Below, piece after piece: positions 1 through 45,221 of a stretch of DNA of 45,221 nucleotides (position 1 is the first letter of the stretch; each line of letters opens with the position of its first letter). The notes below the pieces were generated by a model. The model did not search any database, was not told where the DNA came from, and was given only the letters and a program-made list of their open reading frames with translations. A program made the translations under genes and the position numbers. The stretch lies in contig JAGVVW010000049.1 of the NCBI GenBank assembly GCA_018304635.1, positions 1 to 45,221 on the forward strand, in the 5' to 3' direction. The stretch comes from Candidatus Aenigmatarchaeota archaeon. GTDB lineage: Archaea > Aenigmatarchaeota > Aenigmatarchaeia > GW2011-AR5 > JACRMX01.

Positions 1-1529
1 ATTCCAGTGTAACTACTAAAACTTTTGAAAATGGTTTTGTAAAACACAATAATGTAAGCTGTGAATATTCACCAAAGGACAACTATGACTATGGTGCTGT
101 TGTCAACTCTTCAAACATAACAATACTGAATTCCAGGCCCATAATTTTATGGGTTAATATAACACCAGAAGCATCATATGAAACCAGTACACTCACCTGC
201 TTTAATGGAACTGTAATTGACCGCGATAACGATGCAATAACAGTATACTACAACTGGACTGTGAATTTAACACGAAATTCAAACAACGGAACCCAGATAA
301 ACGGCACATTTTTTAATCACTTTGATAATGTTACATGTTATATGACAGCATTTGATACTGAAGAAAATGGAACTGCAAACAATAAGACCACGACAATTCT
401 TAACACAGCGCCTTACATACACTTCTTCAATATCTCAAGAAATTCCAGTGAATGGAAGGATGAGATCACCTTCCTAATAAATCTGAGCGACATTGATAAT
501 GACAACATAAATGCATCTTTATATTTTTCCCACACAAACATAACATGGAGCTATCAGAATTCTACAAACTGTACGGCGTGTTTTGAGCCAATACTTCTGA
601 ACGTTTCAAAGTATGATTTCACATGTTCTGATATAGGTCAGAATTATTTCTATTTTAATGTCACTGATCATTATAACGGTAAAAATTCAACGAATATTAA
701 AAATTCAACGCTTGAAAAAGTAGGAATTCCGCCACCCAACATTCAGTTTACCGACGGTGCAGAAAGAAGAATAGGAACAAGAGGAACAGAATCTTTAGTA
801 ATCACATCAACGTTTTATGATCCGTATAAAAGACAATATATTCAAGGTGTCAACGGCTCTGTTTATATATTAAAAAATGATACTTTTGCTGATTTTGCGT
901 GCATGACAAACAGTTTTGGAAACTGTACAATAAGTTTTGATCCAACATGTGAATATTATGGTGATTTAAGAATACTAAGAGCTGGCATTAGAAATGATGC
1001 ATGTTATAAAAATGTAAATTCAACTGACAGCTACATTATTATTGATCTTACAGCTGAATGCCTTCATAAAATTACGCTACGACTCAGTTTAAATAAAGCA
1101 TCAGATCTGATCAAAACTTCTCTTGGGACAGCTTCAAGTGGAAATTATACGCCCGATAGCTTAGATCATTATTATATATGCGAAGAAGACCTGAACCAGT
1201 CTGTTCTTGGAATAATATTTGCCGGAAAAGAATTTTCACATATAGAAATAAAAAACAGAGAGTTATACCTGTCACAGTACCAATCTGGAAACAAGTTTAT
1301 AATTCCTATTACAGGAAATGGCTGCAGTAAAATAAAAGAAAAAATAGGGCTGATAGAGAATAACCAGATACTTACACAGGCATTTAATGCATTTACGACA
1401 GATCAATACCCAACAGAAATTATTTTACCGCTTAAATTTAACCTAAATGGTGAAAGTCGCAGAGGAGGTAGTTTTATACTTGTGCTGGAGAAAATAGAAA
1501 ATAATACAATAACAGCTGAAATCAGGTGA
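1..1529 (+). CDS. Large surface protein, C-terminal part (5' end outside window)
   Basis: The frame is open from base 3 to the TGA ending at 1529, so the gene begins upstream of the window; the first in-window GTG at 261 is not a real start. The visible ~508 residues contain repeated beta-sandwich-like stretches of about 90 residues with the pattern 'LN..P.I....I' followed by 'D.DND' or 'DIDNDN', as in archaeal S-layer or PKD/cadherin-like extracellular proteins. Asn-X-Ser/Thr sequons are extremely dense (NGT, NVT, NKT, NIS, NSS, NLS, NIT and others), which fits a heavily N-glycosylated exported protein. Several Cys occur in pairs. No C-terminal membrane anchor is visible. It is followed after 4 nt by a chain of pilin-like genes, so it may be part of the same pilus or cell-surface structure. 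The exact family is not recognised. Confidence 0.75.
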   Translation, partial: SSVTTKTFENGFVKHNNVSCEYSPKDNYDYGAVVNSSNITILNSRPIILWVNITPEASYETSTLTCFNGTVIDRDNDAITVYYNWTVNLTRNSNNGTQINGTFFNHFDNVTCYMTAFDTEENGTANNKTTTILNTAPYIHFFNISRNSSEWKDEITFLINLSDIDNDNINASLYFSHTNITWSYQNSTNCTACFEPILLNVSKYDFTCSDIGQNYFYFNVTDHYNGKNSTNIKNSTLEKVGIPPPNIQFTDGAERRIGTRGTESLVITSTFYDPYKRQYIQGVNGSVYILKNDTFADFACMTNSFGNCTISFDPTCEYYGDLRILRAGIRNDACYKNVNSTDSYIIIDLTAECLHKITLRLSLNKASDLIKTSLGTASSGNYTPDSLDHYYICEEDLNQSVLGIIFAGKEFSHIEIKNRELYLSQYQSGNKFIIPITGNGCSKIKEKIGLIENNQILTQAFNAFTTDQYPTEIILPLKFNLNGESRRGGSFILVLEKIENNTITAEIR

Positions 1530-1533
1530 TTGT

Positions 1534-2232
1534 GTGTCATTATGGGGTGCGGTTATTTCCATAGCAATTGTAGCGCTTGCAACTATAATAGTTGTAAATT
1601 TAGCTACACCAATGATTGATCAGGGAAAAGGCAGTACAGATATTGCTATGTCAAAAGAAACTATGTCAAGATTGTCAAATATTTTATCAGAATTGAAGCA
1701 GGAAACTGTTGGCGCAAAAAGAACTGTAAAAATAGAAACTAATGACGAGTTTATTGTATCTGGAAAGGAGGATGTGTTCAAGTTAAGGCTAGACCCGGAA
1801 ATTAAAATCTACGAGCCTGGAACACGAATCAAGCAGGGAGATATAATAATTTCAACAGGGCCTTATGTCTCAGCGTATGAATCTGATATTGACAATGACG
1901 GTGCAACTGATATTGTGCTTGAAAATGAGGCTGTGCTGTTTTCAGTCAGGAAAACAGGAAATTCCAGTTTTTATCAGTCACTAAATACAAGCAATATAAT
2001 TACAATGATACGAAATAAAAAAAATGACATCAGTGTTGTTCCTGAATCAGGAATATACATAGATAATGAAGCTGATTATGGCAACGGCTATACAGAGCTG
2101 ACAGTTTATGGTAATGCAATATCATCTGCAAGCATACGTGTTGTTATGAATTCCACATTCAGATACGAAGCATTGTTTACATTGGGAGCTGGTCGTGATT
2201 TTATCGAGATGGAGGTGAGAAATATTGAATAA
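1534..2232 (+). CDS. Pilin-like membrane-anchored surface protein (paralogue of the gene at 4835)
   Basis: This is a 232-residue protein starting at GTG, preceded by a GGTGAT ribosome-binding site overlapping the previous stop. The N-terminus is a single hydrophobic helix (residues ~4-25, GAVISIAIVALATIIVV) with no charged signal region, as in archaeal type IV pilin-like subunits or single-pass surface proteins. The rest is predicted extracellular and carries a calcium-loop-like segment, DIDNDGATD. Its C-terminal ~60 residues (GYTELTVYG, then NSTFRYEALFTLGAGRDFIE) closely match those of the gene at 4835, so the two are duplicates bracketing the operon. It overlaps the next gene by 8 nt. The role is inferred as a structural or assembly component of a surface filament; no specific family name is claimed. 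Confidence 0.7.
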   Translation: MSLWGAVISIAIVALATIIVVNLATPMIDQGKGSTDIAMSKETMSRLSNILSELKQETVGAKRTVKIETNDEFIVSGKEDVFKLRLDPEIKIYEPGTRIKQGDIIISTGPYVSAYESDIDNDGATDIVLENEAVLFSVRKTGNSSFYQSLNTSNIITMIRNKKNDISVVPESGIYIDNEADYGNGYTELTVYGNAISSASIRVVMNSTFRYEALFTLGAGRDFIEMEVRNIE

Positions 2233-2725
2233 ACTCGCGATAATTATTGCAGTTTTTATATTGATGATTCCTGTTGTATGTGCACACAGAGTAACATTAA
2301 AAATAGGATTCCAAAAATCAGGGACAATATATATTAACGGAAACAATTATACAACCGGCATGTCAACTACCGGGAACTATCTTATGTGGTCGGCAAATAG
2401 CAGTCTTATACTTATACCAGAGTCCCAATCCTTATTGAGAGTCATTATTAATAATACCATAACTATGCAAATGACACAGAAAGAGTCTTCAAGATTTTTT
2501 ATAGCCCATACACTGGCAGATAATCCATTGGTTGATTTGAAAACAAGAAATACTGGAGAAATACTTGAAAACGGCATAAACGAGCCAAAACAAAACACGA
2601 ATAGTTTGTTGATAAGATTATGGCATCCTAGCATAGATATTTTAAATACTACACAGTGGGGCAAAGGTCAAAAGCACATGCTGCTGAAAAATGCAGGAAA
2701 TAAAAAATTAGAGGTCCTGAAATGA
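2225..2725 (+). CDS. Secreted hypothetical protein in pilin-like operon (TTG start)
   Basis: This is a 166-residue protein. The start is TTG at 2225, supported by a strong GGAGGTGAG ribosome-binding site at 2211-2219 with 5 nt spacing; no ATG fits that site. Residues 1-20 form a typical Sec signal peptide (MNKLAIIIAVFILMIPVVCA) with cleavage likely after VCA. The mature part contains several sequons (NYT, NSS, NNT) and no second membrane helix. It overlaps its upstream neighbour by 8 nt and its downstream neighbour by 4 nt, so translation is coupled along the operon. No known domain is recognised. It may be a periplasmic-side or extracellular assembly factor of the structure encoded here, by context only. 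Confidence 0.65.
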   Translation: MNKLAIIIAVFILMIPVVCAHRVTLKIGFQKSGTIYINGNNYTTGMSTTGNYLMWSANSSLILIPESQSLLRVIINNTITMQMTQKESSRFFIAHTLADNPLVDLKTRNTGEILENGINEPKQNTNSLLIRLWHPSIDILNTTQWGKGQKHMLLKNAGNKKLEVLK

Positions 2726-3126
2726 CATTTCCCATGATAAACCAGACAGTTGCAATAGCTCTTGGAATCGTAATGATATTTTCAGTGTTCGCTGTTATAG
2801 GCCATTTAAAAAACGAATACGGGAAATTTGCAGAGGAAAATGAAGCGAGAGCTGTCTGCAAATCTGTAAAAAATACTATAGAATTGTATTCATATGAAAG
2901 CTACAGCAACACTACAACAGGTTATATAATAATAGATCTGCCTGAAAAAATAGCAGGCGGTCCTTACGATATTTTTACATCAGGAAGAACTATTACTGTA
3001 AACGGAAACAACGTAACTTCATGTAATGTAACACAGTCTATTGCAATGTCAGGAAAAACCAGCGGCGGCAGAACATGGATAGAAACTTTCAGCAATAACA
3101 CGGCAAAGATAGGAAAGGTGATTTAA
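2722..3126 (+). CDS. Small pilin-like protein
   Basis: This 134-residue protein starts at an ATG overlapping the previous stop (ATGA). One hydrophobic helix (residues ~8-27) is followed by a charged amphipathic stretch (HLKNEYGKFAEENEARAV) and a short beta-rich, sequon-bearing C-terminal domain. This is the lollipop layout of type IV pilin-like subunits. Two Cys (in AVCKSV and TSCNVT) could form a disulphide. Its TAA overlaps the next ATG by one base (TAATG), a typical coupled junction. No family assignment beyond pilin-like. Confidence 0.65.
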   Translation: MTFPMINQTVAIALGIVMIFSVFAVIGHLKNEYGKFAEENEARAVCKSVKNTIELYSYESYSNTTTGYIIIDLPEKIAGGPYDIFTSGRTITVNGNNVTSCNVTQSIAMSGKTSGGRTWIETFSNNTAKIGKVI

Positions 3127-3866
3127 TGGCAAACCAGCTGGATTATATAGTAGCAACAGGAATTTTTTTATCTGTGATCGGATATATTTTTCTGTTTACT
3201 ACAAATTATTTGGAATCGACACAGGAAGATGTTAAATTAAGCCATCTGCGACTTCAATCCATGTCCATGCTTGAGCTCAAAGACATGGACATTGTTTCAA
3301 ATCATTATACTTTCTGGATTATTTTAATAAATAACCAGTCTCATATGTTAGGCGAAAGCATATTAAACAATTTTGAAAATGAGCTGGTTGAAATAAATTT
3401 CACGCGTCTGGGATTAGATGTATCAAAAATCAATTCTACTATAATATATAACGGGACAGAACAAATTTCATATAATTATACCAGCGACAGAATATTATTT
3501 GTAACTGCAATAAATCAGAATGAAGTCAAAAGATTTTTTGTGCGAATTACGCAGAGCAACATAACATTTTCCCCCGTTTCTATATTAGGATATAAAAATA
3601 ACATAACAGAAACATTTACACTACCATGGACATCCGAAGCAATAACATACAAGTCTGTTCAAAATATCAATAATTACACTACATTGAAAAATTATATCGG
3701 TGCAGACCGCTTTCATATGGATTTATATTTCAATAATACGAAAATACTCGACTTTGGCGATACTCTGCCAAAAGAAGGAGATATAATATCCCTCAGGAAA
3801 TTCTATATGGTCCAGAACAGCACAGGTGCGTGGGAAAGAGGATATGTGGTGATACAAACATGGTAA
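3126..3866 (+). CDS. Single-pass surface protein of pilin-like operon
   Basis: This is a 246-residue protein whose ATG shares a base with the preceding TAA. The N-terminus 'MANQLDYIVATGIFLSVIGY' gives a short polar head followed by a hydrophobic helix (residues ~8-25). The remainder is extracellular, with many sequons (NQS, NFT, NST, NYT, NIT, NNT) and a beta-rich character. The short polar head plus helix is common in archaeal pilin-like proteins that lack a classical signal peptide. It overlaps the next gene by 7 nt. The function is not recognised; context suggests a subunit of the same surface assembly. Confidence 0.65.
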   Translation: MANQLDYIVATGIFLSVIGYIFLFTTNYLESTQEDVKLSHLRLQSMSMLELKDMDIVSNHYTFWIILINNQSHMLGESILNNFENELVEINFTRLGLDVSKINSTIIYNGTEQISYNYTSDRILFVTAINQNEVKRFFVRITQSNITFSPVSILGYKNNITETFTLPWTSEAITYKSVQNINNYTTLKNYIGADRFHMDLYFNNTKILDFGDTLPKEGDIISLRKFYMVQNSTGAWERGYVVIQTW

Positions 3867-4240
3867 AGGCATATCTCTATACTATAGAATTAATGATAAC
3901 ACTATCAATTGTGTTTCTGATAATTACATTTGTATTTAATGCTCCATCTTTCAGGCCGGACTTTGGAAAAAATGTTATAAAGAAATCCATAATTAATTCA
4001 GCCGAGTATATGTATTACAATGATGAACTGAGAAAATTTATGGAAAACAATAATGAAAGCCTTGTTGAAGCTAGAATTATTCAGATGGTTCCAGATACCA
4101 TAACTATAGAAGTTTCAGACAATTGTGATACAGCCAACCTGCCCCAGTTTTTAGATGTCTACAGAGTAAAGTATTATATTGCAGGCTATCAGGAAAGGTA
4201 TTTCTTTAAGCGCATATGCATTTCAGGGTGGGAGCAATGA
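3860..4240 (+). CDS. Small pilin-like protein
   Basis: The start chosen is ATG 3860 (126 residues, beginning MVKAYLYTIELMITLSIVFL), which overlaps the previous stop by 7 nt and follows a GGTGAT motif. An upstream in-frame ATG at 3830 would add residues that only read the previous gene in another frame. One hydrophobic helix (residues ~10-30) is followed by a small exported domain with two Cys near the C-terminus (DNCDTANL and RICISGW). The last codons overlap the next start (ATGA). It is pilin-like by layout; no family name is assigned. Confidence 0.65.
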   Translation: MVKAYLYTIELMITLSIVFLIITFVFNAPSFRPDFGKNVIKKSIINSAEYMYYNDELRKFMENNNESLVEARIIQMVPDTITIEVSDNCDTANLPQFLDVYRVKYYIAGYQERYFFKRICISGWEQ

Positions 4241-4824
4241 AAGGACAGATGTTTTTAATAGCAGGCATTATTCTGCTGCTTGGAATAATAACACTGGCAA
4301 ATATTATGAATATTTACAGTGTTTTTGAAGAAATGCGGCATACAGAAGCTTCTGATATGAACTATCGAGTTGACAATATTGCACGGGAATATGAATACAT
4401 GATATCAGCCATGTCCTCACAATCACAAATAAATTCAAACAACATCAGGAGCTTTACTGAAAATATAACCCAGTATGAAGATGTAGAAATATTTTTCCTT
4501 CTTGCCTATGCAAATAATTCAGATTATACTATGTGGGCAGGAAATTACCTTAAAGACAGTATAAACTTCACAGCAAACATGAGTTACAGTATAATACCCG
4601 ATTGGAATATTTTTCTGGATGACAAGTCCGTTTCTTTTATAATTAATAATGCAACCATTACAGATATAGAAATCAATATTTCATATACTCTGAATAATGA
4701 AAATGAAAAACAAAGCCTTCCTATGAGAATCACAAACAATTCAATCATAGGATTTTTTGACGTACGCCTGAATGAGAATGATAATTTTGCAAAAAAAAGA
4801 ATTTTTGTAAACAGGACGTGGTAA
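4237..4824 (+). CDS. Pilin-like protein with MKGQ-type N-terminus
   Basis: The start chosen is ATG 4237, giving MKGQMFLIAGIILLLGIITL. A GGGTGGGAG ribosome-binding site precedes it and the ATG overlaps the previous stop (ATGA). An ATG at 4216 in frame lies inside the previous gene and is rejected. The short K/G/Q head directly followed by a hydrophobic helix resembles archaeal class III signal peptides, whose peptidase cuts next to a Q at the head-helix junction; this is inference. The exported part has many sequons and no recognisable domain. Length is 195 residues. Confidence 0.65.
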   Translation: MKGQMFLIAGIILLLGIITLANIMNIYSVFEEMRHTEASDMNYRVDNIAREYEYMISAMSSQSQINSNNIRSFTENITQYEDVEIFFLLAYANNSDYTMWAGNYLKDSINFTANMSYSIIPDWNIFLDDKSVSFIINNATITDIEINISYTLNNENEKQSLPMRITNNSIIGFFDVRLNENDNFAKKRIFVNRTW

Positions 4825-4834
4825 AATACATCCA

Positions 4835-5494
4835 TTGGTATCAATAGCGATAGTAATCGCAGCATCGATAGTAGCCATAACTATAGTACTCAATATAGGA
4901 TTGCCTGTTGTTAATACAGCATTGAATGATTACAGCATAAAAAAAAGTGCAGCATTGATGCATGTTATGGATAATTATATGGAAGAAGTTATGAATGAAG
5001 AATCTGGGTCGATAAGAGAGCTGGATGCAGTCAATGATGCGGGTGATATAAGAATAAATTCCGAGACAAATAGTATTGAAGCAAACCTTAAAATTTTTAC
5101 AACTGACTATGGAAGATTTGTGAAGCAGGGAATAATGCATATCTATGGCAGTGATGTATTCTGCGATGATACAGGAAACATAACAATGGAAAACAGTGCA
5201 GTAAAAATAATTTTCAGAAAGTCTGTTAATTCTGTTGATACCTCTCAAATTATTATAAATATGACTGAAAAGAGAAGCGGTGATGTTATAAGTTTTACCA
5301 ATAGCTCTGTAATTATAGATAGTAATGAATCCAGTGTATCAGGCTCAGGGTATACAGAACTTCTTGAGTCAGGGAGCAATATGCCTCTTTGTGTGCTGCA
5401 TGCAAAAATAAACTCAACCCTGAGCTATGATGTTTTTTATACTTTATATGCAGGTGCTGACTTTATTGAAATAAGGGTGGAGAATATAACTTGA
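4835..5494 (+). CDS. Pilin-like membrane-anchored surface protein (paralogue of the gene at 1534)
   Basis: This is a 219-residue protein with a probable TTG start at 4835. No ATG or GTG lies in the frame between the previous stop region and the hydrophobic helix, and the ribosome-binding site is weak (GGTAA), so an ATA at 4826 is also possible. The helix (VSIAIVIAASIVAITIVL) and the C-terminal region (GYTELLESG, then NSTLSYDVFYTLYAGADFIE) match the gene at 1534, showing an internal duplication. It is the last gene of the surface operon. About 300 bp without genes follow, with an ACAATGAA/TTCATTGT inverted repeat near 5497-5537 that may mark the transcript end. Confidence 0.65.
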   Translation: MVSIAIVIAASIVAITIVLNIGLPVVNTALNDYSIKKSAALMHVMDNYMEEVMNEESGSIRELDAVNDAGDIRINSETNSIEANLKIFTTDYGRFVKQGIMHIYGSDVFCDDTGNITMENSAVKIIFRKSVNSVDTSQIIINMTEKRSGDVISFTNSSVIIDSNESSVSGSGYTELLESGSNMPLCVLHAKINSTLSYDVFYTLYAGADFIEIRVENIT

Positions 5495-5793
5495 AACAAT
5501 GAAAAAATTCCTATTTAATTGATTTCTTCATTGTCTATTTATCTGTCTATATATATCAAATAGTTCACGATATATACAAAATGAAAGAAGCCAAACTGTT
5601 GAAATATGAGTATAGAAAAAATTGCTCACAGTACAATTCAAAGTGATGAAAGTTTTCTTTGCCCATTAATGAAAACAACAATTTGTTTTCAAATTCTTTC
5701 CTAACGATGAGATAATACATTATAATAATATATTTATGATACAGAACTAGTAAATTCTCCATCTTTGCGGGCGGGAGTTGAGATGATGACATT

Positions 5794-6351
5794 ATGAACT
5801 ATAATTTACGTCAATTGGTTGAGGATATAAAATTACATCCTGTTTATGTATTTGTCGGACCGAGTGGCGCAGGAAAGGATAGTGTAATAAGGAATCTTCA
5901 TGCAAGAGATCCTGCCAGATTTATTGAGATACCATCTGTCACTACCAGACCTGCATATGAAGGAGAAGTTGATGGTGTAAATCATCATTTTATATCTTGT
6001 ACTGAATTTGAAAACATGAAAGCTAATGGGGATTTATTATTTTCAGGATCGCGTTACGGTTTTTATTATGGAACTGATAGAAGAGAATTAGAATGTGCTA
6101 AAAGAACGGGAAAAGTTATTATATTACAAACAAGTTCTCCTGAAGCTTTGAATCAGATATATGAAGCGATCCCATATGCTAGAACTGTATCTGTAATTCC
6201 TGTACATCCTTTTGGTACTTCAGTCCAATATGAGAATGAGTTATGTCAAAGAATCGGTAGAAGACAAATAAATATTGGTGCTCATGAAATGAATCACCGG
6301 TTAGGCAAAAACCTTGCAGATATGTCATTCTATTCAGATGAAAAGAATTGA
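5794..6351 (+). CDS. Guanylate-kinase-like P-loop kinase
   Basis: This 185-residue protein has an N-terminal Walker A motif (FVGPSGAGKDSVI, residues ~20-32) and the guanylate-kinase signature around 'SVTTRPAYEGEVDGVNHHFI', with 'GFYYGT' where the family has LYGT. The expected reaction is ATP-dependent phosphorylation of GMP or dGMP. 'GKDS' in the P-loop is also typical of PhnN (ribose 1,5-bisphosphokinase), so that relative is a real alternative. The C-terminal half is divergent and somewhat short. It is followed by a nucleotidyltransferase gene after 12 nt and probably forms an operon with it. Confidence 0.6.
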   Translation: MNYNLRQLVEDIKLHPVYVFVGPSGAGKDSVIRNLHARDPARFIEIPSVTTRPAYEGEVDGVNHHFISCTEFENMKANGDLLFSGSRYGFYYGTDRRELECAKRTGKVIILQTSSPEALNQIYEAIPYARTVSVIPVHPFGTSVQYENELCQRIGRRQINIGAHEMNHRLGKNLADMSFYSDEKN

Positions 6352-6363
6352 GATTATCTATTT

Positions 6364-7344
6364 GTGAACGATTCGTTAGATGATCTTCCGGATAATTTTG
6401 AATCTCTGATGCACTATATTGAAGATGATCTAGCATGTCGTGAAGTTTTATCTGAACAATTAAGTGAGCTTATATCTAGATTCAAAGAATATAGACCGGA
6501 TTACGTTTTCACATATCCATTACCGTTATTTTCCGAAGTTCCGAATTCTGCAAAAGATTTAGATATGGAATCTTTTAGAAGAAGGAATTCTTTTTTGAGG
6601 CATGCTTATCCCACGACGATTGTTTCTGTACACACAGGATTGGGAACTTTGGATTGTGCTCAAGATATGATTAAATATCTCTATCCAGGCATGAGAGTTA
6701 TAACCGCTTCTTTAATGGGGAGTTATGTATATCCACGGATTGCTACAAACAATAGTGATATTGACATAAATGTTTTTTATGAAGGTATCGGTTTTCAACA
6801 TAGAGTTATATCAATAGAAGATATACCACCAGAATTAAGACAGCTAATATCCAGAAGAATAACAAGTTTGGAGATAGTAACAATTGGAGATCAGAATGCT
6901 GTTCTCGAAATACCGACTGATGATTCATTTACTGGTGCGACAGCACATGAAAATGTGGTTGGCATTATTACGTCAGGATTATGGAATCGTGATGTACCTA
7001 TCTTTGGTCGTGATTACATGGAAATAGTTGACAATAAACAAAATTTGTTAAGACTTGCTTACGATCTTATGAAGTCCGCGGTTCGTAGATATCAGAATAA
7101 AGATATGATAAAACATGAATCTGAAATTAAGAGATTGAAGAAAACTATAGGAAGAAGTTTAGAAGCACGGATATATCTTGAAGAAGCACATATAAAGTTG
7201 ATCGGTAATCATTCTAGAATTTTTTTACCAGAAGAACCAGAAGGCGGTTTTTCAGATGACGAAATTATATACTATGCAGATTATGTTTTAGGACGAGATC
7301 TAGACCGATATCTTAAAGTTAGAAAAATTATTACCGGACAATAG
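6364..7344 (+). CDS. Nucleotidyltransferase-fold protein
   Basis: This is a 326-residue protein starting at GTG. The middle carries the polymerase-beta-like nucleotidyltransferase motif 'GSYVYPRIATNNSDIDINVF' (Gly-Ser, 11 residues, then Asp-X-Asp), with both metal-binding Asp present. An N-terminal helical region (~120 residues) and a C-terminal helical region (~100 residues) flank it. The substrate is unknown. Pairing with a guanylate-kinase-like gene suggests a nucleotide or nucleic-acid substrate. Its 3' end overlaps the convergent Nudix gene by 14 nt. Confidence 0.55.
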   Translation: MNDSLDDLPDNFESLMHYIEDDLACREVLSEQLSELISRFKEYRPDYVFTYPLPLFSEVPNSAKDLDMESFRRRNSFLRHAYPTTIVSVHTGLGTLDCAQDMIKYLYPGMRVITASLMGSYVYPRIATNNSDIDINVFYEGIGFQHRVISIEDIPPELRQLISRRITSLEIVTIGDQNAVLEIPTDDSFTGATAHENVVGIITSGLWNRDVPIFGRDYMEIVDNKQNLLRLAYDLMKSAVRRYQNKDMIKHESEIKRLKKTIGRSLEARIYLEEAHIKLIGNHSRIFLPEEPEGGFSDDEIIYYADYVLGRDLDRYLKVRKIITGQ

Positions 7345-7882
7345 ATTCTATCTTGCTTAAAATGAGGAGATAGTATTCTTGCTCAGGTATGAATTTCATT
7401 TTTGGATTAACGTGTTTAAGAATACCAATTAGTTTTTTTATAGGAATATATTTAATTTCAGATACTTCTTCTTCTTGAATTTCAAATCTATCTACTGGTT
7501 TGTCTGTCTGTAAAAGATATACTTTTATGAATTCTCTATTAACAGTACTCTTCTCTTTATCTTCTCTGTTTGACGTAAAGTCTCCTATAAATTTCAATTC
7601 ATCCATTTCAATGTCTATACATAGCTCTTCCTTTAGTTCTGATATTGCGGTTGTCTCAAAGGTTTCCCCTGATTTAACATGTCCTCCAAATATAACATCC
7701 CAGTGATATGGAAACCATTTTTTTTTAGAGCTTCTTTTATTGCAGAGAACTTCATTTTTATGATTAATTATAATAATATGTGATGATCTATGCCAATCAC
7801 CATTCTTATGGACATCATTCCTTTTTTTCTTCATAACAAGAAATTTATTATTTTCATCTACTATATCAATAAATTCTACCAT
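7331..7882 (-). CDS. Nudix hydrolase, IPP-isomerase/YfcD-like
   Basis: This 183-residue protein begins 'EFIDIVDENNKFL' and has 'DWHRSSHIIIINHKNEVL', the layout of the Nudix branch that includes type I isopentenyl-diphosphate isomerase and YfcD-like proteins. The Nudix box is 'GGHVKSGETFETTAISELKEE', with the metal-binding EE intact but the usual Arg of the RE pair replaced by Ser. Archaea normally use the unrelated FMN-dependent type II isomerase, so an isomerase role is possible but unproven; a nucleotide-pyrophosphate substrate is equally likely. An isopentenyltransferase-like gene lies 2.3 kb away, which makes the isomerase idea worth testing. Confidence 0.6.
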   Translation of the reverse strand: MVEFIDIVDENNKFLVMKKKRNDVHKNGDWHRSSHIIIINHKNEVLCNKRSSKKKWFPYHWDVIFGGHVKSGETFETTAISELKEELCIDIEMDELKFIGDFTSNREDKEKSTVNREFIKVYLLQTDKPVDRFEIQEEEVSEIKYIPIKKLIGILKHVNPKMKFIPEQEYYLLILSKIESIVR

Positions 7883-8018
7883 TATTACATTTGATTAAAA
7901 CATCTTTATAAGCTGCTGTATTCGAGTCGATGAAATAAAGAAACATAGAAAATTTATCTATCACGGAATCTGCTTTCTTTGAAATTTATGATGAAGTAAT
8001 CGGAAAAGAACGGAGTTT

Positions 8019-8249
8019 CTATTTACTCTTCTCTTTTCCCTTATTCTCGTTATATAAAATTATACAATCTTTTTCAAAACAGTTTGTACATTCTTTTGGC
8101 TGGTAGAATAAGATGTGGTTGCATTTTGAACAGATGAATTTGTCTGTCTTGATTTCTTTAGTTGAGTTATCTACGACACGTTTTATATATTCTGACGGTC
8201 TTGGTCGGTCAAGCGTTGCAAACCTGTGATATGCTGGTCCTTTTGCCAT
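8019..8249 (-). CDS. Small zinc-ribbon protein
   Basis: This is a 76-residue soluble protein with two CXXC pairs (FICSKCNH and ECTNCFEK), forming one zinc-ribbon site in the C-terminal half. The N-terminus 'MAKGPAYHRFATLDRPRPSE' is rich in basic and Pro residues, which suggests nucleic-acid or ribosome contact. The C-terminal tail is basic. The family is not recognised by name. It stands alone, divergent from the exchanger gene at 8501. Confidence 0.55.
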   Translation of the reverse strand: MAKGPAYHRFATLDRPRPSEYIKRVVDNSTKEIKTDKFICSKCNHILFYQPKECTNCFEKDCIILYNENKGKEKSK

Positions 8250-8469
8250 GAATAAAAATTCGGAGAAAGAGATTTAAAACCAAAAAGTCTTTTAAATTTC
8301 TATACCCACATTTATTAATTGAAATTGGGAAAAGAGTGAGGGAAAGATATTCCAATTTTAGGGTGTTATTGGGTATATATCATTGAGAACTTTGATTAAC
8401 TCCGTTTGTCTTCAAAATCTGAATGATGCCCAATTACAAAACGAAAAGAATCCCCACCTATCTTGCACC

Positions 8470-8478
8470 TTTATAAAT
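8470..8478 (+). promoter_or_regulatory. TATA box of the cation exchanger gene
   Basis: The sequence TTTATAAAT lies about 27 bp before the ATG at 8501. Archaeal transcription starts roughly 25 bp after the TATA box, so the mRNA is probably leaderless or nearly so. No ribosome-binding site is present, which agrees. Confidence 0.5.
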
Positions 8479-8500
8479 CACAAGCCATGCAATTATATAT

Positions 8501-9427
8501 ATGATACCAGAAATCCTGATATTAATCATCGGACTGTTTATTTTAATCAAAACTAGCAAATGGGTTATCGAATATGCTGTCAGATTTTCAGATATAACAG
8601 GCTTAAGCCACGGGACAACGGGATTTTTGTTGCTTGCAGTAGCTACTTCACTGCCCGAATTATCAATAAGCATTATTTCTATATTCAACGATTCATCGCG
8701 GATTGCAGCAGGTACTTTGTTTGGCGCCAATATAATTGATATAGGCGTTGTATTCGGCATAACTGCACTTATTTCAGGGTTTAAAATAATCAAAAAAGAT
8801 TTTGACCAGATATCCCATGCGATAATTATAACGTCTATTATTGCTGTTTTCGCTCTTGTTCTCGGTACAATGAATATTGTCTTTGGAATATTCTGCATTA
8901 TTATGTTTGTAGTTTCAATAAAAGCAGTTCTTGAAGGTGGTAGAGAATTTGAAGAGAAGGAAGAAAAAAATGTTTTAGTGAGTGTGGAGTCCATAAAAAT
9001 TGTTTTATTAATTCTGCTGATGATAGGAATTATTATAGTCAGTGCCAAATTTGTATCTGATTCTGCAATAAAATTAGCTGAAACATTTGGCATGGGCAAG
9101 ACATTAATAGGCGCTACAATTGTTGCATTAGGAACAACACTACCTGAATTATTTGTGAACATAAGTGCAGTAAAGCGGAATAATTTTTCACTTGCAATAG
9201 GAAATGTAATAGGTTCTCTGGTTGTGAACTTGACCCTGACTTTAGGCATAGCAGTTGCTGCCAACAAAATCATCATAGACAGCACGCTAAAAAACCTGAT
9301 TATATTTTTGCTGATATTTAATTCAATACTTCTTTTGTTTGCATGGCGCGGCAGAATCAGAAGAATCCATGGCATATTTTTGATAGTGCTCTATGCTATG
9401 ATTTACGTTATGCTGCTGGTTGGATGA
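8501..9427 (+). CDS. Sodium/calcium exchanger, CaCA family
   Basis: This is a 308-residue integral membrane protein with about ten helices. It carries the two inverted alpha-repeats of the CaCA family: 'GFLLLAVATSLPELSISI' in the first half and 'IGATIVALGTTLPELFVNIS' with 'AIGNVIGSLVVNL' in the second. The Glu of each TxxPEL motif binds the cation. A charged loop (EGGREFEEKEEKN) separates the halves. It is expected to swap Ca2+ for Na+ or H+ across the cytoplasmic membrane. It is monocistronic, with a TATA box at 8470. Confidence 0.85.
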   Translation: MIPEILILIIGLFILIKTSKWVIEYAVRFSDITGLSHGTTGFLLLAVATSLPELSISIISIFNDSSRIAAGTLFGANIIDIGVVFGITALISGFKIIKKDFDQISHAIIITSIIAVFALVLGTMNIVFGIFCIIMFVVSIKAVLEGGREFEEKEEKNVLVSVESIKIVLLILLMIGIIIVSAKFVSDSAIKLAETFGMGKTLIGATIVALGTTLPELFVNISAVKRNNFSLAIGNVIGSLVVNLTLTLGIAVAANKIIIDSTLKNLIIFLLIFNSILLLFAWRGRIRRIHGIFLIVLYAMIYVMLLVG

Positions 9428-9470
9428 TTTTCAGAAAATCTTTTTGTTCCTGTCGTGGGTTGAGTTTTTT

Positions 9471-9497
9471 CATTCCCCCTATCAAGTGAGGGGAATG
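9471..9497. repeat. Dispersed hairpin repeat, copy 1
   Basis: An 8-bp stem (CATTCCCC / GGGGAATG) encloses the loop CTATCAAGTGA, flanked by T-rich sequence on the left and A-rich on the right. A near-identical copy, including the loop, lies at 33685-33711. Conservation of the loop as well as the stem argues for an RNA or mobile repeat rather than a simple terminator. Confidence 0.6.
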
Positions 9498-9617
9498 AAA
9501 ATTTTGTAACCAATATCAGAGTTCAACTCCTTCGATGGCATAGCTAGTGTTGATGAAACTATTCAATTCCGTTTCAGAAAAACAAAAGAAGGATTATATT
9601 TTGCGGATAGAACTTCA

Positions 9618-10223
9618 ATGTTAATAAACTGCGGTCATAACAATAACTGTTTCGATGAAACAGTTAGAAATAACTCTGAATGTAAACGGTGTTATTTTTC
9701 TGATATTTGCATTGGTCCTGACATGTTTGAGTATATGCCGAAAATTTATTTAGCTTCTACATTTGATTCCTATGTTCGTAGTATGAATATTAATTTGAGA
9801 CAAACACTTCAGGAATATGGAATGTTTCCAATACTACCACAGCATTTATCGCCCGGAAACCCGCAAAGAAATATGGATGGCGGTATGTTAGCCACAAATC
9901 TACAAATGAGGCGTGGAGAATTGGCTGTAAGAGGGGGTAGGTGGTGTGAAGAGATGATGAGAATATCCGACGGGTGTATCGTTATTTTAAACAGAATGCA
10001 ACAGGATAGTAGCTGGGAAGCCGGTTTCATACATGCTATAGATAAACCTGTTATAGCTTTATTTTATGATGATGATTTAACTGATCCGTTAAGTGATCTA
10101 AAAGACAATTGGATGGTGAGACTTACAAGATTTATCGATATAACAAAATTTCCAAGTAGTGAGGGTAATACCGCAATAACACTTTTAAGATCGGAAATTT
10201 ATAAGAGAGAATCTATATTTTAA
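9618..10223 (+). CDS. Nucleoside 2-deoxyribosyltransferase-like protein
   Basis: This 201-residue protein begins with a Cys-rich segment (CGHNNNC, CKRCYFSDIC), then 'KIYLASTFDSYVRSM' and 'SDGCIVILNRMQQDSSWEAG', followed by 'HAIDKPVIALFYD'. The last pieces match the Rossmann-like deoxyribosyltransferase fold, where a Glu (here WEAGF) is the nucleophile. The expected activity is cleavage or exchange of a nucleoside N-glycosidic bond. The Cys cluster may bind a metal. The reading frame is open for 36 further codons upstream (from 9510, just after the hairpin repeat) without a normal start codon, so the gene may be longer or 5'-truncated. It overlaps the convergent gene by 4 nt. Confidence 0.6.
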   Translation: MLINCGHNNNCFDETVRNNSECKRCYFSDICIGPDMFEYMPKIYLASTFDSYVRSMNINLRQTLQEYGMFPILPQHLSPGNPQRNMDGGMLATNLQMRRGELAVRGGRWCEEMMRISDGCIVILNRMQQDSSWEAGFIHAIDKPVIALFYDDDLTDPLSDLKDNWMVRLTRFIDITKFPSSEGNTAITLLRSEIYKRESIF

Positions 10224-10957
10224 CACTTTTCAGATATCAATCTCGTTATTTTCTCTACAACATCCTTTGCATTTTTTTTGTCGTATTCTATCCAATCCAC
10301 TCCGTCTATAGTTCGAAATTTTTCCTCTTCTTCGTCACCTATTCTCATAAAATTTTTAATAATAAGTTCTTTAGCTTCATCTAATGTCAGATATCCATCA
10401 ATATATTTTATTAATGGAACACAAAGCATGCTCTTTTTCATAACGTAAGAATTTCTCCACCCTTTTTGTAATCCTTCTCTAACTTCTTCTAAAGCACCTT
10501 CCATCAGCAATTGTTCTGTTTTTGCTATATATAAACTTCTGAACGTTATGGCTTTAGGTAAATATAATCCAACAGCCGGTTTATAATAAAATGTTCTTTG
10601 AATTTCATGGTTTCTTTCTAATACAGCTGTAATATATCCTACCGAACATCCTTCGATGACCGGTAAATGATTTCTTTCCAAAATATCTGCTGATAGCTTT
10701 TCAATGATATCAGCATAGTATGCTCTTTCTAATCTGTCTTCCATGATATCGCGACTAGAAAAAAGATGTGTTCGCACATTACTGTATTCACCTTTTGGTT
10801 TACAAATAGCACTCTCAAAAAACTTATAAATATAGAATTTATCCGCAGTAATAATTTCTATTGGAAAATATTTTGAAAGTTCTTGAACTATATCACTTTT
10901 CCCCGAACCCGTCCTACCGAGTATTATTAAAGCATTAAAATATTCCATATTGTTCAC
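10220..10957 (-). CDS. Isopentenyltransferase/MiaA-like P-loop protein
   Basis: This is a 245-residue protein. Its N-terminus has a P-loop (IILGRTGSGKSDIVQEL) followed by 'IEIITADKFYIYKF', the layout of the DMAPP:adenylate and tRNA dimethylallyltransferase family (GPTxxGKS, then an Asp-containing strand). Further matches are 'PVIEGCSVGYI' (family: ILEGGSxxLL), 'GALEEVREGLQKGW' and 'VPLIKYIDGYLTLDEAKELI' (family: IGYKE and YL.G..S.EEA). The expected reaction is transfer of a dimethylallyl group to the N6 of adenine in AMP or tRNA. Archaea generally lack MiaA, so transfer is likely. It shares the intergenic region with the divergent Nudix gene at 10993. Confidence 0.6.
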   Translation of the reverse strand: MNNMEYFNALIILGRTGSGKSDIVQELSKYFPIEIITADKFYIYKFFESAICKPKGEYSNVRTHLFSSRDIMEDRLERAYYADIIEKLSADILERNHLPVIEGCSVGYITAVLERNHEIQRTFYYKPAVGLYLPKAITFRSLYIAKTEQLLMEGALEEVREGLQKGWRNSYVMKKSMLCVPLIKYIDGYLTLDEAKELIIKNFMRIGDEEEEKFRTIDGVDWIEYDKKNAKDVVEKITRLISEKC

Positions 10958-10992
10958 TAAATCTATTTATTGAATAAAATATAAAAGTTAAT

Positions 10993-11448
10993 ATGGTTAT
11001 TTTTCAAAATAAAAAGCAAGAGGTCAGTGTTGTTGCCGGAATAATTGAAAATGGAAAAATTCTTCTTATCAAACGCAAAGAAAGCTCAAAATATGAGGCT
11101 GGAAAATGGGGGTTGCCCGGTGGAACAATGGAATACGGAGAATCACCGGAACAAACACTGATGAGAGAATTGCAGGAAGAAATAAATGTAGAAAAAGTCG
11201 ATATTAATAAATTAACAGGGGCTTATAGTAAATGCTTTAACATTTCAAGTGAACAAAAACACGTTGTTCTTCTGGTATATATCTGTAAATTGAGAGAGAA
11301 ACCCTCTGCTAATAAAAATCATATAGATAGCATAAAATGGGTTGATATAGATAAAATTCAGGAGTATGATATAATAGAAGGCAGTGAAAAATTCCTGAAG
11401 GATATAATAAAATGGTTTAAAAATCAGGAAATGTCTTATGGATTATAA
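10993..11448 (+). CDS. Nudix hydrolase (MutT-like)
   Basis: This 151-residue protein has a canonical Nudix box, 'GGTMEYGESPEQTLMRELQEE', with the full GX5EX7REUXEE pattern. It starts 'SVVAGIIENGKILLIKRKE', typical of MutT or ADP-ribose pyrophosphatase relatives. It probably hydrolyses a nucleoside diphosphate derivative. It overlaps the following kinase gene by 11 nt, so the two are translated together. Confidence 0.8.
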   Translation: MVIFQNKKQEVSVVAGIIENGKILLIKRKESSKYEAGKWGLPGGTMEYGESPEQTLMRELQEEINVEKVDINKLTGAYSKCFNISSEQKHVVLLVYICKLREKPSANKNHIDSIKWVDIDKIQEYDIIEGSEKFLKDIIKWFKNQEMSYGL

Positions 11449-11971
11449 TTCAATAATTTTGTCAGGTTTGCCCGGTTCTGGCAAAACAACATTAGCTGAA
11501 AGTTTGACTCCTATCTATGATTGGCCTGTTTTTTCTGTCGGTCAGAAAATAAGAAATGAATGGGAAGTTCGTTTTCCTGACGAAAATATTTCATTCGAAG
11601 AATACTTCAGAAGTCTGACATTCGGTGATAGTCTAATAATAGATCATGAAATCAGGGATATTACTGAGAGAGGTAATGTCATAATAGACAGGCGTTATAT
11701 TTTCGATTCTCAGCATTTGCCTGTCTTGTTAGTTTTTATTACGGCTGAATTGGATGTACGGGCAGAAAGATCTTTATTTACAGAAAAATATTGTGGAAGA
11801 ACAGTTGAGCAAATCAAGCAAATTCTCATCCAACGTGAGCAGGATGAATTAAGAGTGAGTCAAGAAATGTACAATGCTGATTATAGAGATCCTAAATATT
11901 ATCATATAGTCCTTAACTCAGGATTATTATCTGTATCAGAAGAAGTGGTTATAATAAGGTCATTGTTATAG
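11438..11971 (+). CDS. Cytidylate-kinase-like P-loop kinase
   Basis: This is a 177-residue protein with a P-loop (ILSGLPGSGKTTLAESL), then 'DWPVFSVGQKIR' and a C-terminal lid-like region with 'REQDELR' and 'YRDPKYYHIVLNSG'. These features match the archaeal cytidylate/adenylate kinase-like group, where 'RE..D..R' and the 'Y..D' segment are typical. The substrate is likely a nucleoside monophosphate; CMP or dCMP is the best guess. It is coupled to the Nudix gene upstream. The next gene on the opposite strand converges on it. Confidence 0.6.
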   Translation: MDYNSIILSGLPGSGKTTLAESLTPIYDWPVFSVGQKIRNEWEVRFPDENISFEEYFRSLTFGDSLIIDHEIRDITERGNVIIDRRYIFDSQHLPVLLVFITAELDVRAERSLFTEKYCGRTVEQIKQILIQREQDELRVSQEMYNADYRDPKYYHIVLNSGLLSVSEEVVIIRSLL

Positions 11972-12050
11972 ATTATAAAAATTAGACGAAGATGATGATT
12001 TTGAAATTAGTTACATATTGTCAACCAGTTATTTTAAGGCTTGAAAACTT

Positions 12051-12719
12051 CTATTCTCCCAGTCCGTCCTGCGTTATTAAGAATTCCACGCGCCTGTTCT
12101 CCGGGATTGAACGATGCTTTCTTACAATTGCTGCGCGCCTGTTTTCATTATTTATATGTATAATTTCAACCAGAGTCCGTGACCAGAAGCGGGCTATGTT
12201 TTTGGATGTGATTTCAGTATTGCCGTCTTCAATGTTTGTGTAAACCTGGCTAGTCACAATAACTGGAATATTGTGTTTTCTGGCTATGTTTGAAAGTATT
12301 GAATACTGTGTTGCGAGTTGCCTGTTTATTTTTGTATAATTTTCCTGCGTGATTTCAAGGCGGTAAAGAGCTGCAATTGAATCAATTATAATCAGGCCTA
12401 TGCCGGACATTTCTTTTTTGCTTATATCTTCCAGATATCTGCATTGCTCGTTCCATGATTCCGGTTCAATAAATAAAATATTTTTTAAGTCGTCATGATT
12501 TCCGCCAACCTGACAAAACCTTTCAAATGAAAAAGAGCTTTCAGTGTCCATGTAAATTATTTTTTTCCCAAGCCTGAGGCATTTTAGGGCAGAAAGCAGG
12601 GCAATGTTTGTTTTTCCAGAGCCTGCGTCTCCGTAAATATTTGTAATCGCGCCATTTTCAGCCCCGCCATTTAATAACTCGTCAATTACAGGGTGGATGC
12701 TCAGTCTTCCTCTTATCAT
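12051..12719 (-). CDS. radB: DNA repair and recombination protein RadB
   Basis: This 222-residue protein is about the usual RadB length. It lacks the N-terminal domain of RadA and starts directly before the ATPase core. Walker A is 'GDAGSGKTNIALLSAL' (residues ~29-44) and Walker B is 'GIGLIIIDSIAALYRLE'. The segment 'VTSQVYTNIEDG' fits the RecA/KaiC-like L1 region. RadB is a RadA paralogue found in euryarchaea and related lineages that assists homologous recombination. It sits 5 nt downstream of a Cas4-like nuclease gene on the same strand. Confidence 0.85.
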   Translation of the reverse strand: MIRGRLSIHPVIDELLNGGAENGAITNIYGDAGSGKTNIALLSALKCLRLGKKIIYMDTESSFSFERFCQVGGNHDDLKNILFIEPESWNEQCRYLEDISKKEMSGIGLIIIDSIAALYRLEITQENYTKINRQLATQYSILSNIARKHNIPVIVTSQVYTNIEDGNTEITSKNIARFWSRTLVEIIHINNENRRAAIVRKHRSIPENRRVEFLITQDGLGE

Positions 12720-12724
12720 ATATA

Positions 12725-13372
12725 TCAGTCCTCATCATTGTCGCATTTATTTTTGTAGTCGCAGTAATCACAGATCCATGTTCCACGGGCTTCTGGCTTT
12801 GGAAGCGTGTTGCTGATTAATAATTTGTGGAATATTGAAAATCTTTTTATCAGGTCTTCAGCTATTTGCTCACTGTATTCAACTTCAAATACCCGGCTTT
12901 TCAGGGTGTTTTTTTCCAGATAAAGTACAATGCCTTTGTTAATTTTTGAAACATGCATATAAAACTGAAGCTGAATCACGTGCTGGTCACCCGGTTTTTT
13001 CAGAGCGTCAACACTTTTGCATGATTTTACTTCTACCAGAACCTTTTCGTTTTTCTGCTTTACCAATAAAATGTCATCAATGCGGCCGGAAATTATAAAA
13101 TTTTCCATATTCAGTTTTATGCTTAATTCCTCTTCCAGCAGTTCTATATCAGGATTTTTATCACTTCTCATGACATCTGCTGCAAACCTGTGAATCATAT
13201 CGCCCATATGAAAAATCTTTCGTGCTTCCCCTGATATAGTCACGGGATGTTTATATGAATACCACAGTTTTCTTATACAGGTTCCTATTTCTGATGGATA
13301 GTATCTGCCTGCTTTTTTCTGCCATTGCTCTCTTTCCAGAAAATTATCAACCATTGCATCAAAGTCAATCAT
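12725..13372 (-). CDS. Stand-alone Cas4-like/RecB-family exonuclease
   Basis: This is a 215-residue protein. It has the four-Cys iron-sulphur pattern of Cas4-type nucleases: one Cys near residue 32 (GTCIRKLWYSY) and three in the C-terminus (WICDYCDYKNKC). The PD-(D/E)XK core is visible as 'SGRIDDILL' and 'KVLVEVKSC', followed by a QLQFYM motif-IV-like helix. It is not near the CRISPR genes and is co-oriented with radB at a 5-nt distance, so a recombination-repair role (DNA end resection) is more likely than spacer acquisition. Confidence 0.75.
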   Translation of the reverse strand: MIDFDAMVDNFLEREQWQKKAGRYYPSEIGTCIRKLWYSYKHPVTISGEARKIFHMGDMIHRFAADVMRSDKNPDIELLEEELSIKLNMENFIISGRIDDILLVKQKNEKVLVEVKSCKSVDALKKPGDQHVIQLQFYMHVSKINKGIVLYLEKNTLKSRVFEVEYSEQIAEDLIKRFSIFHKLLISNTLPKPEARGTWICDYCDYKNKCDNDED

Positions 13373-13440
13373 ATTTAAATATACTCACTAAATAATTAAA
13401 TACAGTAAAAACATATAATTCCATGCAAATATTTTCTCAT

Positions 13441-13473
13441 TCAATATAGAATCAATATAGAATCAATATAGAA
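13441..13473. repeat. Three tandem 11-bp units upstream of the ferritin-like gene
   Basis: The unit TCAATATAGAA occurs three times head to tail and ends 8 bp before the ribosome-binding site. The period is close to one helical turn, so the units face the same side of the DNA. It may be an operator or a simple slippage repeat. Confidence 0.6.
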
Positions 13474-13493
13474 TCGGTAATGGAGGTGTGATT

Positions 13494-13931
13494 ATGGCAA
13501 ATGAAGATATTATAAAAATGCTTAACGAAGCTTTGGAAGCAGAGCATCAGGCAATGGTCCAGTATTTAAGCCATGCAGAGCTTGTTGAAGGACTGAATGC
13601 AGAGCCTATAATGGCAAGATTAAAAGAAATAGCATCTGATGAGGCAAAACATCAGGCACTGTTAAGAGAACTGGTGGGTTCATATCTTAGGGGGATTCCT
13701 TCTATGAAAATAGCCCAGGCAAAATCAGCAAAAACAATTAAAGAAATACTTGAAGTAAACCTGTTAGATGAGAAAGATGCTGTTGCATTGTATACAAAAA
13801 TTCTACAGAAAGTGAATGATGAAAAAAAGAATATGCCATATGTGTTCTGGAGGCTGGAGCATGCAATAAGGCACATAATTATGGATGAGCAGGAACATAT
13901 TATGGAATTAGAGACGCTACTGGAGAGATAA
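13494..13931 (+). CDS. Ferritin-like diiron protein (bacterioferritin/rubrerythrin-like)
   Basis: The start chosen is ATG 13494, placed 5 nt after GGAGGTG; an in-frame GTG at 13488 overlaps that site and is less likely. The 145-residue product is a four-helix bundle with two EXXH-type iron sites: 'EALEAEHQAMVQY' in helix 1 and 'ASDEAKHQALL' in helix 2, with 'RLEHAIRHIIMDEQEHIMEL' in the last helices. It probably oxidises or stores iron, or detoxifies peroxide. There is no rubredoxin domain. Three 11-bp tandem repeats lie just upstream and could be a regulatory site. Confidence 0.75.
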   Translation: MANEDIIKMLNEALEAEHQAMVQYLSHAELVEGLNAEPIMARLKEIASDEAKHQALLRELVGSYLRGIPSMKIAQAKSAKTIKEILEVNLLDEKDAVALYTKILQKVNDEKKNMPYVFWRLEHAIRHIIMDEQEHIMELETLLER

Positions 13932-13946
13932 ACAATTAAGAATATC

Positions 13947-14020
13947 TGGAAGATAATAGATGGAGAAGCCAAGAAATGGAAGATAATAGATGGAGAAGCC
14001 AAGAAATGGAAGATAATAGA
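13947..14020. repeat. 30-bp tandem repeat, about 2.5 copies
   Basis: The unit starts TGGAAGATAATAGATGGAGA and ends AGCCAAGAAA. Two exact copies (13947-13976 and 13977-14006) are followed by 14 bp of a third. It lies 15 bp downstream of the ferritin-like gene and contains stops in the plus-strand frames, so it is non-coding on that strand. Confidence 0.75.
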
Positions 14021-14080
14021 AAAACAATGATTGTGTGTAAACGAGAAAGCGTTAGTTTTTTCTTTTCACAAATACTCTCG

Positions 14081-14127
14081 GTTTCAGGAACAAAGTTCCT
14101 GAAACTCCAAGACAGCCTTCGGCTGTC
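14081..14127. other. Two adjacent perfect hairpins
   Basis: GTTTCAGGAAC-AAA-GTTCCTGAAAC (14081-14105, 11-bp stem) is followed by GACAGCC-TTC-GGCTGTC (14111-14127, 7-bp stem). The stretch 14021-14184 contains no gene. The hairpins may be a structured RNA, a processing site or a transcript end between the ferritin-like and DsbA-like genes. Confidence 0.55.
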
Positions 14128-14184
14128 GTCAGATTTTTGGAAAATTTGACAAATAAAAAGAAAGGTTAGAAAGGTATCTTGTCT

Positions 14185-15312
14185 ATGGTAAGAAAAGATA
14201 AACATAAGCATCATACAGACTCTGTTAAATCAGATGAACACAAAGATCATGCTGTTACGCAGAGTTCAGATTACGAACATAAACCTGATACATCAGGAAA
14301 AAGAGATTTTAACTTATGGATGCCATTAGCAATAATTTTTGCCTTGCTTTTTATAGGGGCTATGGGTGTTCTTCTCTCAAAGCCAGTTGAATCTGATTCT
14401 GCATTGGATGTTATTTCTGAAAAAGTTATTGATTATGTAAACAATAATCTGGTTGAACAAGGCACTAAAGCGACTGTGAAGTCAGTGGAACAGATGAATG
14501 GTATTTACAAAATTGTTTTAACATATCAAGCACAGGACATACCAGTTTACACTACAACTGACGGGCAATACATATTCTTGAGCCAACCTTTGAATACGAG
14601 TACGCCAATAGATCGCGGACAGAGTGAGACGCAGAAGAATTTTGATGCGCCTGATGTTGAAAAGCCGAATGTAAAATTATTTGTAATGTCCTTCTGCCCA
14701 TATGGGCATCAGGCTGAAAAAGGAATTGTCCCTGTAATATCTTTTCTTAAAAATAAAATTAATCCTGAACTGCATTATGTGATTTATGGAAAAGAATATT
14801 GCAATAATCTGGTTTCAGCTGGATACTATTCAGATATCGAAACATGCCAGGCAAAAAACTGCATGAATGGCACATCATATTGTTCAATGCATGGAATATC
14901 TGAATTAAACGAAGATGTGCGCCAGTTATGTATAACAAAAATTTACAGTTCAGATACACTGTGGTCATATGTTCTTCAGATTGCAGACAGGTGTTCTTCA
15001 GTCAATGTAGATACATGTTGGAAGCCTGTTGCAGAAAGTGTTGGCATAGATACAGATAAGATTGAACAATGTTTCAATACAGAAGCAAAGATGCTGATTG
15101 AATCTGAAGCAAAACTCAATGAAAAATATGTTGTTTCAGGCTCACCTACAATATTCATCAATGAAGAGCCATATGAAGGCAGCCGCAGCGCAGATGCATT
15201 TCAGCAGGCAATCTGTTCAGGTTTTGTAACAATGCCTGAAGAATGCAGCCAACAAATTCAGGAATCTGATCCTTCCACAGCAGCACCATCAGGCGGGTGC
15301 GAAGTGCAGTAA
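14185..15312 (+). CDS. Membrane-anchored thioredoxin-fold (DsbA-like) protein with His-rich tail
   Basis: The start chosen is ATG 14185; an in-frame TTG at 14179 is possible. Residues 1-45 are cytoplasmic and rich in His, Lys and Asp (KHKHHTDSVKSDEHKDH), resembling a metal-binding tail. A membrane helix follows (LWMPLAIIFALLFIGAMGVLL), then an exported region. The thioredoxin-like domain begins at 'KPNVKLFVMSFCPYGHQAEK'. The active site is CPYG, so the second Cys of CXXC is missing. A cis-Pro loop is seen at 'VVSGSPTIFINEEPYEGSR'. Many other Cys are present, and the C-terminus ends SGGCEVQ, whose Cys could act as the partner thiol. The role is likely disulphide exchange on secreted proteins. 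Confidence 0.7.
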   Translation: MVRKDKHKHHTDSVKSDEHKDHAVTQSSDYEHKPDTSGKRDFNLWMPLAIIFALLFIGAMGVLLSKPVESDSALDVISEKVIDYVNNNLVEQGTKATVKSVEQMNGIYKIVLTYQAQDIPVYTTTDGQYIFLSQPLNTSTPIDRGQSETQKNFDAPDVEKPNVKLFVMSFCPYGHQAEKGIVPVISFLKNKINPELHYVIYGKEYCNNLVSAGYYSDIETCQAKNCMNGTSYCSMHGISELNEDVRQLCITKIYSSDTLWSYVLQIADRCSSVNVDTCWKPVAESVGIDTDKIEQCFNTEAKMLIESEAKLNEKYVVSGSPTIFINEEPYEGSRSADAFQQAICSGFVTMPEECSQQIQESDPSTAAPSGGCEVQ

Positions 15313-15447
15313 AAAATTTATGTATGAAATTAAAGAAGAATTTCACGGACCAATCAGCAAGCGTTAGCAGGCAACAGAAATTCAAAGTATTTCAGAGGCA
15401 GAAAACCCGATTCTGTGTGTTAAATAATTTTTTATTCAATTCTAATT

Positions 15448-16059
15448 ATGGTTATTTCAGTTGCGCAACCATACGAAGATTTGGATAAAAAGGATTATGA
15501 CATACTCTTTGAGGGAATCTATACAAGATATGAAGGCAAGATATTCAATGTCATATATCGCTTATTATCTGGAAATGTAGATGATCCTTATACAGAAGCA
15601 CAGGATATTATGCAGGATGTTTTTGTGGCTTTTTATAAAAAAGGACTTCACAATTTCCGGGATGAAGCTGATCCTGGCACATATCTTTATACGATGGCTC
15701 TCAACAGGGTGAGAAATCATGTCAAAAGGCTTAGAAAAATTAGAATCTATTCATTTACTGATTTAGCTAGTTTTCCTGTGTCTGGTTTTGATTACGATGG
15801 AGAAATAGATTTCCCTGATGAAACCAGCCTTACACCGGAATTATCTGCGGTTCAATCTGAACTTGGAAATGTTGTTCATGGAGCACTATCTCATTTACAT
15901 CCTGAATATAGAGAAGCAATTGTTCTCGTGGATTTACAGCAACTTTCTTATATAGAGGCAGCTGCTGCAGCTGGCATAACTATACAATCCCTAAAATCAC
16001 GGCTGCATAGAGCACGGGAAGATCTCAGGGAATTATTAAGGCCTTATGTTGAGGCATGA
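15448..16059 (+). CDS. ECF-type RNA polymerase sigma factor (sigma-70 family)
   Basis: This 203-residue protein matches the bacterial extracytoplasmic-function sigma layout. Region 2 is residues ~20-95, with 'AQDIMQDVFVAFYKK' and 'DPGTYLYTMALNRVRNHVKR', the core-binding and -10-recognition helices. A linker follows, then region 4 at ~145-200 with 'LHPEYREAIVLVDLQQLSYI' and the helix-turn-helix 'GITIQSLKSRLHRAREDL'. Such proteins direct bacterial RNA polymerase to promoters. Archaea use TBP and TFB instead, so this gene is out of place. Both neighbours are archaeal in character, and no clear anti-sigma factor is beside it. Acquisition by transfer is inferred. Whether it binds the archaeal polymerase clamp helices or acts only as a DNA-binding protein is unknown. 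Confidence 0.85.
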   Translation: MVISVAQPYEDLDKKDYDILFEGIYTRYEGKIFNVIYRLLSGNVDDPYTEAQDIMQDVFVAFYKKGLHNFRDEADPGTYLYTMALNRVRNHVKRLRKIRIYSFTDLASFPVSGFDYDGEIDFPDETSLTPELSAVQSELGNVVHGALSHLHPEYREAIVLVDLQQLSYIEAAAAAGITIQSLKSRLHRAREDLRELLRPYVEA

Positions 16060-16114
16060 ATTTCGGGCAGACTTGTGTGGATTAAAAAAATTGTGAGAAA
16101 TAGAGAGTTTGTAA

Positions 16115-16225
16115 TTAGTCAAAATCATTTCCCAATTCACTGTAAATGAAGTATAAAATCACGCCTTTATATTGGTCTGGCCATTTCTCACGGCCCGACA
16201 AATCCACAACTACATTTGTATTCAT
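16115..16225 (-). CDS. Possible small protein overlapping the zinc-ribbon gene
   Basis: A 36-codon frame (ATG at 16223-16225) reads through 'LSGREKWPDQYKGVILYFIY' to TAA. Residue composition looks protein-like, and it overlaps the end of the zinc-ribbon gene by 38 nt in another frame. A GTG at 16205-16207 would give 30 residues. It could instead be a frameshifted tail of the zinc-ribbon gene, or chance. Confidence 0.25.
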   Translation of the reverse strand: MNTNVVVDLSGREKWPDQYKGVILYFIYSELGNDFD

Positions 16226-16343
16226 TACTCTTCTGGCGGCATTCTTTGCATCGCAAAATAATGTTTTCTATGCATGACGGGCATTTGAACTTGCTGAAAT
16301 TTGGTTCAGACTTTAAATTTTTGTTGCATGATAAACATTTCAT
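16188..16343 (-). CDS. Small archaeal zinc-ribbon protein
   Basis: The start chosen is the ATG at 16343, giving 51 residues beginning MKCLSCNKNL; an upstream ATG adds 12 residues that do not fit the family. Four CXXC-type knuckles are present (CLSC, CPSC, CKEC, CSC) with the ending 'EYKCSCGFVGP', typical of small archaeal zinc-ribbon proteins thought to bind RNA and act in translation. A TATA-like TTTAAATATTTT lies about 25 bp upstream, so the mRNA is probably leaderless. Confidence 0.7.
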   Translation of the reverse strand: MKCLSCNKNLKSEPNFSKFKCPSCIENIILRCKECRQKSNEYKCSCGFVGP

Positions 16344-16438
16344 AATTAAGATAGTTCTGCTGAAAATATTTAAAGGCAATTATGACAGAGACATTATTGT
16401 GTTCAAATATTAATGTCTCTGAATATAAATTATGAACT

Positions 16439-17125
16439 ATGAAAGCAATACTTTTGGTTTTTCTTATTTTAATAACAGTACCTGTCTTTATTACTCATGC
16501 TGAGAAATATTATGCTGATATTAATATTGATGTGAAAGACACGGGGATTTTAAAATTCAGCGGCATTACAAATCATCCTATGCTTAAGGGTGAAAGTGGA
16601 AATTATACATCAAAGAAAGGCGAGGTCTGGCTTATCAATATAACGCTTGGAAATTTTTCTGATTATGTATACAGAATAACCCTTCCTGAAAAGGCCTCTG
16701 TTAATTATATCAGATCAAACAGCCGTTTTAGAATAGAAACTGACGGCAGGCTAACAATTATAGGCACAGGGAAAACCGAACTTTCAATCATAATTCAATA
16801 TACGATAAAAAACCAAAATATTGATTATTTTCCTACTGCTATAGCAATCACATCAGTCTTAATTATTATAACTGCTGTTTTGCTAATCAGAAAAAAGAAA
16901 AAAGCCATCAATGTAAAATATAATGAAACTATTCTGACAGAAAGGCAGAAAATGATAGTTAACATGCTTGAAAAAGGGCATGTTACACAGAGTTATCTGG
17001 AAAAAAATCTTTCTATTCCAAAATCATCTTTATCCAGAAATATAAGGTCACTGGAAAGAAAAGGAATAATAAAAAAGTACAAAAAAGGCATGAGCAACGT
17101 AATAGAGCTTAAAAAGGAGGAGTAG
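16439..17125 (+). CDS. Membrane-anchored winged-helix transcription regulator
   Basis: This 228-residue protein has four parts. First is a signal peptide (residues 1-21, ending THAEK). Second is an extracellular beta-rich domain (~22-125) with sequons. Third is a single membrane helix (FPTAIAITSVLIIITAVLLI, ~130-150) followed by a basic stop-transfer stretch. Fourth is a cytoplasmic winged-helix domain: 'LTERQKMIVNMLEKGHVTQS', then 'IPKSSLSRNIRSLERKGIIK'. This is the layout of archaeal one-component regulators that sense an outside signal and bind DNA inside. The target is unknown; neighbours at 17340 and 18901 encode secreted proteins and are candidates. Confidence 0.8.
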   Translation: MKAILLVFLILITVPVFITHAEKYYADINIDVKDTGILKFSGITNHPMLKGESGNYTSKKGEVWLINITLGNFSDYVYRITLPEKASVNYIRSNSRFRIETDGRLTIIGTGKTELSIIIQYTIKNQNIDYFPTAIAITSVLIIITAVLLIRKKKKAINVKYNETILTERQKMIVNMLEKGHVTQSYLEKNLSIPKSSLSRNIRSLERKGIIKKYKKGMSNVIELKKEE

Positions 17126-17146
17126 TGATCTGACAAATTAATTTAG

Positions 17147-17238
17147 TTACACATTATCAGCGTAGCCTATTCCGTAACGAAAGGCATTGCTTCGCAATGC
17201 CAAGTTGGTAAGTTATAGTTATGTCTTATAATTAATTT
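17147..17238 (+). repeat. 92-bp dispersed repeat, copy A
   Basis: This 92-bp stretch matches the reverse complement of 39811-39902 over its whole length without gaps, with only about ten differences. Its centre is a perfect hairpin, GGCATTGC-TTC-GCAATGCC (17183-17201), preceded by CCGTAACGAAA. It fills the gene-free region between the membrane regulator and the gene at 17340. It may be a small mobile repeat or a structured RNA. Confidence 0.75.
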
Positions 17239-17304
17239 ATCTCGGTAGTAGTTCCGCATTGTTCCGCCCTTTTCCGGCTTATTTATATATCTTGTTCCAG
17301 CCAA

Positions 17305-17324
17305 TTTAAATTTATAAATTTAAA
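17305..17324. promoter_or_regulatory. 20-bp perfect palindrome before the secreted helical protein
   Basis: TTTAAATTTATAAATTTAAA is its own reverse complement. It lies between a TATA-like TTATATATC (~17283) and the AGGAGGT ribosome-binding site at 17326, so it covers the likely transcription start or 5' leader. It is a candidate operator. It is made only of A and T, which weakens the case. Confidence 0.45.
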
Positions 17325-17339
17325 CAGGAGGTATGTCAT

Positions 17340-18800
17340 ATGAAAAAAGCAGTATTATTTATGTCAGTGATTATTTTGTTGCTTCCGGTAATTTCGTTTG
17401 CGGATGAAACAGCATCTGGCAGCGAAATTGAAGTGATGAAATATAATCACGGTGCTAAGATAAGGCTTCTTCAGCTGGAAAAAACAGTGATGAAAAACAG
17501 TGCAAAAGCAGAGTTCATTATAAATGCAATAAAAAACAATCATGAAACTGCAGAACTGGAATCTATATTAAATGACTTCAAGTCACTTGAACAGCAAATT
17601 GAAGATGCCTCAAACAACATAGGAGATGATTCAGTTCAGGAATTCATAAACCTGAAAGAAGAAGCAGTTGATCTCTCAAGCCAGTTCAGGACGAAGGTAC
17701 TTGAGATACTTACAGTAGAGGAGATTGCAAAATTAAGGATTCAAATGGAAGAAGTCATGCCTGATAAGATGAGAGAAATCCAGGATAATATAAAATCTGC
17801 GATAAAGGAATACAATGCTGAAAGATACAAAGATATTATGCAAAAAATCAACAGAAATCCCGGATCAATTGAGGGAACAGGTTCAGTAATGTATATGAAA
17901 CAAAAGATAATGAGCGAGCTGGATAAAATGGACATGCAGCAAAAAGTATCAGCAGCACAAAAAATAGCTGAGATTAATTCAGAAAGAAAAATTTTCAAAC
18001 AGCATAAAGAATCATCAACAAAAAGCATTCCAATGACAAAAGGAAAAATCAATCATGAACTAAAAGAAATACAAAACATTCTTGATGAAAATATAGAAAT
18101 GGAAGACGATGCTTACCAGGTAAACTCAATAATCGGATTCTGTAAAATACACGGAGGAGAATATCCTTTCTGCGGCGGAATAAGTGCGACAATAGGGCAG
18201 ATTGAAGCTGTAAAAAGCAGAGTTGAATCAGGAGCAACAAGCCTCGAAAAAGGAAAACAGCAGGTTAATGAATCAATTGATATGCAAGTAGCGAGAATGA
18301 CCTATAGAATAACAGAAGGAGATCTTGCTAAAATGGTCAGAGAGGGTAAGATAAATCAGTCAGTTATCAATATAACACAGCAAATAATTGACGGGTTTTC
18401 TCCGATAAAAGAACGAATTACAGCATCCACTAATATACAGGAATTTTCAATAGCAGTGAATCTGGCAACATCCCAGATGGGATTAATGAAAACCATCATT
18501 GTAGATGCATATAAATCAATATGGAATGAAAAGATGGTAATTGTTAAATCCAGAATAACTGATAAATTAAAACCAGCTTTGCAGTATCTTAAGGAAAGGC
18601 CGGAATATAGAAATGATCCTGTCTATGCAAAAATCGTAAATGAAGCAGACGCTTCATTAATCAAAATAGAAACAGTTGATATACCGGCAGTTGAATCAGC
18701 ACAAAATCTACCGGATCTGATAAAAGCTGTAGAAAACTTAGAAAAAGATTTTAGAACATTTGCCAGTAAAATAAGAGGGGCATTCGAATATCTCTATTGA
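17340..18800 (+). CDS. Secreted, largely helical hypothetical protein
   Basis: This 486-residue protein starts with a clear Sec signal peptide (MKKAVLFMSVIILLLPVISFADE; cleavage after SFA) and a strong AGGAGGT ribosome-binding site. The mature protein is almost all charged, helix-forming sequence with heptad-like stretches (for example 'ILNDFKSLEQQIEDASNNIG'), suggesting coiled coils. A short Cys pair, 'GFCKIHGGEYPFCGG', at ~263-277 may form a disulphide. No membrane anchor is present. It probably acts in the envelope or is released; no enzyme motif is seen. It is preceded by the 20-bp palindrome at 17305. Confidence 0.75.
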   Translation: MKKAVLFMSVIILLLPVISFADETASGSEIEVMKYNHGAKIRLLQLEKTVMKNSAKAEFIINAIKNNHETAELESILNDFKSLEQQIEDASNNIGDDSVQEFINLKEEAVDLSSQFRTKVLEILTVEEIAKLRIQMEEVMPDKMREIQDNIKSAIKEYNAERYKDIMQKINRNPGSIEGTGSVMYMKQKIMSELDKMDMQQKVSAAQKIAEINSERKIFKQHKESSTKSIPMTKGKINHELKEIQNILDENIEMEDDAYQVNSIIGFCKIHGGEYPFCGGISATIGQIEAVKSRVESGATSLEKGKQQVNESIDMQVARMTYRITEGDLAKMVREGKINQSVINITQQIIDGFSPIKERITASTNIQEFSIAVNLATSQMGLMKTIIVDAYKSIWNEKMVIVKSRITDKLKPALQYLKERPEYRNDPVYAKIVNEADASLIKIETVDIPAVESAQNLPDLIKAVENLEKDFRTFASKIRGAFEYLY

Positions 18801-18900
18801 TTATTCAAAAGGCAAATAATAAAACAGAGACATTCAATGAGAGGTTGAGTTCAAAATTTGTATAAAACGAAACTCAATCAACTGTTTAGGGGGCTGAAAT

Positions 18901-19089
18901 ATGAGTAAAAAACTTCTGATAGTTGTTGTTCTGGCTGGTGTTCTGCTTATAAGCGGGTGCGTATCTGAAGTACCTGCAGATCAGCAGACATCTACCAGTC
19001 AACAGGCATATTCAGAAAATGTTATAGATGACGTTGGCAATGAATTCGTGGATGAGAACGAAACCATAGAAATAGGAGATATTATATGA
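18901..19089 (+). CDS. Small lipoprotein
   Basis: This 62-residue product has a signal peptide ending in the lipobox 'LLISGC' (Cys at residue 20), so it is expected to be lipid-anchored on the outer face of the membrane. The mature 43 residues are acidic and low in complexity (Gln/Ser/Thr, then Glu/Asp). A GGGGGCTG ribosome-binding site lies just upstream. An imperfect inverted repeat (GTTGAGTT ... AACTCAATCAAC) at about 18844-18882 precedes it. A strong hairpin terminator-like sequence follows. Confidence 0.65.
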   Translation: MSKKLLIVVVLAGVLLISGCVSEVPADQQTSTSQQAYSENVIDDVGNEFVDENETIEIGDII

Positions 19090-19116
19090 TTCCTGAAAGC
19101 TGATGTAAGATACATT

Positions 19117-19151
19117 CCCTGCGCTTTATCGCAGGGCATTTGATTTTTTTT
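19117..19151 (+). terminator. Hairpin plus T-run after the lipoprotein gene
   Basis: CCCTGCG-CTTTAT-CGCAGGG (19117-19136) is followed by a run of eight T. Archaeal termination depends mainly on the T-run, which is present here. Confidence 0.6.
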
Positions 19152-19206
19152 CTGAATTCTTAATAAGACTGTTTTTATATAATTATATTTCATTATTATT
19201 ATCAAT

Positions 19207-19268
19207 GCCCTCATAGTATAGCTTGGATAGAATGCGAGCTTGCGGAGCTTGAGACCTGGGTTCGAACT
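19207..19268 (+). pseudogene. Truncated tRNA-like sequence (tRNA-Arg GCG-like)
   Basis: The stretch begins GCCCTCATA (acceptor strand plus U8-A9-like), has a D-loop-like AGCTTGGATAG, and an anticodon arm CGAGC-TTGCGGA-GCTTG (19235-19251) with anticodon GCG and U33 in place. It then has CTGGGTTCGAA, the T-arm start. After the T-loop the expected CCCAG stem strand and acceptor 3' strand are missing; instead a perfect hairpin, CTTTTCTTTT-CTC-AAAAGAAAAG, follows at 19272-19294. The D-stem also pairs poorly. It is read as a tRNA remnant, as left when an element integrates in a tRNA gene. It lies 450 bp before the first defence gene. Confidence 0.5.
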
Positions 19269-19687
19269 AGCCTTTTCTTTTCTCAAAAGAAAAGCCTAAG
19301 ATTGCCAAAAGAAAACCAAAGGCTTTCAGCATATTATTTCATGATAAAAGCTACGAACATCCCAGTGGGGGCATATTTTGTTTTATTTTACATTCAAAAA
19401 TATCTATACTCATAATATCAAAACATAACCTTTTTTGCTTAGCCTGAGTTTTTTGGCAACACTCTTTATGCATAGTACATTATGCATATTTATACTTTTA
19501 TGCATTAGGCATAAAATATTGCTGTAATTGAAATATTGATCTCATGTCTGACAGCTGTAGAATCACCTGAATTGGGAACGAAATTATTATACTACAATTT
19601 ACGAAATCCCTCACGGAATTTCGGAAATTGGAAATTGATCAGAATTTCCAAAAATGAAATCAATTCTTCTACAGCTTACTGGAAAGA
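19269..19687. other. Gene-free stretch with nested inverted repeats
   Basis: No gene is seen in this ~420 bp. At 19553-19562 AGCTGTAGAA is matched by TTCTACAGCT at 19667-19676, enclosing ~104 bp that contains further inverted repeats (CGAAAT ... ATTTCG near 19605-19626 and GGAAATT-GATCAG-AATTTCC at 19630-19649). Before that, ATGCAT-type repeats occur around 19468-19510. This could be a small non-autonomous element or a structured RNA at the island border. Confidence 0.4.
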
Positions 19688-19721
19688 TTTATAAACATAT
19701 GTAAACAAATACTTCCATATG
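19688..19721 (+). promoter_or_regulatory. TATA box and paired CATATG sites at the HTH-NTase start
   Basis: TTTATAAA (19688-19695) lies about 28 bp before the ATG, so the transcript is probably leaderless. CATATG occurs at 19696-19701 and again at 19716-19721 over the start codon. The 20-bp spacing is two helical turns, as expected for an autoregulatory operator of an HTH antitoxin-like protein. Confidence 0.45.
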
Positions 19722-20252
19722 GAAATAAAATTTGACATATTAAAGCCTTTTTTCGAATGCCCAAACAGGGGATATACAATTCGTGGCATAGCAAAAATTA
19801 CAAAGATAAATCACACAACTGTCCGTAAATACCTGGTTTACTATGCGAAGTCCGGGTTGATTGCAAAGAAACAGGCAGTTCCATACATTACATTTACGGC
19901 AAATACAAATTCCAAAAAATATATTAACTTAAAATTGTATTACAATCTGGAACTGATAAGAGAATCAGGATTAGTTGAAAAAATTGAGAAAGCTTATAAT
20001 TATCCGCCAATTGTGTTGTTTGGCAGTTTTTCAAAAGCTGAAAATAATGAAAACAGTGATATTGATATCTGCATAGTGTCTGACATCAAAAAGGGCATGG
20101 ATTTAAGCGAAATTGAAAAAAAAATGTCTAAAAAGGCAAGCATACGTCAGTTTACAGATAAAGCATGGAAAGAGGCCAAAAAAAAGAACCCTGAGCTTGT
20201 CAACAACATTGCAAATGGAATAACACTGTCCGGCCAGCTGGAGATATTATGA
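19719..20252 (+). CDS. HTH-nucleotidyltransferase fusion (MNT-type, toxin-antitoxin-like)
   Basis: This 177-residue protein has an N-terminal winged helix (residues ~1-65, 'RGIAKITKINHTTVRKYLVY') that can bind DNA. A minimal nucleotidyltransferase domain follows, with 'VLFGSFSKAENNENSDIDIC' (GSX10DXD intact). Such proteins pair with HEPN-domain proteins in archaeal and bacterial toxin-antitoxin-like loci, where the nucleotidyltransferase neutralises the HEPN RNase. The partner frame overlaps by 4 nt (ATGA). The CATATG pair over its own start suggests autoregulation. Confidence 0.7.
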   Translation: MEIKFDILKPFFECPNRGYTIRGIAKITKINHTTVRKYLVYYAKSGLIAKKQAVPYITFTANTNSKKYINLKLYYNLELIRESGLVEKIEKAYNYPPIVLFGSFSKAENNENSDIDICIVSDIKKGMDLSEIEKKMSKKASIRQFTDKAWKEAKKKNPELVNNIANGITLSGQLEIL

Positions 20253-20434
20253 ATTTTCAAAATAGTAAAGTCCTGGAAGAGAGAACAGCGTCCTTAAAGT
20301 TTGATAAATATAGAAAAATAAGAAATAGCATAAATTATTATGGCGATGATGTTGCTCCAGAAACAGTTAAAAAAGCTCTAAAGGAAATCCCGGAAATTAT
20401 AAAGATTTTGACAAGGCATGCCAAGTTTGTATAA
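20249..20434 (+). pseudogene. Short HEPN-domain protein, probably N-terminally truncated
   Basis: This 61-residue product contains 'KFDKYRKIRNSINYYGDDV', the C-terminal signature of HEPN proteins paired with nucleotidyltransferases (RN...YYG). Full family members are roughly 130-150 residues, with about 85 further residues ahead of this motif; these are absent here. It overlaps the HTH-NTase gene (ATGA), so it may still be translated. It is probably a remnant or a minimal form without toxic activity. Confidence 0.5.
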
Positions 20435-20627
20435 CTGTTATTGAATATAATATTTTTGAAATCAGGTTTGACACTTCACAATAAGCTGCCTGAAATGAAA
20501 AAACTTAACTGAAAATATTCGCCTAAATCATTAAGCATAAAATATTCGTTGTTCTGCTTTTTTAGCATGCGTTACACTGAAACCGGTTTTTCATGATTCT
20601 ACATAAACCGGAATAAGTCAGAAAGCC

Positions 20628-20652
20628 TTTTATATTTTCACTTTAAGTGAAA
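20628..20652 (+). promoter_or_regulatory. cas6 promoter with palindromic operator
   Basis: A TATA-like TTTTATAT (20628-20635) is followed at once by the palindrome TTTCACTT-T-AAGTGAAA (20636-20652), which ends 2 bp before the cas6 ATG at 20655. A factor bound there would block the polymerase. Another inverted repeat, CCGGTTT/AAACCGG, lies upstream at 20583-20611. Confidence 0.5.
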
Positions 20653-20654
20653 TT

Positions 20655-21389
20655 ATGAGGCTTTTGATTGATCTGAATCCGTCTAAAAATTATGCAAATG
20701 ATCCCAAATATCATAATAAATTGCAGGGTTTCATTTACAAAATTCTTAAGAAATCCGAATACAAGCCTCTCCATGACAAGAAAGGCTGCAAATATTTCTG
20801 CTTTTCCAATATTTTTCCCGGGAAGGAAATGAACGAAGGTGATGTAAAGCATTTTATGATATCGTCCCCGGATAAACTCATGATTCATGTTATAAAGCAG
20901 GGTATAGAAAAAATGAAAGAGATAAACATAGGTGAAATGCAGTTTTCTCTGGAAGCTGTAAAAGAAATAAGTCCCAGAATAAGTGAAAATTGTGTTATAA
21001 AAACTTCAACGCCAATAATAATAAGGATACCACAGTATCGTTATACTGAGTATGGAATAAATTCCCAGTATAGCTGTGTCTTCTGGAAGCCTGAGCACGA
21101 TTTCAACGCATTCCTGAAGCAGCTTTCGGAGAATGTCATCAAAAAATATAACGAGTACAATAAAACAGAGATAAAAGAGCATCCTGTTTTCCAGCAGTTC
21201 GCGTTTGACGGTTCATATCCCATCCATACCATAATAGACCAAAGAGAGCAGATAATGATAGGTAGCTACTGGAAGTTCATATTTGAAGGTATGACCAAGG
21301 AACAACAAGAGCTTTTGCAGTTTGCATTAGACTGCGGCTTTGGTGAGCTGAACAGTTTGGGATTTGGATTTGTGAATGTTATTAAATAA
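20655..21389 (+). CDS. cas6: CRISPR endoribonuclease Cas6
   Basis: This 244-residue protein is of normal Cas6 size. It has the two-ferredoxin-fold layout and the C-terminal Gly-rich loop 'DCGFGELNSLGFGFVNV', the best Cas6 marker. His residues near the N-terminus (around residue 40, PLHDKKG) could act in catalysis. It cuts the CRISPR transcript within the repeat, leaving an 8-nt 5' handle, here expected to be AUUGAAAU from the repeat end. It is transcribed from its own promoter and separated from cas8b by the MntA/HepT-like locus. Confidence 0.85.
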   Translation: MRLLIDLNPSKNYANDPKYHNKLQGFIYKILKKSEYKPLHDKKGCKYFCFSNIFPGKEMNEGDVKHFMISSPDKLMIHVIKQGIEKMKEINIGEMQFSLEAVKEISPRISENCVIKTSTPIIIRIPQYRYTEYGINSQYSCVFWKPEHDFNAFLKQLSENVIKKYNEYNKTEIKEHPVFQQFAFDGSYPIHTIIDQREQIMIGSYWKFIFEGMTKEQQELLQFALDCGFGELNSLGFGFVNVIK

Positions 21390-21450
21390 AAACATTGCAA
21401 TCAAATACCTCATGTATTTTGAATATAATAAAAAAGTATAAGCGGTAAAA

Positions 21451-21744
21451 ATGAAAGATTTAAAACAAATTCAGTCAATATTGTCAAAACATAAAGAAGA
21501 ATTAAGAAGAGAATATGATGTTAAACATATTGGAATATTCGGTTCTTATGTTAGAGGAGAGCAAAAGAAATCAAGCGATATTAATATTTTAGTGGAATTT
21601 GAAAAGCCTATTGGATTTTTCAAGTTTCTTGAATTGGAAGAAAATATTGGCAAGCTCCTTGGAATTAAGGTAGATTTAGTCACTAGAAACGCTTTGAAGC
21701 CAAGAATAGGACAGTACATCCTTAAGGAAGTGGTTGCGGTATGA
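21451..21744 (+). CDS. mntA: MntA-like nucleotidyltransferase antitoxin with altered active site
   Basis: This 97-residue minimal nucleotidyltransferase has 'HIGIFGSYVRGEQKKSSDIN' at residues ~28-45. The family motif is GSX10DXD; here the second Asp is Asn45 (AAT at 21583-21585 instead of the usual GAT), while Asp43 is kept. The rest ('LVEFEKPIGFFKFLELEENI' and 'KVDLVTRNALKPRIG') is canonical. MntA proteins AMPylate the partner HepT toxin to silence it. Loss of one metal-binding Asp should weaken or abolish this. It overlaps the HepT frame by 4 nt. Confidence 0.8.
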   Translation: MKDLKQIQSILSKHKEELRREYDVKHIGIFGSYVRGEQKKSSDINILVEFEKPIGFFKFLELEENIGKLLGIKVDLVTRNALKPRIGQYILKEVVAV

Positions 21745-22103
21745 AACGGGAATATGGAGATTATATTCAGGACATAATCGATTCAATAAAAGAAACTGAG
21801 GAATTTATAGGAAAATTGTCATTTGACGATTTCAAGAAAGATAAAAAAACTGTGAATGCTGTTATACGAAGCCTTGAAATAATGGGCGAAGCTGCAAAGA
21901 AGATTCCTGATGATATCCGTAAGAAACATTTTCAGATCCCTTGGAAAGAGATGGCTGGAATTAGAGATAAGCTTATACACTAATATCACGGAGTTGATAT
22001 TGAAATAATCTGGAAGGTTATAAAGGAAGAGCTACCTCCAGTAAAGCCATTTGTATTAAAACTTTTTAAGGAATTTGAACACAAGAGGAGCGATACGAAA
22101 TGA
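21741..22103 (+). pseudogene. hepT: HepT-like HEPN toxin interrupted by an in-frame stop
   Basis: The frame encodes a DUF86/HepT-like HEPN protein of 120 codons, but codon 81 is TAA (21981-21983). Translation before it ends 'EMAGIRDKLIH', which contains the RX4H RNase motif; after it the same frame continues 'YHGVDIEIIWKVIKEELPPV' to TGA at 22101-22103. The family motif RX4HXY is thus split exactly at X: His80, stop, Tyr82. A single change (for example GAA to TAA) explains it. A truncated 80-residue product would keep the catalytic His but lack the modifiable Tyr and the last helices. Confidence 0.8.
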
Positions 22104-22182
22104 ATACCATTTATTGTAGATAAACACAATCTGCCAAAAGAAATCCAAGAAACACCGCAGGATAATAACAAATCAAAGGGAC

Positions 22183-22344
22183 ATGAAAGAAAATCCTGAT
22201 ACAAACGAAGGAATGACAGTGATAATGAATAAGTTCATGTTCAAAGGCGACTGGAACGAGCAACTACGCTGGACGGAGAAGCACGGAACGAAGGACGATG
22301 TTGAAGTTGTGAGAAGGGAAATGGGAGGAGTTGGAAAATGCTAA
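22183..22344 (+). CDS. Possible small protein or gene remnant before cas8b
   Basis: A 53-codon frame contains 'KFMFKGDWNEQLRWTEKHGT' and overlaps the cas8b start (ATGCTAA). Just upstream, the frame continuing from the hepT remnant (22104-22197) also looks protein-like ('PFIVDKHNLPKEIQET'). The two could be pieces of one decayed gene joined by a frameshift near 22180. No family is recognised. Confidence 0.3.
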   Translation: MKENPDTNEGMTVIMNKFMFKGDWNEQLRWTEKHGTKDDVEVVRREMGGVGKC

Positions 22345-24128
22345 AACAGATGATTGAGTTTGCACAGAAATACCCCGAAAGAGTATGGAATGAAACAAGA
22401 CTTGAAAATCATCTTAAAATGAAGAAAAGAAATTTCTTCTTCGCGGTTTATGCAAGTAACTTAAAATACAAAGAATCTAGTGTTGTCGGCATAGAAAATC
22501 CATTTCCGGAAGAAAAGAATATGTCAAAAAAATTTGTCAATTTGGAAAAATGGATGAAAGAGAATAAAAGATTTATTAAGTATACAGAGTTCTCGATGTA
22601 TAGGAAACCCACAGGAAGCCACAATTCTTGTATAGGAGGTGTATATGGACTTGGAACTGTCTGCCTTTCACACTTTCAACTAGAGGAGTATTCAGAGGAG
22701 TATTCAAAGATAAAACCTATTTTCAGGCTGAAAGATAGGAAACGCCAAAAAAATAAAATTTTCGAAGTTTTCAACAGACGCATTAGTAAACATGTCACAA
22801 ATATAAATGATCAAATAGTGAAAGAAAAAAATATAGACAGGGAGGCACTACGCAAATTGTACGAAGATTTTTTCAATGAATTAATAAAAGAAATGCCCGA
22901 AGAGTCATTAGAACAAATATTCAAACATGAAGTCGTAATTTTCGATGACAAGATATTGGGAATAAAACAAGAAGGAAAAACCCAAAAAAATGAAGACGAA
23001 GAATCATTTGAAATGCCAAAATATTTCAACGTCCAAAAAGTAGAAAAAAAACCATTTGTAATATACTCTAGAACCCGCCCCAATAAACAAAACTTGTTGA
23101 TATCAGAAGACGAACAAAAAAGATTACATGAATTTATGACTAAAATACTTCCTGATACCGGACCGCTTTTCATTCTGCCTTTGGATGAAAAACTTCAGAA
23201 TAAAATGGCTGAAAACATAGCGTTTAACGAAAAAAATTTCTTCAAAACCGTAGAAAATTTATTTGGAGAATATAAAGAAGGGAAATTTGATTTTTATTTT
23301 GTAGACATAAGAAACGAAAAAATTCAATTTTTTGATTATGTTTCCAATTACCACTATTTTTTTCACGATCTTTTTCACGATGTTTTTCCTTTGGGTAGAG
23401 TCAAAAAACAAACACCGTTTGAATTTAATAGAAAGGATCTTAATGAAATTTTTTCTAAGATATTGGGTCAAAAGAACAACATTCTATGCCTTCCGTGGGT
23501 CGATCCTCCAAAAAACATGAATACTTCAAAGAAGTCGGCATATATTCATCTGCGGGAAAAAATGTTCGAAACAATGTATCTTGGAAAAACAGTATTGACA
23601 GAAACGGAAATAAAGAATCTGTGTCTCGTGTTAATTGAAGACAATATAATTAACGAAGATCGCAGTAAAATATGTGATATCTCCAATGATTGCTTAAACT
23701 TTTTTGCAAACTCTTATTTATTTATACTTGGGGGTGAGAATATGAGTATGGACAATTTAATAACAAAAGCAGAAAAAATTGAGAAGCAGGTAATAAATAA
23801 GGAGTTTAAACCGACTGATAAAGAATCTGGATTCTATCTATTGGGAATGCTGCTCAAAAAACTATGCGAGAAATCCGAAACGTCTAATGAAAAATCAAGG
23901 CTTTTACAACCAGTAATAAATACTCACACTTTTATAGGACTTAATAGGGTTGTTGTCACAAAGTTTGTGGAAAAATACGCATATAAAATAGAAGAAAAAG
24001 ACGAAGAAACAGCGGAACTTATGAATAAGGTTCTGCCGTTTCTTGCAGAACAAAACGGAGAAGAATCCATTAAAGATTTCAAACTATGGCTTTATGCCGG
24101 TTTTTTTTCCAATAATCAAAAGGGGTGA
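22338..24128 (+). CDS. cas8b: Cas8b, large subunit of type I-B Cascade
   Basis: This 596-residue protein starts at ATG 22338 after a GGAGGA ribosome-binding site. Size and position directly before cas7, cas5 and cas3 identify it as the Cas8b/Csh1 large subunit, which recognises the PAM and stabilises the crRNA-DNA duplex. Sequence conservation in this family is low. Visible features are mixed helical regions and paired Cys, for example 'SCIGGVYGLGTVCLSHF' and 'DRSKICDISNDCLNFF'. The stop overlaps the region of the cas7 start (GTGA at 24125-24128), giving coupled translation. Confidence 0.8.
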   Translation: MLKQMIEFAQKYPERVWNETRLENHLKMKKRNFFFAVYASNLKYKESSVVGIENPFPEEKNMSKKFVNLEKWMKENKRFIKYTEFSMYRKPTGSHNSCIGGVYGLGTVCLSHFQLEEYSEEYSKIKPIFRLKDRKRQKNKIFEVFNRRISKHVTNINDQIVKEKNIDREALRKLYEDFFNELIKEMPEESLEQIFKHEVVIFDDKILGIKQEGKTQKNEDEESFEMPKYFNVQKVEKKPFVIYSRTRPNKQNLLISEDEQKRLHEFMTKILPDTGPLFILPLDEKLQNKMAENIAFNEKNFFKTVENLFGEYKEGKFDFYFVDIRNEKIQFFDYVSNYHYFFHDLFHDVFPLGRVKKQTPFEFNRKDLNEIFSKILGQKNNILCLPWVDPPKNMNTSKKSAYIHLREKMFETMYLGKTVLTETEIKNLCLVLIEDNIINEDRSKICDISNDCLNFFANSYLFILGGENMSMDNLITKAEKIEKQVINKEFKPTDKESGFYLLGMLLKKLCEKSETSNEKSRLLQPVINTHTFIGLNRVVVTKFVEKYAYKIEEKDEETAELMNKVLPFLAEQNGEESIKDFKLWLYAGFFSNNQKG

Positions 24129-24133
24129 AATGT

Positions 24134-25048
24134 ATGAATAAAAGAAAATTCGAAAATTGGGCAGTAGGCATATCTGTTGTACGTTCTATAAACGGAAATT
24201 TCAATGCAGACATATCAAAGATGCCAAGAACACTTCCAGACAAATTGGGAACGATATATGCGACTGACAAGGCACTCAAATATTGCATTAGAAGCTATTT
24301 AGTGAATGTCAAGAAAGAAAAGATTTTTATGTGGAGAAGACAAAACGAAAAAATAAAACCATTAAACATAGATCAAAATTTTAAAATATTGTTTGAAAAA
24401 AATCCTACGGAAATTGAAAGAGAAGAAATACTTAAAAATCTGCTTAGTTGTGTGGATGTCAGACTTTTTGGATGTACATATGCTGGAAAAAACAATAATA
24501 TTTCAATACACGGAACTACGCAAATTTCATATGGGATAAATGGCATTCAAGAAAATCAGGTTTACTCAAATCAAATATTAAGTCCTTTCCAAAACTTGAA
24601 GAAAGATGATACAACTCAAACAAGTATGGGCGATGAATCAAAGGCTCTTGACGTCTGTTATGTTTATGACTACAATATAAACCCAAATAACATTGGTCCA
24701 GAGAATGCCCAGAGACTGGCTGAGGACGACGTTGAAATATTCAAAGAAGCTTTGTGCAATGGAGTAAATAGTGTCAATACAACAACAAAAATCGGCTCGG
24801 AAACATTGCTAGTAGCTTATGTAGAATTAAGCAAGCCAAAAATGCTGCAAAATCTAAAAAAGCTTATTGAGATATCAAAAAACGAAGATGGAAACCTCAG
24901 TATCGATATAACTAATATGATAAAATACTTAAAGAAATTCGACAGCGACATAGTAAAAACACAAATTTTCTACGAAAAAGAGAAAACAAATCTTGTAAAT
25001 AAAGAAAAATGGAACAAACTTGAAGAAGTAGATTTGTTAGCCAAATAA
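24134..25048 (+). CDS. cas7: Cas7 (Csh2), crRNA-binding backbone of type I-B Cascade
   Basis: The start chosen is ATG 24134, because GGGGTGA (24122-24128) sits at proper spacing; a GTG at 24125 in frame would overlap that site. The 304-residue product has the Cas7/Csh2 features 'VVRSINGNFNADISKMPR' near the N-terminus, 'LLSCVDVRLFGCTYA' and 'TQISYGINGIQENQVYSNQI' in the middle, and 'IGSETLLVAYVELSKP'. Multiple copies form the helical backbone along the crRNA spacer. Confidence 0.85.
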   Translation: MNKRKFENWAVGISVVRSINGNFNADISKMPRTLPDKLGTIYATDKALKYCIRSYLVNVKKEKIFMWRRQNEKIKPLNIDQNFKILFEKNPTEIEREEILKNLLSCVDVRLFGCTYAGKNNNISIHGTTQISYGINGIQENQVYSNQILSPFQNLKKDDTTQTSMGDESKALDVCYVYDYNINPNNIGPENAQRLAEDDVEIFKEALCNGVNSVNTTTKIGSETLLVAYVELSKPKMLQNLKKLIEISKNEDGNLSIDITNMIKYLKKFDSDIVKTQIFYEKEKTNLVNKEKWNKLEEVDLLAK

Positions 25049-25061
25049 ATGGTGTGATCGA

Positions 25062-25814
25062 ATGAATAGAACACTGCAGATTTTAATCAGTTCTGATTTT
25101 GCACTCTTCAAAAAGAATGATAGCAATGAGTTTGCTCTTACATATAATTTCCCTCCAAAACCCCAGATTCTCGGATTATTAGGAGCGATTATTGGTCTTT
25201 CCGGGTACTCTAAAAATGAAAAGAAAGTCGATTTTTATGAAAAACTCAAAAACTTTAAAGTAGCCATAGTACCGTTAGATGAAAATAATCAGCCTGTTAT
25301 AGAGCCACCAAAAAAGACAGTCATAACGTATAACAATTATCATGGTTATGGTAGTATGGAAGAGGGTGGTATATTGCAGATAAGGGAGCAAGTATTGATT
25401 GGACCGAGATACAGAATATTTATTGTAGGAAAGGGAAAATATTACGATGAATTGAAAAAGAAGCTTGAATCACAGGAGTATTTCTATACACCTTACTTAG
25501 GAAAAAATGAGTTTTTTGCTGTGGTTCAATATGAAGGAGAAAAAGAAGCAACTAAAGTAACTGGAGGGACTGAAAAAATTTCAAGTATTTTCCTAAAAGA
25601 CTATGGAAAAATTTTACTTTCAGGATTTGGAGAAAGAAACAGACCACGATTTGTTATTGTTGAAGATTATCCTGTCTCATTTGACACAAATTACTTTTAT
25701 CAAAAAAAGTTTGTCATATATTGTGATGGTGTACAAATCATCAACTATGAAAAAATTGAGAAAGATGGCTTCGAAATATGTAAAATTGAAGATCAGATTC
25801 TTTTTTTCATTTGA
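25062..25814 (+). CDS. cas5: Cas5 (type I-B), crRNA 5'-handle binding subunit
   Basis: This 250-residue protein has the Cas5 N-terminal strand 'TLQILISSDFALFKKND' and 'YNFPPKPQILGLLGAIIGLS', the motif common to Cas5 proteins (P..P...G...A..G), plus 'QIREQVLIGPRYRIFI'. It caps Cascade at the 5' handle of the crRNA. It lies 13 nt after cas7 and 18 nt before cas3. Confidence 0.85.
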   Translation: MNRTLQILISSDFALFKKNDSNEFALTYNFPPKPQILGLLGAIIGLSGYSKNEKKVDFYEKLKNFKVAIVPLDENNQPVIEPPKKTVITYNNYHGYGSMEEGGILQIREQVLIGPRYRIFIVGKGKYYDELKKKLESQEYFYTPYLGKNEFFAVVQYEGEKEATKVTGGTEKISSIFLKDYGKILLSGFGERNRPRFVIVEDYPVSFDTNYFYQKKFVIYCDGVQIINYEKIEKDGFEICKIEDQILFFI

Positions 25815-25832
25815 TTCTAAGGAGTGCCAATT

Positions 25833-28505
25833 ATGACATTAGAAACTTTGATTGCATACGATGAAATATTCGCTAAAGAATTTCTTGAAAAGATATACGC
25901 TCGCAAAGATAAAGACCAGCCTGACAAATATGAAACTCTGGAAGAACATAGTATCAGAACTCTTGCAAAAGCAAATGAAATAATATCTAAACTTCAACTC
26001 GGATCTATTTTGACTAAATTAAACCATAATTTATACAAAGAATTCGAATCTATTGAAGATGAAATAACAGAAGAAGATTTTAACTCAATTATGAAAAAAC
26101 TTCTTGCAACTATTATTTACTTGCATGATATAGGAAAAGTGAATAAACAATATCAAACCAAACGTCTCGGGAATTATCTGAAAGGCATTGATGGTTTTGT
26201 AGATTCTTGGCACAGTGCTTATGGACATATGCTAATAAACCAACTCTTATTTTCTGAAAGACAGAACACCATCTTTAGGAAAAGCCATAAACTTGGATTC
26301 TGCGCTATTGTGCTTACAACAATAGTTAATAGGCATCACACACCATTACTTGACATGGAGATCCCATCTACATATCATAGTAGTAGGAACATTTGGGATA
26401 ATAATGTTAAACACTTAAACGATAACATAAAAGGTCTCGAAAATACATGCAAACAGTCTATTTTATTATTAGATGATTTTGATAAAAAAATCGAAAAGGA
26501 TATTGAAGCCATTTATTCTGACTACTTAGAAGAGATGGGTAAAATTCCCAGTAGTATGTTCTTCATATATAAGCTATGGTACTCTATTCTTGTTCAATCG
26601 GACTGTTTTGCGGCTGAGTTGTTTTCCAAATCAGATTCAAAAATCAATTTCATTGACAAAGAACTGGCAGAAGAACTACAAAATGAATTTCATTCTAGAA
26701 AGTCGTATAACGTTGGGTTAGAAGAAAAGAAGTATCTCTTGAGTTCACCGATAGAAAATATTCAGGACATAGATGATCTTAGAACAAGAATACTCATAGA
26801 AGCATCAAAAACACTTCAAGAAACAATTAAGAAAGATGAAGAAAAAAGAATCTTTTATATAGATGTTCCAACAGGTGGCGGGAAAACGAACATATCAATA
26901 AAGCTTGCACTTGATCTCGTGAAAAGAAAAAATCTCGTTAGAATAAATTATGTGTTTCCATTCATAAACATTATAGAACAAAACCATGAAGAAATAGAAG
27001 CAACGCTTGGTCAGACGAACAAGGATACAGTATCAAAAATATATTCATTTTCAGACTGGGGTATAGAAAATGAAACAGAAGATGAGAATTTTAAACTCGG
27101 AAATCAGAGATTCTTGAATTATCCAGTAAATGTAATAACCAACGTAAATTTTTTCAATATCTTCCTCAAAAGCTCGAAAAAAGCTACAATGAAAACATTG
27201 GAACTGTGCAATAGTGTTGTAATACTCGATGAAATACAATCATTACCAAACAAAAAGTGGATTTATTTTGTGACATTGTTAAATAAAATTTCCAAATTAT
27301 ACAATATATATTTCATTATAATGAGTGCAACCTTACCAGACTTGAAGTTGCTGCTAAGCAAAGATGAGAAGAAAGAATTCGATTCCATTGACCTCATAGA
27401 GCAACCCGAAAGCTATGCTAAACATCGTTTGATGAAACGTGTTACTTACGAAATAAATAAAGATGCAGATCCCGAGCAGGAAATTTGTCAAATTCTTGAT
27501 GTATACAAAAGGCTCCTGACCAATAGAGCTTACAAAAAAATATTGATTGTAGTTAATACAATTTCTGATAGTATAGAAATTTATAAAAAGATCGCAAAAC
27601 CCAAAAGATTCAAAACGTTCCTACTCAACTCTACTACCTTACCATATAAAAGAAAAGAAATAATCAATGAAATAAAATCAGGCGTTAATGTTATCTTAGT
27701 ATCCACCCAGTCTGTTGAAGCTGGAGTAGACATAGATTGTGATGTCGGTATAAGGTCTGATGCTCCCCTTGATTCTATAGAACAAATAGCAGGCAGGGTA
27801 AACAGGAATGGAAAAAAGTCAGTCGAATTGTCTAAGGTTTTTGTCGTTCCATCTAAATCGAAAAAGTATGTTTATTCTGGAGATATTCGTAATATGTATG
27901 ATATATCGGGAAAGAATGGTTTAGATTGTGAAACCCTTTTGATAAACAGGGATTTCAGTTCCTATTATATACAAATAATGGAACGCGCTTTACAAAGAGA
28001 GGATATGACAAAAGCAAACAAAACCGATCTTTTGGAACCTATGAATAATCTTGAATTTGACAAATTAAATCAACAAGATTACATAGAATCTAGAAGTTTC
28101 TCAATTTTCTTACCAGTGAAAATACCTTTAAAATATTTTGTTAACCTCATGAACTTTATTAAAGACAATAATCTTTCAAAAAATAGTTATTTGCATGGAA
28201 ATGACGTTTGGAAATTATATACAAGTAATAAATATGAAAATTTAATCAGAGGTAATGACCTTAAAAAACTTCAGTTGATAGTACAAAACTTCTGCGTTAA
28301 TCTCGTCGAACCACGAAGTTCAAAAAGTAGTTTGAGTTTTAGAGAATTTATAAAAAATACTTTGAAATTTAATTCCGAAAATGATGAAAGTATTCTGATT
28401 GCGGATGAGAACTTTATAAATAAATATTTTGATGAGAACATTGGTTTAGATATTCAAAAACTTAAAACAGATTTCAAAGAATTAGAAGATACGAACATAA
28501 TTTAA
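25833..28505 (+). CDS. cas3: Cas3, HD nuclease-helicase of type I-B
   Basis: The start chosen is ATG 25833, at good distance from AAGGAG (25819-25824); the upstream GTG 25824 overlaps it. The 890-residue protein has an N-terminal HD nuclease: 'EEHSIRTLAKANEI', then 'IIYLHDIGKVNKQY' and 'HSAYGHMLIN'. An SF2 helicase follows: motif I 'VPTGGGKTNISIKLAL', motif II 'VILDEIQSLPNK' (DEIQ), motif III 'IIMSATLPDL', motif V 'VSTQSVEAGVDIDCDVG', motif VI 'IEQIAGRVNRNG'. All catalytic motifs look intact. It unwinds and degrades target DNA after Cascade binding. It is the last gene of the interference operon. Confidence 0.9.
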   Translation: MTLETLIAYDEIFAKEFLEKIYARKDKDQPDKYETLEEHSIRTLAKANEIISKLQLGSILTKLNHNLYKEFESIEDEITEEDFNSIMKKLLATIIYLHDIGKVNKQYQTKRLGNYLKGIDGFVDSWHSAYGHMLINQLLFSERQNTIFRKSHKLGFCAIVLTTIVNRHHTPLLDMEIPSTYHSSRNIWDNNVKHLNDNIKGLENTCKQSILLLDDFDKKIEKDIEAIYSDYLEEMGKIPSSMFFIYKLWYSILVQSDCFAAELFSKSDSKINFIDKELAEELQNEFHSRKSYNVGLEEKKYLLSSPIENIQDIDDLRTRILIEASKTLQETIKKDEEKRIFYIDVPTGGGKTNISIKLALDLVKRKNLVRINYVFPFINIIEQNHEEIEATLGQTNKDTVSKIYSFSDWGIENETEDENFKLGNQRFLNYPVNVITNVNFFNIFLKSSKKATMKTLELCNSVVILDEIQSLPNKKWIYFVTLLNKISKLYNIYFIIMSATLPDLKLLLSKDEKKEFDSIDLIEQPESYAKHRLMKRVTYEINKDADPEQEICQILDVYKRLLTNRAYKKILIVVNTISDSIEIYKKIAKPKRFKTFLLNSTTLPYKRKEIINEIKSGVNVILVSTQSVEAGVDIDCDVGIRSDAPLDSIEQIAGRVNRNGKKSVELSKVFVVPSKSKKYVYSGDIRNMYDISGKNGLDCETLLINRDFSSYYIQIMERALQREDMTKANKTDLLEPMNNLEFDKLNQQDYIESRSFSIFLPVKIPLKYFVNLMNFIKDNNLSKNSYLHGNDVWKLYTSNKYENLIRGNDLKKLQLIVQNFCVNLVEPRSSKSSLSFREFIKNTLKFNSENDESILIADENFINKYFDENIGLDIQKLKTDFKELEDTNII

Positions 28506-28642
28506 TGGAAGCTTCAATACCAAGCGTCAGAAGCAATACTCATATAAAACCCAACAAAAAATTGTCCCAGCTAGACCTTGCCCTAATTCACGCATTCCTC
28601 AAACTCTACGCAAAAGACCAGTTAGTTACAGAGAGTATGTAG
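28505..28642 (+). CDS. Possible 45-residue protein coupled to cas3
   Basis: The ATG overlaps the cas3 stop (TAATG) and the frame runs 45 codons, ending 'LIHAFLKLYAKDQLVTESM'. Composition is protein-like, but no family is recognised. It could be a small accessory gene or the relic of an older gene that stood between cas3 and cas4 before the AbiE pair arrived. Confidence 0.3.
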   Translation: MEASIPSVRSNTHIKPNKKLSQLDLALIHAFLKLYAKDQLVTESM

Positions 28643-28674
28643 AAGATTGATTTCCTATAAATATACATCAAAAC

Positions 28675-28750
28675 TATCAAAAATGATAAGTTTGTTACAT
28701 AAAAATAAGCAATATACATACTTTATTATGCTATAATTATCAAATTTGAT
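28675..28750 (+). promoter_or_regulatory. Two related palindromes upstream of abiEi (candidate AbiEi operators)
   Basis: TATCA-AAAA-TGATA (28675-28688) and ATCAAATTTGAT (28739-28750) share the ATCA...TGAT core. Their centres are 63 bp apart, about six helical turns. The region 28643-28802 is gene-free and AT-rich, with TATA-like stretches. AbiEi antitoxins are known to repress their own promoters through inverted repeats. Binding here is inferred. Confidence 0.5.
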
Positions 28751-28802
28751 TATTTTGTTATAATGAAATAATCTATTTAAAGATGACTGCATAAATAGGA
28801 GT

Positions 28803-29504
28803 ATGAAAGCTATAGAAATATTGGAAGAGGTACGGAAGCTCCCGATGTTTACGATAGGCGACCTATCGAGGATGTTAAGAAAGGATGAAAAATACGTCAG
28901 GATAGTTGCTTACAGGCTTATGAAGAGAGGTCTTATAAGGCAAATAGAGAAAGGAAAATACACTGTTCATGACGATGCTGTCCAGTTTGCTTCTTTCATA
29001 GCGACACCTTCTTACATAAGCTTTTGGACAGCCCTATCTATGTACCATCTTACAGAACAGATACCCATTGATGTTATGGTCGCTGTTTCCAGACCAAAAA
29101 AGACAATAGATTTTTATAGGCAAAGGATAACCTTTACAAAAATCAGGCATTTTTGGGGTTATACAAAACTGCGCCTGCGAGATTTTGACATATTCATTGC
29201 AGAAAAGGAAAAAGCTGTCGTGGATTGCATGCTTGCCAAGAACGTGCCTTTCGACGAGCCGGCAAAAGCGATATTAACCGGTGAACTTGATTATGAAAAA
29301 CTTATTGAATATGCAAAGAAAACAAAAAACGATACGCTTGCCAAGCGCATTGGGTATCTTATTGAAAAAAGAGGCAGCGATGCCAGCAACCTTCTGGATA
29401 TGGTTAACCGCGCATACACACCTCTCAACTGGTCTGTAAAAAAAGAAGGCAGAAAGGATTTTCGCTGGAAGTTAATAATAAATGAGAGTCTGGATGAACT
29501 ATGA
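28803..29504 (+). CDS. abiEi: AbiEi-like antitoxin and transcriptional repressor (type IV toxin-antitoxin)
   Basis: This 233-residue protein has an N-terminal winged helix (residues ~1-60, 'FTIGDLSRMLRKDEKYVRIV' and 'LMKRGLIRQIEKGKY'). The AbiEi body follows: 'PSYISFWTALSMYHLTEQIP', the strand 'RITFTKIRHFWGY', and 'DFDIFIAEKEKAVVDCM'. AbiEi represses its operon and counters the AbiEii nucleotidyltransferase. A TAGGAG-type site precedes the start. It overlaps abiEii by 4 nt (ATGA). Confidence 0.8.
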   Translation: MKAIEILEEVRKLPMFTIGDLSRMLRKDEKYVRIVAYRLMKRGLIRQIEKGKYTVHDDAVQFASFIATPSYISFWTALSMYHLTEQIPIDVMVAVSRPKKTIDFYRQRITFTKIRHFWGYTKLRLRDFDIFIAEKEKAVVDCMLAKNVPFDEPAKAILTGELDYEKLIEYAKKTKNDTLAKRIGYLIEKRGSDASNLLDMVNRAYTPLNWSVKKEGRKDFRWKLIINESLDEL

Positions 29505-30283
29505 TATCTCTGGAAGAGCTGAAAGGAAAGGCGAAAATAAAAGGTCTCAGCCTTGGCAATGCAGAAAAAGATTACCTTATAGACCTTGTACTTCTTTCTA
29601 TATCAAAAAACACAAAGGATGAGCTTGTTTTCAAGGGCGGTACCTGCCTTTACAAATTTTACAATCTGGGAAGATTCAGTGAAGATGCTGATTTCACCGC
29701 AATAAAACCTGTAAACGTTGATAAACTGGCAGAGGACATAATATCGGATTTGAAACAGTTCAATGTAAACTGCAAGTTGCACAGGAAAAAAGAGCCTTTC
29801 AATTCCGTACTTCTTACTATAAGATGCGAAGGGCCTCTATTTAGAGGCACGCCGATGACATATTCGAATGTCAGGATAGACATAAATTTCAAATCCAGCA
29901 TAAATATTGAGCCTTTGCTGAGAAACTTTTCTTCTACCTATCAGGAAATACCGCCTTTCTCCCTGTTAATTATGCAGGAAAATGAGATTGCAGCGGAAAA
30001 GATAAGGGCCATTATGACAAGAAACAAAGTCAGAGATTTATACGATCTGTGGTCAATAATTGTAAAAGGCACTGAAGTAGATAAAATTATTGTATCAAAA
30101 AAATTGGAGTATTACAACACACACTTCGATTATGATGAATTCTCAAAAATTCTGGATAAGAAAAAAGCTCTGTGGGAAAAAGACTTGAAACTGCTTATAA
30201 GAAACCTTCCGGATTTCAACGAAGTTAAAAGTTTCATTCTGAAAGAGGCAAAAAAATGGAAATTCCAAAAAAAGCGTCAATAA
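29501..30283 (+). CDS. abiEii: AbiEii-like nucleotidyltransferase toxin (type IV toxin-antitoxin)
   Basis: This is a 260-residue protein with the AbiEii/MenT nucleotidyltransferase core 'ELVFKGGTCLYKFYNLGRFS' followed by 'EDADFTAI' (GG[ST] motif and Asp-X-Asp), then 'VRIDINFKSS' and 'EIAAEKIRAIMTRNKVRDLY', all intact. Related toxins transfer nucleotides to tRNA ends and halt translation. Its last 28 nt overlap the start of cas4, so toxin and adaptation genes share one message and probably coupled translation. Finding this pair inside a cas locus is unusual. Confidence 0.8.
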   Translation: MISLEELKGKAKIKGLSLGNAEKDYLIDLVLLSISKNTKDELVFKGGTCLYKFYNLGRFSEDADFTAIKPVNVDKLAEDIISDLKQFNVNCKLHRKKEPFNSVLLTIRCEGPLFRGTPMTYSNVRIDINFKSSINIEPLLRNFSSTYQEIPPFSLLIMQENEIAAEKIRAIMTRNKVRDLYDLWSIIVKGTEVDKIIVSKKLEYYNTHFDYDEFSKILDKKKALWEKDLKLLIRNLPDFNEVKSFILKEAKKWKFQKKRQ

Positions 30284-30756
30284 CAGGAGTGCAGGTGGCG
30301 TATTATGTTGTATGCAGGCGGAAGCTATGGCTGTTTACACATCAGATTAGCATGGAGCAGACATCTGAAAAGGTTAAGCTGGGAAAACTGCTTCATGAAA
30401 CTTCTTACAAAAGAAAAACCAAGGAAATAGGAATTGATAACATCAAAATAGATTTCATGGAAAGGAAAGGTGAGATACATGAAATAAAGAAGTCCAGAAA
30501 AATAGAAAAGGCGCACGAATATCAGATGTTTTATTATCTCTATTATCTGAAAAAGAAAGGGATAGTAATAAAGGGTATTATAGATTATCCTCTTCTAAAG
30601 CAGAGAATTGAAGTTCTTCTTACACCAGAAAAAGAAGAAGAAGTTGAAGAGATGCTAAATCATATAAAAGCCATTAGAGAAAAGGAATTGCCTCCTGAGG
30701 CAAAAGTGCTGCCATACTGCAAATCCTGCAGTTATTATAATTTTTGCTGGTGCTGA
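30256..30756 (+). CDS. cas4: Cas4 exonuclease
   Basis: This 166-residue protein starts at ATG 30256 inside the end of abiEii. The four iron-sulphur Cys pattern is seen as one Cys near residue 20 (VVCRRKLWLF) and a C-terminal cluster 'YCKSCSYYNFCWC'. The nuclease core 'KGIIDYPLLKQRIEVLLTPE' and 'AHEYQMFYYLYYLK' (motif IV) is present, with His46 in 'LLHETSY'. Cas4 trims prespacers and sets PAM choice and orientation with Cas1-Cas2. Cas1 starts one base after its stop. Confidence 0.85.
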   Translation: MEIPKKASITGVQVAYYVVCRRKLWLFTHQISMEQTSEKVKLGKLLHETSYKRKTKEIGIDNIKIDFMERKGEIHEIKKSRKIEKAHEYQMFYYLYYLKKKGIVIKGIIDYPLLKQRIEVLLTPEKEEEVEEMLNHIKAIREKELPPEAKVLPYCKSCSYYNFCWC

Positions 30757-30757
30757 T

Positions 30758-31747
30758 ATGGAAAAGAATTACTACATACTGAAAAGTGGCAGGCTGAAGA
30801 GAAAGCAGAATACAATTTATTTTGAAAATGCAGAAGGCAAAAAAGCTATACCTATACACGATATAAATGCCATATTTGCATTCGGTGAGATAGATGTAAA
30901 TTCAAAACTGCTTGTTTTTCTGGCTAAAAACAAGATAGCTGTGCATTTCTTCAGTTATTATGGATTTTATTCAGGCAGTTTTTACCCTAAAGAATATCTT
31001 GTTTCCGGATTCCTTGTTGTAAAGCAGGTTCAGCATTACCTTGAGAAAGAAAAAAGAATTGGACTGGCTAAGGAATTCGTAAAATGCGCAGCTTATAATA
31101 TTCTCCAGAATCTTGCGTATTATAACAGGCAGGGCAAGGATGTCGGAGATGCGATTGCAAAAATAACATATGAAGCACAGTGCATAGATAGTATTCAGGA
31201 AATACCAGAGCTTATGGGCATAGAAGGCAGAATAAGAAATGCATATTACCAGTCTTTTGACAGGATACTGAGGCCTGGATTTGAGTTTGAAAAAAGAACA
31301 AAACGCCCACCGGAAAATATGATAAACTGTCTCGTTTCTTTTGGCAATTCCCTGCTTTACACTATATGCCTTTCAGAAATATATCACACACAGCTCAATG
31401 CTACTGTATCATTCCTGCACGAACCGGGTGAAAGAAGATTTTCTCTCAGCCTGGACATAAGCGAAATATTCAAGCCTATAATAGTAGACAGGGTCATTTT
31501 CAACCTCATCAATAACAGACTGATAAAAGAGGAGCATTTTGATGACAAGCTGAATTTCTGCCACCTTAATGAAGCAGGGAGAAGAATTTTTATTTCTGAA
31601 TTTGATGAAAAGCTGAAAACTACAATAAAACACAAAAAACTGAAAAGAAAAGTATCTTACAAAACACTAATAAAGCTGGAATGCTATAAGATAATAAAGC
31701 ATCTTATAGAAGGTCAGAAATATGAGGGCTTCAGGATGTGGTGGTAA
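30758..31747 (+). CDS. cas1: Cas1 integrase
   Basis: This 329-residue protein has the type I-B Cas1 layout: an N-terminal beta domain ('YYILKSGRLKRKQNTIYFEN') and a helical catalytic domain. Metal-binding residues visible are Glu156 (ELMGIEGRIRNAYY), His221 (SFLHEPGERRFSL) and Asp233 (SLDISEIFKP). It inserts new spacers at the leader end of the array with Cas2. The stop TAA at 31745-31747 is followed at once by the cas2 frame. Confidence 0.92.
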   Translation: MEKNYYILKSGRLKRKQNTIYFENAEGKKAIPIHDINAIFAFGEIDVNSKLLVFLAKNKIAVHFFSYYGFYSGSFYPKEYLVSGFLVVKQVQHYLEKEKRIGLAKEFVKCAAYNILQNLAYYNRQGKDVGDAIAKITYEAQCIDSIQEIPELMGIEGRIRNAYYQSFDRILRPGFEFEKRTKRPPENMINCLVSFGNSLLYTICLSEIYHTQLNATVSFLHEPGERRFSLSLDISEIFKPIIVDRVIFNLINNRLIKEEHFDDKLNFCHLNEAGRRIFISEFDEKLKTTIKHKKLKRKVSYKTLIKLECYKIIKHLIEGQKYEGFRMWW

Positions 31748-32014
31748 CTGACATATGTTATAATTGTTTATGATATAAGTGTAGAAAGGGTCAATAAGGT
31801 GTGTCAGTTTCTGAGAACTCATCTCAACTGGGTGCAGAACTCTGTTTTCGAAGGCGAATTGTCAGAAAGCGGTTTGGAAAAAATAAGACATGGCCTGAAA
31901 AGGTTGATAAACAAGGATGTTGATTCGGTACTGTTTTATATATTTTCCAGCCGCAAACTTGTAAAAAGGGAGCAAGTGGGTATTGAGAAAAACACGCTTT
32001 CTACACTGATTTGA
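31748..32014 (+). CDS. cas2: Cas2, with a non-standard start codon (CTG)
   Basis: The frame immediately after the cas1 stop reads CTG ACA TAT GTT and continues 'YVIIVYDISVERVNKVCQFL', the Cas2 N-terminal ferredoxin strand with the conserved Asp of VYD. It ends after 88 residues, the normal Cas2 length. No ATG, GTG or TTG lies ahead of the core strand; the ATG at 31755 is out of frame, and the GTG at 31799 would delete the first strand and the Asp. A GGTGGT ribosome-binding site overlaps the cas1 end. CTG initiation, or in-frame readthrough of the cas1 TAA, are the options. Confidence 0.85.
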   Translation: MTYVIIVYDISVERVNKVCQFLRTHLNWVQNSVFEGELSESGLEKIRHGLKRLINKDVDSVLFYIFSSRKLVKREQVGIEKNTLSTLI

Positions 32015-32131
32015 GCAGAATTCGGGGTGATGATGTGGAGATTTATAAACAGAATGCATTATCAGAACATCACGTTAATAGCTTTAAAAATTTTGCATGC
32101 AAACATAACATTAAAGCAGTTTTATGACGGG
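32015..32131 (+). promoter_or_regulatory. CRISPR leader with TATA box
   Basis: These 117 bp between cas2 and the first repeat are AT-rich and hold a TATA box, TTTATAAA (32042-32049). Transcription would start near 32070, about 60 bp before the first repeat. The leader lies on the cas2 side because the degenerate repeat is at the opposite end. Confidence 0.6.
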
Positions 32132-32871
32132 GTTTGAAGAGGACTAGTGTAGTATTGAAATATAGCATCAGAAAAAAACGTTTTGAAAATGTATCATGAG
32201 TTTGAAGAGGACTAGTGTAGTATTGAAATGGATAATGCATTTCTTTAATTTGAAAAGAGAAAATATGTTTGAAGAGGACTAGTGTAGTATTGAAATACAA
32301 AAGAAATATTTATATCTCGGTGCTGTTATTTGTTTGAAGAGGACTAGTGTAGTATTGAAATTTATGCTATTTAGCATTATACATGCTAAACTTTCTGGTT
32401 TGAAGAGGACTAGTGTAGTATTGAAATATGGAATTGTATGCCGAAGAAATTGTGAAATTTCAGGGTTTGAAGAGGACTAGTGTAGTATTGAAATTTGTTT
32501 TCTGCGTTTCCTGTCTTATCTTTTTCATTATGTTTGAAGAGGACTAGTGTAGTATTGAAATTTATATCGTTAAGTATCCATTCATGCTTACATCTCTGTT
32601 TGAAGAGGACTAGTGTAGTATTGAAATCTCAAATTTGCCCTGCTCAGATTTGCCCTGCTCAGATGTTTGAAGAGGACTAGTGTAGTATTGAAATTTGACA
32701 TATCATAACAAAAATCCCGCCGACACTTACGTTTGAAGAGGACTAGTGTAGTATTGAAATCGATTTGTTTCACCAAACCCCTGAATTTAAATCTTGTTTG
32801 AAGAGGACTAGTGTAGTATTGAAATAGCGCTGCAATTTCTGAAACAGCATTGCTACTGTTGTTTGAAGAGG
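32132..32871 (+). CRISPR. CRISPR array: 11 full repeats plus a truncated terminal repeat, 11 spacers
   Basis: The repeat is 30 bp, beginning GTTTGAAGAG and ending GTATTGAAAT, identical in all 11 full copies (starts at 32132, 32200, 32267, 32332, 32398, 32465, 32532, 32598, 32665, 32731, 32796). The final copy at 32861 keeps only GTTTGAAGAGG before diverging. Spacers are 35-38 bp. The ATTGAAAT end is typical of type I-B repeats. Spacer 8 (32628-32664) contains a 15-bp tandem duplication, ATTTGCCCTGCTCAG. Spacer 4 (32362-32397) contains ATGCTA/TAGCAT inverted repeats. Confidence 0.97.
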
Positions 32872-32956
32872 CTTCATTTTATAGAAACAAAAAAGATCCG
32901 CTGGTGAAAGAGATACTTCGTAATGGCATAAGACTGGTATGAATTTCGAGATGCTT

Positions 32957-33044
32957 AAAGAACCAAAGGTTCTTTGGCACATCGGAAAATAAAGTTTTCC
33001 GAATGTTTCGGAAATTGCGTAACGAAAGACGAGCAAAGCTCGTC
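32957..33044. other. Three consecutive perfect hairpins downstream of the array
   Basis: AAAGAACC-AAA-GGTTCTTT (32957-32975), TCGGAAAA-TAAAG-TTTTCCGA (32982-33002) and GACGAGC-AAA-GCTCGTC (33028-33044) follow each other. The third is preceded by CGTAACGAAAG, also found next to the hairpin of the 92-bp repeat. The region 32872-33219 has no convincing gene. This may be a structured RNA, a tail or terminator of the array, or decayed repeats. Confidence 0.5.
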
Positions 33045-33219
33045 AAGTCTTTCAGAATTTCTAACATTTCAGTCTCTCCGTCCAGTAAACGAGACGCATC
33101 TATAAAAATATATCAAATGCGTCATGGTTCGTTGGAGGCTGAAAAAATCATATACATATCTAAAGGAATCAAAAAAACGCCATAAAAAAACATTAAAATA
33201 CCCTTGACGAAATATAATT

Positions 33220-33594
33220 ATGTCTTTTGCTGTAATTCCATTCATATTGCTTGGCATAAGTGTACTGTTATATATAAGTCTTGTTGTAAGCCTCCTGGTG
33301 TCACTGCTTGTTGTTACCATAGGCGTGATCTTGTTTATGTTTTATAAGCAATATAATCACCAAAAGCTTTCAAAAAAGGAAATCAGCTTTATTGTAATTA
33401 CCATAGCATCGCCGGTGTTTGTTACCTTATTTTTCTTTTTATCAATGGTAACTATTCACAGCTTTAATTTAAACTGGAGTGACGCAGTTCAATCAGGCAT
33501 TACATTTTCTATTGCAACATTGTTGACCTTTATAATTGAAAAACTACTTTTTGATGCATTGATGAAGAATAAGAGGGCATCATTTTTCGGATGA
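33220..33594 (+). CDS. Small integral membrane protein
   Basis: This 124-residue protein has about four hydrophobic helices (residues ~3-27, ~28-44, ~57-80 and ~93-112) separated by a short charged loop (YNHQKLSKKE). There is no signal peptide, Cys or recognised motif. It follows the defence island and could be an accessory membrane protein or an unrelated gene. A conserved hairpin repeat lies ~90 bp downstream. Confidence 0.55.
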   Translation: MSFAVIPFILLGISVLLYISLVVSLLVSLLVVTIGVILFMFYKQYNHQKLSKKEISFIVITIASPVFVTLFFFLSMVTIHSFNLNWSDAVQSGITFSIATLLTFIIEKLLFDALMKNKRASFFG

Positions 33595-33684
33595 CCCGGG
33601 TTGCTTTTATTGTGAACCTGAGTTTGGTGAATTTTTTGAATAGTATCAGAATAAGAATTGCTTCACTACAATTATTAATTTTTT

Positions 33685-33711
33685 CATTCCCCCTATCAGG
33701 TGAGGGGAATA
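33685..33711. repeat. Dispersed hairpin repeat, copy 2
   Basis: CATTCCCC, the loop CTATCAGGTGA, then GGGGAATA match copy 1 at 9471-9497, differing by one loop base and the last stem base. Both copies lie in short gaps just downstream of membrane-protein genes. Confidence 0.6.
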
Positions 33712-33766
33712 AAAAACCTGAACCATCGCATTTTTTCTTTTTTAATGGCAAAACGAATATAGTTAT

Positions 33767-34456
33767 ATGAAAGCTGTGAAAATCTCTGTTATAATTCCTG
33801 CACTTAATGAAAAAAAATATCTTGAGGACTGCCTGAAGTCAATAAAAAACCAGAGCGTGGAGCATGAAATAATTGTCGTGTGCCCGAAAAAAGACAGCGC
33901 AGTTGAAATGGCAAACAAATATGCAAAAGTTGTTTTTGTTGATAAGCGCGGTGTTTCTTTGGCCAGAAATAAAGGAGCTGAAAAGGCACGAGGGAAAATA
34001 TTAATTTTTGCTGATGCTGATGTCCGGTTTTCTGATGATGCATTTGAAAAGATAAAGCAGAAATTTAAGGGAAATACAGGAGGAATGATTTTCAATCTTA
34101 AGCCGTGGGATGCAGAAAATAAATGCGACAAAATGATCTTTTATCTATGGAACAGAATAGTTTCTTTTCTTAATTTCTTCAGAATACCATTTACTAATGG
34201 TTCGTGTTTTGCCTTTACCAGACAGGCATTCTCAAAAGTCCGTGGTTTTGATGAATTCATGCTGACAAATGAAGACCATGATATTGCAAAACGAATTTCA
34301 AAGTATTACAGATTTGTTTTTTCTGATGTCATAGTATATACATCACTGAGAAGGCTGCACAGATGCGGCATGCTGAAATTTCTGAAGCAGCACGTAAAAT
34401 CAACATTTTTATATTTTGTATTTAAGAAAGGCAACCCAGGTTACTGGGATTCGTAA
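33767..34456 (+). CDS. Family 2 glycosyltransferase
   Basis: This 229-residue protein has the GT-A fold start 'KISVIIPALNEKKYLEDCLK' and the metal-binding 'ILIFADADVRFSDDAFEKIK' (DXD). The acceptor-side 'NEDHDIAKRI' fits the family ED motif. It transfers a sugar from a nucleotide-sugar to a lipid or glycan, probably on the inner face of the membrane. It lacks a long membrane tail. It converges on and overlaps the GT4 gene by 16 nt. Confidence 0.85.
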   Translation: MKAVKISVIIPALNEKKYLEDCLKSIKNQSVEHEIIVVCPKKDSAVEMANKYAKVVFVDKRGVSLARNKGAEKARGKILIFADADVRFSDDAFEKIKQKFKGNTGGMIFNLKPWDAENKCDKMIFYLWNRIVSFLNFFRIPFTNGSCFAFTRQAFSKVRGFDEFMLTNEDHDIAKRISKYYRFVFSDVIVYTSLRRLHRCGMLKFLKQHVKSTFLYFVFKKGNPGYWDS

Positions 34457-35553
34457 ACTCTTAGCAGATCATCTGTGAGTTTTCGTATATCGTACTTTTC
34501 CAGTGTTTGTTTTTGCTGTTCTTTAAAATTACCATTTTTGACAACCATGTTTATTTTTTTACTCATGTCACGAACATTAGATGCAACATAACCTATTTTG
34601 TTTTCTTTTACAAAATCAGCTATTACAGGTGCTTTCAATACAACTATAGGCAAACCCCCGCGGATTGCCTCTAAAAGAACCAAACCCTGTGTTTCAGTTT
34701 TGGAAGCCATGATAAAAGCATCCGAAAGCCTGTAAAGTTCATCCAGTTTTTTCCTGCTTACAAACCCGAGAAATTTTATTTTTTCATCCATATTTTCCTG
34801 ATGGACCAGCTCTTTTATTTTTTCCATATATGGGCCGCCAGATGTTATATAGAGGTCTGTGTCAGTGTCTTTCACAGCTTTTATTATTGCAGGTATATTT
34901 TTCTCTCTGGTTATTCTTCCCACATGAAGAATTATTTTTTTGTTCCGTGCTATATTATATTTTTCCCTTAGCTTCTTTTTGGATGTGCTGATTTTTTTAA
35001 TTTCAATGCCTGTCGGAATAACAGTCATTGGCTTTTTGATGCCATGCCTTCTCAGAATATTTCTCATACCTTCAGATGGCGTTATTACATGATTTGCTCG
35101 ATTATAATAATACCTGCAAACTTTCCATATGAATTTTTTAGTCAGTTTTTCAATAAGCTTAATATTTGATTTGTAGATATAATGAGCATAATCAGGCAGA
35201 TGTGTATGATATGATGCTATAAGCGGTATCTTACAATGCCTACTCATATACAATCCGGCAAAGCCCATGCTTGCGGGTGTATGGCTATGAATAATATCAA
35301 ATCCGTTTGTTTTTATTACATCTTTTATCATCCATACCAACGGAGCCCCTATTCTATATCCGGGATATGATTTGAATGATGTTGATGCACAGGTTTGTAT
35401 ATATTTGTTTCTAATATTATATTCTGGTGACCTCGGACAGAAAATATAGACATCATGACCACGTCTTCGTAGCTCTTTTGAATATGAATCTATTGAACTC
35501 ACAACCCCATTTATCTGCGGCCTATAAGTATCTGTAAAAAATGCAATTTTCAT
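34441..35553 (-). CDS. Family 4 glycosyltransferase
   Basis: This 370-residue GT-B protein starts 'MKIAFFTDTYRPQINGVVSS' and has the nucleotide-sugar-binding C-terminal domain with 'KIILHVGRITREKNIPAIIK' and the EX7E motif 'SKTETQGLVLLEAIRGGLPIV'. The likely role is mannosyl- or glucosyl-transfer in glycolipid or surface glycan synthesis, which fits the sequon-rich surface proteins of the window. Confidence 0.9.
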   Translation of the reverse strand: MKIAFFTDTYRPQINGVVSSIDSYSKELRRRGHDVYIFCPRSPEYNIRNKYIQTCASTSFKSYPGYRIGAPLVWMIKDVIKTNGFDIIHSHTPASMGFAGLYMSRHCKIPLIASYHTHLPDYAHYIYKSNIKLIEKLTKKFIWKVCRYYYNRANHVITPSEGMRNILRRHGIKKPMTVIPTGIEIKKISTSKKKLREKYNIARNKKIILHVGRITREKNIPAIIKAVKDTDTDLYITSGGPYMEKIKELVHQENMDEKIKFLGFVSRKKLDELYRLSDAFIMASKTETQGLVLLEAIRGGLPIVVLKAPVIADFVKENKIGYVASNVRDMSKKINMVVKNGNFKEQQKQTLEKYDIRKLTDDLLRVYESQ

Positions 35554-35600
35554 AAGATTCTATTGTTTACGGAGATTTTAAACTAAAACAGATCGTTATG

Positions 35601-35984
35601 TCAGTGTTGATTTGAGAAAATCTTTGATGTAGCGTAACTGCCATATTTTTTTATTCGGATAATTTTAATGGCGCGCTGATTTTTGATTTTAGGCAGTTTC
35701 TGGTCATATCCAAGGCAAATAACATCCGGCCTGATTTTTTCAACAGTTTTTGAAAAATTTTCCGGGCTTCCGATAATTATTTTGTCAGGTATTCCTGTTT
35801 TTTCCAGAATTTTTTTTCTTATCTCTGCAGGCTTAGCATAAGGCACTTTATTTCTGCTGTCATGCGCCAGAACAACGACAAGCTTATCGCCACAAGACTT
35901 GCATTTTTTAAGAAAATATTCATGGCCTTTGTGAAATGCATTGAACTTTCCGCCACAAAGAACAGTAACATTTTTCGTCTTCAT
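35601..35984 (-). CDS. Cytidylyltransferase-fold protein, RibL-like (FAD synthase)
   Basis: This 127-residue protein has 'GGKFNAFHKGHEYFLKKCKS' (HXGH nucleotidyltransferase motif) and 'DVICLGYDQKLPKIKN', close to the archaeal RibL-type FAD synthase family. RibL joins FMN and CTP or ATP to form FAD or its analogue. It could instead make a CDP-alcohol for glycan synthesis, given the adjacent glycosyltransferase 47 nt downstream on the same strand. Confidence 0.6.
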   Translation of the reverse strand: MKTKNVTVLCGGKFNAFHKGHEYFLKKCKSCGDKLVVVLAHDSRNKVPYAKPAEIRKKILEKTGIPDKIIIGSPENFSKTVEKIRPDVICLGYDQKLPKIKNQRAIKIIRIKKYGSYATSKIFSNQH

Positions 35985-36049
35985 ATATAACTACTAAAAT
36001 AACACAGGCTTAAGAAGATTTGGTTGGAAATATAAACAGGCGATCAAAT

Positions 36050-36265
36050 ATGGTAGTGTCCAAAGAGTTCGAATTTTATATAAAAGCAGATTTGAGCAAA
36101 TATGAAGGTAAATATGTAGCTATAGTAGGAGATAAAGTAGTTGCATTTGGGAGCAATGCAAGTCATGTTTTAGATGAAGCAAAAAAAAAGGCTCCCAACA
36201 AAAAACCAATGCTTGCAAAGGTGCCTAAAGAAGAAACTCTTATTTTGGTGTTGAAATGGAAATAG
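36050..36265 (+). CDS. DUF5678-like small protein
   Basis: The start chosen is ATG 36050 (71 residues, beginning MVVSKEFEFYIKADLSKYEG); an earlier in-frame start at 36020 has no support. The motif 'YEGKYVAIVGDKVVAFGSNA' followed by a helix 'SHVLDEAKKKA' is the DUF5678 pattern. The domain is often found beside retropepsin-like proteins. It overlaps the protease gene by 10 nt, showing a functional pair. Confidence 0.7.
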   Translation: MVVSKEFEFYIKADLSKYEGKYVAIVGDKVVAFGSNASHVLDEAKKKAPNKKPMLAKVPKEETLILVLKWK

Positions 36266-36657
36266 AATTTTATTTTAGAGAAGAAAAAAGCAGAATTTTT
36301 GGATCGATATTACGACCCGTGGCAGAAATTATTTTTATAAACAATGAAAAAGAAATTTTAGAATCGGTCTATATAGATTCTGGTGCAGATGTTTCTTTAA
36401 TACCGAAATCCGTAGGTGATGCTCTTGGGTTTACGATCGAGAAGTCAGATAAGATAACAGAAGTAAAAGGAATAGGTGAAAGAGGCGTTCCGATTATAAT
36501 AAAGAAAATAAAAATTAAAATAGGAGAAAAAATAATAAATACGAGAGTTGCATGGGCACTGATAGAAGATGTCCCCCTGCTTTTAGGGCGGACAGATGTT
36601 TTCAATTTATTTGATATCTGTTTTCAAAAAAACCGGAAAACTGTATTTATGAACTAA
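36256..36657 (+). CDS. Retropepsin-like aspartic protease
   Basis: This 133-residue protein has the catalytic motif 'YIDSGADVSLIPKSVGDALG' (DSG) and the C-terminal 'VPLLLGRTDVFNLFDI', the hallmark of single-domain retroviral-type aspartic proteases that work as dimers. It overlaps the DUF5678 gene. The pair may be a protease with its regulator or substrate, or a toxin-antitoxin-like unit; the last idea is inference. Confidence 0.75.
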   Translation: MEIEFYFREEKSRIFGSILRPVAEIIFINNEKEILESVYIDSGADVSLIPKSVGDALGFTIEKSDKITEVKGIGERGVPIIIKKIKIKIGEKIINTRVAWALIEDVPLLLGRTDVFNLFDICFQKNRKTVFMN

Positions 36658-36707
36658 ATCCCTAAAGCTTTGCTTCCTGACGTGCCAAAGAATCTTTGAT
36701 GAGTATT

Positions 36708-37928
36708 CTATTCCCTTTCCATTTTCGATAAGCCCCATTTTTCCAGTGCCAGTCTGAGAGATGTGTGATTTTCAGCGTATTCAGTCAGTGATATTTTTTT
36801 CATTCCTGCTTCCACAGCCTGCATCATTGCTTCAGCTCCGTGTATTGTTCCTTTTGGATGGCTGTGAATTCCGCCACCAGCTTGTATAATAATATTCCGG
36901 CCAAACATTTTAATCAATTCTGGAGCATGCGTCGGGCATAAACCACCAGAACAGACAGCAAAACATGACTTTATTCCACGCCATCTATCCTGCAATGCGT
37001 GTACTGAATCAAAAACACCTTTACCACCCTGCATTTTTCCAATAACAGTTCCTGTATGGAGCTGATCAATTCCGATCATTCTGCAGATTTTTGCTATTAC
37101 TCTCATTGCAATGCCATGATTTTCCATTCTTGTGAATGCACCATGGCCTGCTCGGTGTGCATGAATCGGAATCTTTACATGATCCCGTACAGTCTGTAGC
37201 CCTGCCCATCCGGTTGTTACAACATCAATCATGATATATTTTCCACCATGATCCTCAACAAATTTTGCCCGTTTTATCATTTCATTTGTTTCAGCAGTAA
37301 TGTTAGGCATGTAAGCTTTCTTGAATCCTGTTTCATTTTCAGCCCGCTGGCACATCATAAGTGTATTGAAAACCCTCTTCTGAAATTTGTTGAATTTCTG
37401 GTTTGAGAGGTTTTCATCATCCTTGACAATGTCACACCCGCCTATCCATGCCTGATAAGCTCTTTCAGCATGCTGTTCAGTGTTTAATCCAAGCTTTGGC
37501 TTTATTATTGTTCCTATCAGTGGCCTTTTTCTGATCTTCATTATTTTTCTTATGCCTTTAATGCCATATGCAGGACCTTTAAACGCTGTATAATACGATC
37601 TCGGAAATTCAATATCTTCTAGCCGCAGATTCTTTACATTTTTCATGTCAAAAACATTTCCAGCAACACTACTCATAAGCTGCGGAATATTATTTTTTTC
37701 AAAAAGAGTAATAGGATAAGCTATCTTAAACATCTGGCCGCGACGTTCGAAAATAAATGCACTTATTTTCTTTACATAGTTCGTGTCAGGAACATCAGAC
37801 CATGTTCCTGTGCTGGACTCAGCAGCAACAGCTGCTGCAGCATTTGTTGTTGGCGGGTCAATCCTGAATGTACAAACAACACTGTTCACAGGAACTTTTC
37901 CCAAAGAAACATAATCATCATATTGCAT
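36708..37928 (-). CDS. rbcL: RuBisCO large subunit, form III type
   Basis: This 406-residue protein has all key RuBisCO residues visible: Glu37 and TGTW in 'AAESSTGTW', Asn91 (AGNVFDMK), Lys143 in 'IIKPKLGL', the carbamylated Lys169 with Asp171 and Glu172 in 'GGCDIVKDDENLS', the His-rich 'IPIHAHRAGHGAF', loop-6 Lys in 'TVIGKMQGG', 'CSGGLCPTHAPELI' and 'QAGGGIHSHPKG'. In archaea form III acts in AMP/nucleoside degradation (ribulose 1,5-bisphosphate plus CO2 to 3-phosphoglycerate). A TATA box lies 24 bp before the ATG inside a perfect inverted repeat, pointing to a leaderless, repressed transcript. Confidence 0.92.
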   Translation of the reverse strand: MQYDDYVSLGKVPVNSVVCTFRIDPPTTNAAAAVAAESSTGTWSDVPDTNYVKKISAFIFERRGQMFKIAYPITLFEKNNIPQLMSSVAGNVFDMKNVKNLRLEDIEFPRSYYTAFKGPAYGIKGIRKIMKIRKRPLIGTIIKPKLGLNTEQHAERAYQAWIGGCDIVKDDENLSNQKFNKFQKRVFNTLMMCQRAENETGFKKAYMPNITAETNEMIKRAKFVEDHGGKYIMIDVVTTGWAGLQTVRDHVKIPIHAHRAGHGAFTRMENHGIAMRVIAKICRMIGIDQLHTGTVIGKMQGGKGVFDSVHALQDRWRGIKSCFAVCSGGLCPTHAPELIKMFGRNIIIQAGGGIHSHPKGTIHGAEAMMQAVEAGMKKISLTEYAENHTSLRLALEKWGLSKMERE

Positions 37929-37938
37929 GATAAAATAT

Positions 37939-37965
37939 ATGTTCTTATATTTATAAAAAGAACAT
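37939..37965 (-). promoter_or_regulatory. rbcL promoter inside an 8-11-8 inverted repeat
   Basis: ATGTTCTT (37939-37946) and AAGAACAT (37958-37965) flank 11 bp that contain the TATA box (TTTATAAA on the minus strand) of rbcL. A dimeric repressor bound there would exclude TBP. Spacing between half-site centres is 19 bp, close to two helical turns. Confidence 0.6.
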
Positions 37966-37981
37966 TGTATTGAGAATTATT

Positions 37982-39625
37982 TTACGTGTGTGCAAACACC
38001 AGCGAAACGCTTTTTGCACTGATTTTTTCAACCCTGCAGAATCCAAAGCTTTCCAGTTGAATCATCTGACCAGGCTTGGATTTTTTAATGCTGGGTTCAG
38101 CATATCCTTTGATTGTTGATTTTGACATTGCAATTTTAACTTCTACATTTGGCTTTGACAGCCAGTGTATTTTTGGCATGTTCTTTACTTCTTTTCCTGC
38201 ATATTTTGATTTTTCATTCAGGCGTATGTTGAATAAATCTTTCAGCCTGATTTCAAGGCCTTTGTATTTTTTAAAATCTTCCCGTTCAATATAGAGTGTT
38301 TTGCTGACAGAAATTTTTCTTGATCCTAGTTTTTTTATAGGATGATGCTGTAGTGTAATTGACCTGACTTTAGTTTTATCAATGGTTATTTCTTTCGGAT
38401 CCAGAATGAAAAAATATCTTCTGGCTTCTGCGTCAATTAATTTTCTATTGTATGCTGAAAGATTTTCCATTGAAACTGTGATATCATTTGGCTTCAGGCC
38501 TATATCCATAATTAATTTTCTTATAGCCTGAGGTTTGAATCCTCGCCGCTGCAAAGAGCGTATTGTTGCCAGATTCAGATCATCCCATCCGCCAAACTGA
38601 CCTTTTTCTACGCCTTTTCTTATAAGGCTTTTGCTCATAACCATATCAGAAACAGAAAACCTGCCAACAATGCTGGTAAAAGGGTAATTCCAGTTAAAAT
38701 ACTGGTAAATAAACCTTTGCTTTGATTCATTGGTTGAATGTTCCTGGCCCCGCAATATGTTTGTAATATTCAGGAGATGGTCGTCAATTGCAGATGAAAA
38801 ATTATAAAGCGGCCACAGGTGCTTTCTTACCAGCGGATGTTTTGGATGATCCACAATTCTCATTGCAGGCCAGTCACGTACAGCAGGGTTTTTTAATTCA
38901 AGATCGGTTTTTATTCTTAGAACAGCCTCGCCTTCTTTATATTCGTGGGTCAGCATTTTTTTCCATCTATTTTTTTGTTCTTTTGCATCAATCAACCTGC
39001 ATTGGCATGGCTTGGACTTCAGCACTAACTTTTTCCATTCATCTCCGCATGTACAAACATAAGCTTTTCCTTTATCAACTAATTCCTGTGCATATTTGTA
39101 ATATATAGGTAGTCTCTTGGATGAAATAACTTCCTTGTCCCATTTAATGTCAAGCCATTTGAGGTCTTCCTTAATCCATGCATAAAAATGCTTTTCAGGT
39201 GTTTTGACCTTCGGGTCAGTATCGTCAAAGCGAAGAATAAATTTCCCATTGTATTTTTTTCTGTACTCATCATTCAATATTGCAACTCGTATATTTCCAA
39301 TATGCAATGCTCCATCAGGATTTGGTGCAAAACGAACAACAAAAGCCCGCGAACGCTCAAGATTAGGCAGAACTTTTTTTTCTTTTTTCACTGGTTTCTT
39401 TTCATATCCTCCGAAAGATTCTATTGCTTTTTTCTGCTCCTTTGGCGACATCCGGTTTACCTGCATTGTATAAGAATCAATCATGTTTTTAATTTCAAAC
39501 AGCCTTTCCCTCAGTTCAGGATTCCCAGCCATTATTCTACCCAAAACACTTTTTGGCTGGCTAATGCCATTGTGCTCAGCAGCATTAATCAGCACCTGTT
39601 TTTTCACAGTTTCCTCAATATTCAT
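37982..39625 (-). CDS. gltX: Glutamyl-tRNA synthetase, archaeal type
   Basis: This 547-residue class I synthetase has an N-terminal archaeal extension (~100 residues), then 'RFAPNPDGALHIGNIRVAIL' (HIGH motif as HIGN), 'FDDTDPKVKTPEKHFYAWI', and the KMSKS loop as 'SDMVMSKSLIRKGV'. A C-terminal beta-barrel anticodon-binding domain follows ('YIEREDFKKYKGLEIRLKDL'), as in the archaeal/eukaryotic GluRS/GlnRS branch. It charges tRNA-Glu, and in archaea also tRNA-Gln for later amidation. It lies 53 bp upstream of rbcL on the same strand. A TAGGAGAAGG ribosome-binding site precedes it. Confidence 0.92.
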   Translation of the reverse strand: MNIEETVKKQVLINAAEHNGISQPKSVLGRIMAGNPELRERLFEIKNMIDSYTMQVNRMSPKEQKKAIESFGGYEKKPVKKEKKVLPNLERSRAFVVRFAPNPDGALHIGNIRVAILNDEYRKKYNGKFILRFDDTDPKVKTPEKHFYAWIKEDLKWLDIKWDKEVISSKRLPIYYKYAQELVDKGKAYVCTCGDEWKKLVLKSKPCQCRLIDAKEQKNRWKKMLTHEYKEGEAVLRIKTDLELKNPAVRDWPAMRIVDHPKHPLVRKHLWPLYNFSSAIDDHLLNITNILRGQEHSTNESKQRFIYQYFNWNYPFTSIVGRFSVSDMVMSKSLIRKGVEKGQFGGWDDLNLATIRSLQRRGFKPQAIRKLIMDIGLKPNDITVSMENLSAYNRKLIDAEARRYFFILDPKEITIDKTKVRSITLQHHPIKKLGSRKISVSKTLYIEREDFKKYKGLEIRLKDLFNIRLNEKSKYAGKEVKNMPKIHWLSKPNVEVKIAMSKSTIKGYAEPSIKKSKPGQMIQLESFGFCRVEKISAKSVSLVFAHT

Positions 39626-39810
39626 TTCAATATCGACCTTCTCCTATAAGTTATGCAGTTATTATATATATCCTTCGGAGTATTTATTCAAAGATATTTG
39701 TTATTTAGAGTAATTGACAGGCAAATTCTATGGAATAATTGCCCTTGAAAACATCTTTCTGTGTAACATAATTTATGCAATTCACAAAAAAACAAATCTA
39801 CTACCAAGAC

Positions 39811-39902
39811 AAATTAATTACTAGACATAATTATAACTTACCAACTTGGCATTGCGAAGCAATGCCTTTCGTTACGGGATGGACTACGCTAATAGTGTGT
39901 AA
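39811..39902 (-). repeat. 92-bp dispersed repeat, copy B
   Basis: This is the inverted partner of 17147-17238, with the same central hairpin (39848-39866) and the same length. Its end overlaps the 3' end of the pilin-like gene: the last six codons and the TAG of that gene lie in the repeat. The rest of the gene-free stretch 39650-39883 shows nothing else. Confidence 0.75.
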
Positions 39903-40210
39903 TAATATTTGTAGCAAGTAGAAGTTGAGCTTATTTCCTGGCTACCCAAAACTCTATCACATGCTTCTGTTAATCTTCCTAAAGTGTTTCCACCTGCTGG
40001 ATAATAGCCAGGTATTTCAAAATCTGCTATAGTATCACTACATCCCCTGCTCTGCCAAATTCCACATGCTTTATTCAGCGCTGCTGAATCGCTGACAGTT
40101 CCTGATGCTGGGCCAAATCCTCCTGCAAAGAATGCAGCAGCAGCCAGCAGAACCAGAACAGCGATTGCAATTATTACAACCAGATTTATAGGCAAAGATA
40201 ATCCTTTCAT
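39884..40210 (-). CDS. Type IV pilin-like secreted protein
   Basis: The start chosen is the ATG at 40210, directly after AAAGGTGA; an upstream ATG at 40228 would place that site inside the gene. The 108-residue product begins MKGLSLPINLVVIIAIAVLV, a short KG head followed by a long hydrophobic helix (residues ~6-30), as in archaeal class III signal peptides processed by EppA/FlaK-type peptidases. The exported part has four Cys (KACGIWQSRGC, EACDRV, STCYKYY) that could form two disulphides. The C-terminal residues (YYTLLA) and the stop are encoded by the 92-bp repeat. Confidence 0.7.
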   Translation of the reverse strand: MKGLSLPINLVVIIAIAVLVLLAAAAFFAGGFGPASGTVSDSAALNKACGIWQSRGCSDTIADFEIPGYYPAGGNTLGRLTEACDRVLGSQEISSTSTCYKYYYTLLA

Positions 40211-40288
40211 TTTTTCACCTTTAAACATTTATTGTAATCGGGGGTTTTTAAAGGTTTTCCCAAACTAAATAAACATTTAATTTGTGAA

Positions 40289-41503
40289 ATGACAATAATA
40301 ATTATGTCAGCTATAGTTAGTCTTTTGTTTGATTTTTCAGTTATGATAGCATTTGCAATAATAGCATATCTTATTTCTCACAAGATTAAGCAGCCTGCAA
40401 ATATTTTGATAATAATTGCAGGCATTATCATTGGACCAAGCATACTTGGTCTAGTGCATTACACTGATGCTGTCAGTATAATAGCAAGGACAGGAGGTAT
40501 TTTTCTTCTTTTTCTAATAGGACTCGGTGTTTCATTTACTGAAATATTCAACAGAAGGTCCATAATCGTTGGCATTTCAGGGGCTTTTCTGTCATTTGTC
40601 GGCGGCATAATAGTAAGTTACTTCTTCGGATTTGATTTTCTTTCTTCTATGTTTATAGGTACTGTGATCACTTCAAGTTGCATTGCAATGACAGCTGATG
40701 TTTTGAGGAGAATAGGAAGAGTAGATACAGTAACATCAAAACTTATTTTAAGTGCAGCTATAATAGACAATATTATAGGACTTATTATTCTTTCCAGTAT
40801 TACGGTGTTTTATACAGGAACGTCTGTTATAAATATTAGTGTTACTTTAGCTGCAATTATTGCATTTATAGTACTTGTTATTTTTACAGGAACAAGGCTT
40901 ATACCACGATTTATTGACAGGTTTGACAGGTATTTTGGAATAGTTATTCCCCACATTACTTTCATGCTGGGAATATGTATTGTTTTCATCTTTGCGTTTA
41001 TTGCAGAATCTATAGGCCTTCTGGCATCAGTAGGAGCCTTTTTAGCTGGTGTGGCAATGTCAAAAAGTCTTTCAAACCGATTTCTTCAACATGGCGGTGA
41101 ATATATAGAAGTTATTTATGGTGCAATATTCTTCGCTGCTATAGGAATAGCAACTGACATTTCAGTTCTTTGGCTTATGGCGCCTTTCATTGTAGCACTT
41201 AGCTTTGTTGCAATCTTAACAAAATTTGTTGGATGCAGCTATGCTGCTAGAAAATTTAAAATAAAAAGAAAATATAGCATAATAGCGGGCATTGGCATGG
41301 CACCGCGCGGAGAAGTTGCCTTTGTAATAGCATTAAACGGGCTTGCCGTGGGTATAGTTTCAAAGCAGGTTTACAGTGCGATTGTTTTTGTTTCATTTAT
41401 AACAACAGTTTTCGCGTTGGTAACATTGAAAAAATTATACGAGGGAAATTATAAAATAAATTCACAACCTAAACCTAAAGAAAAAAGTATTGTTGTGAAA
41501 TGA
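40289..41503 (+). CDS. Cation/proton antiporter, CPA2 family
   Basis: This 404-residue protein has about 12-13 membrane helices. Characteristic segments are 'IKQPANILIIIAGIIIGPSI' (helix 2 end), 'LFLIGLGVSFTEIF' and 'SAAIIDNIIGLIILSSI', where the family usually has an Asp-Asp pair; here it is Asp-Asn. 'GIGMAPRGEVAFVIALNGLA' is the conserved helix near the C-terminus. It exchanges Na+ or K+ for H+. There is no NAD-binding regulatory domain. It is divergent from the pilin-like gene at 40210. Confidence 0.85.
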   Translation: MTIIIMSAIVSLLFDFSVMIAFAIIAYLISHKIKQPANILIIIAGIIIGPSILGLVHYTDAVSIIARTGGIFLLFLIGLGVSFTEIFNRRSIIVGISGAFLSFVGGIIVSYFFGFDFLSSMFIGTVITSSCIAMTADVLRRIGRVDTVTSKLILSAAIIDNIIGLIILSSITVFYTGTSVINISVTLAAIIAFIVLVIFTGTRLIPRFIDRFDRYFGIVIPHITFMLGICIVFIFAFIAESIGLLASVGAFLAGVAMSKSLSNRFLQHGGEYIEVIYGAIFFAAIGIATDISVLWLMAPFIVALSFVAILTKFVGCSYAARKFKIKRKYSIIAGIGMAPRGEVAFVIALNGLAVGIVSKQVYSAIVFVSFITTVFALVTLKKLYEGNYKINSQPKPKEKSIVVK

Positions 41504-41534
41504 AATTTTTTATATGACCAAAACAATATATATC

Positions 41535-42641
41535 ATGAAAAAGTATCATAGTATCTCTGTTGTTGTTTGCACACGAAACCGGTTTGGACATCTGAAAAAA
41601 TGCGTAATGTCATTGCTGAACCAGACACTTCTGTCCAAAGAAATAATAATTGTGGATGATGCATCAAAAAAAGCTTTCAGCATTTATGATATTTTTGATA
41701 AAAATTCCGGATTACCAAAGCTTGACGGGAATATAGACATAATTTTGATACAGAACAAAGGTGTTTCTGGTGTTGTTGCTTCCAGAAATACAGGAGTTAA
41801 TGCTTCGAGCAGTGATATCATAGCATTTATTGATGATGACGGTTTTGCACATAAAGACTGGCTCAGACAACTTGTCAAAAATTATAAGAATGATAATATT
41901 TTGGGTGTGGGAGGACCTGTAATAGAAATTGGCAGGAAAATGAAAACTCCAACCTTTCCTGTTAAAAACATAGCCTATATCAGAAATGGAAAAATCATTT
42001 CAAAGCAGAGAATCAAAAAAATGAAAGAAAAGAAGTATCTACCAAGAAAATTTGTCTTATTTCTTCAGGGAGGAAACATGTCATTCAGAAAACACGCTTT
42101 AGTCCATGTTAAAGGCGGCGACATAAACTTTACTGGAAATTGTTACAGGGAAGAAACAGACCTTTCTATGAGAGTATCCAGACATGGTAAGTTGCTTTTT
42201 GAACCTTCTGCGATTGCTTATCATGACACAGCAAAAAAAGGCGGCTTCAGGGATGTGATTAAGTTTGATATAAACAAATTTTTGTATTATATGTTCAGAA
42301 ATACAACATATCTTTTCTTTAAACATTTCAGTTTCAGAAAAGCTTTTGTCTTTACAACAAAATCAGTTAAATCGCAGCTAAAGCTTTTGAAATACAATAA
42401 AACAGGATTGACAAGAGATTATTTTACAATAAAAAGTAAAAACAAAGCAATCGGGTCAATTGTTATTGGAGTAGTCAGTGGTTTTTATAACTGGTTCAAA
42501 CTTAGAAAATCAGAACCATGTTTTTTTCACAGTGATCCAGTTTCACTGGCATGTTTCAGGCTTACTATTGCTGGCGGGATTATAAAACTTGCAGAGCTGG
42601 AAGAAAAAACCCACCTTGTCAAAAAAATTTTTGGTGTTTAA
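41535..42641 (+). CDS. Family 2 glycosyltransferase (larger form)
   Basis: The start chosen is ATG 41535 (368 residues, MKKYHSISVVVCTRNRFGHL), placed about 25 bp after a TATA-like stretch; an ATG at 41514 is possible. GT-A motifs are 'VVVCTRNRFGHLKKCVMSLL', 'EIIIVDDASKKAF' and 'DIIAFIDDDGFAHKDWL' (DDD), with 'CYREETDLSMRVSRHGKLLF' downstream (E-T-D-L acceptor motif). The C-terminal ~130 residues contain amphipathic helices that may bind membrane. It is probably involved in surface glycan or protein N-glycan synthesis. Confidence 0.85.
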   Translation: MKKYHSISVVVCTRNRFGHLKKCVMSLLNQTLLSKEIIIVDDASKKAFSIYDIFDKNSGLPKLDGNIDIILIQNKGVSGVVASRNTGVNASSSDIIAFIDDDGFAHKDWLRQLVKNYKNDNILGVGGPVIEIGRKMKTPTFPVKNIAYIRNGKIISKQRIKKMKEKKYLPRKFVLFLQGGNMSFRKHALVHVKGGDINFTGNCYREETDLSMRVSRHGKLLFEPSAIAYHDTAKKGGFRDVIKFDINKFLYYMFRNTTYLFFKHFSFRKAFVFTTKSVKSQLKLLKYNKTGLTRDYFTIKSKNKAIGSIVIGVVSGFYNWFKLRKSEPCFFHSDPVSLACFRLTIAGGIIKLAELEEKTHLVKKIFGV

Positions 42642-42798
42642 AATGAAAGTTGAAGATTGCTTTTGAAGGATAAAGGAAAACTAGTTATAATAACAAAAAG
42701 CAGGCCATCCTATCAGTAAGATAACACAAAATGCAGATGAAAATTTGAATAAGATAATGATCGCTGTTTCTGAGTCTTATCTTGTATGCGCAGAGAAA

Positions 42799-44100
42799 TC
42801 ATCTTGATTTATGCCTTGCATGTTTTTTATGGCTTGTTTTCCTATGCTTTACGTGCGATTCTTCAGTTATTGATTCGGGTTCTGCAGGAATTTCGAGTTG
42901 TTTTTCTTCGGGTTTTGGATTTTCATAACCATCTCTGTACAAGAACCTGATTGCAATGGATGTGTATATCACAGTTGCGAAGATTACGACAAAAATTATG
43001 CTGGAATACATTTCAGCTCCTGGTATTCCATATGATATTGGTAGTTGAGCCAGTACAGCAGCAGCTAGTCCTCTTGGAGCTATGGATGTCATCAACCTTT
43101 TTTCATTTTTTGTAAAGTTCATTCCTATTGTAGATATTTGAACAGCGAAAAAGCGGATAATGAGCAGTGCAGCTGCTATTACTATTCCATATATCAAGTA
43201 TTGTGGATTTACTACCACTATCAGTCCGAGATAAACAAAGAAAAATGAACGAATGAAGAATGACATCTCTGACTGAAATGTCCTAAGCAAAGGGTCAACA
43301 TCATATTCTTTTTTCATTGCCAGCATCTTGGAAAACGTCTTTCCGTTTCCAAGCACGAGACCGAAAAGAAGTGCAGCTATTGCGCCAGAGCCGCCTAAAA
43401 CCTCAACTCCTGCATACAGAAGAAATACAATAGCTAATGTAAGCATGTGGTCAAATGGCCTGCCCCGAACCTTGTCAAGCAACCGAAGCCATATAATTCC
43501 GGATATCAGCCCCACCATAGCACCAATTGAAAATGCACTTGCTATGTTCTGCGCAGCAGAAAAACTTCCTGTTGATATTATCATGCCTATGAGAGCCAGT
43601 GTAACAACTATACATATAGGATCTGTTATAATTGATTCAAGAAGCATTAGTGTTTTGACATTTTCTTTTATTTTTATTACCGAGACTATTGATATCACAG
43701 TTGTAGAGCATGTTCCGCCGATAATTGCACCTAATAGCATTGCATTCAGCAGGTCAAAACCAAAAAAAACATGAGCTACTAGAGTGACTGCAATCATTGA
43801 AAACAAGAAGCCTAAAATTGCAAGCAAAAGACTGCGTGAAAATTCATTAAGCATCTGATAGAAATCCATGTTCAGGCCTGCGTCAAAAAGTATTATGAGA
43901 AGTGCAATAGCAGCAAGCAGCGGTGAGGCTGTTAGAAACAATGCCCTGTCTATAAGGCCAAAAGATGCGACAAATATTCCAAAAATCATCAGCCAGATTA
44001 TATCCGGGATTTTTGTTTTCTTAAAAATCGTGAAGCCAACATATCCAAGTAGAATCGTGATACCAAAAAGCAAAAGTATACTTAATACATTTATCTCCAT
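42799..44100 (-). CDS. Na+/H+ antiporter, CPA1 family
   Basis: This 433-residue protein has about 12 membrane helices. It starts 'INVLSILLLFGITILLGYVG' and has 'LLIILFDAGLNMDF' (FxxGL motif), 'GTCSTTVISIVSVIK', 'LLESIITDPICIVVTLALI' (family has an Asn-Asp pair; here Thr-Asp) and 'SIAPRGLAAAVLAQLPI'. It exchanges Na+ and H+. The C-terminal ~40 residues are hydrophilic, first acidic/Pro-rich then strongly basic (KHRKTSHKKHARHKSR), likely a cytoplasmic regulatory or anionic-lipid-binding tail. Confidence 0.85.
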   Translation of the reverse strand: MEINVLSILLLFGITILLGYVGFTIFKKTKIPDIIWLMIFGIFVASFGLIDRALFLTASPLLAAIALLIILFDAGLNMDFYQMLNEFSRSLLLAILGFLFSMIAVTLVAHVFFGFDLLNAMLLGAIIGGTCSTTVISIVSVIKIKENVKTLMLLESIITDPICIVVTLALIGMIISTGSFSAAQNIASAFSIGAMVGLISGIIWLRLLDKVRGRPFDHMLTLAIVFLLYAGVEVLGGSGAIAALLFGLVLGNGKTFSKMLAMKKEYDVDPLLRTFQSEMSFFIRSFFFVYLGLIVVVNPQYLIYGIVIAAALLIIRFFAVQISTIGMNFTKNEKRLMTSIAPRGLAAAVLAQLPISYGIPGAEMYSSIIFVVIFATVIYTSIAIRFLYRDGYENPKPEEKQLEIPAEPESITEESHVKHRKTSHKKHARHKSR

Positions 44101-44275
44101 GATATTTTATTTTTCCGAATGTATAAAAACCTTTAACAACAGATTAATTATTTTTGAAGATTTTCTCCTAAATATAAAATCATGATAGTATTGAGGAGAA
44201 TCATTGATGGTTTTCGACAGGCTGTAATAAAATAGAAAGTTTGACACTCAATTATACAACATGTTGAGTTATAAT

Positions 44276-44557
44276 TCAGATTAGTGTACTATATGTTGAC
44301 AGAGATTCGCATGAGACATTTATTTCATCTCTTTCACCCATGAGCTTTTCTGTTGATATTCCTATGCTGACATCGACATTCTGCACAAATCTGTTCCGCA
44401 CAATTTCAGCTATATCAACTGCCTTGTTTATTGATTTTCCTCTTGCTTTTATATGAACTTCATTTTGTCCGTCGCTGAACTGCGTCACAACTGCAAATAC
44501 ATATGCTGTGGTAGGTTTTTTTCCTACAAATACCACGTTTTCATCTTTTACTGACAT
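44276..44557 (-). CDS. alba: Alba chromatin and RNA-binding protein
   Basis: This 93-residue protein has the Alba pattern 'VFVGKKPTTAYVFAVVTQF', 'VHIKARGKSINKAVDIAEIV' and 'RNRFVQNVDVSIGISTEKL'. Alba dimers coat and bridge DNA and bind RNA in most archaea. The Lys in VGKKP is the residue acetylated in some species. A GGAGGTGCT ribosome-binding site precedes the start. Confidence 0.92.
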   Translation of the reverse strand: MSVKDENVVFVGKKPTTAYVFAVVTQFSDGQNEVHIKARGKSINKAVDIAEIVRNRFVQNVDVSIGISTEKLMGERDEINVSCESLSTYSTLI

Positions 44558-44658
44558 CTAAGCACCTCCTGATTCTGGAAATTTCCAGATTGCTGAACCA
44601 TTGACACTGCATAATTCTTTATTAATAAATTAATGCCAAAACTTAAAAATCTGCACAA

Positions 44659-44859
44659 CTACGCTTTCTTTATTTTTATTACATTAACAGGGCATATTTC
44701 TTCTGCCTGCTTGTTTTTATCAAATTCCTTGTCGCTGATTTTTATTTTCTTAGGTTTTGCCTTCCCGTCTTTGTTCATTTCCCAGTTTTCAGGACATATA
44801 GATACACAAGCACCGCAACCTATGCAATTTTCCATATCTTGTTCTATTTTATAGGCCAT
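44659..44859 (-). CDS. Single-cluster ferredoxin
   Basis: This 66-residue protein has 'NCIGCGACVSICPENW' (CXXCXXCXXXCP) near the N-terminus and a single Cys-Pro, 'AEEICPVNVIKI', at the C-terminus. The pattern gives one [4Fe-4S] cluster, with the fourth ligand from the C-terminal CP. It carries electrons for cytoplasmic redox enzymes. The middle is Lys-rich. Confidence 0.9.
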   Translation of the reverse strand: MAYKIEQDMENCIGCGACVSICPENWEMNKDGKAKPKKIKISDKEFDKNKQAEEICPVNVIKIKKA

Positions 44860-44900
44860 TTTAGATTCTTACTTTTCAATATTAATAAGCTTTTCGGTAT

Positions 44901-45073
44901 GAGCCTTTTTGAAGAATTGAAATCTATATCTACCAAAAATCCCCGGGAAAAATATTAGAGCCTTTTTTCAGTAACCCTTTCTGGAGAACTGATTTTATGT
45001 CTACCAAAAAGCGTTAACGGAAAGAATATTTTATATCTATGAAAACCCCGGGGAAAAATATTAGAGCCTTTTT
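44901..45073. repeat. Degenerate direct repeats at the window end
   Basis: The motif CCCCGGGAAAAATATTA followed by GAGCCTTTTT occurs at 44941-44967 and, nearly identical, at 45046-45073 (105 bp apart); GAGCCTTTTT occurs a third time at 44901. TCTACCAAAAA occurs at 44929 and 45000. The rest of the stretch to 45221 shows no gene. Confidence 0.55.
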
Positions 45074-45221
45074 GCAGATGGGGTATTTTATTTTGTGCTT
45101 AAATAGTGATTAACTTTATATTCTTTCCATGATAAATTCCCATATAGTACACTTGTGGGGATTTCATTTGACATTTACACATTTCTGCGGGTTTATACCC
45201 TCTGGGTGTACTGAGTGGGTA

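Follow-up and report, generated by a model that had tools for sequence, protein, structure and literature searches.

The analysed window (the whole stretch of 45,221 nucleotides) carries on its forward strand an open reading frame that is complete at exactly 15448-16059, with an ATG start and a TGA stop. Its product (P0001), the genes beside it and the archaeal markers of the contig are as follows.

12051..12719, reverse strand: RadB, archaeal marker of the contig (TIGR02237, 194 bits, cut-off 172)
14179..15312, forward strand: membrane-anchored DsbA/thioredoxin-like protein, upstream neighbour (its family is matched in 17 of the 31 genomes of the order)
15448..16059, forward strand: P0001, ECF-type sigma-70 family protein, 203 aa (Pfam, NCBIfam, PDB hits, AlphaFold model, Foldseek)
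15517..15738, forward strand: sigma region 2, residues 24-97 (Pfam PF04542 Sigma70_r2, 1.7e-10; model)
15595..15618, forward strand: region 2.2 motif EAQDIMQD, residues 50-57 (alignment with RpoE and other ECFs)
15874..16026, forward strand: sigma region 4, residues 143-193, with the ECF-type recognition helix SLKSRLHRAR (Pfam PF08281 Sigma70_r4_2, 9e-12; structural match)
16188..16379, reverse strand: HVO_2753-type zinc finger (zinc-ribbon) protein, downstream neighbour (Pfam PF07754, 1.8e-13)
16439..17125, forward strand: protein with two hydrophobic segments and a C-terminal winged helix (DUF7343), downstream (its family is matched in 26 of the 31 genomes of the order)
37982..39625, reverse strand: archaeal-type glutamyl-tRNA synthetase (GluRS), archaeal marker of the contig (TIGR00463, 514.6 bits, cut-off 401.75)

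Both Pfam matches of P0001 exceed their curated cut-offs, and the NCBIfam model TIGR02937 (sigma70-ECF) matches it at 3.7e-22 with 78.7 bits against a cut-off of 42.9. The PDB sequence matches are sigma factors and the top ones are all of the ECF type (SigW 2.7e-15, AlgU/SigH 3.3e-15); E. coli sigma-E matches at 3.3e-12, and mycobacterial SigE is also among the closest relatives of solved structure. The AlphaFold model, built with 14 relatives (mean pLDDT 82.8), predicts a helical sigma2 domain (helices at residues 14-40, 47-72 and 76-99) joined by a disordered linker (about 100-128) to a helical sigma4 domain, the arrangement of helical sigma2, flexible linker and helical sigma4 that characterises the ECF fold. 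Its top Foldseek matches are ECF sigmas, and the sigma4 domain matches the structure of E. coli sigma-E region 4 with DNA (2h27) at a TM of 0.83; the whole-chain TM is low (about 0.3), in our reading because the linker leaves the two domains free. As in other ECF (sigma-70 group 4) proteins, regions 2 and 4 are present without regions 1.1 and 3. EAQDIMQD aligns as the counterpart of the DAED..Q core-binding motif, here EAQD..Q, with one acidic residue lost and D53 and Q56 kept. P0001 can be identified, far beyond chance, as an ECF sigma factor of the bacterial type that resides in an archaeal chromosome, and the complete region 2 and region 4 signatures that the sequence-only reading had seen in the 203 residues are borne out by Pfam, NCBIfam, PDB and the fold. 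With SigW, RpoE (sigma-E) and AlgU it shares the two domains, the core-binding motif region, the fold, an N at the -10-reading position and the region 4 recognition helix. It differs from them in sequence (identity about 24-35%), in having Y at position 79 in place of the conserved W of region 2 (RpoE W73), and in its setting, a host in which no bacterial core RNAP was found and a phylum in which no ZAS (zf-HC2) anti-sigma was found.

The archaeal nature of the contig is confirmed by RadB and GluRS, which score above cut-off; a RuBisCO large chain on the same contig scores just below the form III cut-off. The neighbours first described as a membrane thioredoxin-like gene and an archaeal zinc-ribbon gene proved to be just these (DsbA/thioredoxin-like and HVO_2753, the latter by Pfam). 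The assembly is a metagenome bin in 52 contigs, 88% complete with 0.72% contamination, and the genome was read in targeted stretches. A bin in so many pieces is what lends any plausibility to the idea that P0001 comes from a contig chimera, or from bacterial or phage contamination of the MAG. We rejected this explanation and regard it as barely credible, since the families flanking the gene on both sides belong to the same archaeal order, contamination is low, codon usage is host-like, and the three sigma genes of the genome sit on three separate archaeal contigs. Castelle et al. likewise excluded misbinning as the source of the sigmas they reported in DPANN (PMC8204110). When 53 genes of the genome were ranked by their fit to pooled codon usage, with 0 for the poorest and 52 for the best fit, P0001 ranked 36, which is host-typical, and the cas6 gene ranked lowest. 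The GC content of the gene is also in line with the host. Its codon usage makes a recent insertion unlikely.

Elsewhere in the window, positions 20655-31747 hold CRISPR-Cas genes (Cas6, Cas3 and Cas1) with an AbiEii-type toxin gene (29501-30283) within the cluster, and a 596-aa protein of this region (22338-24128) has no Pfam match. Positions 1534-5494 encode a series of proteins, most of them without Pfam matches; the products of 1534-2232 and 4835-5494 match one protein adjoining a sigma gene in another genome (G022, L051:5632-6312).

The identity first given to P0001 stands, but that description was incomplete, as P0001 is not a lone case. Two more sigma genes occur in the same genome, and the codon usage of each of the three is typical of the host (ranks 36, 48 and 52). 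The second is also an ECF and lies on a 9.5 kb contig beside eS6, aIF2-gamma and aIF5B, all above a cut-off. The third (L011:4677-5498) encodes 273 aa on a 14 kb contig (C52) that also carries FtsZ and aEF-2 genes, and is nearest to a SigB/F/G model, at 81 bits and thus under that model's cut-off of 234. The same contig carries a PP2C phosphatase gene with a weak SpoIIE match (L011:9166-10302), 3.7 kb from the SigB/F/G-like gene. In bacteria, sigmas of the SigB/F/G type are controlled via phosphatase-driven partner switching.

In the phylum, which in the sample used here equals the class (156 genomes of 0.4-1.9 Mb, a DPANN-like size range), region 2 was found in 29 genomes, in 25 of them above cut-off, and among the good-quality genomes in 5 of 39. 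Genomes so small would fit a DPANN phylum, though with 156 genomes returned it is doubtful that this is the group of the Woesearchaeota. The copies are patchily distributed, divergent and nearest to bacterial sigmas, some being partial or very divergent, and range from ECF types up to RpoD-like proteins that have regions 2, 3 and 4, one of them region 1.2 as well. In one protein of 359 aa (L060:2121-3200), Pfam recognises region 2 alone. An RpoD-like sigma gene lies between a TIM-barrel gene and TrpRS in the same order in two genera of one family:

L046:7498-11839 and L048:775-4770: conserved gene order TIM-barrel gene, sigma, TrpRS

Identity is 44% between the two sigmas and 74% between the TrpRS proteins, and region 2.2 is the best-conserved part of the sigma pair, with 14 of 20 residues identical. 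This shared gene order suggests vertical inheritance within archaea. No relative of P0001 was found in the nearest available genome (G023, 75% complete).

Clusters of sigma genes were also seen. A contig of an archaeal genome that is 95% complete (G119:C20, L047:7217-13994) has three sigma genes within 7 kb, one of them for a protein of 761 aa that contains regions 1.2, 2 and 4 and whose -10-reading residues are almost exactly those of RpoD, and three distinct, unequally diverged sigma-like genes stand in tandem on another (G120:C76, L053:3-2366). ECF sigma genes of three genomes in the order (L010, L013 and L015) lie next to or near aIF5B, aIF2-gamma, eS6 or EF-1alpha. We discarded this link of ECF and translation genes (C12, G019:C75 and G007:C15), which is striking by eye but was not significant in a rough estimate, given the many genes that could be picked.

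Transfer from bacteria is the natural origin of P0001, as had been proposed from the sequence, where the transfer was left as recent or old; the codon usage and the identities to relatives (16-35%) speak against a recent event. P0001 is 16-27% identical to the remaining sequences in the ECF alignment, and its identity to the bacterial ECFs examined reaches about 35%. For all 12 archaeal ECFs the best BLAST match in the compared set was bacterial or phage, with one near-tie, in a panel drawn largely from matches to P0001 and the second sigma of its genome (C12) and therefore biased towards that outcome. In the phylogeny that the sequence-only reading had called for, the tree is mostly unresolved, with the archaeal ECFs scattered and little support; a single origin of the archaeal ECFs is neither shown nor rejected (AU p 0.196). 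No close bacterial donor was found, one scan of genome contigs giving relatives at 24-27% only. A viral or plasmid source was rejected: no viral relative was found in viral contigs by the method used here, and plasmid and phage matches reach at most 38% identity among the matches listed. P0001 probably stems from an old transfer out of bacteria, separate from the events behind most other archaeal copies, and several independent, old acquisitions are the simplest reading for the archaeal sigmas as a whole.

Against this divergence, the positions that make contacts in bacterial sigmas are retained. P0001 D53, Q56, N86, R185, R188 and R190 are the kept equivalents of RpoE D48, Q51, N80, R173, R176 and R178, of which we take N80 and the region 4 arginines to act in promoter reading. 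Region 2.2 binds the clamp in bacteria, not DNA. When 12 archaeal ECFs were compared with 19 bacterial and phage ECFs, retention was 75% against 89% for the D, 75% against 79% for the Q and 83% against 89% for the N, and 92/82/91% against 68/84/84% for the three region 4 arginines, although identity to P0001 in the ECF alignment is low. In bacteria the holoenzyme cannot do without the negatively charged DAED motif of sigma2, which makes contact with the clamp helices of beta-prime (PMC8103513). The kept positions speak against mere decay and in favour of a use of both faces, the one for core binding and the one for DNA binding. Part of this conservation could instead reflect constraint on folding and descent from functional donors, and a conserved region 2.2 need not imply RNAP binding, because its residues may also support folding. 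That P0001 is a bacterial gene kept without important function and drifting to decay would fit the patchy distribution, its absence from the nearest available relative and the incomplete or strongly diverged copies in other genomes of the phylum; we nevertheless consider it improbable, as the reading frame is intact, the motifs are conserved, codon usage is host-typical and the genome has three separate sigma genes.

The transcription machinery of the host is archaeal, as had been supposed for the genome and its basal factors. The single Rpb1-type N-terminal domain belongs to an A' gene adjoining A'' and B, all archaeal, and a TFB of 351 aa has both cyclin repeats. No bacterial beta-prime was found in the genome at its 88% completeness. 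A hidden bacterial beta-prime was rejected as an explanation, since the sole Rpb1-type match is archaeal and A' is archaeal too in 22 related genomes with readable coils. Another MAG (G131) has Rpb1-type A' genes of two different kinds on two contigs (C3 and C121; L146 and L160), a sign that the bin may be mixed. The bacterial core RNAP with complementary clamp residues on which canonical ECF function depends was thus not found in this cell. TFB and TFE are the initiation factors of archaeal cells, TFE using the clamp coiled-coil (PMC7289017); P0001 differs from both, matching neither in Pfam or in the PDB sequence and structure searches, in a host that has its own TFB.

The clamp helices had been proposed as a surface shared by both domains of life on which the protein might act. 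The coiled-coil fold is indeed shared, but the residues that sigma contacts in E. coli are replaced, and alike in genomes with and without sigma genes. In a gap-free alignment of the coil, the E. coli beta-prime residues R275/E295/A302, at positions regarded as important for sigma-70 binding, are replaced by I/I/H in the A' of this genome. The second helix of the archaeal coiled-coil is acidic, and a comparison of 13 genomes of the phylum that carry sigma genes with 10 that do not finds the coil near-identical, with no consistent difference. Co-adaptation of polymerase and sigma is therefore not visible, and the archaeal polymerase has no sign of remodelling for sigma factors. As TFE and Spt4/5 bind the same coil (PMC7289017), a sigma contact there might compete with them.

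The mismatch between bacterial-type contact residues on the sigma and an archaeal polymerase without the partner residues could also mean that the target of P0001 is the RNA polymerase in a bacterial partner cell and lies outside the archaeon. We hold this to be very improbable, as no signal peptide or delivery feature is evident by eye at the N-terminus and no export machinery is linked to the gene.

No recognisable anti-sigma regulator was found. The zf-HC2 anti-sigma domain was found in none of the 156 genomes of the phylum, this one included; an RsbW-type HATPase was not found in this genome, and its occurrence elsewhere in the phylum does not match the sigma carriers, so that the known anti-sigmas were rejected as partners. 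A cognate anti-sigma near the gene is typical of ECFs, though not universal; here the neighbours are the DsbA-like, zinc finger and membrane winged-helix proteins, and the last (16439..17125) can be named as a candidate regulatory partner only as an unsupported suggestion. Orphan bacterial ECFs can be controlled through transcription alone (PMC8103513). The promoter motifs for which a search near the gene had been suggested did not emerge, two guessed ECF patterns having no match in the window and sigma-70-like sites nearby occurring at about chance level with no clear excess. The A/T-rich TTAAATAA at 15420-15427 could, weakly, be an archaeal TATA box of the sigma gene itself, in a genome that is very A/T-rich.

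Our leading explanation, held tentatively and at somewhat less than an even chance, is that P0001 is a DNA-binding regulator in contact with the archaeal polymerase, acting as an accessory factor alongside TBP/TFB. It would be promoter-selective: sigma4 and sigma2 would occupy a bipartite site on the DNA in the bacterial manner, and sigma2 would make a weak or altered contact with the RNAP clamp coiled-coil at the site also used by TFE and Spt4/5. P0001 may then recruit, help or block initiation at a few genes, supplementing and not replacing TBP/TFB, and would be controlled chiefly by its own expression, since no recognisable anti-sigma was found. In its favour, the two-domain ECF is complete by sequence and fold and keeps its contact residues, the three sigmas have host-typical codons, a syntenic pair exists, region 2 recurs in the phylum, no known anti-sigma was found, archaeal RNAP is the only core enzyme found, and TFE and Spt4/5 bind the clamp coiled-coil. 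The I/I/H clamp, its acidic helix and the lack of co-adaptation count against an accessory regulator, as do the negative promoter motif searches and the lack of a P0001 relative in G023.

The same polymerase side, not adapted to sigma, would suit a plain two-headed DNA-binding regulator that has kept the sigma fold and represses or activates without touching RNA polymerase. This is a possibility to be taken seriously, if one we lean against: the region 4 recognition helix is well conserved, no anti-sigma is recognisable (zf-HC2 phylum-wide, the RsbW type in this genome), and other sigmas of the phylum, such as the region 2-only protein above, seem to lack one domain, whereas the clamp-binding region 2.2 is conserved about as in bacteria and is the best-kept part of the syntenic pair. 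As a general statement, that archaea of this phylum use bacterial sigmas on their own RNAP via a changed clamp contact, with TBP/TFB and sigma coexisting, appears rather unlikely.

Sigma-70 proteins in DPANN archaea were already reported as fam00359, along with the presence of TBP and TFE in DPANN (Castelle et al. 2021, PMC8204110), so their occurrence is not new. In the passages of that paper dealing with them they resemble P0001, which shares its contig with archaeal genes and its genome with archaeal basal factors, in being bacterial sigma-70 proteins of archaeal MAGs that have archaeal transcription factors, and in that no anti-sigma was found. Those passages stress Woesearchaeota and do not describe ECF types, several sigmas per genome, contact residues or the polymerase clamp. 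Added here are the ECF type of P0001, the kept contact residues of the sigma, the unadapted clamp, the lack of any zf-HC2 match in the phylum and several sigma types in one genome. Promoter recognition is among the sharpest divides between bacteria and archaea, and a conserved sigma side facing an unadapted polymerase side poses the testable question of whether a sigma works on an archaeal polymerase or its fold has been repurposed, a question sharpened by the conflict between clamp and sigma and by the several sigma types in one genome.

Follow-up and report, generated by a model that had tools for sequence, protein, structure and literature searches.

A type I-B CRISPR-Cas locus with an intact AbiE toxin-antitoxin pair between cas3 and cas4 was found in a DPANN archaeon (Aenigmatarchaeota), in the 45,221-nt stretch of DNA analysed here (the window). 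By a narrow balance of the evidence, the locus is read as an AbiE operon built into the I-B locus, in which cas4, and probably cas1 and cas2, would be transcribed from a promoter autoregulated by AbiEi and translated in a coupled manner. The same gene order, with identical overlaps, was found in a second family.

Organization of the locus

The type I-B gene set is complete (cas6, cas8b, cas7, cas5, cas3, cas4, cas1b and cas2, with an array) and its features are listed in Table 1. Gene coordinates, the overlaps of 4 nt (abiEi/abiEii) and 28 nt (abiEii/cas4), the 1-nt gap between cas4 and cas1 and the start of the cas2 frame immediately after the cas1 stop were all as given in a first-pass annotation of the sequence. 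That annotation did not mention the array just downstream of cas2, the MNT-HepT pair between cas6 and cas8b, or the opening of the cas2 frame with CTG, the expected N-terminus being devoid of ATG, GTG or TTG. The alignment of cas4 contains the catalytic residues and the four cysteines. A degenerate terminal repeat of the array is located at 32861, and two MNT/HEPN pairs are found near cas6 in the window.

Table 1. Positions of the cas genes, the AbiE pair and associated elements in the window
Feature	Position	Strand	Evidence or remark
cas6, (MNT-HepT pair), cas8b, cas7, cas5	20655..25814	+	profile matches
cas3, end gene of the upstream interference block	25824..28505	+	TIGR01587 2e-44
Distal operator-like palindrome TATCAAAAATGATAAG	28675..28690	+	counterparts upstream of abiEi in G015, G001, G196
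Proximal operator-like palindrome TTATCAAATTTGATTA	28737..28752	+	conserved in G015, G001, solitary abiE of G024
Putative archaeal TATA box TATTTAAA	28774..28781	+	TTTAAA upstream of abiEi ATG
abiEi, wHTH antitoxin, putative autorepressor, 233 aa	28803..29504	+	PADLOC AbiEi 6e-45
abiEii, DUF1814 nucleotidyltransferase toxin (predicted), 260 aa	29501..30283	+	Pfam AbiEii PF08843 7e-29; PADLOC 1e-63
abiEii/cas4 overlap, 28 nt	30256..30283	+	preceded by GAGGC Shine-Dalgarno-like motif inside abiEii
cas4 (type I-B, Cas4b)	30256..30756	+	PF01930 1e-57; Cas4b 1e-63
cas1 (Cas1b)	30758..31747	+	TIGR03641 4e-146
cas2 (Cas2b) frame	31748..32014	+	Cas2b 6e-30
CRISPR array	32132..32825	+	11 identical 30 nt repeats, 10 spacers of 35-38 nt

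The AbiE pair

AbiEi was modelled with AlphaFold (mean pLDDT 92) and the model compared with the PDB; the best match was AbiEi of Streptococcus agalactiae (6y8q; E 5e-7, probability 1.00, TM 0.46-0.55), whereas a phmmer search of PDB sequences returned no match. The Pfam family AbiEi_4 was matched in 9 of 11 homologues and fell below the cut-off for the window protein. Sequence and model together point to an N-terminal winged helix joined to an AbiEi C-terminal domain. AbiEii has the features of a DUF1814 nucleotidyltransferase, as judged from the G[GS]..DxD motif and the motifs downstream of it, both FKGG..DxD and RDxYD being intact. No relative of the window AbiEii was present in phage records, and plasmid records held just distant relatives (<60%).

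AbiEi is a repressor of its own promoter (PMC3985639; PMC7319586) and, as a type IV antitoxin, acts without binding AbiEii (PMC3985639); the idea raised at first pass, that adaptation is induced when the antitoxin is "released", therefore does not fit characterised AbiE systems. In Serratia, induction of AbiEii leads to an increase in the chromosomal abiE antitoxin transcript (PMC7725324).

Putative promoter, operator and translational coupling

The interval before abiEi (28506-28802) is free of open reading frames of 60 or more codons and holds two palindromes, as had been described. Counterparts of the palindromes occur in other genomes (Table 1), and palindromes similar to the proximal one were found at two further loci (L077 and L110). 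The palindrome core ATCAAAWWTGAT gave 3 matches (two sites, one counted on both strands) vs 0.34 expected, a number reached in 0 of 100 shuffles, and the spacing of the core sites is 63 bp in the window and 62 bp in G015 and G001. TTTAAA is positioned at -27/-28 relative to the abiEi ATG in the window, G015, G001 and G024, and the abiEi mRNA is predicted to be leaderless at this ATG. The overlap of abiEi and abiEii and the conserved palindromes, through which AbiEi may regulate its own expression, are present in an operon-like unit of more than two genes. No near-perfect second AbiEi operator locus was found elsewhere in the window, and there was no sign of AbiEi control over the interference operon.

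Before the cas4 ATG, the sequence GAGGC(A/C)AAAAAATGGA is kept in the window, G015 and G001, and no conserved TATA-like element was found just before cas4; an internal promoter deep in abiEii is possible. The operon-like unit abiEi-abiEii-cas4-cas1-cas2 recognised at first pass is upheld by these observations, the overlaps being kept and the palindromes and TATA box lying before abiEi.

In the proposed mechanism, the whole of an AbiE type IV operon, together with an archaeal promoter under autoregulation, would have been inserted between cas3 and cas4. A single abiEi-abiEii-cas4-cas1-cas2 mRNA would be made from the AbiE promoter (in the window genome cas1 and cas2 are probably included), and translation of cas4 would be coupled to that of abiEii through the 28-nt overlap. 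Binding of AbiEi at both palindromes would hold the predicted toxin and the spacer-acquisition genes low. If AbiEi dropped, or if the toxin acted, expression of both would rise in step, and slowed growth would therefore coincide with spacer acquisition.

Recurrence in other archaea

The order cas6-8b-7-5-3-abiEi-abiEii-cas4-cas1-cas2 was found in G015, a genome of the same order as the window genome but of another family, with the same 4-nt and 28-nt overlaps. The gene order is thus not confined to the genome in which the first-pass annotation had described it, contrary to what that annotation had named as grounds for its refutation, and the arrangement is not due to chance, since order and 28-nt overlap recur in a second family. 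Identities between the two loci were 61 and 67% for the AbiE proteins and 55-79% for the cas genes, vs 55% for GluRS; the AbiE values lie between the lowest and highest cas values, most of the block exceeds GluRS, and abiE therefore travelled with the cas block. In G015, cas4 and cas1 are separated by 140 nt with an AT-rich possible promoter, so that only the abiE-cas4 coupling is surely conserved; cas1-cas2 may be independently transcribed there. These two loci, which may be of one shared origin, were the only ones with abiE immediately before an intact cas4-cas1-cas2 cassette.

In Woesearchaeota, AbiE is found beside an intact or remnant cas4 on other AbiEii branches. In G195 and G196 abiE directly precedes cas4 or a cas4 stump, on well separated branches, and at L077 two copies of cas4 flank abiE. 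In total, AbiE directly precedes cas4 or its stump on at least three separate branches of a quick AbiEii tree with support by SH-aLRT only, and under random placement about 0.06 such cases would be expected among 123 loci by a rough count. The linkages on separate branches may reflect repeated joining or an old linkage with losses. A weak cas4-like match after abiE (L024) was rejected as another gene. The type I-B locus of G005 is split across contigs.

The abiE genes could instead be mere defence-gene neighbours, with cas4-cas1-cas2 under their own or the cas3 promoter and no functional coupling. Most AbiE loci of these archaea lie away from cas genes, many of the homologues being solitary, and in several I-B loci no AbiE precedes cas4. 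Other toxin-like genes precede cas4 elsewhere (wHTH-DUF6036 in G612, a HEPN gene in G202), and the MNT-HepT pair of the cas6-cas8b interval is absent from G015 and has a broken HepT in the window, as expected for passing toxin-antitoxin genes. Such hitch-hiking is nevertheless considered rather unlikely, given the exact overlap preserved in another family, the excess of AbiE-cas4 linkages over random placement and promoter-like elements that precede abiEi and not cas4.

The coupled operon could also be part of a broader arrangement, to which a low likelihood is assigned, that of toxin-gated adaptation. Derepression of AbiEi during infection or stress would yield an arrest toxin and Cas4-Cas1-Cas2 from one mRNA, and the position before cas4 would be a repeated entry slot for toxin switches in DPANN archaea, namely AbiE, wHTH-DUF6036 and HEPN. 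If so, archaeal cells would halt growth while taking up a spacer.

Deletion scars

In G001 and G195 (strong cases), and probably in G196, all that is left of cas4 behind an intact abiE is its first 30-50 codons, and the remaining type I-B cas genes are missing; in G001 and G195 the cas4 stump leads directly into one terminal CRISPR repeat. Toxin motifs are intact in the abiE retained at the scars, and abiE is retained in genomes without type I-B Cas1 or Cas3. In G597 a cas4 stump and one CRISPR repeat remain, with no abiE at all.

The scars are consistent with a self-maintaining toxin-antitoxin pair. The first-pass annotation had proposed that the toxin would punish a cell for losing the adaptation genes; this is contradicted, because the scars keep abiE intact without most of cas4 and without cas1-cas2. 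An addiction module guarding these genes requires that their loss remove or unbalance the antitoxin, and both AbiE genes lie upstream of cas4, so that loss of cas4-cas1-cas2 alone goes unpunished. The pair preserves itself without protecting the genes downstream of it.

A guard of the entire locus was also considered, in which a whole-locus deletion would take away the antitoxin, with post-segregational growth arrest, and AbiE would stabilise CRISPR-Cas. AbiE stabilises plasmids (PMC3985639) and occurs on haloarchaeal plasmids, its position in mid-locus means that one-step loss of everything must take it along, and the surviving deletions spare it. However, CRISPR-Cas genes were lost on both sides of abiE in the scars, so any protection is weak, and the cas4 stump of G597 stands without abiE; this explanation is regarded as improbable.

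A guard of the CreTA kind, in which an ectopic crRNA-like RNA would let the CRISPR effector silence the toxin and loss of Cascade would free it, has precedent inside archaeal type I-B cas operons (PMC9458426) and is already contradicted here, and very improbable: in a search for CreTA-type ectopic repeats, every site of the window outside the array differed from the 30-nt repeat at 11 or more positions, both members of the pair are proteins of known type, and abiE is retained in genomes that lack a type I-B Cas1 or Cas3.

Relation to known systems

In the literature searched (open-licence papers), no account was found of an AbiE pair as part of a cas operon. Toxin-antitoxin genes within CRISPR loci are as such already known, the nearest precedent being CreTA of Haloarcula and others, likewise inserted in an archaeal type I-B cas operon (PMC9458426); in haloarchaeal I-B loci the creTA region is a promoter source for downstream cas genes (PMC9458426). 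CreTA lies in the cas6-cas8 gap, is made up of two RNAs and is kept silent by Cascade by way of degenerate repeats, whereas the window pair consists of two proteins before cas4, lacks an ectopic repeat and outlives the loss of Cascade.

Coupling of immunity and dormancy was proposed by Makarova et al. (2012; 'Live virus-free or die'; PMC3506569), with toxins encoded alongside immunity genes and dormancy buying time for adaptation. The domains named there are Cas2, HEPN/COG1517 and similar ones, without mention of AbiE (PMC3506569). Concrete test cases of that hypothesis are few, and the present locus would supply a defined one, with a single promoter, one known repressor type, a toxin and three acquisition genes. 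It touches on the questions of what switches on spacer acquisition and whether this is linked to dormancy, and the uptake of new immunity may be tied to a growth-arrest switch. The scars are natural evidence on how the loss of a CRISPR locus is shaped by a toxin-antitoxin pair within it.

The pair shares gene families, gene order, AbiEi fold, inverted repeats before abiEi and nucleotidyltransferase motifs with AbiE of S. agalactiae, Serratia and M. tuberculosis (Rv2827c-Rv2826c). Known AbiE operons are bicistronic, whereas the window unit continues into cas4-cas1-cas2, and it has a putative archaeal TATA promoter and two palindromes ~62 bp apart. The surrounding locus agrees with type I-B CRISPR-Cas in all genes and their order, and in its 30-nt repeats ending in ATTGAAAT, and differs in the placement of abiEi-abiEii between cas3 and cas4 and of MNT-HepT between cas6 and cas8b.

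Organization of the locus

In the window genome (archaeal, 1.08 Mb in 52 contigs, with Aenigmatarchaeota MAGs as its nearest named relatives), a block of cas6, cas8b, cas7, cas5 and cas3 lies 5′ of abiE, and the locus was therefore assigned to type I-B, with the AbiE pair inserted between cas3 and cas4. The arrangement given for abiEi-abiEii-cas4-cas1-cas2 in the first-pass annotation was correct to the nucleotide.

Features of the abiE-cas region in the window
Feature	Position	Remark
Second MNT gene and 61 aa ORF	19719-20434	5′ of cas6
hepT	21741-21983	between cas6 and cas8b
abiEi	28803-29504	
abiEii	29501-30283	
cas4	30256-30756	
cas1	30758-31747	
cas2 frame	31748-32014	
CRISPR array	32132-32825	11 repeats, after cas2
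RuBisCO large-subunit gene	36708-37928	archaeal, 3′ of the array

AbiEi and AbiEii are, as judged by profile and motif, genuine members of their families. The predicted structure of AbiEi (mean pLDDT 92) agrees with this assignment, its best PDB matches being both chains in the crystal entry 6y8q, AbiEi of S. agalactiae (E 5e-7 and 1e-6). At the expected N-terminus of cas2 (31748-31800) ATG, GTG and TTG are absent, and the frame opens with CTG-ACA right behind the cas1 stop; the start at the equivalent position is ATG in the comparison genome G015 and TTG in G202.

Conservation and spread of the linkage

The order abiE-cas4-cas1-cas2 is kept outside the window genome. G015 (JACQID010000006.1), which belongs to the same taxonomic order but to a different family, carries cas6-cas8b-cas7-cas5-cas3-abiEi-abiEii-cas4-cas1-cas2 and an array, with identical overlaps of 4 nt (abiEi/abiEii) and 28 nt (abiEii/cas4). 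Identity between the two is 61% for AbiEi and 67% for AbiEii, inside the 55-79% covered by the cas genes, and just 55% for GluRS; abiE thus moved or descended together with the cas block. The MNT-HepT pair found between cas6 and cas8b in the window is absent from G015, so some toxin-antitoxin (TA) genes of the locus were not kept.

The AbiEii alignment was scanned once against 84,980 species genomes and the best 80 loci were retained. By a cas-gene search of these and closer inspection of one (L110), cas genes or remnants were found to adjoin abiE in five of the best 80: G015, G001, G195 (L090), G196 (L110) and the Woesearchaeota locus L077. When 123 distinct AbiEii loci were scanned, cas4, whole or as a stump, lay directly 3′ of AbiEii in the window, G015, G001, G195 and G196; one further weak cas4 match was false. 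Under random placement, a rough estimate of ~1 in 2200 per locus gives 0.06 expected cas4-adjacent loci, a figure that would rise with clustering of defence genes. On a quick AbiEii tree (SH-aLRT support only), cas4-linked loci occupied at least three well separated branches and L077 a fourth. In L077, abiE is followed by a wHTH-DUF6036 nucleotidyltransferase (NTase) pair, flanked by two cas4-cas1 copies; one cas1 copy (4910-5653), in the duplicated cas4-cas1 segment, breaks off after ~140 codons and continues in the same frame as an MNT-type nucleotidyltransferase domain.

Upstream elements and the cas4 start

Two palindromes ~62 bp apart precede abiEi in the window, G015 and G001, and in these and at the solitary abiE of G024 a TTTAAA box lies 27-28 nt 5′ of the abiEi ATG, a spacing that implies a leaderless abiE mRNA. 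Since the solitary G024 copy also has the proximal palindrome, the element belongs to AbiE. AbiEi is known to repress its own promoter (PMC3985639; PMC7319586), and its relative Rv2827c has two tandem inverted-repeat pairs upstream (PMC7319586). In the three species compared, no conserved TATA-like element was found in the 60 nt 5′ of cas4; conserved there is GAGGC(A/C)AAAAAATGGA, which combines a Shine-Dalgarno-like motif and the start of cas4 and doubles as coding sequence for the AbiEii C-terminus. A 140 nt gap 5′ of cas1 in G015 may hold a separate promoter, and for this reason only the coupling of abiE to cas4 is conserved for sure.

Deletion scars

In G001, abiEi-abiEii is intact with the 28 nt overlap kept, and cas4 ends at 33 codons, directly joined to TAGTGTAGTATTGAAAT, the final 17 nt of the window CRISPR repeat. 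G195 also has an intact abiE; its cas4 start overlaps by 4 nt (ATGA) and cas4 ends at ~50 codons, followed by GTTTGAATAGAACTATTGTAGGATTGAAAT, which agrees with the window repeat at 26/30 positions; every match in shuffled sequence had at least 8 mismatches. In G196 a degraded cas4 start overlaps the abiEii end (E ~0.01, six-frame search) and no CRISPR repeat is left at the remnant; given this weak similarity and the missing repeat, the scar was graded probable. In these possibly incomplete MAGs, relatives of the window Cas3 were absent from all three and Cas1 from G195 and G196. The sole Cas1 of G001 is distant (25%) and lies beside a Cas14/TnpB-like gene; the segment (L032, 2349-5897) reads cas1-cas2-cas4, then a 560 aa TnpB/Cas14-like protein, ~6 kb from the scar.

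It had been suggested that loss of the adaptation genes is punished by AbiE; the scars argue against this. Once CRISPR is lost, abiE can remain by itself, as expected of a self-maintaining TA pair, but the pattern is not universal, because a fourth scar (G597; L224, 1487-1800) has a cas4 stump and one CRISPR repeat without abiE. This scar adjoins an aIF2-gamma translation factor gene.

Proposed working and novelty

The abiE-cas locus, with its observed gene identities, order, overlaps, conservation, operator-like and TATA elements and scars, is most economically read as probably a promoter capture with coupling. An AbiEi-controlled promoter would drive cas4, and in the window cas1-cas2 too; abiE and cas genes would be cotranscribed, repressed by AbiEi and co-induced, and AbiEii would be toxic. 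Co-induction is plausible, since AbiEii expression in Serratia raised the chromosomal abiE antitoxin transcript (PMC7725324) and removal of the creTA region in a haloarchaeal I-B locus lowered downstream cas transcripts by 72-93% (PMC9458426). Induction by a 'released' antitoxin, as in type II systems, does not apply, as AbiEi does not bind AbiEii (PMC3985639).

TA modules inside CRISPR loci are already known from CreTA, and immunity-dormancy coupling was proposed in 2012 (PMC3506569). According to a survey across archaea, AbiE is enriched in DPANN, a group with little CRISPR-Cas (PMC12988326); it is unmentioned in a survey of cas4 neighbourhoods (PMC5704561) and in the 2025 CRISPR classification. 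In the open-licence literature no description of AbiE leading adaptation genes was found.

Other toxin-like genes

A wHTH and a DUF6036 NTase gene lie 5′ of cas4 in G612, with a 4 nt overlap with cas4, and a Csm6-type HEPN gene (1997-2599 of L184) ends 5 nt upstream of cas4 in G202; in G561 cas3 is directly 5′ of cas4. With AbiE, these genes indicate that the DPANN cas3-cas4 slot repeatedly takes in TA-like genes. The G612 pair (wHTH regulator and nucleotidyltransferase; L223, 1498-3453) also precedes the second cas4 of L077, and the G202 HEPN gene is without a CARF domain.

The window hepT has an in-frame TAA directly after RDKLIH, at the active-site motif, past which the frame continues as HepT-like sequence; the toxin looks broken and its MNT partner is intact. 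At its end, the second MNT gene (HTH, PDC-M05A-like) overlaps with the 61 aa ORF.
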